The notes under the pieces were generated by a model. It saw nothing but the letters and a program-made list of their open reading frames with translations, ran no database searches and was not told where the DNA came from. From contig NZ_CP061379.1 of assembly GCF_015624505.1 (NCBI RefSeq), positions 5,146,001-5,210,000 on the forward strand: a DNA stretch of 64,000 nt, read 5' to 3'. Source of the stretch: Bradyrhizobium commune (lineage in GTDB: Bacteria; Pseudomonadota; Alphaproteobacteria; Rhizobiales; Xanthobacteraceae). The position numbers and the translations under genes were made by a program. Below are positions 1 through 64,000 of the stretch, one piece after another (within the stretch, counting starts at the first letter, position 1; each line of letters opens with the position of its first letter).

Positions 1-144
1 GGTCGCAAGGCGCTGGTGACGGTGCATCCGTCCTATCTGCTCCGGTTGCCGGGCCCGGAAGCCAAGGCACTGGAATATCAGCGCTTTGTCGAAGATCTAA
101 AGATCGCCGCCGCTTTGCAGAAGAAAACCCCGCGCGCGGCTTGA
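1..144 (+). CDS. UdgX-like uracil-DNA glycosylase, C-terminal end (partial)
   Basis: Only the last 47 codons are in the window; the gene begins upstream. The reading frame contains the motif VTVHPSYLLRLP followed by a helical tail ending KKTPRAA. The HPS motif followed by a leucine-rich segment is the second active-site loop of family 4/UdgX-type uracil-DNA glycosylases, which excise or bind uracil in DNA. Seen: the HPS motif and the stop at 142-144. Inferred: the family and subfamily, because the first catalytic motif and the Fe-S cysteines lie outside the window. It is followed by 127 noncoding bases before pit. Confidence 0.7.
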   Translation, partial: GRKALVTVHPSYLLRLPGPEAKALEYQRFVEDLKIAAALQKKTPRAA

Positions 145-271
145 CGCGCGTTCGCGCAGCATTGCGAGAGGCGGTGGAAAAGTTCCGCCATATCAACAGT
201 TTTTCAACCATTTCAACTGGCTGTCACATGCCGCGCGCAAAATCGGAGGACTTGGGACAGGAGAATTTCCA

Positions 272-1894
272 ATGAGTGACGTTGCTTTGCCAGGCTCGAT
301 CGAGCCGGCCTTGCGTAAGGGCCCCGACCTCGACGGCGGATTTCATCCGCTAACCGGCGTTATTTACATGGGCGTCGTCGCCGCGGCGCTGCTTTTCGTC
401 GCCTACAGCATCTATGCCGACGTCGACGCGACCGGCACGCAGGTCAAGTCCATTGCACCCTTCCTCTTGCTCTTCGTGGCGCTGTTGATCGCGCTCGGCT
501 TCGAGTTCGTGAACGGCTTCCACGATACCGCGAACGCAGTCGCGACCGTGATCTACACCCGCTCGCTACCTGCCCACATCGCCGTGGTTTGGTCCGGCAT
601 GTTCAACCTGTTCGGCGTTCTGCTCTCCTCGGGCGCGGTCGCCTTCGGCATCGTGTCGCTGCTGCCGGTGGAATTGATCCTTCAGGTTGGCTCCGGCGCC
701 GGCTTCGCGATGGTGTTCGCGCTCTTGATCGCAGCGATCATCTGGAACGTCGGCACCTGGTATTTCGGCCTGCCGGCCTCGAGCTCGCACACGTTGATCG
801 GCTCGATCATGGGCGTCGGCATCACCAACGCGCTCTTGCGCGGCCGCAGCGGCACGTCGGGCGTCGACTGGTCGCAAGCAACCAACATCGGCAAGGCGCT
901 CCTGCTGTCGCCGCTGTTCGGCTTCGCGCTCGCTGCGGTCCTGCTCTTGATCCTGCGCAGCGTGCTGCTGCGCGCCACGCCCGCCCTGTTCGGCGAGCCG
1001 AAGGGCGATCAGCCGCCGCCGTGGTGGATCCGCGGCATCCTGATCCTGACCTGCACGCTGGTGAGCTTCTTCCACGGCTCCAATGACGGCCAGAAGGGCA
1101 TGGGCCTGATCATGCTGATCCTGATCGGCACAGTGCCGACCGCCTATGCGCTCAACCGCGCGCTGCCGGCGAGCCAGATCGAAGCGTTCACCAAGAACTC
1201 GCAAGCCGCCAGCAAGGTCGTCGAAGCCAAGGCCGCCGGCTACAACGTAATCGGCGATCCGCGCCCCGCAGTGACCAGCTACGTCGCCACACGCGAAGTC
1301 AACGGGGGCACCTTCCCGTCACTCGCCGTGCTCATTCGCGATATCTCGACCCAGGTCACCAACTACGGGTCCTTCGCCAAGGTGCCGGCGGAACTCGTCG
1401 CCAACACCCGCAATGACATGTACCTCACCTCGGAAGCGCTCCGCTTCCTGATGAAGGACAAGGAAGCCGAGCTCAATGCCGACGACGTCGCCACGCTCAA
1501 CGCCTACAAGGGCTCGCTCGACAGCGCCACGAAGTTCATCCCGGGTTGGGTGAAGATCGCGGTCGCCATCGCGCTCGGCCTCGGCACCATGGTCGGCTGG
1601 AAGCGCATCGTCGTCACCGTCGGCGAGAAGATCGGCAAGACCCATCTGACCTATGCGCAGGGCGCCTGCGCCGAGATCACGGCGGCCGCCACCATCGCCG
1701 CCGCCGACGGCTACGGCCTGCCGGTGTCGACCACACACGTCTTGTCGTCAGGCATCGCGGGAACGATGGCCGCCAACGGCTCGGGCCTGCAAATGGCAAC
1801 GATCCGCAACATCGCCATGGCCTGGGTGCTGACACTGCCGGTCGCCATGATCATCTCCGGCGCGCTCTACTACTTCTTCTCGCACGTCTTCTGA
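272..1894 (+). CDS. pit: Inorganic phosphate transporter, PiT family
   Basis: A 540-residue integral membrane protein with about ten hydrophobic segments. It carries the two PiT signature repeats, one N-terminal (GFEFVNGFHDTANAVAT, about residues 76-92) and one after the midpoint (the FFHGSNDGQKGMG segment). PGS-type GLPASSSHTL and GLPVSTTHVL loops are also seen near residues 168 and 480. The family symports phosphate or metal-phosphate with H+ or Na+ across the inner membrane. The large hydrophilic loop at about residues 300-430 is typical of long proteobacterial PiT forms. The ATG is preceded by AGGAG at 7 bases. No phoU-like partner is adjacent, and only a single weak Pho-box-like half site (CTGTCAC) lies upstream. 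Confidence 0.93.
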   Translation: MSDVALPGSIEPALRKGPDLDGGFHPLTGVIYMGVVAAALLFVAYSIYADVDATGTQVKSIAPFLLLFVALLIALGFEFVNGFHDTANAVATVIYTRSLPAHIAVVWSGMFNLFGVLLSSGAVAFGIVSLLPVELILQVGSGAGFAMVFALLIAAIIWNVGTWYFGLPASSSHTLIGSIMGVGITNALLRGRSGTSGVDWSQATNIGKALLLSPLFGFALAAVLLLILRSVLLRATPALFGEPKGDQPPPWWIRGILILTCTLVSFFHGSNDGQKGMGLIMLILIGTVPTAYALNRALPASQIEAFTKNSQAASKVVEAKAAGYNVIGDPRPAVTSYVATREVNGGTFPSLAVLIRDISTQVTNYGSFAKVPAELVANTRNDMYLTSEALRFLMKDKEAELNADDVATLNAYKGSLDSATKFIPGWVKIAVAIALGLGTMVGWKRIVVTVGEKIGKTHLTYAQGACAEITAAATIAAADGYGLPVSTTHVLSSGIAGTMAANGSGLQMATIRNIAMAWVLTLPVAMIISGALYYFFSHVF

Positions 1895-1915
1895 GCGATC
1901 ACGTTACTCAACGAC

Positions 1916-1947
1916 AAAGGGCCCGCGCTCATCACGCGGGCCCTTTT
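1916..1947. terminator. Bidirectional rho-independent terminator between pit and the amidohydrolase gene
   Basis: A perfect 12-bp stem (1916-1927 with 1935-1946) closes a 7-base loop. It is GC-rich in its core and flanked by A on the left and T on the right, so it can stop both convergent genes. Confidence 0.85.
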
Positions 1948-1968
1948 CCATTCGAACCGACTTGAGGC

Positions 1969-3141
1969 TTACGACGCCGCGAGCTGTTCCTCGACCAGCT
2001 TGACCCAGTAGGACGTGCCGAAGACGATCGCCTCGTCGTTGAAATTGTAGGCGGGGTGATGCAGGCCGGCGCTGTCGCCGTTGCCGCAGAAGATGAAGGC
2101 GCCGGGGCGCGCTTCCAGCATGTAGGCGAAATCCTCGCCGCCCATCAGCGGCGGCATCTCGTGGACGTTGGTGTCGCCGGCAACCTGCTTGGCGATGCGC
2201 GTCGCCACCTCGGTCTCCGCCGCATGATTGTTCACCACGGGATAATTGCGCTTGTAGTGCAGGTCGATCTTCGCACCGGTGATCTGCGCCACGCCCGCCA
2301 CCACCTCGTGTACGCGTTTCTCGACGAGCTTGCGCACGTCGGCCGAGAGCGTGCGGATGGTGCCGCGCAGCTCCGCGGTCTGCGGGATCACGTTGCGGGC
2401 ATTGCCGGCGTGGAACTCGCAGATCGAGATCACGGCGGATTCCAGCGGATCGACGCTGCGCGAGACGATCGACTGCAACGCGGTGATCACCTGCGCACCA
2501 ACCAGGACGGAGTCGATACATTTGTGCGGGCGCGCGGCGTGGCCGCCGAGGCCTTCGATCTTGATGTCGACCTCGTCGGTCGCCGCCATGATCGGACCCG
2601 GCCGGATCGCGAACGAGCCGATCGGAATGCCGGGACCGTTGTGCATGCCGTAGACCTGCTCGATGCCGAAGCGCTCCATCATGCCGTCCTTGACCATGGC
2701 CGCGCCGCCGGCGCCGCCCTCTTCGGCCGGCTGGAAGATCACGATCGCGTCGCCGGCGAAATTGCGGGTCTCGGCGAGGTAGCGTGCAGCGCCGAGCAGC
2801 ATCGCGGTATGGCCGTCATGGCCGCAGGCGTGCATCTTGCCCGGGTTCCTGGAAGCGTAAGGCAGGTTGGTCTGCTCCTCGACCGGCAGCGCGTCCATGT
2901 CGGCGCGCAGGCCGATCACCTTGAGTCCCTCGCCCGCCGGCTTGTTGCCCTTGATCAGACCGACCACGCCGGTCTGGCCAATGCCGGTCACCACCTCGTC
3001 GCAGCCGAACTCGCGCAGACGGTCCGCGACGAATGCTGCGGTGCGGTGGACATCGTATAGCAGCTCGGGGTGCTGATGGATGTCCCGCCGCCAAGCCTGG
3101 ATATCGGGTTGAAGATCGGCGACGCGGTTCACGATGGGCAT
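1969..3141 (-). CDS. M20 family metallo-amidohydrolase (hippurate hydrolase-like)
   Basis: A 390-residue cytosolic enzyme of the M20D amidohydrolase family, which removes N-acyl groups from amino acids (hippurate, N-acetyl or indole-acetyl amino acids). Visible motifs are the HQHPEL opening, the metal-binding GLRADMDALP and MHACGHDGHTAMLLG loops (His and Asp ligands), the EEGGAGG glutamate loop, and a late GGEDFAYML motif with the C-terminal metal ligand. The ATG at 3141 (MPIVNRV) is preferred over an in-frame TTG twelve bases upstream. Substrate cannot be told from sequence. It is convergent with pit and divergent from the GMC oxidoreductase. Confidence 0.9.
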   Translation of the reverse strand: MPIVNRVADLQPDIQAWRRDIHQHPELLYDVHRTAAFVADRLREFGCDEVVTGIGQTGVVGLIKGNKPAGEGLKVIGLRADMDALPVEEQTNLPYASRNPGKMHACGHDGHTAMLLGAARYLAETRNFAGDAIVIFQPAEEGGAGGAAMVKDGMMERFGIEQVYGMHNGPGIPIGSFAIRPGPIMAATDEVDIKIEGLGGHAARPHKCIDSVLVGAQVITALQSIVSRSVDPLESAVISICEFHAGNARNVIPQTAELRGTIRTLSADVRKLVEKRVHEVVAGVAQITGAKIDLHYKRNYPVVNNHAAETEVATRIAKQVAGDTNVHEMPPLMGGEDFAYMLEARPGAFIFCGNGDSAGLHHPAYNFNDEAIVFGTSYWVKLVEEQLAAS

Positions 3142-3240
3142 GGAGGGTCTCAAGCTTTGTTGGAAATACAGGACTGTCTACCATGCAAGTGGCAGTCCAC
3201 CCAACAGCCCCATGCCGGGGCCTAGCCCTGTCCACCCGAC

Positions 3241-3321
3241 ATGGCCGGGCTTGTCCCGGCCATCCACGTCCGACTATTAGGACGGAAAGCGCGTGGATGC
3301 CCGGGACAAGCCCGGGCATGA
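3241..3321. repeat. Palindromic intergenic repeat (REP-like, Bradyrhizobium type)
   Basis: Two imperfectly inverted arms (3241-3268 and 3292-3321), built on atggccgggcttgtcccggc and its complement, flank a short centre. The element lies between divergent genes. It accidentally creates an in-frame N-terminal extension of the GMC gene, which should not be annotated as protein. Confidence 0.75.
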
Positions 3322-3343
3322 CGCCTGTTTGGGTGGAAGCAGA

Positions 3344-4963
3344 ATGCCAAGGCGGCTCGAAGGTGAGTTTGACTACGTTGTCGTGGGCGCCGGCACGGCG
3401 GGCTGCATCATCGCCAACCGCCTCTCCGCGGATTCCGGCCATCGCGTGCTGATCCTCGAGGCCGGCGGCGATGACAACTGGATCTGGTTCCACATCCCGG
3501 TCGGCTATCTCTTCGCGATCGGCAATCCGCGCTCGGACTGGATGTTCAAGACCGAGGCCGAGCCGGGTCTGAACGGCCGCGCGCTCGCCTATCCCCGCGG
3601 CAAGGTGATCGGGGGCTGCTCCGCGATCAACGCCATGATCTCGATGCGCGGACAGGCAGCCGACTACGATCACTGGCGTCAGCTCGGCATGACCGGCTGG
3701 GGCTATGACGATGTGCTGCCGCTGTTCAAGCGGCTGGAAGATCACTTCCTGGGCGCAAGCGAGCATCACGGCACCGGCGGCGGCTGGCGCATCGAGGCGC
3801 CGCGGCTGTCCTGGGAGGTTCTCGATGCCGTTGGCGATGCCGCAGAAGAAATGGGCATCAAACGCATCCCTGATTTCAACACCGGCGACAACGAAGGCAC
3901 AAGCTATTTCCACGTCAACCAGAAGCGCGGCCGGCGCTGGTCGTCGGCACGCGGCTTCCTCAAGCCGGCGCTGAACCGGCAAAATCTGCGGCTCGAGAAG
4001 CACGTCCTGGTCGATCGCCTGATCATCGAGCAGGGCCGCGCCACTGGCGTACGCTTCATCCAGAATGGCGAGATCATCGAGGCGCGCGCAAAGCGCGAGG
4101 TGATCCTCTCGGCCGGTGCGATCGGCTCGGTGCAGGTGCTGCATCGCTCGGGCATCGGGCCCGCCGACTGGCTGTCGCCGCTCGGCATCGACATCGTGAT
4201 GGACAAGCCCGGCATCGGCCACAATCTCCAGGACCACCTCCAGCAGCGCGCGATCTACAAGGTCGAGGGCGTGCGCACGCTGAACGAGACCTATTACAAT
4301 CTGTTCCGCCGCGGCCTGATGGGGCTCGACTACGCCTTTCGCCGTCGTGGGCCGCTGACCATGGCGCCGTCGCAGCTCGGCATTTTCACGCGATCCGACG
4401 CGACGCGTGCGCGCGCCAACATCCAGTTCCACGTGCAGCCGCTGTCGCTCGACAAGTTCGGCGATCCCCTGCACCGCTTTCCCGCGATCACGGTCAGCGC
4501 CTGTAATCTCCAGCCGACTTCGCGCGGCACTGTTCGGCTGCGCGCAGCAACGCCCGATGAAAAGCCGATCATCGCGCCGAATTATCTGTCGACCGACGAC
4601 GACCGCCAGGTCGGTGCCGACGCCATCCGCACCACGCGCCGGCTGATGCAGCAGAAGGCGCTGGCAAAGTATCGCCCGACCGAATATCTGCCCGGTCCCT
4701 CCGTTGGTGATGACGACGCCTCGCTGGCAAAAGCTGCCGGCGATATCGGCACGACCATCTTCCATCCGGTCGGCACCGCGAAGATGGGAACGGCGAACGA
4801 TCCGATGGCCGTGGTCGACGAGCGCCTGCGCTTCTACGGCCTCGGCGGCTTGCGCATCGTCGACGCCTCGATCATGCCGACCATCACGTCAGGCAACACC
4901 AACACGCCGACGGCGATGATCGCAGAGAAGGGCGCAGCGATGATTTTGGAGGATGCGAAGTAG
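3344..4963 (+). CDS. GMC family FAD-dependent oxidoreductase (choline dehydrogenase-like)
   Basis: A 539-residue flavoprotein. The N-terminus has the dinucleotide-binding GAGTAGC motif followed by LILEAGG. The GMC signatures are visible as PRGKVIGGCSAINAM and as a LSAGAIGSVQVLHRSG segment. The C-terminal substrate/FAD domain has TIFHPVGTAKMG with the catalytic His, and STSGNTN-like TSGNTNTPTAMIAEKGA. The family oxidises alcohols such as choline, aryl alcohols or polyethylene glycol. The ATG at 3344 is chosen because the upstream in-frame codons lie in the palindromic repeat. No bet neighbours are present, so a betaine role is not supported. Confidence 0.9.
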   Translation: MPRRLEGEFDYVVVGAGTAGCIIANRLSADSGHRVLILEAGGDDNWIWFHIPVGYLFAIGNPRSDWMFKTEAEPGLNGRALAYPRGKVIGGCSAINAMISMRGQAADYDHWRQLGMTGWGYDDVLPLFKRLEDHFLGASEHHGTGGGWRIEAPRLSWEVLDAVGDAAEEMGIKRIPDFNTGDNEGTSYFHVNQKRGRRWSSARGFLKPALNRQNLRLEKHVLVDRLIIEQGRATGVRFIQNGEIIEARAKREVILSAGAIGSVQVLHRSGIGPADWLSPLGIDIVMDKPGIGHNLQDHLQQRAIYKVEGVRTLNETYYNLFRRGLMGLDYAFRRRGPLTMAPSQLGIFTRSDATRARANIQFHVQPLSLDKFGDPLHRFPAITVSACNLQPTSRGTVRLRAATPDEKPIIAPNYLSTDDDRQVGADAIRTTRRLMQQKALAKYRPTEYLPGPSVGDDDASLAKAAGDIGTTIFHPVGTAKMGTANDPMAVVDERLRFYGLGGLRIVDASIMPTITSGNTNTPTAMIAEKGAAMILEDAK

Positions 4964-5344
4964 CGTCTTGCCAGCATGATCAATCCGCACCGCTTTTCCA
5001 TCGGCCCCGCCGACGCACAAATCGCCATGTTGCAGTCCGCGCCATGGCACTGATCCCACACGCCCGCGCCCTTGGCCTCGACGGCGTCGGCCATTGCGCG
5101 GCTCAGGAGGCACCCGCCGCTATATTGCACGCGGCCCGGGAATATTCGGCCTAGACGGCTGTTCCTCTTCCTCGCCCCGGATGCAGCGTGGGGTCCCGGC
5201 TTTGCGACGCACCGCCAGCAGGCGCGGCGCAGCAGCCGGCCGACGCCTTTTCGCTCACGAAAACGTCATCGCCCCCCGCGAATAAACCCGCCCCTCCCCC
5301 AATCACCTCCCCGAAGCCCAATTCCGGGCCAAAGGAGACGCGCG
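4964..5344. other. Intergenic region upstream of the metallophosphoesterase gene
   Basis: 381 bases without a supportable gene. The in-frame extension of the metallophosphoesterase reading frame through this stretch is rich in Arg and Pro and precedes the Tat signal, so it is not protein. An AGGAG ribosome-binding site occurs at 5334-5338. No clear promoter was identified. Confidence 0.5.
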
Positions 5345-6289
5345 ATGAGCGGACACGACCACGGGGAAGACGGCGTCAGCCGCCGCAAAGTGCTGGAGTG
5401 CATGACATGGGCCGGAACGGGCGTGCTCTGGACCATCACGGGCGGCGTGCCCCGCTCGCTCGGCATCATCGATTCCGCTGAAGCCGCGACTGCGGCCGCG
5501 CCCGGCATGACCTTCCTCCAGATCAGCGACAGCCATGTCGGCTTCGACAAGCCGGCCAATCCCAATGCGCTGGGCACGCTGGAGGAAGCCGTCAACAAGA
5601 TCAACGCAATGCCGGTCAAGCCGTCGTTCATGATCCACACCGGCGACATCACCCATCTGTCCAAGGCCGCCGAGTTCGACAATGCCGACCGCATCATCTC
5701 GCAATCCAAGCTCGACGTGCACTACGTGCCCGGCGAGCATGACTTCCTCGACGAGGAGGTGAAGTTCTATCGCGAGCGCTACGGCCGCGGCACCAAGGGC
5801 CAGGGCTGGTACTCCTTCGACGCCGGCGGCGTGCATTTCATCGGCCTCGTCAACGTCGTCGACCTCAAGGCCGGCGGTCTCGGCAATCTCGGCGCGGAAC
5901 AGCTCGCCTGGCTCGAGGACGATCTCCGCGGCAAGTCCAAATCCACGCCTGTCGTATTGTTCGCGCATATCCCGCTCTGGACCGTCTATCCGGAATGGGG
6001 CTGGGGCACCGAGGATGGCGGCCGCGCGCTTGAGTACGTCAAGGGTTTTGGCTCGGTCACCGTGCTGAACGGCCACATCCACCAGGTGATGCAGAAGGTC
6101 GAAGGCAACGTCACCTTCCACACCGCACGCTCCACCGCCTTTCCGCAGCCGGCGCCGGGGACCGCCTCCTCGCCGGGACCGATGAAGGTCGAGGACGCCA
6201 AGCTCCGCTCCATGCTGGGGGTGGCCAGCATCGACTTCAAGCAGAACGAGCAGCGGCTCGCGATCATCGACACGCCGCTGCAGGGTTGA
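5345..6289 (+). CDS. Tat-exported metallophosphoesterase
   Basis: 314 residues, starting at an ATG behind an AGGAG site. The N-terminus carries a twin-arginine motif (SRRKVLE, residues 12-18) and a hydrophobic stretch, indicating export or anchoring. The calcineurin-like fold is shown by DSH (D62, H64), HTGD (D101), a PGEHD block around 129-133 and AHIPL and GHIHQ further on. The usual GNHD is GEHD here, replacing the Asn metal ligand. It heads a four-gene set with a cupredoxin, an ECF sigma factor and an anti-sigma factor, suggesting an envelope or oxidative-stress function. Substrate is unknown. Confidence 0.87.
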   Translation: MSGHDHGEDGVSRRKVLECMTWAGTGVLWTITGGVPRSLGIIDSAEAATAAAPGMTFLQISDSHVGFDKPANPNALGTLEEAVNKINAMPVKPSFMIHTGDITHLSKAAEFDNADRIISQSKLDVHYVPGEHDFLDEEVKFYRERYGRGTKGQGWYSFDAGGVHFIGLVNVVDLKAGGLGNLGAEQLAWLEDDLRGKSKSTPVVLFAHIPLWTVYPEWGWGTEDGGRALEYVKGFGSVTVLNGHIHQVMQKVEGNVTFHTARSTAFPQPAPGTASSPGPMKVEDAKLRSMLGVASIDFKQNEQRLAIIDTPLQG

Positions 6290-6303
6290 ACGGAAGCTGA
6301 CCA

Positions 6304-6645
6304 ATGAAGACACTCAATCGCCGCGACTTCGCCGTCGATCTCGGTCTCTCCCTGGCCGCGGCCGTTCTGCTGCCCGTCACAACCGCCCGTGCCGACGACA
6401 CCAGCATGGAGGTGCATATCGACAATTTCGTCTTCCAGCCGCCCGAGCTGAAGATCAAGGTCGGTACCACCGTGACCTGGACCAACCGCGACGACATCCC
6501 CCACACGGTGGTGTCGGCCGGCAAGTTCAGGTCCAAGACCCTGGATACCGACGACAAGTTCTCGTTCACCTTCACCGATGCGGGTGACTACAAGTATTTT
6601 TGTTCACTGCACCCGCACATGACCGGGATGATCAAGGTTGAGTAA
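6304..6645 (+). CDS. Cupredoxin (amicyanin/plastocyanin-like blue copper protein)
   Basis: 113 residues with an RR-containing signal peptide (NRRDFAV, then a hydrophobic run ending ARA at 30). The mature domain has the type-1 copper ligands H67 (DIPHTVV) and the C-terminal C100-x2-H103-x2-M106 loop, spaced as in amicyanin. It would be a periplasmic electron carrier or copper-binding protein. It begins 14 bases after the metallophosphoesterase stop and is probably cotranscribed with it. Confidence 0.9.
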   Translation: MKTLNRRDFAVDLGLSLAAAVLLPVTTARADDTSMEVHIDNFVFQPPELKIKVGTTVTWTNRDDIPHTVVSAGKFRSKTLDTDDKFSFTFTDAGDYKYFCSLHPHMTGMIKVE

Positions 6646-6772
6646 CATCTCAAACCAAGGCATCTCTGTCCTGCCCGGCCGGTGGTCCCACGCCGGCCGG
6701 GCTCGCGCGCCTTCGGTCAGGCCAAAAAACGAAACGACTTACCAAACGCAGCAAGAGGCAAAGCGAGAGGCG

Positions 6773-7321
6773 ATGCCCGTCAGCGACGATTTGCAGAAGG
6801 CGCAGCGCTTCCGCGAGGCGGCCTTGCCCTATCTCGACGACGTCTACACGCTCGCGCGCTATTTGCTGCGCGACGCCTCCGACGCCGAGGACGCGGTGCA
6901 GGAGTGCTATCTGCGCGCGCTGAAGCATTTTGACAGCTATCGTGGCCCGGCAATGAAGCCGTGGCTGTTCGCGATCCTGCGCAACGTCTGCAACGCCGAA
7001 TATGCAAGGCGCGCGCATTCGCATGCCGCGATCGAGGACACGCCCGGCGCCGCCGACCAGACGCCGATGTGGCAGGAGAGCGAGGCGAGCCCGGAAACCG
7101 AAGTGCTGCGCGGCCGGGATGCCGGCGCGATCCGCAAGCTGATTGACGCGCTGGCCGAGCCGTTCAAGGAAACTTTCGTGCTGCGGGAGATCAACAACCT
7201 GTCCTATCGTGAAATTGCAGAAGCCGTCGGCGCCCCCGTCGGCACCGTGATGTCCCGCCTCGCACGCGCCCGCGCCATGCTGCGCGCGGCCTGGATGGCG
7301 GAAGAGGAGCATTTGAGATGA
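6773..7321 (+). CDS. ECF RNA polymerase sigma factor
   Basis: 182 residues. Region 2 is visible as DVYTLARYLLRD...DAEDAVQECYLRALKHF. Region 4 is visible as FVLREINNLSYREIAEAVG followed by the helix-turn-helix VGTVMSRLARAR. The ATG at 6773 follows an AGAGG site; the in-frame extension back to 6638 overlaps the cupredoxin stop and is low-complexity, so it is rejected. Its last four bases overlap the start of the anti-sigma gene (ATGA), the usual arrangement for a sigma/anti-sigma pair. It probably transcribes its own cluster, but this is inferred only. Confidence 0.92.
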   Translation: MPVSDDLQKAQRFREAALPYLDDVYTLARYLLRDASDAEDAVQECYLRALKHFDSYRGPAMKPWLFAILRNVCNAEYARRAHSHAAIEDTPGAADQTPMWQESEASPETEVLRGRDAGAIRKLIDALAEPFKETFVLREINNLSYREIAEAVGAPVGTVMSRLARARAMLRAAWMAEEEHLR

Positions 7322-8082
7322 CCTGCGACGAAGCAAAGATCCTGCTTCACGCGCTGCTCGACAACGAGCTCGATGCCGGCCACGCGCGCGAGGTCGAAGC
7401 CCATATCGCAAGCTGCCCGTCCTGCGCAGCCGAGCTCGCGGCGCAGCGGGAGATGAAGCGTGTGCTGGCCGATACCAAGCTGGGCTATACGGCACCGGCG
7501 AGCCTGCGCGCCCGCATCGAGGCATCGCTGCCGCAAGCAAGACCGCAGCCAAGCCGGCGCTCCGTGCTGCGCGGTTTTGCGATGGGCTCTGCCGTCTCGG
7601 CGCTCGCCGCCTCGGGCGTCGTCGCTGTCGTGCTGCGCCAGGACGACCAGCAGCGCATCCTATCGGAGGTGGTCTCCGCCCACCTGCGCTCGCTCCAGGC
7701 CGGCCACCTCATCGACGTAGTCTCGACCGACCAGCACACGGTCAAGCCGTGGTTCAACGGCAAGCTCGACGTTGCGCCACCCGTGATCGATCTCACCGCG
7801 CAAGGCTTTACGCTGGTCGGCGGCCGGCTCGACTATATCGATGCACGCGCGATCGGCGCCGTCGTTTACAAGCGCCGGCAGCACGTCATCAACCTGTTCG
7901 TATCGCAGACCGCGAGCACCGAGCGTCGGCCGCCGAAGACCCAGACCATGCAGGGCTTCAACTGCCGCCGCTGGGGCGAGCGCGGCCTGAATTTCTGGGC
8001 CGTCAGCGACATCGGCGGCGACGAGCTCGCCGAGTTCGTCGACAAGTTCGAAGCAGCGATGAAGGCGAATGTGGAGGGGTAA
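7318..8082 (+). CDS. Zinc-finger anti-sigma factor with one transmembrane segment
   Basis: 254 residues. The N-terminus is a ZAS domain with H29-x3-C33-x2-C36, preceded by LHALLDNELDAG. A hydrophobic segment around 85-107 (after SRRSVLRGF) anchors it in the membrane, and about 145 residues form the periplasmic part. Start codon overlaps the sigma-factor stop. The family holds its cognate ECF sigma factor inactive until an envelope or redox signal arrives. Confidence 0.9.
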   Translation: MTCDEAKILLHALLDNELDAGHAREVEAHIASCPSCAAELAAQREMKRVLADTKLGYTAPASLRARIEASLPQARPQPSRRSVLRGFAMGSAVSALAASGVVAVVLRQDDQQRILSEVVSAHLRSLQAGHLIDVVSTDQHTVKPWFNGKLDVAPPVIDLTAQGFTLVGGRLDYIDARAIGAVVYKRRQHVINLFVSQTASTERRPPKTQTMQGFNCRRWGERGLNFWAVSDIGGDELAEFVDKFEAAMKANVEG

Positions 8083-8118
8083 TTGTCTCCGCCGTCATTG
8101 CTGAGATAGATCGCGAAC

Positions 8119-9510
8119 TTACGCCGACCGTCGCACCGCGTTGTCCACCAGCGTCTTGCCGAGCGACCAGATCGCGCCGGGGACCTTGTGGCTGCCGGCG
8201 ATGACGTCGTCGAAGGCGCGCTCGATCCAGTTACAGTCTTCTTCGGTGATGGTGAGCGGCGGCAGCAGCTTGATGGTGTGGCTGCCGTGACCGGCGACCT
8301 GGGTGAGGATCTTGTGATCCTTGAACAGCGGCACGGTGATGAGCTGGCAGAACAGACCCTTGTTGGCAGTCTCCAGCACGTTCCACGACGCCCGCAGGCG
8401 GAGTGACTTCGGCGGCCCGAACTCGATGCCGATCATCAGGCCCTTGCCGCGCACTTCCTTCATCAGCTCGTAGCCGGGCACCATGCGGGTCAGCGCGAGG
8501 CGAAGCTCGGCGCCGCGCTTGGCGGCGGACTCGATCAGCTTCTCGGATTCCATGACATCGAGCGTGGCAATGCCCGCGGCCATCGCCAGATCGTTCTTGG
8601 AGAAGGTCGAGCCGTGCACCACGGCGCGGTCCATCTGGTTGAAGATCTTGTCGAAGATGCTCTTGCGCGTCAGCACGGCGCCGACCGGCACGTGGCCGCC
8701 CGACAGCGACTTCGACAGCAGCACCATGTCGGGCTCGACATTCCAGTGCTCGACCGCAAGGAAGCGGCCGGTGCGGCCCATGCCGGTCTGGATCTCGTCG
8801 GCGACGAACAGCGTTCCGTATTTCTTGCAGAGCGCGGCCGCGCCCGGCAGGAACTCGTCGGTGGGCATGTTGACGCCCTTGCCCTGGATCGGTTCGACGA
8901 CGAAGGCCGCGACCTCGCGGGAGGCCAGCGCCTTTTCCAGCGCAGCGAGATCGTTGAACGGGATCGAGGTGCAGCCCGGCAGCAGCGGCTCGAAGCCGGT
9001 GCGGAAGTTCGAGTCGCCCGTCAGCGACAGCGCACCATAGGTCAGGCCGTGATAGCCGTGGGCGCAATAGACGATGCCCGGCCGGCCGGTAGCGCCGCGG
9101 GCGAACTTGATCGCCGCCTCGACGCATTCGGCGCCGGAATTGGCGAAGAACGCCTTGTCGAGATAGGGAACATATTTCAACAGCCGCTCGGCGAGCACGC
9201 CGGCGAGTACCGACACGTCGAACTGGACGAGATTGGGCAGGTCGGCGTCGATCACGCTTTTCAGCGCCTCGCGCATCACCGGATGATTGCGCCCGATCGC
9301 GAACACGCCAAAGCCGGACAACAGGTCGAGATAGCGCGCGCCCTCGCGGTCGTAGAGGTACTGCCCCTGCCCCTTCTGGAAGCCGACATCGTAGCCGATG
9401 GTCTTGAGGACCCGAACGAACTGCTCGTTCAGGTACCGATTATGCAGGGAGCTGCGCTGGGCCTGTCGGTCCGCGAACAGCTGAGACATGTCTGGATTTG
9501 GACTGTTCAT
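8119..9510 (-). CDS. hpnO: Class III aminotransferase, hopanoid side-chain aminotransferase HpnO
   Basis: 463-residue PLP enzyme of the ornithine/acetylornithine aminotransferase fold. PLP motifs are ANSGAECVEAAIK, the VADEIQTGMGRTG segment with the cofactor Asp, and SKSLSGGHVPVGA containing the Schiff-base Lys. It lacks arginine-pathway neighbours and lies beside hpnN and the hopanoid locus. In Rhodopseudomonas HpnO makes aminobacteriohopanetriol from the ribosyl/formyl hopane intermediate. Function as HpnO rests on family resemblance plus context. It is transcribed away from the DUF2147 gene. Confidence 0.85.
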   Translation of the reverse strand: MNSPNPDMSQLFADRQAQRSSLHNRYLNEQFVRVLKTIGYDVGFQKGQGQYLYDREGARYLDLLSGFGVFAIGRNHPVMREALKSVIDADLPNLVQFDVSVLAGVLAERLLKYVPYLDKAFFANSGAECVEAAIKFARGATGRPGIVYCAHGYHGLTYGALSLTGDSNFRTGFEPLLPGCTSIPFNDLAALEKALASREVAAFVVEPIQGKGVNMPTDEFLPGAAALCKKYGTLFVADEIQTGMGRTGRFLAVEHWNVEPDMVLLSKSLSGGHVPVGAVLTRKSIFDKIFNQMDRAVVHGSTFSKNDLAMAAGIATLDVMESEKLIESAAKRGAELRLALTRMVPGYELMKEVRGKGLMIGIEFGPPKSLRLRASWNVLETANKGLFCQLITVPLFKDHKILTQVAGHGSHTIKLLPPLTITEEDCNWIERAFDDVIAGSHKVPGAIWSLGKTLVDNAVRRSA

Positions 9511-9652
9511 CCGCTACATACTTCGGTTGAGGGCCGCTTCGTCAACTGAAAACGGTCAGTAAACGGAAAAGGGTCTGTACGGCCTTTTGCCCTTTTTCGG
9601 ACCATCTTCGCAAGCACAGCTTTAAACCATGTTGCACCGCCAAGGAACACTC

Positions 9653-10279
9653 ATGCGTTTGGCCATTTTCACCGGAATAATACTGGCTGGCAGTTACACC
9701 AGCCTGACTCCTGCGCTCGCCGCCGATCCTACCGGCGACTGGCGGGTCGCCGACGGCGTCGCCAACGTTCGCGTCGCCCAATGCAACGGCAGCATGTGGG
9801 GTGCGGTTTCCTGGGAAACGCAGCCCGGCGGCCGCGACGAGAACAACCCGGATGTCTCAAAAAAGAACAGGCCGACACTGGGTATGGCGATCCTGATCGA
9901 CATGAAGAAGAAGCCCGGCGCGGAGCAGTGGGAGGGGCAGGTCTACAACGCCAAAGACGGTCAGATGTACAGCGCGACCATCACGCCGGTCGGCACCGAC
10001 CAGATGGAGATCAAGGGCTGCGTGATGGGCTTCCTTTGCGGAGGCGAGACCTGGACCCGGGTCGGCCCGCCAATCCCCTCGAGCGCCGCCAATGCCATGG
10101 CCAAGGGCGCGCCGAAGACCACCGGTGTGGCGCCCAAGGCCGCACCGGTGGCCGCCGCGCCGGCGCCGACAACGGGAGCTCAGAAGAGCACCGCCGCCGC
10201 CAAGCCCGGTCAGAAAGGCACCGCCGATGCTGTCGGCGACATCTGCCTACTCCCTGAGATTGCGGGGTTTGCCCATTAG
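9653..10279 (+). CDS. Exported DUF2147 family protein
   Basis: 208 residues: a cleavable signal peptide ending about SLTPALAAD, then a DUF2147 domain (PTGDWRVADGVANVRVAQC...WGAVSW...GWEGQVYNAKDG-like) and a low-complexity Ala/Pro/Thr tail. The family is periplasmic and of unknown function. The ATG at 9653 with AGGAAC upstream is preferred to the ATG at 9629. Its 3' end overlaps the convergent end of hpnN by 33 bases, so part of the tail is read on both strands. Confidence 0.8.
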   Translation: MRLAIFTGIILAGSYTSLTPALAADPTGDWRVADGVANVRVAQCNGSMWGAVSWETQPGGRDENNPDVSKKNRPTLGMAILIDMKKKPGAEQWEGQVYNAKDGQMYSATITPVGTDQMEIKGCVMGFLCGGETWTRVGPPIPSSAANAMAKGAPKTTGVAPKAAPVAAAPAPTTGAQKSTAAAKPGQKGTADAVGDICLLPEIAGFAH

Positions 10280-12835
10280 GGCCGGCTGGAACAGCAGCAC
10301 TGCCGCGAGCGTCGTCACCAGCGACAGTGCCAGCAGCTTGCCCATGCTGGATGTACCGGGATGGCTCGACAGCCACAGGCTGCCGAACGCGGTCGCGGTC
10401 GTCAGCGCACTGAAAAAGATCGCGCGTGTCAGGCTGGTCTGAAGCAGGTTCGTCCTGCCGGAGCGCCAGGCCACGACATAATAGATCTTGAAGGCGACGC
10501 CGACGCCAAGCAGCAGCGGGAACGCGACGATGTTGGCGAAGTTGAGCGGCAGGCCGATCAACACGCAGATCTCGAGTGTCACCGCGCCCGCAACCAGAAG
10601 CGGCACCAGCGTCATCGCGACGTCGACCAGGCGGCGCAGTGTGATCCACAGCAACAGGCCGATGACCAGAAGCGCGTAGATGCCGGCGTGGACGAACGCG
10701 GCCACCACGGTGTCGCCGGATTTCAGGATTGAGACAGGTCCCCCGATTGCCGTCGGCTCGGCGGCAAGCACGGCTGCCGCGAACTTCCGCAGCGTATCGT
10801 TGTCGTTGGGATCTCCCTTCGGCTGTGCCTCGACGCGGATAATCCCGTCCTTGCTCTTCCAGACATTGACGAGATCGGGCGGCAGCGACTTCAGGGTCAC
10901 CGGCTCGGCCTGCATCGCCCTCCTGAGCTGGTCGAACACGATCTTCATCGGCGTGACGAAGACGTCCTGCGCCTTGTTGCGCGTTGCCTCGTCGGCATTG
11001 GCGAGCTTTTCGAGCGCGTCCGCGAGATGCCGCGAGGCGACCGCACCCGAACCCTTGGCGTCGCCGGCGGTCCTGCGCAGATTGTCGACCGAGGATTTCA
11101 GCGACTCGACGTTTTCCTGGTCGGACGGTGCCGCGTCGACCTGGTCCGGGTTGAGCGCGGGATTCAGCGCCTTGGCGCCCTGCGCGATCAGCTTCAGCTT
11201 CGGCTGCTGGTCCTCCGGTACGAAGCTGTCGAGCGACATGACCCGCAGCACTTCCGGCACCTTCTCGAGCCTGGCCTCGACCTGCTTGGCCTGCTCTTCC
11301 GTGGTGACCATCACGTTGATGGCATTGGCGCCGGTGTTGGGATCCTTGCGCAGGTCGAGGAAGGTCGCGATCGATTCCGCCTTCGGGTTGCGCAGGTTCA
11401 TCGGGTTGAAGTCGAACTTCATGAAGTAGAGCAGCGGCAGGCCGGCGAGCGCAAGCAGCAGCGTGCCACCCACGACCAGTACGCGATACTTCTCCAGGAA
11501 GTGGTCGAGCGGTGCCAGGAAGGCGTAGCCGACCGGCTCCTTCTCGCCGGGCGGGTTGAGAAGCTTCAACAGCGCCGGCAGCACCGTGATGCTCGAGATA
11601 AACGCGACCAGCATGCCGACACCAGCGATCTGGCCGAGCTCGGAGATGCCCTTGTAGGCGGTCGGCAGGAAGCAGAGGAAGCCCGCTGCCGTCGCCATCG
11701 CCGCGAGCGACAGCGGCACCGCCGAGCGCTTCGCCGCCAGCACCAGCGCGCCGGAGAGATCGTCGTGCTTGTAGCGCTCCGAACGGTAGCGAACGCTGTA
11801 CTGGATGCCGAAATCGACGCCGAGACCGACGAACAGCACTGCAAACGCAATCGACAGCAGATTGAGCGAGCCGACCATCATCAGGCCGGCCGCGGTTGTC
11901 AGCGCAAGACCGACGAAGAGATTGACGAACACGGCAAAGATGATCTTCGAGGAGTGCAACGCCAGCCACAGGATCAAGAGCACGACGAGGACGGTGCCGA
12001 CGCCGTTGACGAGGGCGCCTTCCTGGACGGTGGCGTATTCCTCGTTCGCAATCGGCACCGGGCCGGTCAGGCGCACCCGCGCCTGGTATTTGGTCGGGAA
12101 ATCCAGGTCGGAAGCGGCCTTGCGGATCGCGTCGGTTGCGCCCTTGCCGGGCTCGAGCGCGTTGTAGTCGAGGACCGGCTTGAACTCGATGAAGGCGCGC
12201 TTGTCCGCATCCGACAGCGGCTGGTCGCTGACGAGCTCGCGCCAGGAGAAGCTCGCATTGCCCTTGTTGAGCACGGTCTCGACCGTCTGGGCGATCTGGT
12301 TGAAGGGCCGCTCGGTGTTGTCGAGCTTGACCTGGCCGCGCTTGACGCCGGCAAGCCCGGTCTCAAGCGCGCCGGTCAGGCCGCGGATCGACGGATCTCC
12401 CGCCATGATCTCGATCAGCGGTGCTGCGGATTCAAACTGGCTGATGGTCTTGCCGACTTCCTCGGTCGGCAGGAACAAGAGGCCGTTCTTCTCGAAGAAC
12501 TCGCCGGTGCCGAGCTGCTGCATCGACTGGAAGTCGGCCTTGTTGTCTTTCAGCTTTGCATAGAGCGCATCAGCGGCCGCGGTCGCCATCTCCGGCGTCT
12601 TGGCCTCGACCACCGCGAGAATCGTCGCGTCGCGGTCGAAGGCACGGTCGAATTGCTGGTCGCGCTGGCGCCAGTCCAGATTCTGGTCAATCAGCGAATT
12701 GATGTCGGTGTTGATGGCAAAGTGCTGGGACGTGTAATAGCCCGCCCCCACTGCCAGCAGGAGCCCGAGCACGACGACGAGAGAGGCAAACCGGGTACAG
12801 GCCCTGACGATGGCAACGACTACGCTTTGCAGCAC
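10247..12835 (-). CDS. hpnN: Hopanoid transporter HpnN (RND/MMPL family)
   Basis: 862 residues with the RND exporter layout: one N-terminal membrane helix, a large periplasmic loop (about 35-280), a block of five helices (about 285-425), another helix near 450, a second periplasmic loop (about 475-690) and a last block of helices. The GLGVDFGIQYSVRYR segment is the typical TM4 region. In Rhodopseudomonas palustris HpnN moves hopanoids to the outer membrane. The call is supported by its position between hpnO and ispH-hpnH. Start is GTG at 12835. Confidence 0.88.
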   Translation of the reverse strand: MLQSVVVAIVRACTRFASLVVVLGLLLAVGAGYYTSQHFAINTDINSLIDQNLDWRQRDQQFDRAFDRDATILAVVEAKTPEMATAAADALYAKLKDNKADFQSMQQLGTGEFFEKNGLLFLPTEEVGKTISQFESAAPLIEIMAGDPSIRGLTGALETGLAGVKRGQVKLDNTERPFNQIAQTVETVLNKGNASFSWRELVSDQPLSDADKRAFIEFKPVLDYNALEPGKGATDAIRKAASDLDFPTKYQARVRLTGPVPIANEEYATVQEGALVNGVGTVLVVLLILWLALHSSKIIFAVFVNLFVGLALTTAAGLMMVGSLNLLSIAFAVLFVGLGVDFGIQYSVRYRSERYKHDDLSGALVLAAKRSAVPLSLAAMATAAGFLCFLPTAYKGISELGQIAGVGMLVAFISSITVLPALLKLLNPPGEKEPVGYAFLAPLDHFLEKYRVLVVGGTLLLALAGLPLLYFMKFDFNPMNLRNPKAESIATFLDLRKDPNTGANAINVMVTTEEQAKQVEARLEKVPEVLRVMSLDSFVPEDQQPKLKLIAQGAKALNPALNPDQVDAAPSDQENVESLKSSVDNLRRTAGDAKGSGAVASRHLADALEKLANADEATRNKAQDVFVTPMKIVFDQLRRAMQAEPVTLKSLPPDLVNVWKSKDGIIRVEAQPKGDPNDNDTLRKFAAAVLAAEPTAIGGPVSILKSGDTVVAAFVHAGIYALLVIGLLLWITLRRLVDVAMTLVPLLVAGAVTLEICVLIGLPLNFANIVAFPLLLGVGVAFKIYYVVAWRSGRTNLLQTSLTRAIFFSALTTATAFGSLWLSSHPGTSSMGKLLALSLVTTLAAVLLFQPALMGKPRNLRE

Positions 12836-13295
12836 ATCTTTTCTTTCTAGTGTTAACAGCTTGCCGGAAACGCCCGCTGTTTAGCGGAGTTCCCGGGCGA
12901 AACCTATTGCCGTTTTGGGTCGTTCTCGCCGGAACAAGGTTCGAGGTAAACGGCGGCAGACGATGGAAAAATCATGCGGGGCGGCCGGTATAGCCGGGGA
13001 GTTGAGGCGGGAAAGTGACGAAGCGGTGAGCACAAATGTCGCCGGTTTGCTCACGCGGCCCTCCATACTATGGTACCCTAAAATTCATCCCGCCGGGAGC
13101 CCAGGGTTCATTCCTCCTTTCCTTACTGCCGATTTTTTGACACAAAGTGCTGTACCTGCATGCGCCGGGCTCAGGTTGGGTGGGCGGTTACCGCGGTCGC
13201 GGAACCAATGGTGCGGATATTGCAGCGTTGGCCAGTTATCGGGGTCCGCCGGGGACAATTGAGCGGATTGGTGCAATTTGCGTGATGGGCGTCCA
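12836..13295. other. Divergent intergenic region between hpnN and ispH
   Basis: 460 bases with no convincing gene; short reading frames here are compositionally random. It must hold the promoters of both hpnN and ispH-hpnH. A TTGACA hexamer occurs at 13137-13142 but no good -10 is spaced from it. No riboswitch-like structure was recognised. Confidence 0.45.
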
Positions 13296-14222
13296 ATGGA
13301 AGTTTATCTAGCGCAGCCGCGCGGCTTTTGCGCGGGCGTGGTGCGCGCAATCGAGATCGTGGAAAAGGCCCTCGAGAAGTACGGGCCGCCGGTCTACGTG
13401 CGCCATGAGATCGTGCACAACAAATACGTCGTCGAGAGCCTGAAGGCCAAGGGCGCGATCTTCGTCGAGGAGCTGTCCGAGGTTCCGCCGAAGGCAGTGA
13501 CCGTTTTCAGCGCCCATGGCGTCGCCCGCAGCGTCGAGGAGGAGGCCGCGGCACGCGACCTTCCGGTGCTGAACGCCACCTGCCCCCTGGTCACGAAAGT
13601 TCACAATCAGGGGAAGCGGTACATCACCAAGGGCCGCACGCTGATCCTGATTGGACACGCCGGCCATCCCGAGGTCGAGGGCACGATGGGCCAGGTTCCC
13701 GGGCCCGTCCTGCTGGTTCAGAGCGTTGCAGAAGTTAACGCGCTGACGCTGCCGGCGGACACGCCGGTCGCCTACATCACCCAGACCACGTTGTCGGTCG
13801 ATGACACCAGGGACATTATCGGCGCCCTCCAGGCCCGTTTTACAGATATTCAAGGCCCGGACATCCGGGATATCTGCTATGCGACACAGAACCGCCAATC
13901 TGCGGTAAGGGACTTGAGCAAGCTGGTCGACGTGATCTTGGTGGTGGGCGCTGCCAATAGCTCGAATTCGAACCGGCTCCGCGAAATCGGCACAGAGGCT
14001 GGCGTCGCGAGTTATCTGATCGCCGATGGCCGCGAGCTCAATCCGGAGTGGTTGAAAGGTGCCAGAACCGTCGGTCTTACGGCCGGCGCCTCGGCGCCCG
14101 AGGTGTTGGTGGATGACGTGATCGAAGCACTGCGGCGGATCGGACCGGTGACGGTGTCGGTGCTCCCGGGCCGCGAGGAAAACATCGAATTCAGGCTTCC
14201 GGCCCAACTGGCTGCGAGCTGA
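13296..14222 (+). CDS. ispH: 4-hydroxy-3-methylbut-2-enyl diphosphate reductase (IspH/LytB)
   Basis: 308 residues. IspH makes IPP and DMAPP in the last step of the MEP pathway and carries an iron-sulfur cluster. The three cluster cysteines are visible in PRGFCAGV (near residue 12), [11 protein letters not shown] and [10 protein letters not shown], along with the HEIVHN and SAHGV histidine motifs and the late SSNSNRL/ASAPE segments. The ATG at 13296 gives the family's standard N-terminus ([14 protein letters not shown]); an upstream in-frame TTG is disregarded. It is 35 bases upstream of hpnH, so the isoprenoid supply is coupled to hopanoid synthesis. Confidence 0.95.
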
Positions 14223-14257
14223 CCTACCCGAATTCCAAGCCCAGAAAGAAACCTGTA

Positions 14258-15418
14258 ATGGCAATCCCCTTCTTCAAGGAAATGCGTATCGGCGGCTATT
14301 TGCTCAAGCAGAAACTGCTTGGCCGCAAACGCTATCCTCTCGTGCTGATGCTGGAGCCGCTGTTCCGCTGCAACCTCGCCTGCGTCGGCTGCGGCAAGAT
14401 CGACTACCCCGATGCGATCCTCAACCGCCGCATGACGGCGCAGGAGTGCTGGGACGCGGCCGACGAATGCGGCGCGCCGATGGTGGCGATCCCCGGCGGC
14501 GAGCCGCTGATCCACAAGGAGATCGGCGAGATCGTGCGCGGCCTCGTCGCGCGCAAGAAGTTCGTCTCGCTCTGCACCAACGCGCTGCTGCTCGAGAAGA
14601 AGCTCGATCTGTTCGAGCCCTCGCCGTACCTGTTCTTCTCGGTCCATCTCGACGGCCTCAAGGAGCATCACGACAAGGCGGTGTCGCAGCAGGGCGTGTT
14701 CGACCGCGCCGTCTCCGCGATCAAGGCGGCGAAGGCGCGCGGCTTCACCGTCAACGTCAACGCCACCATCTTCGACGGCCATCCGGCCGAGGAGATCGCG
14801 AAGTTCCTCGACCTCACCGTCGAGCTCGGCGTCGGCGTCTCGATGTCGCCCGGCTACGCCTATGAGCGCGCGCCGGACCAGGAGCACTTCCTCAACCGCA
14901 CCAAGACCAAAAAACTGTTCCGCGACGTCTTTGCGATGGGCAAGGGCAAGAAGTGGAACTTCATGCATTCCGGCCTGTTCCTCGACTTCCTCGCCGGCAA
15001 CCAGGAATACGAGTGCACGCCGTGGGGCATGCCCGCGCGCAATATCTTCGGCTGGCAGAAGCCCTGCTATTTGCTCGGTGAAGGCTACGCCAAGACCTTC
15101 AAGGAGCTGATGGACACCACCGACTGGGAGACCTACGGCACCGGCAAGTACGAGAAGTGCGCCGACTGTATGGCCCATTGCGGCTACGAGCCGACGGCAG
15201 CGACCGCAGCGCTGAACAACCCGATCAAGGCGATGTGGGTGTCGCTGCGCGGCATCAGGACCTCAGGCCCGATGGTGCCGGAGATCGACATGTCGAAGCA
15301 GCGTCCGGCGCAGTATATCTTCTCGGCGGAAGTGCAGAAGCGCCTGTCGGAGATCCGCAAGGACGAGGCCGAGGCTGCACAGGCGAAGGCGGCGCGGAAG
15401 GCTTCGACCGCCGCGTAA
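14258..15418 (+). CDS. hpnH: Adenosyl-hopene transferase HpnH (radical SAM)
   Basis: 386 residues. The radical SAM cluster motif C38-x3-C42-x2-C45 (FRCNLACVGCG) is followed by the GGEPL motif. The C-terminus has a DUF3463-type cysteine region (CxxCMAHCGYEP). HpnH joins the 5'-deoxyadenosyl group to diploptene to give adenosylhopane, the first step of side-chain building. It is downstream of ispH and followed by a strong terminator. Confidence 0.94.
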   Translation: MAIPFFKEMRIGGYLLKQKLLGRKRYPLVLMLEPLFRCNLACVGCGKIDYPDAILNRRMTAQECWDAADECGAPMVAIPGGEPLIHKEIGEIVRGLVARKKFVSLCTNALLLEKKLDLFEPSPYLFFSVHLDGLKEHHDKAVSQQGVFDRAVSAIKAAKARGFTVNVNATIFDGHPAEEIAKFLDLTVELGVGVSMSPGYAYERAPDQEHFLNRTKTKKLFRDVFAMGKGKKWNFMHSGLFLDFLAGNQEYECTPWGMPARNIFGWQKPCYLLGEGYAKTFKELMDTTDWETYGTGKYEKCADCMAHCGYEPTAATAALNNPIKAMWVSLRGIRTSGPMVPEIDMSKQRPAQYIFSAEVQKRLSEIRKDEAEAAQAKAARKASTAA

Positions 15419-15442
15419 GCGCGCAAGCCGGCAGCAACGAAC

Positions 15443-15478
15443 AAGGCCCGGTCGCCAATGGCGGCCGGGCCTTTTTTT
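15443..15478 (+). terminator. Rho-independent terminator after hpnH
   Basis: A long hairpin (15443-15456 with 15460-15473, three-base loop, one G:U pair) is followed by a run of seven T. It ends the ispH-hpnH unit. Confidence 0.9.
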
Positions 15479-15579
15479 GTTCTTTTGTCCGGCTCAAGTC
15501 CAGGGGAAGCGCAGAGTCAACGCACGGACTGCGCTCCCTGCCCTCATTGCCGTGTCGGACGGGACCGAGCCCCTGCAAA

Positions 15580-15822
15580 AAGTCGAAAACAACCCCATGC
15601 ACAGTAGAAGCACGTCCGCCGAACGGCACCAGGTCCGTCCGATCGAGCCATTGCCGCGTCGCGCAAATCATTGGCAAATCGGCAATGGCCAGGGATTCCG
15701 CAGTGCTGTGTCGCAATTCGAGGCGCGCGGCCAGTTCACGCGCAATCAAACGCCGGCTCACATTTTCGTATTTTACGAATCCGATTTGACCCGTCGGGCA
15801 AAACAGTGGCATTATGCCATCG
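15580..15822 (+). repeat. Dispersed intergenic repeat, copy 1
   Basis: Begins with gaaaacaaccccatgcacag and ends with a block reading ttttacgaatccgatttgac, then cgtcgggcaaaacagtggca. Both end blocks recur near 35381-35506 with a shorter interior. The element is noncoding and marks the edge of the accessory stretch after hpnH. Confidence 0.7.
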
Positions 15823-16161
15823 TGGCCCTTCGGAAGCGGAAACGGCCATTCGCCGCAGGCGACGCGCGGAGTCCCCGCCTTCGCGATATCCAACCTCCGG
15901 GCAAACAGTGCGATAGGCGAATCGCGTGCCTGTCACTGCAATTGCCCTGTCTCACTTCAGGGGTGCAGTCCTTGGGTGTCACCGTAATTCCGGGCACGCC
16001 GAACACAGGCGATGCGGCGCCCGCAGCGCCGCATCCTGGCCTCAGCGGCGCGCGATACGCGCCGCCCGGTGAAGACGACGACCACGGGATTGTCGCAGAA
16101 CGTGCCGAACGCCGGCCAGATGGCACCATCGGGATGCGTTCGTTACGGACCAGGGCAGGCG
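15823..16161. other. Intergenic stretch before the YiiX-like gene
   Basis: 339 bases where no gene can be supported. The sequence has the high GC of the genome but no reading frame with recognisable protein character. Confidence 0.4.
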
Positions 16162-17547
16162 TTACGGGCCGGGCGGGTCGGACCGATGCCTGTCAAATGC
16201 CTCGCCAATCGCGAGCACGGCGGCGATCTGCTCTTCGATCGCCGCGTCCGCGTTTAAAGGCTTCAGCATCGTCACGAACTGGAGACCGGTGAAGCACCTG
16301 GCCAGCAACGCCCGCAATTCGAACCGTGGATCATCGTCCGGGTGGACGGCTCTGTCTTTCAGGGCTGACGCCAATCTTTCCCGAATGCTGTCGATTTCGT
16401 CGAATATGGGTGCGACGCTTCCGCGGATCTCTGCGATGGAATCGACCAAGCTCTTGAGCTCTGTTGGATGGTCGTGGTCGGCGAAGTACCGGGCCAAGAG
16501 GAGGAGCCGCTGCAAGTTCATCGCGAAATCGGTCAACAGCTTGAGCGCCATGTTTGCGATCAGCGTGTTGAGCTGCAGCTGACGATCCCGGAACATGTCC
16601 CGGTCGGCCCGGTTTTCCGCGGCAAATGACGGCGGGGCGGGCGGGTCCAGCGGCCGCGCGATGAACGAGGCTATCCTGGGGAGGTGACTCCAGGGGTCCT
16701 TCCCTGTCCGCCGCGTCAGCAGCTCGATTTGCTCGTCGATATCACGGCACGCGTTGAGGTCCTCCAGCAGCGCACGAAAGTAGGCTAGCGCCGGCGGGAA
16801 AAACGCGTTTGCCGCCTGGGTGAGAATGAACTCGGAATCGTTGGCCTTCACGATCGCGTCCAGGTGCTGCTCCGCGAGCTGTCGTTGCCTTGGCACGTCT
16901 GACGCCCTTTGTCTCGCGCGCTCGATGATGGCGGCGAGTGTCGGATCCTGCTCGAGGCTGGACAGGTCGGGCAGCGGCTCGGGTTCAGGCTCGAGCAGAT
17001 CGGCGAGCTTGAACGTGGTCCAGCCCGGTTCGAGGCTGAGGCGCGCCAGATCGACCGGCAGGGTTTTTTCAGCGGCACGCCGCCCGAACTCCGGATAGCC
17101 CAGTCCCTGGAAGACGCGGGAGACGAATTCGGAACAGAACAGGTGGAAGGCTTCGCGACCGGCCGGCTTCGGCAGCATGAACTTCCAGTTGTAGCGCGCA
17201 CCATAGTAGTACCTGGCCCCTCTGAATACGTCGTCGAGCCTGGTTCGGTCTTTCGGCCGCAGGACGAGGCCGCTCGCCATTTCGATGTTCTCCAGGAATT
17301 TCTGGAGAGACTTGATTCTCACGCCGTCCTCGGTGAGAGACTCGGCAATGAGATCCCCGCCAAGGCTGAGCGCTACGTGACTGAACGACGAGCGCGGCGT
17401 AAGCCGGACCACGGCCTGGAGGAGACGGTTGATGCGCGGCATGACCTTCTGGGGCGACGTGACGAGCAAGATGTCTCCCGGGAGCAGGATGCGCTCGTTG
17501 TCAGCGACTTGACGGTCGGACTGCACTGCTGCGCCGTCGTTTGTCAT
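16162..17547 (-). CDS. YiiX-like permuted NlpC/P60 cysteine hydrolase with helical C-terminal region
   Basis: 461 residues. The N-terminal ~170 residues match the YiiX/YebB-type permuted papain fold: an LLPGDILLV opening, catalytic-type H57 in SSFSHVALSLGGD, and C138 in HLFCSEFVSRVFQGLGYP. This fold hydrolyses amide or ester bonds in peptides or lipids. The remaining ~290 residues are mainly helical with no recognised domain, making the protein much longer than a plain YiiX hydrolase. No signal peptide is seen. It lies in the accessory insert between hpnH and hpnG. Confidence 0.75.
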   Translation of the reverse strand: MTNDGAAVQSDRQVADNERILLPGDILLVTSPQKVMPRINRLLQAVVRLTPRSSFSHVALSLGGDLIAESLTEDGVRIKSLQKFLENIEMASGLVLRPKDRTRLDDVFRGARYYYGARYNWKFMLPKPAGREAFHLFCSEFVSRVFQGLGYPEFGRRAAEKTLPVDLARLSLEPGWTTFKLADLLEPEPEPLPDLSSLEQDPTLAAIIERARQRASDVPRQRQLAEQHLDAIVKANDSEFILTQAANAFFPPALAYFRALLEDLNACRDIDEQIELLTRRTGKDPWSHLPRIASFIARPLDPPAPPSFAAENRADRDMFRDRQLQLNTLIANMALKLLTDFAMNLQRLLLLARYFADHDHPTELKSLVDSIAEIRGSVAPIFDEIDSIRERLASALKDRAVHPDDDPRFELRALLARCFTGLQFVTMLKPLNADAAIEEQIAAVLAIGEAFDRHRSDPPGP

Positions 17548-17727
17548 GCCAAGCCTGCCTGCATCTTGCCGAGACTTTCACGAGAGCAGCCATTCTAGTC
17601 GAGGTTGTGTCGATTTTCGGGCCAAATGGCCGCAGCGAAGCTGCGTTCGTGGCGTGCGGCGGTTCTGTTGCCGTCGGACGAAACACGCCTGAACCATCCC
17701 AAAACCAGATTGTCCGGGAGTAACGAG

Positions 17728-17791
17728 TAACGGTGACAGTGCACTAAACTAATTAGTGCACTGTCACCGTAACTTAGCACTGTCACCGTAA
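17728..17791. repeat. Palindromic cluster of RAYT-associated 20-base repeats
   Basis: A forward copy (17728-17748) and an inverted copy (17753-17772) of ttacggtgacagtgcactaa form a near-perfect palindrome, followed by a third, shortened inverted copy (17774-17791). The same unit bounds the transposase element at 18464-19223, so this is probably a transposase-less derivative. Confidence 0.8.
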
Positions 17792-17814
17792 CTCCACCGT
17801 AACTCTATCTCGTC

Positions 17815-18273
17815 TCAGATTTTCGCAACTGGCCGCCGCGCGACGAGGACGGTGTTGATGCATTGCAGCACTATTTCGCGCTTTTGATTGCGGAGGTGAA
17901 TTTGATTGCGGACGATACCTCGGTCGGAGTTCGACTTCGACTCGCGTCTCTCCAGAACGGCCACATCGAGATCAAGCTCGTCTCCCGGACGCACCGGGGT
18001 CGGCAACCTGAGTTCATCCCAGCCGAGCCCGGCCAGTATCCGGAGCGAATAGGGCTGTGCTCTGGGTAGCAAGCAGATAACTATCGCAAATGTGTGGGCC
18101 CCCGAGGCTGTTAGGCCTGCGAAGACCGAACTCACTGCAGCTGCCTCATCGATGTGAAAAGGCTGCGGGTCGTACTTTTTGGCAAATTCGATGATTTCGT
18201 CCTTTGAGACGAGATACGGGCCAGCCGTACGCAATTGGCCGACCTCAGCATCTTCAAAATATAGGATGGCCAT
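17815..18273 (-). CDS. MaoC-like (hot-dog fold) dehydratase
   Basis: 152 residues. MaoC family features are the FEDAEVGQ opening, the hydratase motif KKYDPQPFHIDEAAA with Asp and His, and the GLTASGAHTFA helix, followed by a RPGDELDLDVAVLERRESKS strand region. Members hydrate or dehydrate enoyl-thioesters. The ATG at 18273 is preferred over TTG at 18276. It sits isolated among RAYT repeats, without other fatty-acid genes, and was probably moved here with the accessory insert. Confidence 0.83.
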   Translation of the reverse strand: MAILYFEDAEVGQLRTAGPYLVSKDEIIEFAKKYDPQPFHIDEAAAVSSVFAGLTASGAHTFAIVICLLPRAQPYSLRILAGLGWDELRLPTPVRPGDELDLDVAVLERRESKSNSDRGIVRNQIHLRNQKREIVLQCINTVLVARRPVAKI

Positions 18274-18463
18274 CAATGATCCCTCGCGCAGATTTGGCTA
18301 AACAGGGAGTAACCTAGCTTATCCCGCCGCTCACGTCAGCAGGTCAGCTTTTTGGCCCTTTTCGGAAGTACCGCGACTTATGACTTAGGTCCGAAATGAA
18401 CGCCAAAGCGGACATCTGGCTCACGCGTTTTTCACGCGCTTGGTTCTCTTGGCGGATTCATGA

Positions 18464-19223
18464 TTACGGTGACAGTGCACTAAACTATTCATCATCGCCG
18501 CCATCGTCCCGACTTTGAGGCTTCGGTCCTCTCTTCTCGGGCTTGAGAGCCCGCCCGGTCAGTTTCTCCAGGCGGGCCATGAAGCGGTCGCCACCGAGTG
18601 GCCGGCCGATGCTTTCCGCGGCGCGCAGCCGGTCGAACAAATCGTCGTCCGGAACCTCGCCGAGCAGATCGGCGAAGCGCGGGAAGCGATCCCTGATCGG
18701 CGCCAGCGCAGTCACTCCATCGCGCTTGCCGCGCAGATGCGCGCGCGTGCTCGCCCAGCGCCAGTCCTGCGCCCGTGCGACCAGCCGGGCGCGCACCGGG
18801 TTGAGCGACACGTAGCGCAGCGCCGCCGCGAGATGCTCCTCGTCCATCGCGACCGCGCCGAACCGGCCCTGCCAGAAATGCCCGGTGCGGCTGCGTCGCG
18901 CCTGGATCGCGCCGGCATAAGAGCGATGCACCCGCGAAAGAGCGCGGCGCAGCCCGTCGGCATCGGACGGCACCAGGATCAGATGCACGTGGTTGGGCAT
19001 CAGGCACCAGGCCCACACCTCGACGCCGGCGGCTTTGCAATTCTCAGCGAGCAGGTCGCGATACAGCGCATAGTCGCCGTCCTCGAAGAACGTGCGGGCG
19101 CGGCCATTGCCGCGCTGGGTGACATGGTGGGGATGACCGGGGACGACGACGCGGGCGAGACGGGCCATGCCGCAATATGCACGCGGAAGCACGTGGAGTC
19201 AATTTAGTGCACTGTCACCGTAA
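18464..19223 (-). mobile_element. RAYT transposase element with 20-base terminal inverted repeats
   Basis: A 760-bp unit bounded by ttacggtgacagtgcactaa at the left (18464) and its inverse at the right (to 19223), containing one transposase gene. Additional copies of the same terminal repeat lie at 17728-17791 and about 19391-19411. This fits a REP-associated tyrosine transposase and its cognate repeats, although the ends resemble simple inverted repeats more than classical REP hairpins. Confidence 0.8.
18485..19168 (-). CDS. REP-associated tyrosine transposase (IS200-like, Y1 family)
   Basis: 227 residues. The N-terminus MARLARVVVPGHPHHVTQRGNGR is characteristic of RAYT/TnpA_REP proteins. 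The HUH metal motif is seen as MPNHVHLILVPS, and the conserved HFWQGRFGAVAMDEEHL and RYVSLNPVRARLV segments follow; the catalytic Tyr is expected in this last region. The enzyme cuts single-stranded DNA at REP repeats. The ATG at 19168 is chosen over an upstream ORF start. Confidence 0.92.
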   Translation of the reverse strand: MARLARVVVPGHPHHVTQRGNGRARTFFEDGDYALYRDLLAENCKAAGVEVWAWCLMPNHVHLILVPSDADGLRRALSRVHRSYAGAIQARRSRTGHFWQGRFGAVAMDEEHLAAALRYVSLNPVRARLVARAQDWRWASTRAHLRGKRDGVTALAPIRDRFPRFADLLGEVPDDDLFDRLRAAESIGRPLGGDRFMARLEKLTGRALKPEKRGPKPQSRDDGGDDE

Positions 19224-19413
19224 TTCAATTCTCAGCGAGCAGGTCGCGATACAGCGCATAGTCGCCGTCCTCGAAGAACGTGCGGGCGCGGCCATTGCCG
19301 CGCTGGGTGACATGGTGGGGATGACCGGGGACGACGACGCGGGCGAGACGGGCCATGCCGCAATATGCACGCGGAAGCACGTGGAGTCAATTTAGTGCAC
19401 TGTCACCGTAATT
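19038..19413. repeat. 188-bp tandem duplication covering the 5' end of the transposase gene
   Basis: 19038-19225 and 19226-19413 are essentially identical over 188 bases. The unit holds the first codons of the transposase (read leftward) plus the right terminal repeat. The second copy carries a truncated, presumably inactive, transposase start. Confidence 0.92.
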
Positions 19414-19565
19414 CTCGTTTTATCGTCACGTGGAGCTTGGCAACTTCCGGCCGATTGGGCGAGCGATCAATCCGATGATGGTCGCGACTACGGAGAGCGG
19501 TGATCGAGAAGAGATGGGTTTCGCAAGGGCTCAACCCATCCTACGAAGTGACGCGAAAACCCCGC

Positions 19566-20315
19566 TCAGGCCGCTTTGGACACCAGCGCCTCGCTCTCGA
19601 CGAGCTCCGTCCCGATCAAATAGTCGCGGCAGCCGCGCAGGCTCCGCAGCGCGCGGTTGAAGTCGATGCCGGTCGAGACCAGGGCGTGCAGCGTGGCCGG
19701 ATTGCGGACGATGCCGCGCAGCACCGCGGCGAGGTCGATCTGGCCGTTCGGCTTGATCGCGGCGCGCGCCAGCGCCGGCAGCGCGCGGTGGGCGGGATCG
19801 CTGATGACGCGGACCGCGGCGAACGGCAAGCCGGCTTCAGTGGCGTAGGCAGCCGCGATGTGGCTCTCCATGTCGACGGCGGAGGCGCCGGTCTCCGAAT
19901 GCAGCGCGGCCTTGGAGGACGAGCCCGTGACCACTTCCTCGGCACCGGCGAGACTGCCGCGCACGACGCGGCGGCGGCCGGAGGTGAGCTTGTCGATGAG
20001 GTCGGTGCCGAGCGACAGGCCGGCGCCCCAGCGGGCGTCGCCCGCGAGCACCTCGGTCGCCACCACGACGTCGCCGGAGCGCAGCGTCGGGTCGAGCCCG
20101 CCGGCCACGCCGAACGAGATCACGCCGCGAATGGTTTTGGGATCGACCACCGTGAGAAGCGCGCGCAACTGGGTCGGGCTGCTGGACGAGCAAATGACCG
20201 CCATCCCGGGCCCGGCCGCAATGCGGGCCTCCTGGACCAGTCCGGTCACGATCAGGATTGGCCGCCGGTCGATCGCTTGACCAGCGGTAACATAGTCCCC
20301 CGTCCCCAAAGTCAC
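19566..20315 (-). CDS. hpnG: Hopanoid biosynthesis phosphorylase HpnG
   Basis: 249 residues of the nucleoside phosphorylase (PNP/UDP) fold. Seen: ILIVTGLVQEARIA near the N-terminus, GVISFGVAGGLDPTLRSGDVVVAT (phosphate/nucleobase loop) and SAVDMESHIAAAYA (ribose-binding Met-Glu). HpnG removes adenine from adenosylhopane to yield phosphoribosylhopane. The start is GTG at 20315, overlapping the shc stop by four bases (GTGA), which implies translational coupling; longer in-frame starts would run deep into shc. Confidence 0.92.
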   Translation of the reverse strand: MTLGTGDYVTAGQAIDRRPILIVTGLVQEARIAAGPGMAVICSSSSPTQLRALLTVVDPKTIRGVISFGVAGGLDPTLRSGDVVVATEVLAGDARWGAGLSLGTDLIDKLTSGRRRVVRGSLAGAEEVVTGSSSKAALHSETGASAVDMESHIAAAYATEAGLPFAAVRVISDPAHRALPALARAAIKPNGQIDLAAVLRGIVRNPATLHALVSTGIDFNRALRSLRGCRDYLIGTELVESEALVSKAA

Positions 20316-22279
20316 ATTCCGACCCCTACCACCCTGCTGTTGGTGCTCCGCAAGTTCCGATACCGCGCCAGCGCCCACAGCGGGAAGAACTTCGCGTAAC
20401 CATGATAACGTAGGTAGAACACGCGGGGGAAGCCTGTGGCGGTGTAGCGGCTCTCGTCCCACAGTCCTTTTTGGTTCTGTGTTGCAATCAGGTACTCCAC
20501 CCCGCGGGCGACGGCCGGGTGATCAACCTCGCCCGCGGCCATCAGGGCAAGCAAGGCCCATGCCGTTTGCGAGGCGGTCGAGGGAGCGGCCTCCCAGCCC
20601 TTGTAATCGAGCCGGTAGCTGACGGCGTCCTCGCCCCAGCCGCCGTCCTTGTTCTGGATCGAGGCCAGCCAGTTGGCCGCCTTGCGCATCATCGGATCGT
20701 CGTGGCGGATCCCGGCCATGTTGAGGGCGCACAGCACCGACCAGGTTCCGTAGATGAAGTTCATGCCCCAGCGGCCGTACCAGGACCCCTCCGGGTGCTG
20801 GGTCTTGCGCAAATAGGCGACACCATCGGCCACGTGCTTGCTGGTCTTTTCGGTCTCGCCGAGCTGCCCCAGCATCGAGATGCAGCGCGCGGTGACGTCC
20901 TCGGTCGGCGGATCGAGCAGCGCGCCGTGGTCGGAGAACGGGATGTTGTTCAGATAGTACTCGAAATTGTTGACGTCGAAGGCGGCCCAGCCGCCGTCGT
21001 CGCTCTGCATGCCCTCGATCCACTCTCGCGCGCGGTCGATCGCGGCGTCATAGCCGGCGGTGCCGTGCTCGCGGCGCATGCGATCCATCGACATCACGAC
21101 CACGGCGGTGTCGTCGAGATCGGGATAATGGGCGTTGTTGTACTGGAAGGCCCAGCCGCCCGGGCGCACGTCGGGCCGCTTCACCGCCCAATCGCCCTTG
21201 ACCTCGAGCTCCTGCTTCGGGATCAGCCAGTCGAGACCTTGCTTCGCCGCCGGCACCGCCTTGTCACCGCCGGCTTCCAGCAGTGCATGGGCCGTCAGCG
21301 TCGTGTCCCAGATCGGCGAGACGCAAGGTTGGCAATAGGCCTCGTCGTCGCCGATCACCAAGAGCTTGTCGAGGCCCCGGCGCGTGGTGGCGCGCGGCGG
21401 ATAATTCTCGTCCTTGCCGAGCGCGTCGTACATCATGACGATGTTGGCCATGGGCGGATAGATCGCGCCCATGCCGTCCTCGCCGTTGAGCCGCTCCTCG
21501 GTGAAGGCGAGCGCGGCATCGATCGCGCGCTGGCGCAGGCGCTTCGGAAACATCGGCTCGACGACGCGCAGGATCGTGTCGAGCGCGCGGAACAGCAGGA
21601 ACCAGGCCATGCTCTGATGCGGCGCCTTCGCGGTCATGCCGATCGAACGCGGATCGCCGAGAAACAGCTCGTCGATGCCGACGCCCTTGGGATTTTTCGC
21701 ACGCGGCTTCAGCGCGGCGAGCACCAGCAGCGGCACCATGGTGGTGCGCGCCCAATAGGAGATCTTGTTGATGTGGAACGGAAACCAGAACGGCAGCAGC
21801 GTGATCTCGACCGGCAGCACCGGCACCGCGCGCCAGGTCAGGACGCCGAACATCGCGAGCGTAAAGCGCGTGAAGACGTTGCTGTTGACGGCACCGCCGT
21901 GGGCGTGGATCGCCTCGCGCGCGCGCACCATGTGCGGCGCGTCGACGCTGTCGCCGATCATCTTCAGCGCGAAATAGGCCTTCACGCTGGCGCTCATGTC
22001 CAAGGGACCGTCATGCACCAGCGGCCAGCCGCCGTGGGCGCCCTGAATGCGACGCAGATAGTTGCCGATCTTGGCCTCGAGCTGCGCATCGACCGGCTCG
22101 CCGAGATGGTGACGCAACAGGATATATTCGGCCGGAATGGTGGCGTCGGCCTCGAGTTCGAACACCCAATGGCCGTCGGATTGTTGAAAGCCGAGGACGC
22201 CTTGCGTCGCCGACGCAATGCTCGATTCCAAGACCTTCGATTCCAAAGCTTCGCGGCTGGTCGCGTTCACGGAATCCAT
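20312..22279 (-). CDS. shc: Squalene-hopene cyclase
   Basis: 655 residues, the usual length. The catalytic DXDD motif is DLDD at residues 387-390 (YPDLDDTAVV), and several QW motifs are visible (for example GFQQSDGHWVF, NKDGGWGED, NQKGLWDES). It cyclises squalene to hopene and hopanol as a monotopic inner-membrane enzyme. It is fourth in the hpnC-D-E-shc-G run, 98 bases after hpnE, and overlaps hpnG. Confidence 0.97.
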   Translation of the reverse strand: MDSVNATSREALESKVLESSIASATQGVLGFQQSDGHWVFELEADATIPAEYILLRHHLGEPVDAQLEAKIGNYLRRIQGAHGGWPLVHDGPLDMSASVKAYFALKMIGDSVDAPHMVRAREAIHAHGGAVNSNVFTRFTLAMFGVLTWRAVPVLPVEITLLPFWFPFHINKISYWARTTMVPLLVLAALKPRAKNPKGVGIDELFLGDPRSIGMTAKAPHQSMAWFLLFRALDTILRVVEPMFPKRLRQRAIDAALAFTEERLNGEDGMGAIYPPMANIVMMYDALGKDENYPPRATTRRGLDKLLVIGDDEAYCQPCVSPIWDTTLTAHALLEAGGDKAVPAAKQGLDWLIPKQELEVKGDWAVKRPDVRPGGWAFQYNNAHYPDLDDTAVVVMSMDRMRREHGTAGYDAAIDRAREWIEGMQSDDGGWAAFDVNNFEYYLNNIPFSDHGALLDPPTEDVTARCISMLGQLGETEKTSKHVADGVAYLRKTQHPEGSWYGRWGMNFIYGTWSVLCALNMAGIRHDDPMMRKAANWLASIQNKDGGWGEDAVSYRLDYKGWEAAPSTASQTAWALLALMAAGEVDHPAVARGVEYLIATQNQKGLWDESRYTATGFPRVFYLRYHGYAKFFPLWALARYRNLRSTNSRVVGVGM

Positions 22280-22377
22280 CTTGCTCGATTACTCCGACAG
22301 TTGATTGCAATGGACCGGGACAAATGCCCGTCAGGGCCGCTCTTCAGGATCCTTTTGAGTCAAGAGCCCTTTTTGAG

Positions 22378-23634
22378 TCAAAAGCCCTGGGCGGCCAAAA
22401 CCAGATCGGCGGCGCGATCGCCGGACCGGACCGATCCCTCGATGGTTGCAGGCAATCCCGTAGCAGTCCAATCGCCTGCTAGGAACAGGTTTTTCAGCGC
22501 GGTGACCGGCCCCGGGCGCAGGGCATTCTGCGCTGGAGTAGCGGCAAAAGTGGCGCGACGCTCGCGCACGATCTGCCAGGGCGGCAGCTCGCCGGAGACA
22601 CCGCCCGCCTTGCAGACGTCGCTCCAGATCGTCTGCGCGAGCTCCTCGCGCGGCACGTCGACCAGGCGGTCGCCATTGCTAATGGTCACCGAAAGCCGGT
22701 TGGGGAATGCGAACAGCCATTCGACCGTCCCGCCGATCACGCCCAGGATCGGCGCCGAGCCAGCCGGCGGTTCGATGCGGAAATGCGCGTTCACGATGGC
22801 GCGGAATTCGGTCGGCGTCTTCAACCCCGGCAACAGGCTCGCCGCCGCGCGCGGCGGCACCGCCATCACGATCACGTCGCCTGCGGCGAGCTGGATCACG
22901 TCCTCGCCGCCGAAATTCAGCGCGCCGACCTTGCCGTCGGCGCTCGCGAAGGACCGCAGCTCGTGGCCGAGCTGAACCGTGTGGCCGCGCTCAGCCAAGA
23001 ACTTGAGGGCGGGCTCGATCAGCACGGCGCTGAGGCCGTCGCGCGCGATCAGCGGGCGGCAGGCGTGTCCGCCCGCAAGCAGCGTCTCGCGCACGATCGC
23101 GCCGGCAAGTCCGGCCGAACCTTCGGGCGGATCGACATTGAGCGCTGCGAGCAGCAGCGGCTGCACCAGGCGCTGATAGAGCGTGCCCTCGCAGGGAATG
23201 GACTTGCCGACCAATGTTGCTTCCGACGCCCAGATCAGCGGCGCCAGCTTGAGGTAGTCCGTCAAGCCGGTGTCGGGCACGCGGCGGCCCTCGTCGAACA
23301 GCCAGCCCGGCATGCGGCCATCGCCGAGATCGAGCTGCCAGCGCTGGCCGGTCTTGATATCGACGAAGGGGAATTGCGCGCGCTCCGGACCGACCAGGCC
23401 GGCCTCGGTGCCGATCGAGCGCGCATAGGCGCGCGCGTGGCTGTTGCCGGACAGCAGCAGATGATTGCCGTTGTCGATGGTGAGATTGGTGGCGCCGTCG
23501 AAATAGGAACGGCAGCGGCCGCCGGCCTGCTGCGTCGCCTCGTGCACGGCGACCTTGAAGCCGGCATTGGCGAGCCGAACAGCGGCAGAGAGGCCGGAAA
23601 TTCCAGCGCCGATGATGTGAGCTGTGTTTTGCAT
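22378..23634 (-). CDS. hpnE: Hydroxysqualene dehydroxylase HpnE
   Basis: 418-residue FAD-dependent amine-oxidase-fold enzyme. The FAD motif is IIGAGISGLSAAVRLANAG near residue 8, followed by EATQQAGGR. The C-terminus has LFLAGDWTATGLPATIEGSVRSG. HpnE reduces hydroxysqualene to squalene. The ATG at 23634 shares one base with the hpnD stop (TGATG), indicating coupling; the longer upstream frame would extend into hpnD. Confidence 0.93.
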   Translation of the reverse strand: MQNTAHIIGAGISGLSAAVRLANAGFKVAVHEATQQAGGRCRSYFDGATNLTIDNGNHLLLSGNSHARAYARSIGTEAGLVGPERAQFPFVDIKTGQRWQLDLGDGRMPGWLFDEGRRVPDTGLTDYLKLAPLIWASEATLVGKSIPCEGTLYQRLVQPLLLAALNVDPPEGSAGLAGAIVRETLLAGGHACRPLIARDGLSAVLIEPALKFLAERGHTVQLGHELRSFASADGKVGALNFGGEDVIQLAAGDVIVMAVPPRAAASLLPGLKTPTEFRAIVNAHFRIEPPAGSAPILGVIGGTVEWLFAFPNRLSVTISNGDRLVDVPREELAQTIWSDVCKAGGVSGELPPWQIVRERRATFAATPAQNALRPGPVTALKNLFLAGDWTATGLPATIEGSVRSGDRAADLVLAAQGF

Positions 23635-24473
23635 CAGATGAGAGCGTAGCGGAGCAGGATCGCAAAGCGTGTGACCTTCGACACACGCACCGGCTCGCGC
23701 GGTGCGTTGAAGCCGCGCGCGATCAGGAGGTCCAGGATGGCGTGATAGTATTTCGACATGATCCGCGGCGCGCGCACCGCGCGGCGCCGGTTGCGGTTCA
23801 TGATCTCGTCCGACTGCTCGAAATGCGCCTTCGCGCGCTGCGCCAGCGGCAGGCAAACCTTCGCCAGCGCGCGCTCGGCGATCACCCGGTTCGGATCATT
23901 CGACGTGATGCCGGCGTGCAACAGCGCCTCGCGCGGCAGATAGAGCCGGCCGAGGCCTGCGTCCTCGTCGATGTCGCGCAAAATGTTGGTGAGCTGGAGC
24001 GCGCGGCCGAGATGATGGGCGAGCAGGATGCCGTCCTCTTCCGGCAGGCCGAACACCCGCACCGACAGCCGCCCCACCGCGCTCGCGACCCGATCGCAAT
24101 AGAGATCGAGCGTCGCCATGTCGGGCGCGCGGATGTCCTGCGGCACGTCCATCTCCATGCCGTCGACGATGGCGAGGAAATCCTCGCGCTTCAGGCCGAA
24201 GGTTTTCACGGAGCCGACGTAGTCGGCAAGACGCGGCGGAGGGTTGCCCTGGTAGAGCGCATCGATGTCGTTGCGCCAGTCCTGGAGCGCGGCGAGGCGC
24301 TCGTCGCGCGGGCCGTCGGAATCGGCGATGTCGTCGACCTGGCGGCAGAAGCTGTAGATCTGGAACATCGCCTCGCGCTGGTCGCGCGGCAGGATGCGCA
24401 TCGCAGCGTAGAACGAGCTGTTCGATGCGGTCGAGCCATAATTGGCGCCGGGCGACGTCGCCTCAAGCGTCAT
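23634..24473 (-). CDS. hpnD: Presqualene diphosphate synthase HpnD
   Basis: 279-residue trans-prenyltransferase of the squalene/phytoene synthase family. Both Asp-rich motifs are visible: QVDDIADSD (first, about residues 47-56) and NILRDIDEDAGLGRLYLP (second, about 162-180). In the HpnCDE route HpnD condenses two FPP to presqualene diphosphate. Its 5' end overlaps hpnC by 11 bases. Confidence 0.94.
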   Translation of the reverse strand: MTLEATSPGANYGSTASNSSFYAAMRILPRDQREAMFQIYSFCRQVDDIADSDGPRDERLAALQDWRNDIDALYQGNPPPRLADYVGSVKTFGLKREDFLAIVDGMEMDVPQDIRAPDMATLDLYCDRVASAVGRLSVRVFGLPEEDGILLAHHLGRALQLTNILRDIDEDAGLGRLYLPREALLHAGITSNDPNRVIAERALAKVCLPLAQRAKAHFEQSDEIMNRNRRRAVRAPRIMSKYYHAILDLLIARGFNAPREPVRVSKVTRFAILLRYALI

Positions 24474-25347
24474 GGGCAGTCCCCGGTCTAGAGATGGCCT
24501 TGCGGCCGAGCGCGCGGCGGCCGACTGCGCCGATCATGCCGGCGAGGCTGAAGATGAGCAGCTCAAACTTGTTCAGATGCACCCGCTCGCGCAGGGGATC
24601 ACGCACCTTCAACAGGCGCACGATGCGGTCGGCGTAAGCCTGGATCACCGCGACGTCGACGCCGAGGCGGACATCCCTGATCTCGGCGCTGAGCGCCCTG
24701 CCCTCACCCAGCAGCGCTTCGTTGCGCACGGCGAGCGCCTGAAGGCAGGCCAGCATCGCCGGTGGCGACTGCGCAAGGGCGAGCTGCTCGACCGAGGCAC
24801 CGCTTGCGGCCAGCGCGTCGCGCGGCAGGTAGACCCGGTTGAGCTCGCGGAAATCCTTACCGCAATCCTGGAGGTGGTTGTTGATCTGGAGGCCTGCGCA
24901 GAGCGCATCCGAGGCGGCCCAGGTCGAGGTCGCCTCACCATGGACGTCGAGCATGAAGCGGCCGACCGGCATCGCCGAATAACGGCAATAGTGGATGACC
25001 TCGTCCCAGTTCTCGTAGCGCAGCTTGGTCACGTCCATGCGGAACGCGATCAGCACGTCGAGCGCGTGACGCGGCGCCATGCCGCGTTCGGCGAGCGCGC
25101 GCCGCAGGGTGACGGCTTCAGCCTGGGTGTCGCCCTTGCCGAGCAGTTCCGCCTCGAGCAGGTCGAGGATGCGAAGCTTCTCGTCCGCCGGCAGCGTCGC
25201 GTGGTCGGCGATGTCGTCGGCAGTGCGGACGAAGTTGTAATAGGCCAGGATCAGCGCGCGATGACGCGGATGAATGATCCAGGACGCGACGGGAAAATTC
25301 TCGTCGCGGTCACCCTTGCCGGATCGCAATTCGCTCGCAGAGGTCAT
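24463..25347 (-). CDS. hpnC: Hydroxysqualene synthase HpnC
   Basis: 294 residues, squalene/phytoene synthase family. The first motif is RTADDIADH, and the second is DCGKDFRELNRVYLPRDA. HpnC turns presqualene diphosphate into hydroxysqualene. The ATG at 25347 (MTSASELRSG) is used, as the longer frame begins without family similarity. It is the first gene of the leftward hopanoid operon, so the promoter should lie in 25348-25494. Confidence 0.93.
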   Translation of the reverse strand: MTSASELRSGKGDRDENFPVASWIIHPRHRALILAYYNFVRTADDIADHATLPADEKLRILDLLEAELLGKGDTQAEAVTLRRALAERGMAPRHALDVLIAFRMDVTKLRYENWDEVIHYCRYSAMPVGRFMLDVHGEATSTWAASDALCAGLQINNHLQDCGKDFRELNRVYLPRDALAASGASVEQLALAQSPPAMLACLQALAVRNEALLGEGRALSAEIRDVRLGVDVAVIQAYADRIVRLLKVRDPLRERVHLNKFELLIFSLAGMIGAVGRRALGRKAISRPGTAHDA

Positions 25348-25494
25348 CGAGGGCTGGTCAACAATCGTTTGGACAGGAAGGGCTTTTTGCCCGCACGGGC
25401 TCACGCCGGCGGTGCCGCCGCGGCCCCCATATAGGGGAATACGGCCGCAAAACCAATCCTGTCTCGCGATGGTGGCCCTTCCGAATCCGACCCG

Positions 25495-25521
25495 AAAAGG
25501 CGGCCTTCCGGGGGCCGCCTT
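25495..25521 (-). terminator. Terminator after the Cys-rich small protein gene
   Basis: A 9-bp stem (25497-25505 with 25513-25521) is followed, on the minus strand, by a T run. It separates the small gene from the hpnC promoter region. Confidence 0.75.
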
Positions 25522-25541
25522 CGATGGGCCAGTGGCCGAGC

Positions 25542-25775
25542 TTACTGGTTGTGGTTCTTCAGGACCTGGTCGCAGGCCTGCGAGATCTTGGCCCGGTTCT
25601 CCTTGAGGCAGGCCAGGATTGTGAAATCGCCCGCGTCAATGACCGGACGGCAGAACTTCTGCACATCGCGGGTGCAGGCCTTCTGCTCTTCGGCCGTGCC
25701 ACGGCCTGCCTGGGCGAACGCCGCGGTCGAAAGGGATGCCGACAGCAGGGTGAGAGCGACGAGAAGCTTACGCAT
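25542..25775 (-). CDS. Small secreted cysteine-rich-repeat protein
   Basis: 77 residues: a signal peptide (MRKLLVALTLLSASLSTAAFA) and about 56 mature residues with three cysteines in the spacing C-x7-C-x13-C plus a final Cys (KACTRDVQKFCRPVIDAG...ACLKENRAKISQAC). This matches the cysteine-rich repeat domain of rhizobial small exported proteins. Function is unknown. It has its own terminator. Confidence 0.8.
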   Translation of the reverse strand: MRKLLVALTLLSASLSTAAFAQAGRGTAEEQKACTRDVQKFCRPVIDAGDFTILACLKENRAKISQACDQVLKNHNQ

Positions 25776-26230
25776 TGTATTCCTTCATTCTGACGGCAGA
25801 ATCGCACCGATCCCGGACAGCACAGGGCGGACGACGGGAACGGTTTGTTCTGATGGCAAGTTGCCGCGGAGAGAGCGGCACCGGAGAAGGCACAAGCGCT
25901 GGTAAATGCGGCCAAATTGGCGCCACGCCTACCAAATCCGGTCTTCCCTTGGTCTTCATTGGCAGATGTAAGAGGTTGATACTACGTCATAATTCGGGCA
26001 GGCCGCGTTTTGCTGGGCACCTGTTGCAGGTCTGCATCTGTCCCGGCCGCGTTTTCGGGCGGAAACATCCAGAAACGCGCGAAACCGGAGGGTGCGGGCA
26101 TCGCGCGGGGCGCCGTGAACCGCCATCTCTGGCGATCCGGTGTTGAACCTGACACTGGCTCGCAGCACTAAACTTTCGATGTGGCGAGACGTCTTTTCCT
26201 GAAGAGACGTCGTTCCAAAACGGGATATTG
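25776..26230. other. Intergenic region between two small exported-protein genes
   Basis: 455 bases with no supportable gene. It must contain the divergent promoters for the genes at 25775 and 26231. Nothing else was recognised. Confidence 0.4.
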
Positions 26231-26731
26231 ATGATGAAATTCTTTGGGCGATCTGGACATGCGATCAAGGCGGCCGGCATTGGGGCTGCCCTGCTCTTCT
26301 CGATTTCGGCAAGCCACGCGCAGTCGTCCGGACCGTTCGCCGGTTTCGATGGCGCGTGGACCGGCACCGGCACGGTGTCTCTGTCTGATGGTTCCACCGA
26401 GCGCATCCGCTGCAAGGCCGACTACAAGGTCGCCGGCACCGGTCTCAGCCTCAAGCAGGCGCTGCACTGCGCCTCCGACAGCTACAAGTTCGACCTCACC
26501 AGCGACGTGACGAGCCAGGGCGAGCGCATTTCCGGCAATTGGAGCGAGTCCAACCGCAACATCTTCGGCAATTTGCAGGGCACCGCCGGCGGCGGCCAGA
26601 TCGACGTGTTCGTCGAGGCCAACGGCTTTGCCGCCAACCTGACGCTGCGCACCAACGGCAGCAAGCAGACGGTGCAGATCTCCTCCAAGGGCGAGATCCG
26701 CGGCGTCAACATCACGATGACGAAGGGCTGA
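26231..26731 (+). CDS. Exported protein of unknown function
   Basis: 166 residues with a signal peptide ending SISASHAQ. The mature part is Gly/Ser/Thr-rich with alternating hydrophobic residues, suggesting a beta-sandwich or lipocalin-like barrel (FDGAWTGTGTVSLSDG opening, ISGNWSESNRN middle). I do not recognise a named family with certainty. It stands alone, with a terminator behind it. Confidence 0.75.
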   Translation: MMKFFGRSGHAIKAAGIGAALLFSISASHAQSSGPFAGFDGAWTGTGTVSLSDGSTERIRCKADYKVAGTGLSLKQALHCASDSYKFDLTSDVTSQGERISGNWSESNRNIFGNLQGTAGGGQIDVFVEANGFAANLTLRTNGSKQTVQISSKGEIRGVNITMTKG

Positions 26732-26758
26732 TCGCCCTTCCGGATCGAAGAGGAACAC

Positions 26759-26787
26759 GCCCCCGGTTCTCGCGAGCCGGGGGCTTT
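26759..26787. terminator. Terminator between the exported-protein gene and the convergent RND gene
   Basis: A 10-bp GC-rich stem (26759-26768 with 26775-26784, one G:T pair) has a six-base loop and is followed by TTT on the plus strand. Confidence 0.75.
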
Positions 26788-26817
26788 CGCTGACATGCTG
26801 CGCGGAGGCCGCCCCGC

Positions 26818-29184
26818 TCAGATCGCGGGCTTGTCGGGGCCCTGAAGTTTTGCGTGCAGATTGATCAGCCACATCGCGGTCGGGCGCAGGATGAAGAGGT
26901 CGGCGACGAGTGCGGCCACCATCGAGAAGGCGCTGAGCCAGCCGAACAGCCGCAGCGACGGCAGGTCGGAGAACACGGTGACGACAAGGCCGCAGGCCAG
27001 GACCACCGTGGTCAGGATCAGCGCCGGGCCGACCAGCACGGTCGCGCGCTCCACCGCGAGCGCCGAGCCCACGCCCGGCTTGCTCTCCAGCCGCAGACGG
27101 TTGAGGAAGTGGATGGTTGCGGAGAGGCCAAGGCCGAACGAGACGGTGAGCGCGACGACGCTGGCGAATTGCAACCCCTCGCCCATCGCCCACAGCACCG
27201 TTCCCGACATCACCACCGGGAAGATGCCGGGCAGGATGCAGGCAAACATCACCACCCAGGAGCGGAAGGCCAGGCCAATGAAGATCGCGACCAGCGCGAA
27301 TTCGATGGTGAGACCGCGGTTCAGCTTCTCGATCATGCCGGACGAGTTGCGCGCGGCGATGGCGGCGAGGCCGGTGACGGCAACCTCGTAGCCCGGATGC
27401 TTCTTGCGGACGGCGTCGAGCTCGGTATCGAGCTTGTCGACGATCGGCAGGAGCTGGCTGGAATCCTTGTCCGGCACGCGGCCGGCCACGACCACGGCAT
27501 CCTGCTCGGCGTCGATGAAGCGACGCACCAGATGCTCGGGAATGACATTGACATATTCCTTGAGCGTTGCGACGTCGTCGCTGCCGGCCTTTTCCGCCAG
27601 CCACCGGCGCAGCGTCTCCAGCGACCAGACATTGCCGACGCCGGCCGCCTTCTCCACGGTCGCATGCACGTCCGCGATGGTGTGCAGCGTCTCCGGCGAG
27701 TAGAGCGTTTCGCCCTTGGGGAACTGGATCAGGACATTGACCGGATTTGCGCCGGTCAGCTTGGCGTCCAGCCGGTCGCTGGCGGCGACGGCCTGGCGCT
27801 TGTCGGGCACCTGGTCGGCGAGCCGGTAGCGCGGCTCCAGATTGGCGTAGATCACGCCGAGGCTGGCGACGAACAGCAGCGCGATCAGGCTGAACAGGCC
27901 GGGCCGGCCGACCATGCGCACCGCAATCCAATAGCAGAAATTGCGCAGCGCCTGCACGCCGGCGTCCGCGCTCTGGAACTTGACCGCGAAGACCTTCTCG
28001 TTGCGCACGAACAGCACGCCGAACACCGGCACCAGCGACAGCACCGTGACGAGCGCGATGATGGTCGCGGCGAGGCCGGCCTCGCCGAATTTGCGGATCA
28101 GGTCGGAATCGGAGAACTGGAGCGCGATGAAGGAAATGCCGGCGGTGCCGTGCGTCAGCACGCAGGCCGGCCCCACCACCAGCACCGCGTTCTTGAACGC
28201 GGTGAACTTGTCCTGGCCCGCGATCAGCCGGTCTCTTGCAGCAAAGGTCAGCTGCATCGAGTCCGAGAAGGAGATCACCATGATGAGCGGCGTCATCACG
28301 TTGAGGAACATGTTGAGATTGAAATTGGCCCAGCCAAGCGCACCGAGCGCGATCAGGATCGCGATCATCGGCGGGAACGCCGCCACCACCATGAAGGAGA
28401 TTTTCCGGAAGAAGACGATGGCGATGATGCAGCCGGCGAGAATGCCGAGGATGTTGTAGGTGAGGCCGTCGCGCTCGACCGCGTTGCGGATCTCGAGCTG
28501 CATCACCGGCACGCCGGAGAGCTGCACGCTGAGCCCGGTGTCGCCAAGATCTTCCTTCATCAGCGCGCGGATGTCGCCGACGGTCTTGGTGAGCCTGCTG
28601 GAGGCGACCACCTCCGGATCGAGCGAGAGCACGATCAGCGCAAGCGTGCCGTCCTCAGATATCAGCTTGCCGCGGATGATCTCGTTGTTCTTGACGGTCT
28701 CGATGAACTGGTCATAGGCCGCGCCCTCGGGCAGTTCGGCGGGAAACAGCGCGGCCGGCAGCTTGCCCGGCGCTGGCGCCTGGCGCGCGGAGAACAACGA
28801 GACCAGACCGCGCGTGCCTTCGACCAGCTGCAAATCGGTGACGAAGTCGCGCAGCTTCTCGAGGTTGTTGCGGGCCAAAAGGGTCTTGCCCTCGACCACG
28901 ACCAGGACGTCGAACTCCTCGGCCGGGAATTTCTTCGTCACCGCTTCATATTGGCGGAATTCCGGCGTGTTGGAGCGGAACAGCTGCGACAGCGAATCGT
29001 CGATCTTGATCCGCTCGATGCCGAACACGGCGGCGACGATCAGCGCAACCAGGATGATGCAGGAGACGATCGGCGCGCGGACGGCGATCAGCCCGATGCG
29101 CTCCAGCCCGAAGGCAATGGAGGACGCAGGCCCCTGCTCGACCTTGTCGACATGAACCTCATTCTCGCGGTGCTTTTCGAGCAT
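26818..29184 (-). CDS. RND/MMPL superfamily exporter (HpnN-related)
   Basis: 788 residues. Topology follows the MMPL/RND exporter plan: a helix at about 33-53, a periplasmic loop, five helices at about 248-395, a further helix near 420-440, a second loop and a final bundle. The TM4-type block is FLNVMTPLIMVISFSDSMQL. It resembles hydrophobe or lipid exporters, and its position just beyond hpnC suggests a hopanoid or lipid substrate. It is clearly different from the 862-residue HpnN at 10247-12835. The cargo is not established. Confidence 0.85.
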   Translation of the reverse strand: MLEKHRENEVHVDKVEQGPASSIAFGLERIGLIAVRAPIVSCIILVALIVAAVFGIERIKIDDSLSQLFRSNTPEFRQYEAVTKKFPAEEFDVLVVVEGKTLLARNNLEKLRDFVTDLQLVEGTRGLVSLFSARQAPAPGKLPAALFPAELPEGAAYDQFIETVKNNEIIRGKLISEDGTLALIVLSLDPEVVASSRLTKTVGDIRALMKEDLGDTGLSVQLSGVPVMQLEIRNAVERDGLTYNILGILAGCIIAIVFFRKISFMVVAAFPPMIAILIALGALGWANFNLNMFLNVMTPLIMVISFSDSMQLTFAARDRLIAGQDKFTAFKNAVLVVGPACVLTHGTAGISFIALQFSDSDLIRKFGEAGLAATIIALVTVLSLVPVFGVLFVRNEKVFAVKFQSADAGVQALRNFCYWIAVRMVGRPGLFSLIALLFVASLGVIYANLEPRYRLADQVPDKRQAVAASDRLDAKLTGANPVNVLIQFPKGETLYSPETLHTIADVHATVEKAAGVGNVWSLETLRRWLAEKAGSDDVATLKEYVNVIPEHLVRRFIDAEQDAVVVAGRVPDKDSSQLLPIVDKLDTELDAVRKKHPGYEVAVTGLAAIAARNSSGMIEKLNRGLTIEFALVAIFIGLAFRSWVVMFACILPGIFPVVMSGTVLWAMGEGLQFASVVALTVSFGLGLSATIHFLNRLRLESKPGVGSALAVERATVLVGPALILTTVVLACGLVVTVFSDLPSLRLFGWLSAFSMVAALVADLFILRPTAMWLINLHAKLQGPDKPAI

Positions 29185-29389
29185 GCCTTGTCCAGTTCCT
29201 AAATCGGCTCGGTCAATGAGCTTGTTGCGCCCCGCGAACGGCTTGAAAACGCCATACCAATGGGAGGCTTGCCCTTTGAAAATGCGCGGAAAATCGCCGG
29301 CAGCGGTTTAGCAGGTGAACGGGCCTTTTCGCAAGCATGCGTGAGGTGGCCAAATCGATCAAGATGCAGCGATTTTGCCGGAATGCCCG

Positions 29390-30175
29390 TCATTCCGGCA
29401 AGGCCGTGCCAATTCGACGCGGCGCGCGGTCGGCGCTCTCGTCCTTGAGCGCCACGCCGGTGACTTCTCGCGCCAGCCCCTCGCGGACCAGCCAGGCGAT
29501 CTTGAAGGCGGCCTCGTCATAGCTCAACCCGGCGTGGTGGATATTCGACACGCAGTTGCGCTCGGCATCGGTGCGGCCGGGCTTGGGCGCGAAGGTCAGA
29601 TAGGCGCCGAGGCTGTCGGGCGCTGATAGCCCCGGCCGTTCGCCGATCAGCATCGCGACCATGTGGGCGCCGAGAATGGCGCCGATCTCGTCACCGAGCG
29701 CGACGCGCGCGCCTGAGGCGATGATGACTGGGCCGATCGCGACAGCTTCCCCGTTCGCGAGGAGCCGCAGCAGGCTCTTCACCAGCGCGACAGCGTGCAC
29801 GTGGACCGCCGCCGCCGACAATCCGTCGCCGATGACGAGCGCAAGCTGGCACGGCCCGGTGGCGCCGTGCGCCAGGGCCTCGGCCGAGCCGGCATCGAGC
29901 TGTCGCCCGAGATCCGGCCGGCGCAGATAGTCCCTGCGATCGGCGGCGCGGCTGCTCACCTCGGTCACGGCAAGGCCGAGCGCGTCGAGCTCGGCGGCCA
30001 GACGCGGCGCCTCGAAAGCGGCATGCACGGCGTCGCGGGCGCGGGCGTGGTCCAGCGTGAAATCGAGCAGCGGCTTTGTCGGCAGGCTTGCGCCGCTGCG
30101 CCCGAGCGCAACGCGCGCAGGCGTGAACGACCGCAGGTCGAGGATCGGACGCGCTGGAACGGACTTGTCGCTCAT
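29390..30175 (-). CDS. eutC: Ethanolamine ammonia-lyase small subunit
   Basis: 261 residues. EutC features are RPDLGRQL, the [16 protein letters not shown]12-contact block, [19 protein letters not shown] and RNCVSNIH near the C-terminus. Together with EutB it splits ethanolamine into acetaldehyde and ammonia using adenosylcobalamin. Its ATG overlaps the hpnP stop by four bases (ATGA), so the small subunit is translated in coupling with the hopanoid methylase rather than directly after eutB. Confidence 0.93.
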
Positions 30176-31758
30176 TCGGCCGGAACGGCGGCCTCGCGCA
30201 GCCGGATCGAATAGTTCGAGGCGTTCTGCTTGCCGCTGGTGGCTGCGCGCGCAAAGGTGATGAGGTGATGCGCGATCATGCTGCAGCCGATCAGGCCTTC
30301 GATGTCGCCATGCCGGATCCGCCCAAGCGCAAACTTCCAGAACACGCGCCTGTAATTGCCGAGCACGCCGACCTTCCAGAAGATGTTCCTCATCATGATG
30401 AGGCCGCGCCTGATGTTGGCCCAGGTCTTCATCTCGTCCGGCACCGGCATCTTGAGACGGTGGGGATAAACCTCGTCGCATTGATACTGGAAGCGGGCGT
30501 AGACCTTCTCGGGCTCGTAGGCGACGCTCATGGCGTGCTTCCAGGACGCGACGACGTCGTCATAGGGCAGCAGGAAATTGACGTTGGAATCGCGGCCTTC
30601 GTCATCGACCAGTCGCCCCTCCTTCTCGAGCCGGTCCCACAGCGGCGTCTTCGGCAGCGCCTGAAGCAGGTTGATGGTCAATAGCGGAATCCGGGACTCC
30701 TCTACGAAGGCCAGCAGCCCCTCCGCCGTATTTGGCTTGTCGGTGTCGAGCCCCATGATGATGCCCGACACCACCTCCATGCCGTAGGAGTTGATGGTGC
30801 GCACGCCCTCGAGAATCGGGACCATCATGTTGTGGTCCTTGTGCATTGCCTTCAGCGCGTCGGGATCGGGCGTCTCGATGCCGCAGAAGATGGTGATGAA
30901 ATAGGCGTCGCGCATCTTCTTGAGGATCTCGGGACGCTTGGCGATGTTGAGCGTCGCCTCGCAGGCGAGCCGCATCACATAGCCGGTCTTCTTTTGCCAT
31001 TCGATGAGGTGCGGCAGGAGATCCATCGCGGCCTTGCGGTTGCCGATAAAATTGTCATCGACGAAGTAGACCGTGTCGGTCATGCCGCATTCGCGCAGAC
31101 GGTTGAGCTCCGCGATGATCTGCTCGGGTGACTTGATGCGCGGGTTGCGGCCATAGAGGCCGGGGATGTCGCAGAACTCGCACTCATACGGACAGCCGCT
31201 GGAATACTGGATGCTGCCGAGGAAGTATTTCTTTACGTCCACAAGCTCGTAGGCCGGAATCGGAAACTCCGTCATCGGCACGCGGTCCTTGGTGGTCAGC
31301 ACCACCTGGCTCTTGGGACGCGAAGTGTCGCGCGACAATATCTCGAGCAGCTGGTTGGTGGCGTCACCGAGCTCGCCGACGTGGAGATAGTCGAACGAGG
31401 GATAATAATCCGGACACGCGCTGACCGAAGGCCCGCCGAGCGCGACCGGCAGGTCGAACTCATGGGCGCGGCGGCAAATGTCGTTCATCTGCTGGCGCTG
31501 GATGTGCATGCCGCTGACGAACACGACCTCCGCCCATTCGAACTCGTCCCTGGTTGTGCTTCGGAGGTTCTCGTCGACGAACTTGACCTGCCATTCCTTG
31601 GGCAGATAGGCCGCAAGCAGCAGCAGGCCCTGCGGCGGCATGAAGGCGCGGACGCCGTCGGTCAGCGGATAGGAATATTCGAAAGTGCCGAACGACGATG
31701 TGTAACGCGGGAAGACGCAGAGGATATGCCGGATCGTTCCGTTGCTTGCAGCGCGCAT
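30172..31758 (-). CDS. hpnP: Hopanoid C-2 methylase HpnP (B12-binding radical SAM)
   Basis: 528 residues. A B12-binding domain occupies about 10-145 ([39 protein letters not shown]). The radical SAM cluster is C189-x3-C193-x2-C196 ([14 protein letters not shown]), followed by a conserved C-terminal domain. It puts a methyl group on ring A of hopanoids to give 2-methylhopanoids. The ATG at 31758 has a GGGGGAAG site and lies downstream of an EcfG-like promoter whose start site would exclude the longer GTG frame at 31812. The C-2 rather than another hopanoid methylase assignment is from family resemblance and the rhizobial context. Confidence 0.85.
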
Positions 31759-31814
31759 CGAACTTCCCCCAACCAACGTTCTACGAACGGTACTGACGAG
31801 GTCACCAGACACAT

Positions 31815-31839
31815 AACGTAACGCTGTGACCGGATTTCC
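31815..31839 (-). promoter_or_regulatory. EcfG-like general stress promoter upstream of hpnP
   Basis: Reading the minus strand, GGAAA (31839-31835), 16 bases, CGTT (31818-31815). The alphaproteobacterial EcfG consensus is GGAAC-16/17-CGTT, so only one base differs. It is about 57 bases from the hpnP ATG. In Rhodopseudomonas hpnP is known to be under EcfG control. Confidence 0.7.
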
Positions 31840-31941
31840 TCAATATCGTGATGGCGAACTAATTCGTGAGACGCACCAATGGTTTCCCCGGTTCACGCCG
31901 GCGGGAAGAAGTTTTTGCGGGCGTTTTACACGCGCTGGGCC

Positions 31942-33324
31942 TCAGGCGATCAGCCGGGAGGCAAAATCGGGCAACAGGCCTGCATCACCGGCAAGCCGGA
32001 AATCGGCGCTGGCAATGCCGGTTTGCGCCAGCCAGTCGTCGAACTCCGGCGCGCGGGCCGCACCGAAGACGTCGCGGACATAGAGCGCGTCGTGGAAGGA
32101 GGTCGACTGGTAGTTCAACATGACGTCGTCGGCGCCCGGCACCCCCATGATGAAGGTGACGCCAGCCGCCGCCAGCAGCGTCAGGAGATTGTCCATGTCG
32201 TCCTGGTCCGCTTCGGCATGGTTGGTGTAGCAGATATCGACGCCCAGCGGCAGGCCGAGCAGCTTGCCGCAGAAATGATCCTCGAGCCCCGCCCGGATGA
32301 TCTCCTTGCCGTCGTAGAGATATTCCGGACCGATGAAGCCGACCACGCTGTTGACCAGCAAAGGCGCATAGGCGCGGGCGACCGCATAGGCGCGGGCCTC
32401 GCAGGTCTGCTGGTCGACACCGTGATGGGCGTTGGCCGACAGCGCCGAGCCCTGGCCGGTCTCGAAATACATCACGTTCTCGCCGACCGTGCCGCGCTGC
32501 TGCGACAGGCCGGCCGCCCGCGCCTCCTTCAGCAGCGCGAGGTCGATGCCGAAACTGCGATTGGCGGCCTCGGTGCCCGCGACCGACTGGAACACGAGAT
32601 CGACCGGCACGCCCTGCCCGATCAGCGACAGCGACGTCGTGACATGAGTCAGAACGCAGCCTTGCGTCGGGATCTTCAGCCGCGCGATGATCTCGTCCAA
32701 GAGCCGCAGCAATTGCGCGATCACGGCCGGATCGTCGCTCGCCGGATTGATGCCGATGCAGGCATCGCCCGCCCCTAACAGGAGGCCGTCGAGGATCGAG
32801 GCGGTGATGCCTTTGGCGTCGTCAAACGGATGGTTGGGCTGGAGCCGCGTGCTCATCCGTCCCTTCAGGCCGATGGTGTTGCGGAAAGCGGTGGTGACCT
32901 GGCATTTCCGCGCGGCCAGAATCAGGTCCTGATTGCGCATCAGCTTCGAGACGGCGGCTGCCATCTCCGGGGTGATGCCGCGCGCCAGCTTGCGCAAGAC
33001 GTCCGATGTCGCGGCGTCCGACAGCAGCCAGTCGCGGAAGGCGCCGACCGTCAGTGACGCCACCGGTGCAAACGCCTTGGCATCGTGGCTGTCGATGACG
33101 AGGCGGGTGACCTCGTCGGCCTCGTAGGGGATGACTGCTTCCTGCAGGAACTGCCCGAGCGGGACGTCGGCGAGCGCCATCCGGGCCGCGATCATCTGCT
33201 CGGCGCTCCCGGCGGCAATCCCGGCCAGCCGGTCGCCGGAGCGCGGCGGCGTCGCCTTGGCGAGGAGGTCGCGCAGATCGGGGAAGGTGTAGGTCGTGGC
33301 GTCGATGGTGTGGCGATAGACCAA
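31942..33324 (-). CDS. eutB: Ethanolamine ammonia-lyase large subunit
   Basis: 460 residues, the usual length. EutB signatures include [34 protein letters not shown] and [23 protein letters not shown] (barrel substrate region). It forms the cobalamin-dependent ethanolamine lyase with EutC. The start appears to be TTG at 33324; no better in-frame ATG is close by. The 183-base gap to hpnP contains hpnP's own promoter, yet all three genes run the same way. Confidence 0.94.
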
Positions 33325-33622
33325 AGGCCTCTCCGGGGTTCGTCGGCCAATGGCCGATCGATCATGGCGTCAGGGAATACGCGCTTGGCGGCCTCCGTGC
33401 ACGCCGATGTTTGGGGCACTCCGGGCGATGCCCGGGGCGCCTTGCCGGAAACCGATAGGATTTACCCCAAATCACTGGGATGGCTTATCTTTCCTGCGGC
33501 TGATCGGGCACACCCTGGACGGGCGCGTTAACGCCGCGTCCATCTTCATTCTGCATAGTTTTGCAACAATTTTACAGGACCGCGCGCTACAGGCCGCTCC
33601 CGGCCATTCGGGCCCGAACACC

Positions 33623-35359
33623 ATGACATCAGACCGACCTGGGAATGCCGCCGCTCTGGCTGGCCGCTTCTCGCTTGCGACCAAGCTCTACGCGATCTTC
33701 GCGCTGTTTGCGCTGCTCACCGCCGCAATTGCGATGCTGTCCGACTACAACAGCCGCCGCGGCGCCGAGCTGACCGTCGCGATCGAGACGGCGAATGCGG
33801 CAGCGCTCAACGTCGAGCGCGTCAACTCGCTGGTCTATGCCGTGGTAATGGAATCCCGCGGCGTCTACATGTCGACCGACCCCGCCGCCGCGAAGAAATT
33901 CGGCGACGGCCTGCTCAAGTTCAACACGCAGATCCTCGACGTCGTGAAGCGCTGGGAGACCATCGTCAAGTCCGACGATGCCGAGCAGTTCGCGACTTTC
34001 AAGAAGCGCATCGAGCAGTTCGTCGACTTCCGTAAAGAGCTGGTGCGCCGCGCCAACGAGATCAGCCCGGCTGCGGGCCGCGAATGGGGCGACAACGACG
34101 CCAACCGCGCGGTGCGCTCGGCGCTGAACAAGGACCTCGAGGCGCTGTCCAAGGTCTATGCCGAGCGCGCCAGGCAAATCGCGGAGCAGACCGAGACCAA
34201 CCGCACGCTGTCCTTCGTGCTGACCTGCCTCGGCGGCGTGGCGCTCGCGCTCGTCGTCATCGGCATCGTCATCATTGCCCGCTCGATCGCCCGGCCGCTT
34301 GCCGCGATCACCGCGACCATCGAGCAGGTCGCCGACGGTGCCGAGAATGTCGTGGTGCCGCACTCCGGCCGCGCCGACGAGATCGGCGCGCTCGCCCGCG
34401 CCATCCAGGTGTTCCAGGACGCGATGGGCCGCAACCGCAACCTCGCCTCGCAGGTCTCGCAGGATTCGGCCGCACGCGAGCAGCGCGCGCAACACATCGA
34501 ACAGTCCGTCGAAGCGTTTCGCGAAGCGATCGGCGCGATCATGCGCGGCCTCAGCGACAACGCCGCCGTCATGCGCGAGACCGCGCAGACCATCACCCGC
34601 GTTACCGCGGATGCCAACAGCCGCGCCGGCACGGCGGCGAACGCCACCGAACAGGCCTCGCACAATGTCACGGCGGTGGCAGGCGCGGCCGAAGAACTGT
34701 CGGCCTCAGTGGAAGAGATCGGCCGCCAGGTGCGTCAGAGCGCAGGCGCAGTCGAGCAGACCGGCCAGCGCACCGAGAAGTCGATCGCCGAGATCGAAAG
34801 CCTTGCCGCCGCCACGCAACGCATCGACGGCGTGCTGACCCTGATCCAGACCATCGCCGAGCAGACCAATCTGCTCGCGCTCAACGCCACCATCGAGGCC
34901 GCGCGCGCGGGTGAAGCCGGTCGCGGCTTTGCCGTCGTCGCCCACGAGGTGAAGGCGCTTGCCGGGCAGACCGCGAAGGCGACCGCCGAGATCAGCGAGA
35001 ACGTCGCCTTGATCCAGGCGTCCACCCGCAACGCGGTCGACGCCGTGCGCGAGATCGGCGGCGCGGTGCGCGAGATCAACGAGGTTACCTCGGCCATTGC
35101 CGGCGCGGTCGGTCAGCAGGATCAGGCCACGCGCGAGATCTCGTCCAACGCGCAATCGGCAGCCCAGGGCAACGAGACGCTGGTCGCCAACATCACTTCG
35201 CTCCGCGACGCGATCGGCGAGACCGATACCGCGGCATCCTCCGTGTTGACGGCCGCGAGCGGCCTGACGGCGACGGCCGAGACGCTGTCACGCGAGGTGG
35301 AGACGTTCTTCCAGAACCTGCGATCAGGCGCGGATGGACGCGCCGCCAAGGTCGCGTGA
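33623..35359 (+). CDS. Methyl-accepting chemotaxis protein
   Basis: 578 residues: TM helix about 22-39, periplasmic four-helix sensor domain about 40-195, TM helix 197-219, HAMP about 220-275, then a long coiled-coil signalling domain with the hairpin tip [19 protein letters not shown]. The protein lacks the C-terminal NWETF-type CheR tether. The ATG at 33623 removes 91 unlikely upstream residues. Ligand unknown. Confidence 0.93.
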
Positions 35360-35380
35360 GAGCGGCTCTCGCAAGAAGCG

Positions 35381-35506
35381 CGAAATCAACCCCATGCACA
35401 GTAGGCGGTGACAGCCTTATCAATGAGTTGGCTGCCAGCACCGGGCCTTTCCGATTTTACGAAGCCATTTGACTCGTCGGGCAAAACACTGGCATGATGT
35501 CATCAT
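35381..35506 (+). repeat. Dispersed intergenic repeat, copy 2
   Basis: Shares both end blocks with the 15580-15822 element (gaaatcaaccccatgcacag at the left; ttttacgaagccatttgact then cgtcgggcaaaacactggca at the right) but has a shorter interior. Noncoding. Confidence 0.7.
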
Positions 35507-35816
35507 GGCGGCGGCTCTCCCGAAAGAGGCGCAAGCGATGTTCCCATTCCCGATTCTATCGCAGCTGCGCTGGCGGGATTGTATTTTCTCCTTGATCCAG
35601 ATCGACGAATGACCGCGAGGGTCGTCGTCTACCTCGCCATCAACCTGCCGCGCGTGCTTCAAGCAACGAAAAGCCCCGGCGCGAGGGCCGAGGCTTGCGA
35701 TGCAGCCCGCGTACATCCGGCGAACCAATCGTCGACTGGAAGGTTAGCAACGGATTTTGAACGGATGATGACGAGGTTCTCGCGCGCGCAGAGAACCCCT
35801 TCATCCACGCGAAAAC

Positions 35817-37157
35817 TCAGAATCCATAGCCGACGCTGAAGGTGAGAGACCCACCTTGCACATGCTGCCCTTCGGACCCGCGGTCGCTGGCACCGAGCGT
35901 GAAGGCGCGGGCCTTCGCACCGACCGACCAGTTCTGGTTGAGCTGAACATCGACACCGATACCCGCAGTCGGGCCGACCAGGGTGAAATAGTCGGTCACC
36001 CCCGCAGACGACACACGGGTCCGGCCCCACATCGGACCGGCAAACCCATACACCGAGACTGGCATAGAACCGTTCTGGAATGTCGTTCCGATCAGGATGT
36101 CGACCGGCACACCCCACCGCAATCCAACGCTGAAGCCTGGAACGGCTTCCTTGGTCAGATCGGTGCCCAGCACGCTCACTTGCGCGCCGACGAACATATT
36201 GTTTGGCTGCGCGACCCGTACGCCCACAGAGCCGCCACCGATAAAGCTGCGAGGATCGATGCTCAGCTCGTCGTAGTGTGCCTGGGCCCCGGTAAATCCT
36301 CCTTCCACGCTGACGAAGAACCGGACACCCGAGCTGCCATCAGGCGACATGCCCGGCGTGCGATAGCCGCCGGTCCCCGAACCCGGCCGTTCGTAAAAGC
36401 CGCCGCCGACTTGCTTCGGCTGTTCCGGCGGCACACATTTCCGCCGATCGAATTCCTTCAGCAAATTGTCGAGCCGTTGAATGAGAGGGTCGTTGTCAAG
36501 AATCGAGCGGTTGTCCTTGGAGAACTTGATCACCGCGAGTTCCTGACTGAACAGCAGCGAAATCCATGATTTTGCCAGAGCCGGCGGTATGCAACCGCTA
36601 AAGGTGCTGAGCACCTTTTCCCCGTTCTCAGCGACGCGCTGCGCTTTCGAGATGACCGGCGGGGTTTCGGGCGGCGCCGGGGTTCCCCCGCCGGCGTTCG
36701 GCGGTGGCGGAGGTGGCGGAGGAGGCTGCGGCACGGCACATTGGAAAGGCGGGCGCTGGTTGTAGATCTTCAGCGCCTCGTCCACGTCGTGCTTCAATCG
36801 CGCGTCCAGCCGGGCGAAAACATCCTGGCCGCCCCACACACCGCTGCGGAGTTTCTTACCGAAGGTACGCCCCTGCTGGAATTTCTCGTATCGCGCCTTT
36901 GCATCGAGATAGTCGCCCCAAAGGTACGCCGAGGCCAGCTCGTATTCGCCTTTGTCACAATGCGCGATGGCAATCTTGAGCAAAGCGAGGTGCGCCCGTT
37001 CTGACGCTGCCTGACCGCGGTCGAAGACGCTGCCGTAATCCGTTCCCTCAACGCTGACTTGATTCTGGGGCACATCCTGCGCCCTCGCATTCGCACTTAT
37101 GAGAACGACAAAGCTTGCGATCAACAAGCCGCGCGCAACCGCAAAACAATCCAGCAT
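35817..37157 (-). CDS. Probable outer-membrane beta-barrel protein with a Pro-rich linker
   Basis: 446 residues: signal peptide (ending ANARAQ), an N-terminal helical domain about 28-140, a polyproline/Gly linker at about 144-168, another helical stretch, then about 170 residues of alternating Gly/aromatic strands ending in GYGF, the terminal Phe typical of outer-membrane barrels. The barrel resembles small OmpA/OmpW-type autonomous barrels. I do not recognise the N-terminal domain. Function is unknown. Confidence 0.72.
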   Translation of the reverse strand: MLDCFAVARGLLIASFVVLISANARAQDVPQNQVSVEGTDYGSVFDRGQAASERAHLALLKIAIAHCDKGEYELASAYLWGDYLDAKARYEKFQQGRTFGKKLRSGVWGGQDVFARLDARLKHDVDEALKIYNQRPPFQCAVPQPPPPPPPPPNAGGGTPAPPETPPVISKAQRVAENGEKVLSTFSGCIPPALAKSWISLLFSQELAVIKFSKDNRSILDNDPLIQRLDNLLKEFDRRKCVPPEQPKQVGGGFYERPGSGTGGYRTPGMSPDGSSGVRFFVSVEGGFTGAQAHYDELSIDPRSFIGGGSVGVRVAQPNNMFVGAQVSVLGTDLTKEAVPGFSVGLRWGVPVDILIGTTFQNGSMPVSVYGFAGPMWGRTRVSSAGVTDYFTLVGPTAGIGVDVQLNQNWSVGAKARAFTLGASDRGSEGQHVQGGSLTFSVGYGF

Positions 37158-37383
37158 GGCTGCCCCCCAACCAGAACTGAAATAAATAAAGGGGAAGCCA
37201 AGGCCGGGCTGGGCCGGCAGTCAACAGGCCCGCTGGTAGATGCCACGACATGAAGGCAGGTTTGTTTCCGAGTGTCTCTATGACGCAACATGCCCGAGCC
37301 GGATCAGGAGGCGAACTGGCGCGCTTCCAGCACATCCATCAGCGAATATCTCCAGGGATACTCGCTATCCGAGTGTAATGGCC

Positions 37384-37478
37384 CTACCGTGCCATCACCT
37401 CGACGCGCTTGATCAGCTCATTGCCGGCGGCGGCGAAATACACCTGATCGGGCCAATCGCCAAAGCGATGAGGCGCGG
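37384..37478 (-). pseudogene. Fragment of an acyl-CoA dehydrogenase 3' end
   Basis: On the minus strand the frame reads DWPDQVYFAAAGNELIKRVE and stops at TAG (37386-37384). This matches the last 24 codons of the intact dehydrogenase at 38531 ([20 protein letters not shown]...), with a frameshift just upstream (RLIAL/RFIRI region). It lacks any start and is only about 95 bases, so it is a decayed duplicate end. Confidence 0.8.
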
Positions 37479-37494
37479 ATAGGCGCAGACAAGA

Positions 37495-38469
37495 CTATTC
37501 GATCACCTCGTCGGCGCGAGCGAGCAGCGCGGGGGGAATCGTCAGGCCAAGAACCTGGGCCGTCTTGAGGTTGATAGCCATGGTGTAGCGTTCTGGCTGT
37601 TCGACGGGAATGTCCGCAGGCTTCTCGCCTTTGATGATCTTGTCGACCAGATGCGCACTCTGTCTCGCCAGCGCAACCAGGTCCGGACCAAGACTGATCA
37701 ATCCCCCGGCAGCCACCGTTTCCCTGAATCCGTGGAGCGACGGCAGGCGGTTCGCGAGCGCCAAATCGGCGATCGTCTGGCTGCTTCCATAGGTCATCCC
37801 GCCGGCGACGACGAGCAGCGCCTCCATCCCGCCTCGCTTCATATCGTCGAAGACGGCCGGCAGATCTTCCTTCGACGGCAGCGAAAAGGTCGTGAGCGTG
37901 ACCTGCATGGCAGAGGCCGATTCTGTCAGGGATGCCATCGCAAATCGAACGTTCGGATCATCTTTTGCACCCAGGACGGCGACACGCGATGCTTTCGGCA
38001 TGATCTCCTTCAGGATCTGCAGCCGCTTGGCGTAGGTTTCCGACGTTGCCTCGAATGACACGCCCGTGATGTTGCCGCCCGGGTGGGCAAGACTTTTGAC
38101 GAGCCCGATATCGACGGGAGCGCCGACCGAAATGAACACGACGGGAATCGTCGATGTCGCGGACTTGGCTGCCACGCCCCCGACGGTGCCACCGACAACG
38201 AGCACATCAACCTGATCGGCAATCTCCAAGATGGCCTGCCTCGTGGCGTCGATCGTCGAGATCGCAACTTCCTTTCGGATCAATCTGACGTTCTTGCCAT
38301 CGACATATCCAAGGCTGTTCAAGCCTTCGAGCAATCCTGCGACCCAGGCATTGGTCGGGCGGCCGTCAAGATAGGCGACACGAGGAAGCGCCTTCGGCTG
38401 TTGGGCTCGAACCATGAGGGGAACGGCTGCCAGGGTGCCAAGCAGGCCAACCAGTTCACGCCGTCTCAT
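37495..38469 (-). CDS. ABC transporter substrate-binding protein (ABC_sub_bind family)
   Basis: 324 residues. The N-terminal MRRRELVGLLGTLAAVPLMVRAQQ is a Tat/Sec-type signal. The mature protein has the features of the PF04392-type binding fold: RVAYLDGRPTNAW, GLNSLGYVDGKNVRL, STIPVVFISVGAPVDIGLVKSLAHPGGNITGVSF. Rhizobia carry many isolated members. No permease or ATPase is adjacent, so transport partner and ligand are unknown. It lies between an intact dehydrogenase gene and a copied end of the same gene. Confidence 0.88.
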   Translation of the reverse strand: MRRRELVGLLGTLAAVPLMVRAQQPKALPRVAYLDGRPTNAWVAGLLEGLNSLGYVDGKNVRLIRKEVAISTIDATRQAILEIADQVDVLVVGGTVGGVAAKSATSTIPVVFISVGAPVDIGLVKSLAHPGGNITGVSFEATSETYAKRLQILKEIMPKASRVAVLGAKDDPNVRFAMASLTESASAMQVTLTTFSLPSKEDLPAVFDDMKRGGMEALLVVAGGMTYGSSQTIADLALANRLPSLHGFRETVAAGGLISLGPDLVALARQSAHLVDKIIKGEKPADIPVEQPERYTMAINLKTAQVLGLTIPPALLARADEVIE

Positions 38470-38530
38470 TGCCGCCGCCCTTCACATTAGAGGACGTTAC
38501 GGTAACAGCAGCAATTCGCGAATGGAACGC

Positions 38531-39763
38531 CTATCCCGCCATCACGCCGCCGCGCTTGATCAGCTCCTTGCCGACGGCTGCCAGATGCACCTGGTCCGGC
38601 CCGTCGCCGATGCGGATGAAGCGGGCGTAGACGTAGGCCCGCGCGAGGAACGTGTCCTGCGAGACGCCGGCGGCGCCGTGGATCTGGATGGCGCGGTCGA
38701 TCACGCGCGCGGCCATGCTGGGGACCACGATCTTGGCTGCGGCGATCAGGTCGCGCGCGGCCTTGTTGCCGTCGCGGTCCATCTTGTCGGCGGCTTGCAG
38801 CGTCAACAGCCGCGCCTGCGCGATCTCGCAGAAGGAGTGCGCGATGTCCTCGCGCACCGAGCCCTGCTCTGCCAGCGGCTTGCCGAAGGCTGTGCGCGAG
38901 ACCGAGCGCTGGCACATCAGTTCGAGTGCGCGCTGGGCGCAGCCGATCAGCCGCATGCAATGATGGATGCGGCCGGGGCCGAGCCGCCCTTGCGCGATCT
39001 CGAAGCCGCGGCCTTCGCCGAGCAGGATGTTCTCGGCGGGCACGCGGACGTTGTCGTAGACGATCTCGGGATGGCCAACCGGCGCGTCGTCATAGCCGTA
39101 AGTCAGCATGTCGCGGACGATGCGGACGCCGGGTGTGTTCTTCGGCACCAGGATCATGGATTGCTGGCGGTGGCGATCGGGATCGTCGGGCGCGGTCTTG
39201 CCCATCACGATCAGGATCTCGCAATCCTCGTTCATTGCGCCGGAGGTGAACCATTTGCGGCCGTTGACGACGTAGTCGTTGCCGTCACGCTTGATCTCGC
39301 ATTGGATGTTGGTGGCATCGCTGGAGGCGACCTGCGGCTCGGTCATGGAGAAGCCGGAGCGGATGCGGCCCTCCAGCAGCGGCGTCAGCCAGCGCTCCTG
39401 CTGTGCTGGCGTGCCGTAATTGGCGAGCACCTCCATGTTGCCGACATCGGGCGCCGAGCAGTTGAACACCTCGGGCGCCCAGAGGATGCGGCCCATGATC
39501 TCCTTCACGGGCGCATATTCGAGATTGGTGAGGCCTGGACTGGTAGGATCTGGGCCGTGCTCGCCGGAGAGAAACAGGTTCCACAACCCCTGCTCCCGCG
39601 CCAGCCGCTTCAGGTCCTGCAACACGGCCGGCGCCTTGTAGCGGGTCGCTTCCGGTTTCACCTGCTCGTAATAGAGCTCCTCGACCGGCTCGACATGCAT
39701 CCGCATGAACTGGCGGACGCGCTCCTGGAGCTCCAGCGAACGTGCGGAGTGTTGAAAGTCCAT
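38531..39763 (-). CDS. Acyl-CoA dehydrogenase family protein
   Basis: 410 residues. The N-terminal helical domain is followed by the flavin/substrate segment [19 protein letters not shown], and the C-terminal domain has [24 protein letters not shown] and the closing [34 protein letters not shown]. It oxidises acyl-CoA thioesters with FAD. The ATG at 39763 is chosen; the frame upstream runs into the 39778-39930 intergenic repeat. The partner electron-transfer flavoprotein is not nearby. Confidence 0.9.
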
Positions 39764-39777
39764 GGTGGTCTCCTGTT

Positions 39778-39930
39778 CCCTTCTCCCCTTGTGGGAGAAG
39801 GTGGCGCGAAGCGCCGGATGAGGGGTATCTCTCCACTCGTCCAAATGAGAGTTGGACTCGCGGAGAGATACCCCTCACCCGGCTCGCCGCTTTGCGGCGA
39901 TCCACCCTCTCCCACAAGGGGGAGAGGGTG
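39778..39930. repeat. Intergenic inverted repeat, family shared with 53344-53487 (copy 1)
   Basis: Two arms (ttctccccttgtgggagaag ... ccctctcccacaagggggag) flank ATCTCTCC/GGAGAGAT inner arms. The same sequence family occurs at 53344-53487. It is a dispersed repeat of rhizobial type. Confidence 0.82.
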
Positions 39931-39960
39931 CACCGCCTCCGTGGCCGCTCGCCCCGCCCC

Positions 39961-41172
39961 TCACGTGCCGCGCAACAGCTCGCTCGCCACGACCCAGTCG
40001 CTGCCGTCGAACTGGAGCATATAGCCGTCCTTGATCGGGCGGAAATCCTGCGGTGTGGTGTTGAGCGTGATGCCGGGCAAGAGCAGCGACAACGGCACGC
40101 TCTTCAGGTTGGAGGCCTGCGCCATGATGTTCTCGCGCGTCAGATTGTCCTTGCACTGCTTCAGCACCACCACCAGCGCCTCGGCAACCGTGTAGCCGTA
40201 GAGCGCGGCGACATTGTTGATGTCGGCGTTCGGCAGGCGGCGCTTCATGAAGTCGATATAGGCCGACATCGCCGGATCGTCCTTCGGTTCGGCCGTGAAC
40301 GGTTTCAGCGAGCCGAGCGACAGCACGCCCTTGCCGGCATCGAGGCCGGCCGGCGCCATCACGGTCGCCTTGTTGGCGCAGCCCGAAGCGAGGAAGCGTG
40401 TCGGCTGCCAGCCGACCTCGTAGGCCTTGCGGATCGCCTGCGCGCAGGCGCGCGGCGTCACTGAGTAAATCATAAAGACGTCGGCCTTGGTGTTGGCCAG
40501 CGTCAGCACCTGGGAATCGACGGTGGGATCGGTGACCTCGAAGCTCGAGGCCATCGCCAGCGCCTTGTCGGCATCGGCGCCGAGCGCTTCCTTGACACCG
40601 CGGAAATATTCCTTGCCGGCGTCGTCGTTCTGGTAGAGCACCGCGAAGCGCGCATTGGGGTTCTTGGCGCGGGCATAGGCAACGTCGATCGCGGCCTCGC
40701 TGGTGTAGTTCGGCGCCCAGGGCAGTGCCATCGACCAGGGCATGTTGGCGGGGTCGTTCCACTTCGAAGCCGAGCTGATCAGGAACAGCTGCGGTACCTT
40801 GTTGCTGTTGAGATATTTTGCGATCGCCGAGCTCGGCGCCGTACCCATGGTCGCGAAGATGAAGGCGACGCCGTCGCCCTCCACCAGCCGCCGCGCCGCT
40901 TCCATGGTCTTGGGCGGCGAGAACGCGTCGTCCAGCGAGAGCAGATTGAGCTTGCGGCCGTTGACCCCGCCCTTCTCGTTGATCTCGTCGAAATAGGCCG
41001 CGAGCACGCGCCCGGTGATGCCGAGCGGCGAGGCCGGCCCGCTATAGGGCATGGTGTTGCCGATCTTGATCTCGGCGTCCGTGATGCCGGGACCATAGGA
41101 TTTTTGCGCGGATGCGGGCGTGGACAGGCAGGCGGCAGCGAGCGCTGCGGCCAGGGCCAAGGCGGCTCTCAT
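39961..41172 (-). CDS. Branched-chain amino-acid-type ABC transporter substrate-binding protein
   Basis: 403 residues, type I periplasmic-binding fold (Peripla_BP_6). Signal peptide ends TPASAQK. Mature start SYGPGITDAEIKIGNTMPYSGPASPLG is typical, with NGRKLNLLSLDDAFSPPKTMEAARRLVE and later YQNDDAGKEYFRGVKEALG. No permease genes are beside it. Ligands of this family in rhizobia include amino acids, amides, urea and aromatic acids; the neighbouring dehydrogenase does not settle it. Confidence 0.9.
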   Translation of the reverse strand: MRAALALAAALAAACLSTPASAQKSYGPGITDAEIKIGNTMPYSGPASPLGITGRVLAAYFDEINEKGGVNGRKLNLLSLDDAFSPPKTMEAARRLVEGDGVAFIFATMGTAPSSAIAKYLNSNKVPQLFLISSASKWNDPANMPWSMALPWAPNYTSEAAIDVAYARAKNPNARFAVLYQNDDAGKEYFRGVKEALGADADKALAMASSFEVTDPTVDSQVLTLANTKADVFMIYSVTPRACAQAIRKAYEVGWQPTRFLASGCANKATVMAPAGLDAGKGVLSLGSLKPFTAEPKDDPAMSAYIDFMKRRLPNADINNVAALYGYTVAEALVVVLKQCKDNLTRENIMAQASNLKSVPLSLLLPGITLNTTPQDFRPIKDGYMLQFDGSDWVVASELLRGT

Positions 41173-41295
41173 GGTTTCTCCCCGGGGCTTTGTCGTCCGC
41201 GCGCGGCGTCGAGCGCAGGTGCGGCGTGCTGCTTTTTGTCAGCGCGTCAGCTCAGCGGAGTTCCGCAACATGGTCTTGCGTCGAGTTGCTGGTGG

Positions 41296-41871
41296 CTAGC
41301 GCCGCTGCTTCAGGCTGAAGCCCAGGCTGATCCAGCCGGCGCCCGCCATGATGAGGTCGATGCCGAGGAACAGGCCGAGGATGTAGACGCTGTTGACCGG
41401 CCAGCGCGCGACGATCAGCAAACCAAGCAGCAGCGTGATCGCGCCCGACAGCGCCACCCATACCCATGGGCTTTCGCGTTTCATGCTGAAGGCGAGGAAC
41501 AGCCTGACGGCGCCGGAGGCGATCAATGAAGCACCGAGGAACAGCGTCAGCAGCACTGCCGCGAATAGCGGATTGTCGAAGACCAGAAAGCCCGCGATAA
41601 CATAGAGCACGCCGAGCAACGCCCAGATCAGGAACTTGCCCCAGCTCTTCATCTGGAACGCGCTGATGATTTCGACTGCACCAGCGACGATCATCATGGC
41701 GCCGACCACGATCACGCTCGCCACGGTCGCCATCACGACGCTGCCGAGCGCGACGAAACCGGCAATGAGATAGACGACGCCGAGGGCGACGATCCAGCCC
41801 CATTTGGCGTGCAACGCCGCGATGCCCGAACCCAGGCCCAAATTGTGAGAGGTATCTGATGCGCTTGTCAT
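41296..41871 (-). CDS. HdeD-like membrane protein (DUF308)
   Basis: 191 residues with six predicted membrane helices arranged as three similar hairpins (for example GVVYLIAGFVALGSV, IWALLGVLYVIAGFLVF, GAITLLLGLLIVARWP). The family includes E. coli HdeD, which takes part in acid resistance at high cell density. AGGAG precedes the ATG. Single gene with no obvious partners. Confidence 0.87.
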   Translation of the reverse strand: MTSASDTSHNLGLGSGIAALHAKWGWIVALGVVYLIAGFVALGSVVMATVASVIVVGAMMIVAGAVEIISAFQMKSWGKFLIWALLGVLYVIAGFLVFDNPLFAAVLLTLFLGASLIASGAVRLFLAFSMKRESPWVWVALSGAITLLLGLLIVARWPVNSVYILGLFLGIDLIMAGAGWISLGFSLKQRR

Positions 41872-42023
41872 GACGGCTACTCCTGCATGCGAAGCCCCAG
41901 AGCGCAGCTCAGGATACCACGAGCCGTGCCGGAACGACAGCCAGCAGAGCAGCCTCCGGGGCGCCCGTATTGACGCAAATCAAGCTCGAATGCGGTGCAA
42001 CGTGTCCTTGATTGCTTCTGAAA

Positions 42024-42920
42024 TCAGGCCGGTCCGGCCGCCGTGCGCACATCGAGCACGGCCTGCGCCCATTCGGCCGGCCGCTCCTGCGGAAGATTGT
42101 GGCCGGCGCCCGCGAAGACGCGCCGCTCGAAAAATCCCTCGAACTTCTTCGCATGATGGGCGGTGCCGGGATTGACGCCGTCGCTGTCGCCGTCGATCGC
42201 GATGGTGGGGACGCGGACCGGCGGCTGGCCCGCGAGCTTCGCCTCGATCGCAGCATAGGCGGGATCGCCCGTGACCAGCGCATAGCGGTGGCGATAGGAG
42301 TGGATCACCACATCGACGAAATCTGGGTTGTCGAACGACGCTGCGCTCGTCTCGAACGTGGCATCGTCGAACGCCCATGTCGGCGACCACATCGCCCAGA
42401 GCTGGCGGGCAAAGCCGCGCCGATTGCGCTCCAGCGCGCGGCGGCCGCGCTCGTTGTGGAAGAGATATTGATACCACAGCGCCGCCTCTTCCGGTGGCGA
42501 GGCCGGCTCCATCGATCTGGCGATGTTCTGGATGTTGTAGGAGTTGCCGGAGACGAGCCCGACGACGCGCTCAGGATGGAGCACCGAGACGACGCAGGCC
42601 GCGCGTCCGCCCCAATCATAGCCGCCGACGACCGCACGTTCGATGCCGAGCGCATCCATGAAGGCGAGGAGATCCGCGCCCAGCGCCGCCTGCTCGCCGG
42701 AGCGGAGCGTCTCGGCAAAGCGAAACCGCGTCGGACCATAACCGCGCAGCCACGGCACCAGCACCCGCGCGCCGGCCTGCGCGAGGATCAATGCTGCCTC
42801 GGCATAGGCATTCACGTCATAGGGAAAGCCGTGGCCCATGATGCAGGGCCAGCCGTCCGGCGCGCCGTCCTCGAGATAGGCGATGTCGAGGACGTCCGTG
42901 GTGATGGTTTTTTGTTGCAT
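42024..42920 (-). CDS. Alpha/beta hydrolase
   Basis: 298 residues. Alpha/beta hydrolase core: DGWPCIMGHGFPYD (oxyanion loop region), then GGYDWGGRAACVVSVL, where the nucleophile elbow G-x-D-x-G has Asp, as in epoxide hydrolases and haloalkane dehalogenases, and the late AGHNLPQE with the catalytic His. A GYDWGG elbow suggests an epoxide-hydrolase-like enzyme. Substrate unknown. Confidence 0.88.
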   Translation of the reverse strand: MQQKTITTDVLDIAYLEDGAPDGWPCIMGHGFPYDVNAYAEAALILAQAGARVLVPWLRGYGPTRFRFAETLRSGEQAALGADLLAFMDALGIERAVVGGYDWGGRAACVVSVLHPERVVGLVSGNSYNIQNIARSMEPASPPEEAALWYQYLFHNERGRRALERNRRGFARQLWAMWSPTWAFDDATFETSAASFDNPDFVDVVIHSYRHRYALVTGDPAYAAIEAKLAGQPPVRVPTIAIDGDSDGVNPGTAHHAKKFEGFFERRVFAGAGHNLPQERPAEWAQAVLDVRTAAGPA

Positions 42921-42962
42921 GGTTCATTCACGGACTTGTGCGATGTAGCGCCGATCCGGCGG

Positions 42963-43790
42963 CTACTTCTGCGGCCCGGACAGCGAGATCTCGCGTTCGG
43001 CGCGAAACACGTTGCTGTAGAGATTGGCGATCCATTGCCGGCCAATCTCGGTCTTGTTGAGATAGCCGATCTCGGTCTGGATGTGGGGTGCGACGCTATT
43101 CCAGTAGAATTGCGGATAGCGATTCACGATGTCGGCCGGCGAGTCGTAACCGAGCTGCCGGTTCATGCCGACCTCCTCGAACTCGTAATAGAGCGCGTTG
43201 GCCTTGCGCAGATAATTGGGATCGCCGAGCTGCCCGATGAAGTCGGCGGCGCGCAGGGTCGCGGCATCCGCGTCGTAATCCTGGCCTTCCCGGGCCGGGA
43301 AGCGCGTCCCCTCGATGGCGGCCGCAATGCGTTCCGGATCGAGCCCCGCAATGTGCCGCAGCCGCCGCCGCACATAGAGCTTCGAGCGGTCGACGTGATA
43401 CATCATCAGACTGGCATCCGACGCGCCACGCTGCAACGAGACCTTGGTGCCGGCCGCATCGATCACGAAACCGTCCTCGTCGTCCTCCTCGAACAGACCG
43501 CGGACATAGCCGATGTCGTGCGCAAGACAGGCAATGAGGACATGAACGTAGTCCTCCGCCTCCAAATGGGTATGGAGATATCGGCCGCTGAGGATGGAAT
43601 GACCCGCCAGGGTCACCAGCATCGTGTGCTCGATATTGTGATAGAGCGCGTCGCTGTTGCCGATGCATTCCATCGTGGTACGGGTGGCGCTCTCGACGAC
43701 GTTTGCCGCAGCATCGCCGTACCGACGGCGCATGAACGAACCCAGCAATTTCTCCAGGGATTCGGCCGCCAGTCTCGGTAACGTGATCAT
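42963..43790 (-). CDS. HD-domain metal-dependent phosphohydrolase
   Basis: 275 residues. HD-superfamily ligands are visible as H51 (YHNIEHT), and H91-D92 (LAHDIGY), with a later Asp (AADFIGQLGDP). The arrangement YHN-x-xH ... HDIGY resembles class I 3',5'-cyclic nucleotide phosphodiesterases, but the nucleotide is not known. The protein has no signal peptide. Confidence 0.83.
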   Translation of the reverse strand: MITLPRLAAESLEKLLGSFMRRRYGDAAANVVESATRTTMECIGNSDALYHNIEHTMLVTLAGHSILSGRYLHTHLEAEDYVHVLIACLAHDIGYVRGLFEEDDEDGFVIDAAGTKVSLQRGASDASLMMYHVDRSKLYVRRRLRHIAGLDPERIAAAIEGTRFPAREGQDYDADAATLRAADFIGQLGDPNYLRKANALYYEFEEVGMNRQLGYDSPADIVNRYPQFYWNSVAPHIQTEIGYLNKTEIGRQWIANLYSNVFRAEREISLSGPQK

Positions 43791-44035
43791 CGATGCAGCC
43801 CCGTTTGTCGGTGGTGCCCCGCCAACTCCCGACGTCTCATTCTCGCCCTCGACACAAGCTCAGCATAGCCCAATCCGGGCCGGCTGGCCAAATCCCGAAA
43901 CGAAAATACGGAAATATGTTGCCGTCCCGCCGCGCAACATCACGGTTGCGATCACAGTTCGGTGCGCCCCGCGGCGAGACATGCGGGGACCGGCGCGACT
44001 GTTGAGGTCGGCAACGAATTCACTTTACCGGAATT

Positions 44036-45676
44036 TTACGGGATGGTCCGCGCGAAGCGGCCAAGCATGGCGTCGAACGCGAGCTTGATCTTCCGGATAT
44101 ACAGGTCCTTGTAAGGAAACTCCGGATTCTGGTCGTGCACCAGCATGGACGCGTTGACCTCGAACACGACGAGGTCGCCGTCGCGGTCGAGCCCACAATC
44201 GATGCCGAAATAATCGAGACCGATGCGGTCGCGGATCAGGCGCAACGCATCATAGTGGGCCGCGTCGAACACCTCTTCGGGCGCACGCAAAAAGTGCTCT
44301 TCCTCGTCCTGCATCCAGACATGGCGTACCATCTCGGTGCTGTCGCGATGCAGCTTCCAGCCGTCGCCGATCGCCAGATGATAGGGCAGGATCTCCTCGC
44401 CCACGAACAGGAATCTGTACTTGCGGAAGAAGCCGTCGGCCGAGCGATAGTCGATATAGTCGATGACATAGCGGTCGTGGTCGACCTGCGCGGCGAGGAA
44501 GGCGTCGAGCGCCGCGGCATCCTCGAACTTCTCGAAGACGTCGCCGCCATGCATTCCGGCCTGGCGGGCCAGCAGCGGAAAGGCAAGGTCGAGGCTCGCA
44601 GGCAGCGCCTCACCGGCCGCGATCCGGACCGTGTGCGGCACGCGGCAGCCGTCGATGCCGGCGAGCGCCAGCGCGGTCGCATCGCGGGTCGTGCGCAAGA
44701 TCTTCTCGGGATCGTTGACGATCGGCTTGCCGAGGCGTCGCGCAATTGCGGTCGCAAGCGGAAGCACCGTCGCGCCCTGGTCGGCGTCGGAGACGAGGTT
44801 GACGACGACATCGGTCTCACGCGCGAGCAGGCCGAGATCCGGCGCGGCTCCGGGCAGCAGCGACAGGATGCTGGTCTCGTAGCCGCAATCCTTGAACAGA
44901 AACTCGACCGGCGTGTTGCCGACGAAGGGCGCAAACAAGGCCAGCACCCGGAACGCCGGCGGCGATTTGACCGCGGGCCTAAGCAGGATCGGATGCACTT
45001 GCGCGGCGCGGGCGTAGGCGGCCCGTGCCGCCTCCAGCTCGCCCCGCGCCTGGCGGATCGCACCGATCCAGTAGATGTTCTCGGACTGGGCGGGCGCGAG
45101 CGCAACGGCGCGCTCGAACTGCGCGATCGCCTCGCCGCTGTCGCCGAGCTCGAAGCAGATCTTGCCAAGCCCGCTGCGCAGCTCGGCATCGTCGGGCGTC
45201 TCCTCGAGCAGCTCGAGCAGGAGCGTCCTCGCGATCGTGAACTGCCGGGTTGCGACCAGCGCCTGGACCAGGTTGGTCCGCGACGGCCGGTGCGCCGGAT
45301 TGCGCCTGAGCGCCTCGAGGTAGAGCGCAATCGCGTCCTGCGTCATGCCGGAGCGCTGATGCACGATGCCGAGATTGCACCAGCAGGCGACGAGATGCGG
45401 CGCAAGGCGAAGTGCGGCCTTGTAGTTCTCAGCCGCTGACGCAATGTCGTCGCAGAGCATGAAGGCATTGGCGAGTGCGGCGTGAAGATCGGCCGCGACG
45501 CTGCTGGCCGCCACGCCGATCGAGACGGTCGCCGCAAGTGCGAGCCCGGCCTGGAAGATCGCGATCGCGGACCTGATTTCACCGCGCCGGTAATGCTCGC
45601 GCCCCGCGCTCAACAGGTCAGATAGGCTCGGCGCGCCGGTGGCCGGCACTGCGAGGGCCGCCGATGGTGAAATCAT
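44036..45676 (-). CDS. TPR protein with a C-terminal ATP-grasp-like domain
   Basis: 546 residues. The N-terminal ~245 residues carry several tetratricopeptide units (e.g. LVACWCNLGIVHQRSGMTQDAIALYLEALR; LRSGLGKICFELGDSGEAIAQFERAV). Residues about 275-540 resemble a RimK-like ATP-grasp ligase: a Rossmann-like start (FRVLALFAPFVGNTPVE), and near the end the metal-binding block FGIDCGLDRDGDLVVFEVNA. ATP-grasp enzymes join an acid to an amine or thiol. Its GTG/ATG region overlaps the upstream formyltransferase-like gene by 4 bases (ATGA), hinting at a common pathway. The product is unknown. Confidence 0.78.
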   Translation of the reverse strand: MISPSAALAVPATGAPSLSDLLSAGREHYRRGEIRSAIAIFQAGLALAATVSIGVAASSVAADLHAALANAFMLCDDIASAAENYKAALRLAPHLVACWCNLGIVHQRSGMTQDAIALYLEALRRNPAHRPSRTNLVQALVATRQFTIARTLLLELLEETPDDAELRSGLGKICFELGDSGEAIAQFERAVALAPAQSENIYWIGAIRQARGELEAARAAYARAAQVHPILLRPAVKSPPAFRVLALFAPFVGNTPVEFLFKDCGYETSILSLLPGAAPDLGLLARETDVVVNLVSDADQGATVLPLATAIARRLGKPIVNDPEKILRTTRDATALALAGIDGCRVPHTVRIAAGEALPASLDLAFPLLARQAGMHGGDVFEKFEDAAALDAFLAAQVDHDRYVIDYIDYRSADGFFRKYRFLFVGEEILPYHLAIGDGWKLHRDSTEMVRHVWMQDEEEHFLRAPEEVFDAAHYDALRLIRDRIGLDYFGIDCGLDRDGDLVVFEVNASMLVHDQNPEFPYKDLYIRKIKLAFDAMLGRFARTIP

Positions 45677-46347
45677 GTGCCCTCCGGAGGCGTCGCCGTG
45701 AAGGTGACGCCGTGCAGATTGATCGCAGGCGAGATGCCGTAATGATTGCCGCCGAAGGCCTGCATGCGGCGCCACAGCTCGTCGCTGGAAATGTCCAGCG
45801 GGATGTCGCAGGCGTCCCTGTAGCGGCGGCGCGTATTGGTGCGACCGCTCCATGGCAGCGTGCACCGCGCCACCAGCGACGGCTCCCGCGCCAATGGTTC
45901 GGCCCACACTTCGAACAATTGCAGCAGATACGCATAGGCGAGCTCGCCGAGCCCCATCAGCGTGCAGGCGTGCGGAATCGGGAATGACACCACGTCGAGG
46001 ATGGTGCCGGAATCGACCCGCTCCGCCATGGCGTGAAAGGTCACGCCGAACGTGTCCGCGCGGTCGTAGAGCGCGAAATGGGCCGGCGCCCAGCCCGGAT
46101 AGTTCGGCGGCCCCGGATGGAAATTGTAGGCGCCATGGCCAACGTTCGCGAGCAGGTCGGCGGGCACGATGACGCTGGACGCGAAGGCGACCAGCCGGGC
46201 GTTGCGCAGGACCGCCGTCTCGACGCGGCGAAGCTCATCGATGCCCGCCACCGGCCAGATCGCCTGATCCGGCCGGAAACTTCGCAGGATCCGCGACAGC
46301 GCCAGCTGCTCGGCGGCATCCGTCAGCAATACAAGGCCCTCGACCAT
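45673..46347 (-). CDS. Formyltransferase-like protein
   Basis: 224 residues. The catalytic triad of formyltransferases (N-x-H ... D) is visible as N75-F-H77 (YNFHPGPPNYPGWAP) and D112 (ERVDSGTILD). Members transfer a formyl group from N10-formyl-THF to an amine, sugar or tRNA. It is much shorter than Fmt and lacks its C-terminal domain. Translationally coupled to the TPR/ATP-grasp gene downstream, so they are likely one function. Confidence 0.83.
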   Translation of the reverse strand: MVEGLVLLTDAAEQLALSRILRSFRPDQAIWPVAGIDELRRVETAVLRNARLVAFASSVIVPADLLANVGHGAYNFHPGPPNYPGWAPAHFALYDRADTFGVTFHAMAERVDSGTILDVVSFPIPHACTLMGLGELAYAYLLQLFEVWAEPLAREPSLVARCTLPWSGRTNTRRRYRDACDIPLDISSDELWRRMQAFGGNHYGISPAINLHGVTFTATPPEGT

Positions 46348-46507
46348 GGCTTCGGCTTCAGCAAGGATGAAAGTGAGCCAAAATGTCGCGGCGCAGCGTT
46401 AACAGCGTCTTAACGGACGGACGTTCGTCGCATCCGGGAAACACACCGAAACAAATTTATTGCGCTTGAACGCATTCGTTCACAGCGCCGCACAGTGAAA
46501 CTACGGA

Positions 46508-47386
46508 TCATTCCACCAGCAGCACGTCCACAGCGACGCCAAGCTTCTGCTTCGGCGAGCCGACGATGATGCCGTCGACCGGGGAGACATCGGAGAAGTC
46601 CCGCGCAACTGCGAGCACGATGTGGTCGTTGGCGACGAGGAGATCATTGGTCGGATCGAGATCGACCCAGCCGAGCTCCGCGCCGCACCACAGCGAGACC
46701 CAGGCATGGGTGGCGTCAGCGCCCTGCAGCCGCGGCTGGCCCTGCGGCGGAATGGTGCGCAAATAGCCGCTGACATAGGCTGCGGGCAGCCCGAGCCCGC
46801 GCAGGCCCGCGATCATCACATGGGCAAAGTCCTGGCAGACGCCATGGCGCTTGTCGAAGACCTCGTTGAGCGGTGTCGAGATCACAGTGGCCTTGGGATC
46901 GTAGCGGAATTCAGTGCGGATGCGGTGCATCAGATCGACCGCGCCGGCGAGGATGCCGGCACCCGGCGCAAAGCTCATCGCCGCATAGGCACTGACGGGC
47001 CGCAGCACCGGCACCAGCGGACTCGCAAAGACATAGCCGACCGGCGAAGACGGCCCGAGGCTCGTGGCCTCGAACGCGATGTCGCGGATGCTCTCCCAGG
47101 GCGGGCTCATGGCATCTCGCGCCGGCGGCTTGCGTACGACCGAGACGCGCGAATTGGAATCGATCCGCAAGCTGCGATGCGCGGCCTCGATCACCACGCT
47201 GTCGGTGAGCGTGCCGAAGAAATCGCGGCGGACATTGCGCTCGGCCGGACGCGGGCGGATCTCGAGGCTGTGCGAGATCAGCTCCTGACCGTTGCCGCTC
47301 TTCGGCTCCAGCCGCAACGTGCAGCGGGCGAAGCTGACCGGGCTCTCATATTCGTAGGTGGTGACGTGTTTTATGTCGTAGATCAC
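46508..47386 (-). CDS. Transglutaminase-like cysteine protease-fold protein
   Basis: 292 residues. An N-terminal transglutaminase-associated beta domain (about 1-85, MIYDIKHVTTYEYESPV) precedes the catalytic domain with C184 (HGVCQDFAHV), H227 (DATHAWVSL) and D244 (WVDLDPTND). GTG start at 47386 overlaps the stop of the alpha-E gene by four bases. Third gene of a conserved cluster with the next two entries; predicted peptidase or amide-forming enzyme. Confidence 0.92.
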   Translation of the reverse strand: MIYDIKHVTTYEYESPVSFARCTLRLEPKSGNGQELISHSLEIRPRPAERNVRRDFFGTLTDSVVIEAAHRSLRIDSNSRVSVVRKPPARDAMSPPWESIRDIAFEATSLGPSSPVGYVFASPLVPVLRPVSAYAAMSFAPGAGILAGAVDLMHRIRTEFRYDPKATVISTPLNEVFDKRHGVCQDFAHVMIAGLRGLGLPAAYVSGYLRTIPPQGQPRLQGADATHAWVSLWCGAELGWVDLDPTNDLLVANDHIVLAVARDFSDVSPVDGIIVGSPKQKLGVAVDVLLVE

Positions 47387-49908
47387 GCCAGCCCCGTCAG
47401 CTTTTCCGGCCGGCTGGCATTGGGGCCATGCGGAAAGTAGTGCGACCCGATTGCCTCGGCGAGGCTGAGCAAATCCTGCTCCAGCGAGAACAGCGTCTTG
47501 ACCTCGAGCTTCTCGGCCTCGGCGGTTGCGAGCATCGCCTGCACCGCGACCGCGAGCCGCTGCGGCCGCTCGATCAGGCCGTGCTCCTTCAGGCTCGGCA
47601 GCGCGGCGATGTGCTCGTTCAAGGTCGCGACCTGGAATGCGACCGAACGCGGATTGTAGCTGTCGAGCACCGCGAGATCGCGCACCGGCGCAAGGATCGG
47701 CGCCAGCAGATAGCGCGAGCGGTAGGTGATCTGGGAATCCACCAGCGTCAGCAGGATATCGAGATCCTCGTCGCCGGCCTCGTCATAGGCGAACTGGCGC
47801 GCAAAGCGCGTGGTGTTGATGGCGCGCTCGGCGCGGCGGCCGATGTCGAGGAAGCGCCAGCCGGCGGCGCGGTTCATGTTCTCCTGCGCCAGCCCCGCAA
47901 AGCTCGCGAGCTCCTGCAAGGTCAGCTCGGCCGCGCTCAGCACGCTGTCGTCGTCCTCGACTTCGTAAGAGAGCCGATCTGCCATCTCGGTGATGACCTG
48001 CCAGGCGTCGGGCGACAACCGCTCGCGCAAGGAGGTCGCCGTGCGCTGGGCCGCACGTACCAGCGACAGTGCCGAGCCGAAACGCTCCGCGCTCTGCAAC
48101 GCTTCGGCGACAATGCGTCCAGGTGCCGCGCGCGAGGTTTGCGAGATCGCGCCCCAGGCGACCAGCAGGCGCTGGATGCGTTCGGCCGATTGCATCGAGG
48201 CCGCGGTGCCCTTGTTGGGGCCGCTCGGCGAACCCAGCGCGCGCACCAGCCGCAGCGTCGCCTCGGCGCGCTCGAGATAGCGGCCGAGCCAGTACAGATT
48301 GTCGGCCGCACGGCTCGGCAAGACGCCGGCAATGCGGCGGATGCGCACCTTGTCGGTCGCCGGCAGCAGCGATGCGGTCGAAACCTGCTTGCCCGAGACG
48401 ACCCAGACGTCGGCGGCGCGCGCGCCGTCGCCCATCGACACAGCGCGCGCATCGGCCTGTTCGGCGATCCGGCAGAAGCCGCCGGGCATGATGGCCCAGC
48501 CATCGGGCGTGGCGGCCGCGAACACGCGCAGCACGAAGGGGCGCGGTGAGATCTGCCCCTGCTCCCACACCGGCATGGTCGAGAGCCGCACCACCTCCTG
48601 ACCGACATAATCCATGCCGCGTGCGCCGATGGCATCAACGAGACGCTGGCGCCCGGCTGCATCGAGCTCGCTCGCAAGCACCGGGCCGTTGCGCTCGAAG
48701 CCTGGAACGCCGCGGCGGTAGGCGCCTTCGATCGCGACGTCATCGAGGCGAGACAGCACCTCGTCGCGCGCTGCGCGCTGGCCGCACCACCAGGTCGCGA
48801 TGTGCGGCATCTTCAATTCTTCGCCAAGCAGGCGGCGGCTGAGCGCCGGCAGGAAACCGAGCAGCGCCCTCGCCTCCAGCACGCCGGAGCCCGGCATGTT
48901 GGCGACGACGACGCCGTCCTTGCGCAGCACGTCGATCAGGCCGGGCACACCAAGATGCGAGGACGCATCGAGCTCGAGCGGATCGAGCGAATTGGAATCG
49001 ACACGGCGCAGCAGCACGTCGAGCCGCTTCAGGCCCGCCACGGTGCGGATATGGACGCGGTTGTCGCTGACGGCGAGATCGTCGCCCTCGACCAGCAGGA
49101 AGCCGAGATAGCGTGCCAGCGTTGCGTGCTCGAAATAGGTCTCGCTGAAACTGCCGGGGGTGAGCACGCCGATCCGCGGCTCGTCGCGGTCGGCGCGCGC
49201 GCGCAGACTGTCGCGGAACGCCTCGAAGAACGGCGCGACGCGCGGCACGTTCATCGACTTGTAGAGATCGGAGAAGGCGCGCGACAGCACCAGGCGGTTC
49301 TCGAGCGCATAGCCCGCGCCGGATGGGGCCTGCGTGCGGTCGCCGAGCACCCACCAGCGGCCATCGGGCCCGCGGCCGACATCGGCGGCATAGAGCGAGA
49401 GGTAGCGACCGCCCGGCGGCGGCACGCCGCAGACCGGACGGAGATATTCGGGGCTGCCGGCGATCGCGGCCGCCGGCAACGCGCCGTCGGCGACGAGCTT
49501 GCCCTCGCCATAGATGTCGCGAAGCACGCGCTCGAGCAGCTCGGCGCGCTGGGTGATGCCGGCGGAGAGCTGCTTCCAGTCGGCCTCGTCGATCAAGAGC
49601 GGCAAATGGCTGATTGACCAGGGCCGGTCCTGGCTATCGCCGGGCGCCCGGTAGGTGACGCCGGCCTCGCGCAGATGGCGGTCGGCCATGGCGAACCGCC
49701 GCTCGATCTCGTCCGGCGCGAGCGCGCCGAAGGCATCGAAGAAGCGGCTCCAGACCGCGCGCGGCTTGCCGTCGGGCCCTAGGAACTCGTCGGGAATGCC
49801 GGGCAGGCGGCTATAGTCGCGGACCCATTGCGCGATCCGGCGCTGGCCTTCACGCTGTCCTTGCGCCTTACCCGCCTGGTCGTCCTCTTCGACTGCGCCC
49901 TCGCCCAT
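47383..49908 (-). CDS. Circularly permuted ATP-grasp / alpha-E fusion protein
   Basis: 841 residues. Residues ~70-490 are a circularly permuted ATP-grasp (CP_ATPgrasp type: GEGKLVADGALPAA, GRWWVLGDRTQAPSGAGYALENR, VRIRTVAG-like and EDGW-like blocks), and residues ~515-830 form a mostly helical alpha-E domain (ADNLYWLGRYLERAEATLRLVR). The family is predicted to form peptide-like amide bonds. It overlaps the transglutaminase gene downstream and lies 27 bases below the DUF2126 gene, so all three are one transcript. The first ~30 residues may be non-native because of a doubtful start. Confidence 0.9.
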   Translation of the reverse strand: MGEGAVEEDDQAGKAQGQREGQRRIAQWVRDYSRLPGIPDEFLGPDGKPRAVWSRFFDAFGALAPDEIERRFAMADRHLREAGVTYRAPGDSQDRPWSISHLPLLIDEADWKQLSAGITQRAELLERVLRDIYGEGKLVADGALPAAAIAGSPEYLRPVCGVPPPGGRYLSLYAADVGRGPDGRWWVLGDRTQAPSGAGYALENRLVLSRAFSDLYKSMNVPRVAPFFEAFRDSLRARADRDEPRIGVLTPGSFSETYFEHATLARYLGFLLVEGDDLAVSDNRVHIRTVAGLKRLDVLLRRVDSNSLDPLELDASSHLGVPGLIDVLRKDGVVVANMPGSGVLEARALLGFLPALSRRLLGEELKMPHIATWWCGQRAARDEVLSRLDDVAIEGAYRRGVPGFERNGPVLASELDAAGRQRLVDAIGARGMDYVGQEVVRLSTMPVWEQGQISPRPFVLRVFAAATPDGWAIMPGGFCRIAEQADARAVSMGDGARAADVWVVSGKQVSTASLLPATDKVRIRRIAGVLPSRAADNLYWLGRYLERAEATLRLVRALGSPSGPNKGTAASMQSAERIQRLLVAWGAISQTSRAAPGRIVAEALQSAERFGSALSLVRAAQRTATSLRERLSPDAWQVITEMADRLSYEVEDDDSVLSAAELTLQELASFAGLAQENMNRAAGWRFLDIGRRAERAINTTRFARQFAYDEAGDEDLDILLTLVDSQITYRSRYLLAPILAPVRDLAVLDSYNPRSVAFQVATLNEHIAALPSLKEHGLIERPQRLAVAVQAMLATAEAEKLEVKTLFSLEQDLLSLAEAIGSHYFPHGPNASRPEKLTGLA

Positions 49909-49935
49909 GGGCCTCTCCCTCCCCCGCCATCATAC

Positions 49936-52900
49936 TCATTGCAGGAGCGGGGTTCGCAAGTCGAGGGTCAGCGGAAATTCATTTGTGCGTTCCTCCGGCG
50001 GCGGCTGCATCGGACCCGGCGTATGGCCATGGTCCTGGAAGCGCGCCAGACGCCGCGCCTCGGCCTCATAGGTGTTGACGGGCTTGGTGTCGTAGCTGCG
50101 CCCGCCGGGATGGGCGACGTGGTAGACGAAGCCGCCGAGCGAACGGCCGTTCCAGGTGTCGATGAGGTCAAAGGTCAGCGGCGCGTGAACCGGAATGGTC
50201 GGGTGCAGGCCGGAGGCCGGCTGCCAGGCCTTGAAGCGGACGCCGGCCACGGCCTCCGCCGAGCGGCCGGTCGAGGTCATCGGCAGACGACGACCGTTGC
50301 AGGTCACGATATGGCGACCCTCGACGAAGCCCTCCGCTTTGACCTGAAGGCGCTCGACCGAAGAATCGACATAGCGCACGGTGCCGCCGGCCGAGCCTTC
50401 CTCGCCGAGCACATGCCAGGGTTCCAAAGCCTGCCGTAGCTCCAGCGTCACGCCGCCGTGGTGGACGCGACCGAAGGCGGGGAAGCGGAATTCGAGCTGG
50501 GCCAGGTACCATTCCGGCTCGAACGGATAGCCGGACTTCTTCAGCTCGGAGAGCACGTCCAGAAAATCTTCCCAGATGAAATGCGGCAGCATGAAGCGGT
50601 CATGCAGCGCCGTGCCCCAGCGCACGAACTTGCCCTGTTGCGGCTCGCGCCAGAATTTTGCGATCAGCGCGCGGATCAGGAGCTGCTGCGCCAGCGACAT
50701 GCGCGGATCCGGCGGCATTTCGAGCGCGCGGAATTCGACCAGACCGAGTCGCCCCGTGGTGCCGTCCGGCGAATAGAGCTTGTCGATGCAGATCTCGGCG
50801 CGGTGGGTGTTGCCGGTGATGTCAACGAGCAGATGCCGGAACAGCCGGTCGACCAGCCACAGTGGCGTCTGGTAGCCCGGCGGCGGCACGTGCGAGAGCG
50901 CGATCTCGAGCTCGTAGATGCTGTCGTGGCGGGCTTCGTCGATGCGCGGCGCCTGACTGGTCGGACCGATGAAGAGGCCCGAGAAGAAGTAGGATAGCGA
51001 CGGATGCCGCTGCCAGTACAGCACCAGGCTCTTCAACAGATCGGGCCGGCGCAGGAACGGCGAATCCTGCGGGCTGGAGCCGCCGATGACGACGTGATTG
51101 CCGCCGCCGGTTCCGGTATGGCGGCCGTCGACCAGGAATCGGTTGGCGCCGAGGCGCACCTTGCCCGCATCCTCATAGAGACCCGAGGTGATGTCGACCG
51201 CGTCGCGCCAATTCTTGGCCGGCTGGATGTTGACCTCGATGACGCCGGGATCGGGCGTCACCTTGATGACCTCGATGCGCGGATCGAACGGTGGCGGATA
51301 ACCCTCGACATGGACCTGGAGCTGCATCTCCTCGGCCGTGGCTTCGAGCGCCGCGATCATTTCGAGGTAGTCCTCGATGCGCTCGACCGGCGGCATGAAG
51401 GCGCAGATCACGCCGTCGCGGACCTCGACCGACAGCGCAGTACGGACGGGGACGGACGTGTTGAGCTGCTCGGGCGCCACCCGCGGCGGCGGCGATTCCG
51501 GGCGCGCGGGGAGACTGAACACCGGCAGCTTGCCGCGCGCCTCCATCGGATCCTGCTCGACGATGTAAGGATATTGATTGGGCGGGACGTGGCCGAGCGA
51601 GTCGAGCGGCAGGCGCAGGCCGAGCGGTGAATCGCCAGGCATCAGGAACAGATGATTGCGCCGGAGTTGCCAGCGCTCGCTGCGCCAGCGAGGTGGCGCG
51701 TTCCAGCGCTGCACCGGCAGCACGAAGCCGCGCGGCGTGTTGAGACCCTGGTCGAACACCCGCGCCATCCGCGCGCGTTCTTCCGGGTTGGATAATTTGG
51801 AGTCGGACGGATCGACGTCGACGGGAAGCTCGGCCTCCTTGTGGAGCCAATAGGCAGTGTCCTCATAGGCCGGCATGATGTAGCCGGGGTCGAGCCCGAG
51901 CCGCAACGCCGCACCCTCCATGAAGGTGTCGGCATCCTTCGCCTGCGCTGGCCGCGGATTTTCGATCTTGGCGATGAGGTCGGCGTTCTTCCAGATCGGC
52001 ACGCCGTCCTTGCGCCAATAGAGACCGAAGGCCCAGCGCGGCAGGCTCTCGCCGGGATACCATTTGCCCTGGCCGAAATGCAGCAATCCGCCCGACCCGA
52101 AGCGCGAGCGCAGGCGGCGGATCAGATCGTCGGCGAGTGCGCGCTTGGTCGGACCGACAGCTTCCGTATTCCACTCCGCCGCCTCGAGATCGTCGACCGA
52201 GACGAAGGTCGGCTCGCCGCCCATGGTGAGCCGCACGTCCTGGGCCGTGAGATCGCCGTCGACCTGCTCGCCGAGATCGTTGAGCCGCGTCCAGGATTCG
52301 TCCGAGAACGGTTTTGTGATGCGCGGCGCCTCGCGGATACGCTTCACGCTCATATCGAACGCGAACTCGACCTCGGCAAAGCCGGCGCCGCCGGAGATCG
52401 GCGCGGCGGAGCGATAATGCGGCGTGGCCGCGACGGGGATGTGCCCCTCGCCTGCCAGCATGCCGGAGGTCGCGTCGAAGCCGATCCAGCCTGCGCCGGG
52501 CAGATAGACCTCGGCCCAGGCGTGCAGATCCGTAAAATCGTTCTCCACCTCGGGCGGTCCCTCGATCGGATCGATGTCGGGACGGATCTGGATCAGATAG
52601 CCGGAGACGAAGCGGGCCGCGAGGCCGAGATGACGCAGCGTCTGGATCAGGAGCCATGCAGAGTCGCGGCACGAGCCGGCACCGGAGGACAGCGTCTCCT
52701 CCGGCGTCTGCACGCCGGGCTCCATGCGGATGATGTAACGGACGTGCTTCTGAAGCTCGCGATTGAGATCGACCAGGAAGTTGACGGTGTTCGGGGCTTC
52801 GTGCGGGATCGAGTCGAGAAATTTCGCGAACAGGCGATCGGCCTTGATGGTCTCGAGATAAGGGGCGAGCTCCGTCTTCAGGTCTTTGGTGTATTCGAAC

Positions 52901-53208
52901 GGGAAGCTGTCCGCATAGGGCTCGACGAAGAAGTCGAACGGGTTGACCACGGTCATCTGCGTCGTGAAATCGACCTCGAACTTCAGCTCCGTGGTCTTCT
53001 CCGGGAAGACGTAGCGGGCCAGCCAATTGCCCTGCGGGTCCTGCTGCCAATTCACGAAATGATTGGCCGGGGTGACCTTGAGCGAATAGCTCAGGATCGG
53101 CGTCCGCGTATGCGGCGCCGGCCGCAGGCGGATGGTCTGCGGGCCAAGATCGATCGGACGGTCGTATTTGTAGTGCGTGACGTGGTGTAATGCGACGTAG
53201 ATCGACAC
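49936..53208 (-). CDS. Transglutaminase-like protein with DUF2126 C-terminal region
   Basis: 1090 residues. N-terminal transglutaminase domain with C180 ([10 protein letters not shown]), H229 (DLHAWAEVY) and D245 (WIGFDATSG), followed by a long DUF2126 domain (about 300-1090). The first gene of the DUF2126 / CP-ATP-grasp-alpha-E / transglutaminase set; GTG start at 53208. In comparative analyses these genes are conserved together and predicted to synthesise or tag peptides; the product is not known. Confidence 0.92.
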
Positions 53209-53343
53209 GGGTTACGGTGCTCCAGCAGCTTTTTTGAGCAGAACACCTGACGTGATCGCGATCAAGCACTAACAACGGGCAGACCGTGCCTATGCAAGGT
53301 GCGGGCCGAGCGGTTGTAGGACTTGTCTGGTGCGCTGGCTAAC

Positions 53344-53487
53344 GCTCCCCTCCGGCTCCCTCTGCGGAAGAAGGTGGCGCGAAGCGCTAGATGAGGGGTT
53401 CTCTCCACTTGCCAGACCGTTCGTGAGGACGGAGACTCCTCACCCGGCTTCGCTTTGCGAAGCCACCCTCTCCCGCAAGGAGAGGAG
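53344..53487. repeat. Intergenic inverted repeat, family shared with 39778-39930 (copy 2)
   Basis: Arms built on aaggtggcgcgaagcgctag ... gaagccaccctctcccgcaa, matching the 39778-39930 element. It lies at the boundary between the transglutaminase cluster and the AT-richer island. Confidence 0.8.
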
Positions 53488-53833
53488 GTATATTGATGGC
53501 TCGAATCTGCGCCAGTTTCGACCAAAATGCGCCCTCACATTTGCTCCACAGATTCGGATTACCGACATCTGCTGTCACGTGTTTCGCCAAACCGCACGAC
53601 TCGGATTGCGTTGCTCCCATATGGAAAGGACGCAACAAGGGGATATGGTCTAACCGTAGATTTTCTCTAGTTGCAGTTGCGTCACGGTAAATTTCCTGCA
53701 ATTTTCTCAAGCGGGCAAATCCTGCTACGGACGCAAGATCTTTTGTTTATCGGCGCCCCGTCGATGAGCGTTATTGAACGCCGCTAGGAAGCGCTTCGTG
53801 GCATTCCTGGTCGCTACATTTTGTTCAGATCCA
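53488..53833 (+). other. AT-richer leader of the STAND gene
   Basis: About 346 bases, distinctly less GC-rich than the flanking genes. No gene, tRNA end or insertion-sequence end was recognised. A short inverted pair (ccatatgg ... ggatatgg) occurs around 53620-53647. The promoter of the large gene should be here. Confidence 0.45.
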
Positions 53834-56800
53834 ATGATATCCGAGAGAACAGAAAAACTCCTCCTGTTGGTCAGCGCCATCGTAAGCGCCCTAGTAGCAA
53901 TTGTGGGTGGAGCAACAGATCTTTTCAAGAAACTCGCGGCTTTAGCAGTAGATATTAGAGGGACGCCTCCGTTAATTTTTGGGCTCATCTATTCTGCATT
54001 CTTCGCGTTATCAATTTGGCTGATTATAAAGTGGAGATCCCGCAGCTCCAAGCTTTTGAAGCCAGATGCCTTTCGGCTAGATCGAGACAACGTAGACCAC
54101 CTTGTTGGGCGGACCGACGATACCGAGATCCTTCTGCAGCAATGCCTCTTTAAGCAAATCACATTTTTGGAGGGCGAATCCGGATCAGGAAAATCGGCCT
54201 TGATTAGGAGCGGTTTGTTACCGAGGTTAAAAGGCAGTGATTTAATCGTTCCGCTCTTGTTGCCAGACCTTTGGGTCGACCAATGGGAGCGTGGGCCCAT
54301 GCAGGCGCTAATGATCGCACTGAGGAACAATGCAAGCCTCGGTCAATCTAGTGACCTAAACGATAAGAAGTCCAATCTCTTCGCTTCTTCGACCGATATC
54401 GAAAATTGGCTCGCATCCCTGCACGATTTGAGAGCGAAAACGGCCCTCATCATTTTTGATCAGTTTGACGACTACCAGGCTCGTAACCGAGATCGGTTTC
54501 TGAAGCAAAAAACTTGGATCGACCCAACTACGTTGCGTCGGCAGAATCGATTCTGGGAAATGATTGCTCGCTTGCTCGAAGCAGAGAAAGTGAAGTGTCT
54601 TTTCGTAACACGCAGCGATACTGCCGGCGGCTTCAGCTCGGTACAATTTCTGGGGCCTGTTGAGGCCTTGCGACTTGATCGAGTCCCTACACCGTATATC
54701 GCAGAACTTATAAATAGCATAACAAGAGGAAAACCAGACGCCCCCGTGATAGCTGAGCCGGAAGCCGGCTGGAATAAGCTCCAAGAACGAATTGTACGGG
54801 ACGTCTCGCAGCAAGATGTTGTGCTACCTCAGCAACTCAACACTATGCTTCGAGGTATCCAAGGCCTCAAATCTCTGAGTGTAGCCGAATACGACAAAGC
54901 GGGAGGTGCCAGCGGCATAGAGGCTCTGTATGTCGAGCGCCAAATCGCTGGCGCCGCACGGAAGTCTGGACTGGAAAGCAGCCTGATTCTACCGATGCTG
55001 GTTGACTTGATCGATCCTATCAATGCGTCCAAGACGCGCTCCCGCTCGAAGGCCCTCCTCGCAAAAAAATGCAATGCTGTTCATGAAGATACTAAAACGC
55101 TAGCAAAGTTGGAGGTCGTCCTAACGGAACTAGAGCGTGGTGAGTTAATTCGAGCCGAAAGTGATCCCGACAAGAACACTGAAGTCTATCGTCTCGACCA
55201 CGACTATCTCACTCGCGGAGTTGCTGCTGCCGAGCGGCGTGCGAATAAGTGGCGCTACGTTCTTGAGGACGGTTCAAAGTCATTCGAAAATGCCGGGACG
55301 TCTGCAAATCGCTGGCGCGCGTTGCTTCCAGCCTCCGTGCAAGTTCGACTTGCTTGGGAACGCTTGCGTGGCAACGTTCGCTATGGCCAGCAGCAACTCT
55401 ATGCGCTAGCAAGTCTTCTTCGACTTGTGCCTTTAGCAGCCGTTCTGGTCGCAACAGCGGTCGGGATATTCCAGATCAAGCACTTTCGCTATGAAGAGGC
55501 GGTGCGGAAGCGAGCTCAAGAAATTTGGGTGAAATTTGAATTCATCGACGGGATCAGCGATCAGGAACGAGACGCCGCATGGATGCTGGCAAGCGAACCC
55601 GATCCAAATGTCAGATTGGAGTTCGTTCGCCAGATGATGACGACTCCCGAGTACGCAGTGCGTCTACTGCGCAGCCCTGAGTTGGTCACCCAAGCGCTTG
55701 TCCCAACTAATCTCATTGCGCGGCGAAAGCTCGAGCCAACGGTCGTCGAATTTCTGAAAAATAAGCAGCGATACGGTGTCATCGAGATTGGCACGATATC
55801 GATCGCCCGCCAGCTCGGAAATCCTGTCCCGCTGGACACAGGCGCATTGGTAGAAGCAACAATAACTGCCGACAACAATCAAGTGCCGGTACTGCAAGAG
55901 GCGTTCGACACCTTCGTGAAGCAAGTTGGGGCTCAGAATCCGGCTTTCCTCATGCAGCAGATCGTAAATGCAATCACACTAAAAAGCTCTCTGGGCTCCT
56001 CGCTAAATCGAATGTTTGACTCACTCTCGTTGCTGATAAGCGAACAAGATAGCGAACGGTTGGAAGCTCAGGTCATTTCGTCGGTTCTTGCGGTTACTGA
56101 TGGAGACCAACTCACAAGCCTTAGAGTGTTTGCTAGAACGCTTACGCCAAAACTGACGTCCCAAGAATTCTTAAAGTCACAGGCAATACGAGCCATCAAC
56201 GGTGTAAATTCAACTCTTGATTACGATCAACATCGTGCACTTGAAGAAGTGCTCGAATTGCTAAAGTCACAACTTACCCCAATAAATTCAAGCAGCTTGA
56301 TCGAGTCGATTATGTCCGCGCTATCGCAGACAAACGAGGTCTACAAACTTGGCACACTGAGTCGAATGCTCTCCGTCGCAGGCTTGCCCGCGCACATCGC
56401 AGACGCTCGTGCCTTGGCTCTCGCGGTTATTGACGGACTGAGAGTGGGAGAGACAAACAAAGCCCTCTTTTCCGATCTGGAAATCGTTAGACCTCTGCTA
56501 AGCGAAGACGGGGCCTATACAGTTGCTGAATCTGCGATTTCTGCCATCGACCAGGAGGGCACGACCTACATCAAGCAGAACTTACAGAAAGGGTTTTCCC
56601 TTATAATTCCATCATTGAATTCAGCCGCTGTGAGAAAGCTTGCCGACAGCAATTTGGCTGCCATCAACGAAACTCAAGACTATTGGACTGTCGCGGTTTT
56701 AGCAGACTCAGTTATCGCACTTAGCCTAAGACTCAGTACAGATGAGCTTGCGATTATGGCGAAGTCGTTGGTTGAAGCCGCGAAGAGTCATGACGGATAT

Positions 56801-58000
56801 CAAAGAGACGGATATGCCAAAATCCTCGCCAGCGTATACGCGCACCTGGAAGAATCCGGAAAAGCTAGTGTGGAATCCAATATTATCCGCACAGCAGAAA
56901 CTGCGTCTGACAGAGACCGGCTGCTGTTTCTTCTTTCAATTGCTCAACAGCTCGATGAAAATAACGTTCGTTGGCTTACTAAGCCGCTGACAGACTTAAT
57001 GCAGACAAATGGCGATGCGGTCGGCTTGCTGATGGATGCGTTTCTTGTGGTTGGGCGATCTTTGAGCGATCGCGATCGCGAGGTGCTAGCAGATAGCATT
57101 TCGCGCAATATCTATCGTGCCGCGAACTCAAATAGCTACCTCCGACCATATGTGATTGCCAACATCGTGGATAGATCGTTTGTGAAGAGAGACAAAATTT
57201 CAGGCGCCGCTGCGTATTTTCTCACGCGGTCTCTGCCTACAATTCGCAGCGATTATGAAAGCTTTCGGCGGGCTGCTGATATATCTGAGGTGATTTCGCC
57301 ACATCTGACACCCGAGGCGGCTGCTGCACTGAACAAAGCAATTGTCGAGTCCTTTTCAAGAGCGCAGGGCACAGCACAATGTAGTTTGTTGAGTCGAGCC
57401 ATTGCCGCTTTGGCTCCTGTCTTGGATGAGACCGAAGCGCATGCTCAGGCCATTTCGGCAGTTACGTTGATCAGAGGACGTGACCGGTCCGACCAAGCAA
57501 CTGGACTAGCCGACGCATTCAGTAAGCTTGCGCCCCGCATGAGAGCTAGCGACGTCAAAGATACAATTTATTCCTTATACAAATTGATGAGCGAAACAAA
57601 ACAATGGTGGCAGATTGGAGCGCTGGCGCAGGCTACCGTGACCGTCGCGCCTAACATGGATGTTGAGGTGGCTCGGCAATTTTCTGAAAAGCTGTTGGGC
57701 TTGATTGATGAGCAGCCAAATACACCTTTGGCGACCTTGCTGGTGGCTGTGGATCGAAAATTGCCTTGGAATGAGCGACTGAGATCACTAGCAACCGCTC
57801 TTAAATCCCCCAATGTCTATGGCAGTTCGCGCACGATGATCGTGGAAGCGATTGCAGAAAATCCTGATGCACGACGAATCTCTGGCAAAATCGATACATG
57901 GTCGATCGCGCAATGGCTTCAAACAGACAACGCCATCGATATGGAATCTCCTCTGCAAGGAAAGCAGTCTTCGGAGAGAACATATAGACCTTTGCACTAG
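53834..58000 (+). CDS. Membrane-anchored STAND-type NTPase with long helical C-terminus
   Basis: 1388 residues from ATG at 53834; an in-frame TTG (53774) and a GTG (53798) are alternatives and no good ribosome site decides. Two N-terminal TM helices (about 9-26 and 46-66) precede a P-loop GESGSGKS (114-121), a Walker B-like TALIIFDQFDDY (about 204-214) and a FVTRSDTAGGFS sensor segment. A winged-helix-like stretch (VYRLDHDYLTRGVAAAERR, about 451-469) follows, then another TM helix (about 529-546), then ~830 residues of repeated helices with no recognised domain (HEAT/ARM-like in look). This matches nSTAND-class conflict/defence ATPases by architecture. Its AT-richer codon use differs from neighbours, pointing to transfer. 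Sensor target and effector are unknown. Confidence 0.75.
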   Translation: MISERTEKLLLLVSAIVSALVAIVGGATDLFKKLAALAVDIRGTPPLIFGLIYSAFFALSIWLIIKWRSRSSKLLKPDAFRLDRDNVDHLVGRTDDTEILLQQCLFKQITFLEGESGSGKSALIRSGLLPRLKGSDLIVPLLLPDLWVDQWERGPMQALMIALRNNASLGQSSDLNDKKSNLFASSTDIENWLASLHDLRAKTALIIFDQFDDYQARNRDRFLKQKTWIDPTTLRRQNRFWEMIARLLEAEKVKCLFVTRSDTAGGFSSVQFLGPVEALRLDRVPTPYIAELINSITRGKPDAPVIAEPEAGWNKLQERIVRDVSQQDVVLPQQLNTMLRGIQGLKSLSVAEYDKAGGASGIEALYVERQIAGAARKSGLESSLILPMLVDLIDPINASKTRSRSKALLAKKCNAVHEDTKTLAKLEVVLTELERGELIRAESDPDKNTEVYRLDHDYLTRGVAAAERRANKWRYVLEDGSKSFENAGTSANRWRALLPASVQVRLAWERLRGNVRYGQQQLYALASLLRLVPLAAVLVATAVGIFQIKHFRYEEAVRKRAQEIWVKFEFIDGISDQERDAAWMLASEPDPNVRLEFVRQMMTTPEYAVRLLRSPELVTQALVPTNLIARRKLEPTVVEFLKNKQRYGVIEIGTISIARQLGNPVPLDTGALVEATITADNNQVPVLQEAFDTFVKQVGAQNPAFLMQQIVNAITLKSSLGSSLNRMFDSLSLLISEQDSERLEAQVISSVLAVTDGDQLTSLRVFARTLTPKLTSQEFLKSQAIRAINGVNSTLDYDQHRALEEVLELLKSQLTPINSSSLIESIMSALSQTNEVYKLGTLSRMLSVAGLPAHIADARALALAVIDGLRVGETNKALFSDLEIVRPLLSEDGAYTVAESAISAIDQEGTTYIKQNLQKGFSLIIPSLNSAAVRKLADSNLAAINETQDYWTVAVLADSVIALSLRLSTDELAIMAKSLVEAAKSHDGYQRDGYAKILASVYAHLEESGKASVESNIIRTAETASDRDRLLFLLSIAQQLDENNVRWLTKPLTDLMQTNGDAVGLLMDAFLVVGRSLSDRDREVLADSISRNIYRAANSNSYLRPYVIANIVDRSFVKRDKISGAAAYFLTRSLPTIRSDYESFRRAADISEVISPHLTPEAAAALNKAIVESFSRAQGTAQCSLLSRAIAALAPVLDETEAHAQAISAVTLIRGRDRSDQATGLADAFSKLAPRMRASDVKDTIYSLYKLMSETKQWWQIGALAQATVTVAPNMDVEVARQFSEKLLGLIDEQPNTPLATLLVAVDRKLPWNERLRSLATALKSPNVYGSSRTMIVEAIAENPDARRISGKIDTWSIAQWLQTDNAIDMESPLQGKQSSERTYRPLH

Positions 58001-58071
58001 GATTTAGCGATCAACCTTACGAGGATGGGGTTAACTTCTTGAAGTCCATTTGTGGTGAGTAATACTGCTGC

Positions 58072-58338
58072 TTAGCCAATTCCGCATTTGAGGCGGTATG
58101 CGCCATCGCGCTTGAGATCCCCCGACTTAAATGTTTCGCTGCGAACCCGCTCTAGGACAAGTCGATCCGCCAAGGGTCTCAGCGGCTCCATTAGGTCGAA
58201 CACCAATGCAGCGCGATTCTTGTCGCAGAGGCGAGCGCTCCCAAAAGGAATCAAGCTCACATCGCTAAGAACTACGGCTGACGATATTAAGCAGGCGTTA
58301 GCGCAGGAACTCGCGCGATCAAATGACGATCCGCGTAA
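58072..58338 (-). pseudogene. Relic C-terminus of a cas1-like gene
   Basis: The open minus-strand frame (from 58338 to TAA? stop ending at 58072) contains LVFDLMEPLRPLADRLVL followed by SETFKSGDLKRDGAYRL. The FDLMEPLRP-x-D-R block and the D-L-x-x-DG-x-xRL tail are the C-terminal active-region signature of CRISPR-associated integrase Cas1. No start or N-terminal domain is present, and no other cas gene or array is nearby, so it is a remnant at best. It is convergent with the STAND gene. Identification is from motif memory only and should be treated as moderate. Confidence 0.5.
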
Positions 58339-58385
58339 TTACTTAAGCAGGCGACATGCCGTTGGCTGATACCGCCGCAGCGCGT

Positions 58386-59909
58386 TTACATCGTTGCCCC
58401 AAGCACCCAGGGCGCGAACTCGGCGCCGCCGAAATCGAAGCTCTCGCTCTTGGTCGGCTGGCCGGAGGCGGTCTTGAGGATAAGATCGAAGATGCGCTGG
58501 CCACACTGATGGACGCTCTCCTCGCCTTCGAGGATGGTGCCGCAATTGACGTCCATGTCGTCTTCCATGCGCTTGTACATGGGCGTGTTGGTGGCGAGCT
58601 TGATCGACGGCGCCGGCTTGCAGCCGAACACACTGCCGCGACCGGTGGTGAAGCAGACGAGGTTGGCGCCGCCGGCGACCTGCCCCGTCGCCGCGACCGG
58701 ATCGTAGCCGGGCGTGTCCATGAACACGAAGCCGCGCTTGGTCACCGGTTCGGCGTAGCGCAAGACATCGACGAGATTGGTGGTGCCGGCCTTGGCCATG
58801 GCGCCGAGCGATTTTTCCAGAATGGTGGTGAGGCCGCCGGCCTTGTTGCCGGGGCTCGGATTGGCGTTCATCTCGGCGCCCTCGCGCTCGGTGTATTCGT
58901 CCCACCAGCGCATCAGATCGACCAGCTTCTCGCCGACCTCGCGGCTGACCGCGCGGCGCGTCAGCAGATGCTCGGCGCCGTAGGTCTCGGGCGTCTCCGA
59001 CAGGATCACGGTGCCGCCGTGACGGACGATGAGATCGCTGGCCGCACCCAGCGCCGGGTTGGCGGACACGCCGGAATAACCGTCCGAGCCGCCGCATTGC
59101 AGCGCCACGGTCAGTTCGCTCACCGGCACGGATTCGCGCTTGACCTTGTTCGAGTCAGCCAGCGCCTCGCGCACGAAGGCGATGCCGGCTTCGACCGTCT
59201 TGCGGGTGCCGCCGACCTCCTGGATGTCCATCGCACGCAGGCGGCCGGCGAGCTTCTGCTCCTCCATCAGGCCGCCGATCTGGTTCACTTCGCAGCCAAG
59301 GCCGAGCACGATCACATGAGAGAAGTTCACGTGCCGCGCATAGCCGCCGAGCGTGCGGCGGAGCAGCGCGAGCGGTTCGTTCTGCGTCATGCCGCAGCCG
59401 GTCTTGTGGGTCAGCGCGACCACGCCATCGACATTGGGGAAATCAGCGAGCGGGTTGTCGCCGGTGAAGGGATTTTTCTTGAAGACATCGGCGACGAGAC
59501 CAGCGACATGCGCGCTGCAATTCACCGAGGTGAGAATGCCGATATAGTTGCGGGTAGCGACGCGGCCGTCCGGGCGTCGGATGCCCTCGAACGTCGCCGG
59601 CAGATCGAAATTCGGCGTCGGCTTGACGTCGGCGCAATAGGCATAGTCCTTAGCAAAATCGCCCATGCCGATGTTCTGCACGTGCACATGCTGGCCCGGC
59701 GCGATGGCCTGGGTCGCAAAGCCGATGATCTGGCCGTAGCGGATGACCGGCTCGCCGACCGCGATGGGCTTGATCGCCACCTTGTGGCCGGAGGGAATGC
59801 GCTCGACCGTGGTGACGCCGTCGGCCACCACCGTCCCCGGCGGCAGGCTCGCGCGCGCAGTCAGCACGCCATCATCGGGATGCAGGCGGATGACGGGGCT
59901 GATGGTCAT
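58386..59909 (-). CDS. UxaA family altronate/galactarate dehydratase-like enzyme
   Basis: 507 residues. N-terminal SAF domain (~10-95, VIRLHPDDGVLTARASLP) and a long C-terminal dehydratase domain with HKTGCGMTQNEP, LGLGCEVNQIGG, GGSDGYSGVSANPALG and CTTGRGSVFGCKPAPS segments; the conserved cysteines would hold iron or an Fe-S site. The family dehydrates sugar acids such as altronate or galactarate. The downstream aldolase could accept a related keto-acid, but the surrounding hpa genes argue for a separate pathway. Confidence 0.92.
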   Translation of the reverse strand: MTISPVIRLHPDDGVLTARASLPPGTVVADGVTTVERIPSGHKVAIKPIAVGEPVIRYGQIIGFATQAIAPGQHVHVQNIGMGDFAKDYAYCADVKPTPNFDLPATFEGIRRPDGRVATRNYIGILTSVNCSAHVAGLVADVFKKNPFTGDNPLADFPNVDGVVALTHKTGCGMTQNEPLALLRRTLGGYARHVNFSHVIVLGLGCEVNQIGGLMEEQKLAGRLRAMDIQEVGGTRKTVEAGIAFVREALADSNKVKRESVPVSELTVALQCGGSDGYSGVSANPALGAASDLIVRHGGTVILSETPETYGAEHLLTRRAVSREVGEKLVDLMRWWDEYTEREGAEMNANPSPGNKAGGLTTILEKSLGAMAKAGTTNLVDVLRYAEPVTKRGFVFMDTPGYDPVAATGQVAGGANLVCFTTGRGSVFGCKPAPSIKLATNTPMYKRMEDDMDVNCGTILEGEESVHQCGQRIFDLILKTASGQPTKSESFDFGGAEFAPWVLGATM

Positions 59910-59953
59910 GGGAGGTCTCCTTGGGCGAATAGTGAGTAGTGAGTGGCGAAATG

Positions 59954-59984
59954 GAAAAAGGGAGTAGCGCTATTCGCTACTCCC
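59954..59984 (-). terminator. Terminator downstream of hpaI
   Basis: A perfect 10-bp stem (59960-59969 with 59975-59984) with a 5-base loop; on the minus strand it is followed by a run of T (A at 59954-59958 on plus). Confidence 0.8.
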
Positions 59985-60004
59985 CATTCGCCATTCGCGA
60001 GATC

Positions 60005-60781
60005 TCAGGCCTTCCCGCCCGAATCCTTGCGGGTCGCATTCACCTGCATCTTGGCGTAGGTCGTCATCAACCCGACCTCGTTCGAGAGCGTCACCAGCTT
60101 GAAGCCCATGTTGATGGCACGCGCCGCACCTTCGGCGCCGCTGCAATGGATGCCGGGATTGAGGCCGCGCTTGCCGCATTCCTTGATGATCTTCTCGTAG
60201 ATCGCGAGGATCTCGGGCTCGGTGCGATCCAGCTTCGGCTCGAGGCCGTAGGAGAAGCCGAGATCGGACGGGCCGATATAGACGCCGTCGAGGCCCTCGA
60301 CATCGAGGATCGCTTCCATGTTCTCGACCGCGGTCCTGGTCTCCATCATCGGCAGCAGCACGGTGTCGGCGTTCGCGGTCTTCTGATAGGAGCCCGCAGT
60401 GCCGTACATGCCGGCGCGGATGGGGCCGTTGGAGCGGACGCCCTGCGGCGGATATTTCGAATAGGAGACGAGATTTTTCGCTTCCTGCGGCGTGTTGACC
60501 ATCGGGCAGATCACGCCATAGGCGCCGCCGTCGAGCACCTTGCCGATGATGCCGGGCTCGTTCCAGGGCACGCGGACCATCGGCGTCACCGGATGCTTGT
60601 CCATGGCCTGGAAGCACTGCACCATCGACAGATAATCCTGCACGCCGTGCTGCATGTCGACGGTGACGCTGTCGAAACCGCATTGCGCGATCATCTCGGC
60701 CGAGAAGCCGGAGGGAATCGCGAGCCACGCGTTGACCACGGCCTTGCCCGACTTCCAGATTTCCTTGACCTTGTTCGCCAC
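60005..60781 (-). CDS. hpaI: HpaI-type 4-hydroxy-2-oxoheptanedioate aldolase
   Basis: 258 residues. Class II HpcH/HpaI aldolase features are FDSVTVDMQHG, GVICPMVNTPQEA, LLPMMETRTAVEN (metal-binding Glu) and DGVYIGPSDLGFSYG (metal-binding Asp). It cleaves 4-hydroxy-2-oxoheptanedioate into pyruvate and succinate semialdehyde, the last step of homoprotocatechuate degradation. Start is GTG at 60781 after AAGGAAGG; the long upstream frame has no family similarity. The family also accepts sugar-acid substrates. Confidence 0.9.
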   Translation of the reverse strand: MANKVKEIWKSGKAVVNAWLAIPSGFSAEMIAQCGFDSVTVDMQHGVQDYLSMVQCFQAMDKHPVTPMVRVPWNEPGIIGKVLDGGAYGVICPMVNTPQEAKNLVSYSKYPPQGVRSNGPIRAGMYGTAGSYQKTANADTVLLPMMETRTAVENMEAILDVEGLDGVYIGPSDLGFSYGLEPKLDRTEPEILAIYEKIIKECGKRGLNPGIHCSGAEGAARAINMGFKLVTLSNEVGLMTTYAKMQVNATRKDSGGKA

Positions 60782-60957
60782 GTTGCCTTCCTTCTTGTTG
60801 CTTGGACCGTTGTCGGGACCTTCGTCACCATGACGAGCGCCACGAGGGCGATCCTGCTTTCCGGTGCCGATTTGGACGGATCGGCTTGAGCGGCACTTTG
60901 AGCGAAAAAACGCGGCCATGTCCATGGCTGTTGCCGCGCCTCTGCGCATATCTGGTT

Positions 60958-61473
60958 TCACTCCTCGGCACTTGCCTCGTCGGCGGCGCCGAGCCCCGCG
61001 AGGCTTTGCTCGAGCTCGCCCAGCATCTCCTGCAACTCGACGAGCTTGCGTGCGCCAAAGCGCCGCGTGATCTCGGCATAGATCGCTTCCGAGGACGGCG
61101 CCACGGAGGCCATCAGCTTCACGCCCTCCCTGGAGATCGACACCATGCTGCGGCGCTGGTCGGCCTTCGCGGTCTTGCGCTCGATCAGATTGCGCGCCTC
61201 CAGATCGCGCAAAATGCGCGACAGGCTCGGGCCGAGCAGGAACGCGGTGCGTGCGAGTTCCGTGACCTCGACGGCCTCGATGGCCGCGAGCGCGCGCAGG
61301 ATACGCCATTGCTGCTCGGTCAGCCCGTGCTCGCGCAGCGATGGGCGGAACTGCCGCATCACCGCCTCGCGCGCCCTGAGCAGCGACATCGGCAGCGAGC
61401 GCGAGAAGTCGCGCATCGGCACCTGCCGCGCGGCAGGTGCATTTGGGCTAGGATCAGCCGGTCGCTTCGCCAT
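60958..61473 (-). CDS. hpaR: MarR-type regulator HpaR
   Basis: 171 residues, winged helix-turn-helix of the MarR family. The DNA-binding part is EQQWRILRALAAIEAVEVTELARTAFLLGPSLSRILRDLEARNLI, followed by the wing KTAKADQRRSMVSISREG. Its position between hpaI and the divergent hpaH, and its similarity to homoprotocatechuate regulators, give the assignment. It probably represses the hpa genes and is relieved by the aromatic acid. Confidence 0.9.
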   Translation of the reverse strand: MAKRPADPSPNAPAARQVPMRDFSRSLPMSLLRAREAVMRQFRPSLREHGLTEQQWRILRALAAIEAVEVTELARTAFLLGPSLSRILRDLEARNLIERKTAKADQRRSMVSISREGVKLMASVAPSSEAIYAEITRRFGARKLVELQEMLGELEQSLAGLGAADEASAEE

Positions 61474-61551
61474 TGACGCCCTTTCAAAGTCGCCCTTTCA
61501 AACCGCAAAACGTTTGCAGTGCAGCAAGCCCGATTTGGGTTTGACGCATAC

Positions 61552-61567
61552 ACTTAACATGTTAAGT
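61552..61567. promoter_or_regulatory. Putative HpaR operator palindrome
   Basis: A perfect 16-bp palindrome (acttaacatgttaagt) in the 127-base divergent region between hpaR and hpaH. MarR-type regulators bind such sites; HpaR is the obvious candidate. Confidence 0.72.
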
Positions 61568-61600
61568 AACTTCCGGCACCATGATTTCCAGAGATCGCGG

Positions 61601-62407
61601 ATGGCGCTTTCCAACGACGATATCCGAGCTTGCGCGAGGCGTCTGCACCAGGCGGAGAAGACCCGTACGCAGATCCGGCAGCTCTCGCAGGATTTTCCCG
61701 ACATCAGCATTGCCGATGCCTACGCGATTCAGAAGGCCTGGGTCGAGGTCAAGATCGCCGAGGGGCGCGTGGTCAAGGGCCACAAGATCGGCCTGACCTC
61801 GAAGGCGATGCAGAGCGCGCTCAACATCAACGAGCCGGATTCCGGCGTGCTGCTCGACGACATGTTCTTTGCCGATGGCGGCCAGGTCCCGACCGAGCGC
61901 TTCATCGCGACGCGCGTCGAGGCCGAGCTCGCTTTCGTCATGAGCAAGCGCCTCGCGGGGCCGGACCGCACGATGTTCGACGTGCTCAACGCCACCGACT
62001 TCGTGGTGCCCGCGCTGGAGATTCTGGATACGCGGATCGAGCGCGTCGATCCCAGGACCAAGGCGGCGCGAAAAATCTACGACACCATCGCCGACAACGC
62101 GGCGAATGCCGGCATTGTGCTCGGCGGACGGCCGATCCGCCCGCTGGACGCCGATCTGCGCTGGATCGGCGCGCTGTGCTTCAAGAACGGCCAGCTGGAG
62201 GAGACGGGGCTCGCCGCTGGCGTGCTCAATCATCCCGCGACCGCCGTTGCGTGGCTCGCCAACAAGATCGCGCCGCTCGGGCTTGCGCTCGAGCCCGGCC
62301 AAATCGTGCTTGCCGGCTCCTTCATCCGTCCAATCGAGACCCGCAAGGGCGACACAATCCAAGCCGATTATGGCGCCTACGGCTCGGTGAGCTGCTACTT
62401 CGCCTGA
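61601..62407 (+). CDS. hpaH: 2-oxo-hept-4-ene-1,7-dioate hydratase HpaH
   Basis: 268 residues, FAH/hydratase superfamily: [32 protein letters not shown], then the metal-binding RVEAELAFV and LEILDTRI region, and [21 protein letters not shown] near the end. It hydrates the dienoate product of the ring-opening branch to the 4-hydroxy compound used by HpaI. The ATG at 61601 is chosen; an in-frame ATG at 61559 lies inside the operator palindrome. Confidence 0.9.
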
Positions 62408-62436
62408 CGAATAAAAATACAGGGAGTGAAACCGCC

Positions 62437-62835
62437 ATGCCGCATTTCACGATTGAATATTCGGCCAATCTCGATAGCCGACTTGACATCGGCACTGTCT
62501 GCGAAGTCGTGCGCAAGGCGGCGGTCGAGACCGGCATTTTCCCGCTCGGCGGCATCCGCGTCCGCGCCATCCGCTGCGAGCATTATGCGATCGCGGATGC
62601 GCGGCAGGATTACGGCTTTCTCGACATGGTGCTGCGCATCGGCGAGGGCCGCGACCTGCCGACCCGCAAGAAGGCGGGCGAGCAAGTCTTCCAGGCGCTT
62701 TCAAAACATCTCGATCCGGTCTTCGCCGGCTCAAAATTCGCTTTGTCGTTCGACATGCAGATCAACGACAAGGACACCAGCTGGAAGCGCAACAACATCC
62801 ACGGCGCATTGAAAGTGGAGGCTGCCCATGGATAA
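62437..62835 (+). CDS. hpaF: 5-carboxymethyl-2-hydroxymuconate isomerase HpaF
   Basis: 132 residues. CHMI family: starts MPHFTIEYSANL with the catalytic N-terminal Pro after Met removal, followed by DIGTVCEVVRKAAVETGIFPLGGIRVRA. It isomerises 5-carboxymethyl-2-hydroxymuconate in homoprotocatechuate breakdown. Its end overlaps hpaE by 8 bases. Confidence 0.92.
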   Translation: MPHFTIEYSANLDSRLDIGTVCEVVRKAAVETGIFPLGGIRVRAIRCEHYAIADARQDYGFLDMVLRIGEGRDLPTRKKAGEQVFQALSKHLDPVFAGSKFALSFDMQINDKDTSWKRNNIHGALKVEAAHG

Positions 62836-64000
62836 ACCCACCCCGAAGGCCGATGTGTTCCAGGCCAACCGCGACCGCGCAGCACCACTGCTGAAGACCC
62901 TGCGCGCCGACGGCATCGGCCACATGATCGACGGCAAGATCGTCCCGTCGATCTCAGGTGAAACGTTTGAGACGAAGTCGCCGGTCGACGGCGCGACGCT
63001 TGCGAGCGTCGCGCGCGGCAACGCCGAGGACATCGACGCCGCGGCGACTGCGGCGGCGCTCGCCTTCAAATCCTGGCGCGACATCGGGCCGGCGATGCGG
63101 AAGAAGCTGCTGCATCGGGTCGCCGACGCGATCGAGGACAATGCCGAAGACATCGCCGTGCTCGAATGCATCGACACCGGACAGGCCTATCGCTTCATGG
63201 CCAAGGCCGCGGTCCGCGCCGCCGAGAATTTCCGCTTCTTCGCCGACAAATGCGCCGAGGCTCGTGACGGCCTCAACACGCCGAGCGATGAGCACTGGAA
63301 CATCTCGACCCGCGTGCCGATCGGCCCGGTCGGCGTGATCACGCCGTGGAACACGCCGTTCATGCTCTCGACCTGGAAGATCGCGCCTGCGCTGGCCGCG
63401 GGTTGCACCGTCGTGCACAAGCCGGCCGAGTGGTCGCCGGTGACGGCCGCGATTTTGGCAAGGCTGGTCAAGGAAGCCGGCGTTCCCGACGGCGTGCTCA
63501 ACACCGTGCACGGGTTTGGCGAAGAGGCCGGCAAGGCGCTGACCGAGCATCCCGCCATCAAGGCGATCGGCTTCGTCGGCGAAAGCGCGACGGGCTCGGC
63601 GATCATGGTTCAGGGCGCGCCGACCTTGAAGCGCGTGCATTTCGAGCTCGGCGGCAAGAACCCGGTGATCGTGTTCGACGATGCCGATCTCGACCGCGCG
63701 CTCGATGCGGTGGTGTTCATGATCTACTCGCTCAATGGCGAGCGCTGCACCTCGTCGAGCCGGTTATTGATCCAGGCCAGCATTGCGGAAAAATTCGTGG
63801 AGAAGCTGACCGCGCGCGTGAAGGCGCTGAAGGTCGGCGATCCCCTCGATCCCGCGACCGAGATCGGGCCGCTGATCCACGAGCGGCATCTGGCAAAAGT
63901 CTGTTCCTATTTCGATGTCGCACGCCAGGACGGCGCAACCATTGCGGTCGGCGGCAAGGCGTATGACGGCCCGGGCGGCGGCCACTATGTCGAGCCGACG
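62828..64000 (+). CDS. hpaE: 5-carboxymethyl-2-hydroxymuconate semialdehyde dehydrogenase HpaE (partial)
   Basis: 391 codons before the window end; no stop is reached. Aldehyde dehydrogenase features are NTPFMLSTWKIAPALAAG, the catalytic ELGGKNP (E273) and the nucleophile Cys in NGERCTSSSR (C307). It oxidises the semialdehyde from ring cleavage using NAD. It starts at ATG within the last codons of hpaF. Confidence 0.93.
   Translation, partial: MDKPTPKADVFQANRDRAAPLLKTLRADGIGHMIDGKIVPSISGETFETKSPVDGATLASVARGNAEDIDAAATAAALAFKSWRDIGPAMRKKLLHRVADAIEDNAEDIAVLECIDTGQAYRFMAKAAVRAAENFRFFADKCAEARDGLNTPSDEHWNISTRVPIGPVGVITPWNTPFMLSTWKIAPALAAGCTVVHKPAEWSPVTAAILARLVKEAGVPDGVLNTVHGFGEEAGKALTEHPAIKAIGFVGESATGSAIMVQGAPTLKRVHFELGGKNPVIVFDDADLDRALDAVVFMIYSLNGERCTSSSRLLIQASIAEKFVEKLTARVKALKVGDPLDPATEIGPLIHERHLAKVCSYFDVARQDGATIAVGGKAYDGPGGGHYVEPT

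Follow-up and report, generated by a model that had tools for sequence, protein, structure and literature searches.

The gene at 53834..58000 on the plus strand of the window (the whole 64-kb stretch of DNA analysed, to which all coordinates refer) encodes a STAND NTPase of the nSTAND1 clade (clade name from PMC8195603), as assigned from the open frame, Pfam and the alignment of homologues. Its 1388-residue product is a membrane-anchored relative of the immune switches of animals and plants, and the gene itself is a lone gene that was recently and horizontally acquired by a Bradyrhizobium-type soil bacterium. Its parts (hairpin, ATPase with intact motifs and winged helix, transmembrane segment and solenoid), their homology and the mobility of the gene are established at the level of sequence and structural model. 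Regarding function, the explanation tentatively favoured, at slightly less than an even chance, is that of a STAND switch embedded in the membrane and encoded by one horizontally acquired gene, with outside-in sensing, output through the hairpin and phage as the likeliest trigger.

The open frame extends from a TTG at 53774 to 58000, and a start at the ATG at 53834, with which the starts of homologues line up, yields 1388 residues. As the 1388 codons carry family-wide motifs, the frame is not due to chance, and a frame artefact or decayed gene was ruled out by the same open codons and conserved motifs. The single gene of this length described in the first-pass annotation, with STAND motifs and three hydrophobic segments, was found again, as was its locally low GC content, which is 0.505, whereas 102 stretches of equal length from the rest of the 64 kb have a mean of 0.646 (sd 0.015, minimum 0.611). 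GC3 of the gene is 0.518, compared with 0.83-0.87 in six neighbouring genes. The insert is located at 53293..58385 (unstranded), between a DUF2126/transglutaminase gene and a galactarate/altronate dehydratase (UxaA-like) gene, and these flanks align in 15/15 congeners. A homologue at this locus in all related genomes, the outcome considered contrary to the earlier annotation, was not observed: the gene is absent at this position in all 15 congeners fetched, in which the space between the flanks measures 22-3099 bp. The low GC content and the locus empty of the gene in relatives support the foreign island proposed previously. A housekeeping membrane ATPase was ruled out by the same absence. Two short ORFs, at 53330-53653 and 58088-58369, adjoin the gene, neither having a match in Pfam or PADLOC, and, searched for defence genes, the eight neighbouring ORFs of the window gave nothing convincing, just weak regulator-type matches for a single MarR-like gene. 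No direct 10-mer common to the two border stretches tested, no tRNA in the 64-kb window and no Rfam family within 52800-58800 was found, and promoter and terminator predictions gave fewer matches than the shuffle means.

The nSTAND1 NTPase domain, residues 85-461 (54086..55216, plus strand, as are all features below), was matched by PF20703 with E = 1.8e-17 and 64.5 bits, compared with a curated cut-off of 27.1. L011, L049, L005, L006 and L008 also lie above this cut-off, and the broken L007 piece lies below it. It can be observed in an alignment of eight members from several phyla, the window protein included, that the order of hairpin, ATPase and transmembrane segment is kept. Within the P-loop GESGSGKS (residues 114-121, 54173..54196), G114, G117, G119, K120 and S121 are invariant in 8/8, while E115 and S118 vary; overlapping the Walker B region IIFDQFDDY (residues 206-214, 54449..54475), FDQFDDYQ (residues 208-215) is invariant in all eight. 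Both motifs had been noted at first reading and are thereby confirmed as family features. The motif VTRSD (residues 258-262, 54605..54619; T259, R260 and D262 invariant in 8/8) is sensor-1-like, and LDHDYL (residues 454-459, 55193..55210; L454, H456, D457 and L459 invariant in 8/8) is the winged-helix motif. Foldseek matches of the modelled core fall on residues 73-471, with the hairpin covered by none of the 50 alignments listed, and include NLR-type ATPases, Avs3 (8dgc, rank 39) and other cytosolic STANDs, but ORC/Cdc6 too. The earlier classification as a STAND-type NTPase agrees well with both the Pfam and the fold matches. A PDB sequence search with the core returned nearly exclusively ATPase P-loop matches (best E 0.00066), together with one weak YbbJ match.

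Three hydrophobic segments were located by Kyte-Doolittle analysis at residues 9-27 (53858..53914), 47-65 (53972..54028) and 528-546 (55415..55471), with 19-residue means of 2.61, 2.39 and 2.27, respectively; no further segment above 1.6 was found in the tail (maximum 1.48). Segment 1 forms the first arm of the N-terminal hairpin, lies in model helix 2-39, where pLDDT is mostly below 50 across residues 1-31, and exceeds 1.6 in 5/8 members. Segment 2 does so in 7/8 and is followed by a basic stretch (inside-positive). Segment 3 (TM3), within model helix 518-567, passes the hydrophobicity threshold in 8/8. The three membrane segments previously annotated are therefore present, but do not constitute one module: two form the hairpin, while the third divides the ATPase from the tail, so that a sensor in the tail would be outside the cytoplasm. 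Flank charges of TM2 fit an internal ATPase in 8/8. For TM3, net charge indicates crossing with the tail outside in 6/8, a tie in G058 and the opposite in the window protein; by K+R count, the expected orientation is displayed by 5/8, with G058 and L005 reversed. Orientation by net charge was as expected in three of three nSTAND1 controls, and Cys depletion, as a topology test of the tail side, gave P = 0.04. With moderate confidence, these family signals assign the ATPase to the cytoplasm and the tail to the periplasmic side, although the window protein's own TM3 flanks say the opposite.

The C-terminal tail, residues 548-1388 (55475..57997), is, by periodicity, PSSM and model, a HEAT-like alpha-solenoid of degenerate 39-residue helix pairs. 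The long helical tail reported earlier at ~830 residues was recovered as 841-842 residues after TM3, helical throughout in the AlphaFold model (solenoid pLDDT 77); its description as uncharacterised is not retained, the 39-residue repeats being of a recognisable type. Two runs gave z values of 5.3 and 4.8 for periodicity at lag 39, a level reached by none of 1000 shuffles. A PSSM from repeat units of L011 and L007 identified at round 0 nine units in the window tail (shuffle mean 0.9, maximum 4, 40 shuffles), six in L049, three in L050 and five in L009, with no signal in L008 (2 vs shuffle 1.2); later rounds take in window units and are hence circular. A profile HMM of the L011/L007 repeats did not detect the window repeats, and hhalign between repeat tails gave a probability of 98, a figure that repetition can inflate. 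No Pfam model reached its cut-off on the 39-residue repeat in the proteins scanned, and the L011 repeats had no PDB relatives by sequence and no plasmid match. A cap at about residues 1326-1373 (57809..57952) was recognised by eye from a W ... D ... P pattern, L049, L011 and L007 showing a similar outline in their tails. The tail represents the superstructure-forming region typical of STAND proteins, with a putative role in sensing.

Clear homologues occur in 3 of 265 genomes of the genus, its own genome counted; in searches of larger genome sets about 2-6 candidates were scored per genome, so some may have been missed. Family tails differ, consisting of 39-residue repeats or pentapeptides over 190-840 residues. 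The G058 homologue was inserted separately, as a lone gene adjoining uvrB. The G143 homologue has a RES/Xre toxin-antitoxin pair, a resolvase and an integrase-core gene no more than 9 kb away. A lipoprotein-like partner gene accompanies the homologue in two lineages. A phage or plasmid gene was also considered and rejected, as 50,697 phage and 72,556 plasmid records gave no tblastn match at 1e-5, and viral_contigs gave no match with either the protein or the profile.

The first-pass annotation regarded the architecture as possibly undescribed. Control nSTAND1 proteins of the genus carry one transmembrane segment between ATPase and repeats: L053 is TIR-nSTAND1-TM-WD40, L052 is nSTAND1-TM-TPR (the TPR match lying below the Pfam cut-off) and L051 is nSTAND1-TM with 39-residue repeats. 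The layout [effector]-nSTAND1-TM-repeats is therefore of a known kind, and what stands of that proposal is that the effector slot here holds a membrane hairpin, compared with nothing or TIR in the controls. L051-L053 share with the window protein the ATPase class, the single hydrophobic segment after the NTPase and a superstructure-forming tail, of period 39 in L051; the window NTPase is divergent, at 64 bits vs 267-284. In plant NLRs, N-terminal helices reach the membrane upon activation, and the LRR sensors of plant resistosome NLRs are cytoplasmic. The window protein shares the STAND ATPase fold with these (NRC4, Sr35 and the first plant resistosome entries 6j5t/6j6i), but its N-terminal segments are membrane-type from the outset and its tail is HEAT-like. 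With Avs (AVAST) it shares the tripartite effector-STAND-sensor layout, from which it differs in its membrane segments and predicted extracytoplasmic tail; no PADLOC Avs model matched it, no PADLOC hit was obtained at E<=0.001, and a search up to E=1 gave one match, Aga_TIR-PNTD1-PNTD2, at E=0.028. Avs5 requires its Walker motifs and C-terminal helices, according to PMC12931631. PMC10907252 describes putative NACHT and nSTAND1 antigen sensors of multicellular bacteria as STANDs of putative conflict systems, with one DGR 3 target bearing NACHT and CLec domains predicted to be periplasmic; those sensors carry lectin-like variable domains and DGRs, a difference from the window protein as annotated here.

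In the favoured reading, the ATPase would be cytoplasmic and the 39-residue-repeat solenoid periplasmic, and would thus sample the envelope. Ligand binding would free an ADP-locked ATPase, exchange for ATP would lead to oligomerisation within the membrane, and the N-terminal hairpins thereby brought together would breach the inner membrane or stop growth. Phage attack would be the most likely trigger, making the protein a lone-gene abortive-infection receptor. The earlier division into N-terminal effector and C-terminal sensor is supported as the standard reading of such a layout; the defence role, as a putative uncharacterised receptor, is given moderate confidence, and a pore-type output by the hairpin is weakly suggested. 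It is possible, though rather unlikely, that the tail of the same receptor is cytoplasmic, with TM3 non-crossing or an anchor only, and senses phage components inside as Avs does. The contrary TM3 flanks of the window protein, the net-charge tie and K+R reversal in G058 and the K+R reversal in L005 agree with this, as do the cytosolic STANDs, Avs3 included, among the fold matches, the related L054 of the class, which lacks any transmembrane segment, and Avs5, which acts at membrane-associated entry sites, with no transmembrane segment mentioned in the passages of PMC12931631 consulted. Against it, TM3 is hydrophobic enough in 8/8, net charge favours crossing in 6/8 members and 3/3 controls, and the tail end of L051, with a Pro/Thr/Ser-rich linker and a small two-Cys domain, by eye resembles frequent extracytoplasmic features.

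A STAND that signals envelope stress or acts in development, with no part in conflict and passing for example a periplasmic state to a cytoplasmic partner, is considered unlikely. Some STANDs, MalT among them, regulate transcription, and the best Foldseek match is presumed to be this protein; the lipoprotein-like partner in two lineages and the lack of a recognised adjoining defence gene point in the same direction. Very patchy, low-GC, single-gene insertions at differing sites would be unusual for a physiological regulator, however, and no DNA-binding family appears in the Pfam list of the window protein. An addictive or selfish toxin-like gene, whose membrane-damaging product is restrained by an unlinked, unrecognised or self-inhibitory element, is very improbable: a large conserved ATPase and varying tails of 190-840 residues exceed the needs of a toxin, even though the lone mobile gene, its hairpin, the two unmatched short ORFs and the toxin-antitoxin and recombination genes near the G143 homologue are consistent with it.

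The ligands of characterised antiphage STANDs, Avs3 for example, are phage proteins synthesised in the host cell, and in the matched NLR structures the membrane does not separate sensor from ATPase. If the outside-in reading is true, a single polypeptide would combine NLR-type with Toll-type logic, its sensor lying across the membrane from the STAND switch, and could react ahead of phage DNA expression. A more specific form, considered doubtful, is a transmembrane bacterial NLR encoded by one mobile gene, in which an exchangeable periplasmic arm (HEAT-like or pentapeptide) would detect attack by phage or on the envelope, ahead of DNA entry or while it proceeds, one helix would signal to the cytoplasmic STAND ATPase, and the ring would make a hairpin pore. 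With its constant hairpin-ATPase-TM core, differing tails, lone gene and soil genus, the family offers a clean test. Furthermore, the 39-residue repeat gains a context from the window protein family.

A single open frame extends from 53774 to 58000 in the window, and the ATG at 53834 on the forward strand, which yields 1388 residues, matches the homologue starts in the alignment. The nSTAND1 domain was located by Pfam at residues 85-461 (64.5 bits against a cut-off of 27.1), while no PADLOC or NCBIfam match to the protein was obtained at E<=0.001. The P-loop and the Walker B-like block reported in the first-pass annotation are real. Among eight aligned members, window protein included, the P-loop varies at E115 and S118 only, and no variation is seen in FDQFDDYQ, TR.D or the winged-helix LxHDxL pattern. 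Relatives were obtained from a genome_contigs scan as nine homologue loci (9 of 18 pattern stretches), belonging to Bradyrhizobium huanghuaihaiense, Phycisphaerae, Anaerolineae, Thiosymbion, Caulobacter, Niveispirillum, Chromatiaceae, Verrucomicrobia and KSB1; all but one of these loci come from MAGs. The B. huanghuaihaiense locus was taken as the same record as that of the genus genome G058, and one further homologue is carried by the genus genome G143. With the broken or cut loci L007, L010 and L012 set aside, the window core of 620 aa displays identities of 56, 49, 33, 33, 33, 30 and 25% to seven aligned relatives. Genome counts, which rest on a few scored candidates per genome, gave matches at E<=0.001 in 6 of the 265 genus genomes. 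Three were strong, namely the window's own genome, G058 (1.9e-206) and G143 (5.0e-174), and the remaining three (8.8e-5 to 2.6e-4) are different nSTAND1 proteins. Matches were also found in 2 of 100 relatives (the window genome and G058), in 1 of 397 genomes of the order at E<=1e-15 (the window genome), in 2 of 385 of the class (the window genome and another at 2e-6), in 2 of 398 of the phylum at E<=1e-10 (the window genome and another at 2.2e-11 over 127 positions), and in 1 of 288 in the set around the verrucomicrobial homologue, which is that homologue itself. The phage, plasmid and viral collections searched yielded no copy.

The tail, residues 548-1388, is built of degenerate repeats. Its self-comparison peaks at lag 39 (z 5.3, and 4.8 in a second run, in which none of 1000 shuffles reached the lag-39 score at any lag tested). 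The self-comparisons of homologues L049, L050, L011, L007 and L009 likewise peak at lag 39, and that of the L008 tail does not. Regular units can be observed in L011 and L007; a PSSM made from them located nine units in the window tail (shuffles: mean 0.9, maximum 4; round 0), and a profile HMM built on these units did not detect those of the window tail. The AlphaFold model of the tail is an all-helical solenoid (7 rows, pLDDT 77, pTM 0.49), in which alternate helices from the ninth onward have a median spacing of 39 residues, with 20 of 31 spacings within 37-41. Foldseek groups it with solenoids of the HEAT type, among them transportin 3, Kap121, SF3b and CAND1, with TM-scores of about 0.2-0.4 that therefore indicate the general solenoid type only. 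L005 and L006 possess pentapeptide-repeat tails instead, for which profile comparison gave no relation to the 39-residue-repeat tails. A core that is kept while the tail varies is what one would expect of a receptor. A 39-residue period (lag 39 z 6.7) is also displayed by another nSTAND1-TM protein of the genus, L051:8485-11349, where a Pro/Thr/Ser-rich linker and then a small two-Cys domain follow the repeats.

Regarding topology, net charge after TM2 (residues 47-65, the second arm of the N-terminal hairpin) is +3 or +4 in 8/8 members, from which the ATPase is predicted to lie inside. At TM3 (528-546), the ATPase side is the more positive by net charge in 6/8; the two sides tie in G058 and are reversed in the window protein, with +1 before and +3 after. 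By K+R count alone 5/8 fit, with the window protein, G058 and L005 reversed. In three nSTAND1 controls whose TM sits at the same place, net charge fits the rule; the fourth control, L054, has no TM. Cys is rarer in tails: five alphaproteobacterial proteins have 5/3154 versus 11/2294 residues (P=0.04) and all eight members 15/4567 versus 26/3658 (P=0.017), with seven Cys in the L011 tail alone. A periplasmic location of the tail is thereby predicted with moderate support.

The gene is also compositionally foreign, with GC of 0.505 and GC3 of 0.518 against GC3 of 0.83-0.87 in six neighbours. The UxaA-like flank is present in 36/36 genus genomes examined, and 15 of the 35 others were sampled for locus comparison; in all 15 the DUF2126/transglutaminase and galactarate/altronate dehydratase flanks both align and the nSTAND gene is absent between them. 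Five of these intervals are empty (spacer 22-125 bp), seven hold a chemoreceptor gene within about 2.0-2.2 kb (MCPsignal in L059, the sole one of the seven tested; the other six by eye), two hold a class 3 lipase gene, and one holds transposase-like genes (by eye). The interval, window 53293-58385 and L055-L069 in relatives, is a turnover site in the genus, as judged partly by eye. The G058 homologue is likewise a lone low-GC insert (0.516 versus 0.654), immediately following uvrB (gene name by eye). From the uvrB end to the next matched flank, 58-1239 bp without homologue were measured in 7/7 genomes, the window's own included, and UvrB itself was found in 12/12. That the gene was inserted on its own at two separate sites suggests that it travels alone. 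The DNA around the G143 homologue has a GC of 0.586; it also carries a resolvase, an integrase-core gene, two cyclase-like genes that match PycC weakly, and a RES/Xre pair. Within that locus, the resolvase, the cyclase-like genes and the RES/Xre toxin-antitoxin pair occupy L050:1326-1892, 2105-4045, 6694-8214 and 18145-19340; the cyclase-like matches are to Pycsar cyclases, and Guanylate_cyc is seen in one.

The neighbourhood supports a defence role weakly at best. Eight window ORFs beside the gene and two of the G058 locus had no PADLOC match at 0.01, with the exception of a MarR-like gene with weak regulator-type matches. Within the insert, two putative short genes, the ORFs 53330-53653 and 58088-58369, matched no Pfam or PADLOC family. 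Elsewhere, a DNA methylase gene lies about 7 kb from the L011 homologue, and a dynamin-like GTPase gene, L007:4970-6466 (Dynamin_N 5.4e-13; LeoA match marginal), directly follows the broken homologue of Thiosymbion. At both loci with pentapeptide tails, L005 (Phycisphaerae MAG) and L006 (Anaerolineae MAG), a same-strand gene lies 307 bp upstream of the homologue. These genes, L005:7129-9648 and L006:778-3369, encode 840-864 aa, are 42% alike over 872 columns, and have a lipoprotein-like start (by eye) and Ig-like matches below threshold; they are candidate partners of the homologue, and they also count towards the periplasmic reading of the tail.

Beyond the parts, conserved active site, solenoid and mobility demonstrated here, the working would follow that of the STAND class, whose tripartite layout is described in PMC12931631. 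A ligand would bind the tail, ATP exchange and oligomerisation would ensue, and output would pass through the N-terminus. The hairpin is the best candidate for the effector, since the same N-terminal slot is occupied by an effector domain in a control TIR-nSTAND1-TM-WD40 protein; that domain is TIR there, whereas the window protein has a membrane hairpin. Given the STAND class, the patchy occurrence and the insertion as a lone mobile gene, defence against phage would be the most probable purpose. PMC8195603 names the nSTAND1 clade and places it in counter-invader systems, PMC10907252 already considers domains of a STAND target that are predicted to be periplasmic, and PMC7159879 treats membrane-associated conflict systems with extracellular domains. 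In the open-licence papers searched, no description of a hairpin-nSTAND1-TM-39-aa-repeat family was found. In a congener, the TIR-nSTAND1-TM-WD40 protein L053:7913-11425 would, by the same topology rule, place its propeller outside the cytoplasm.
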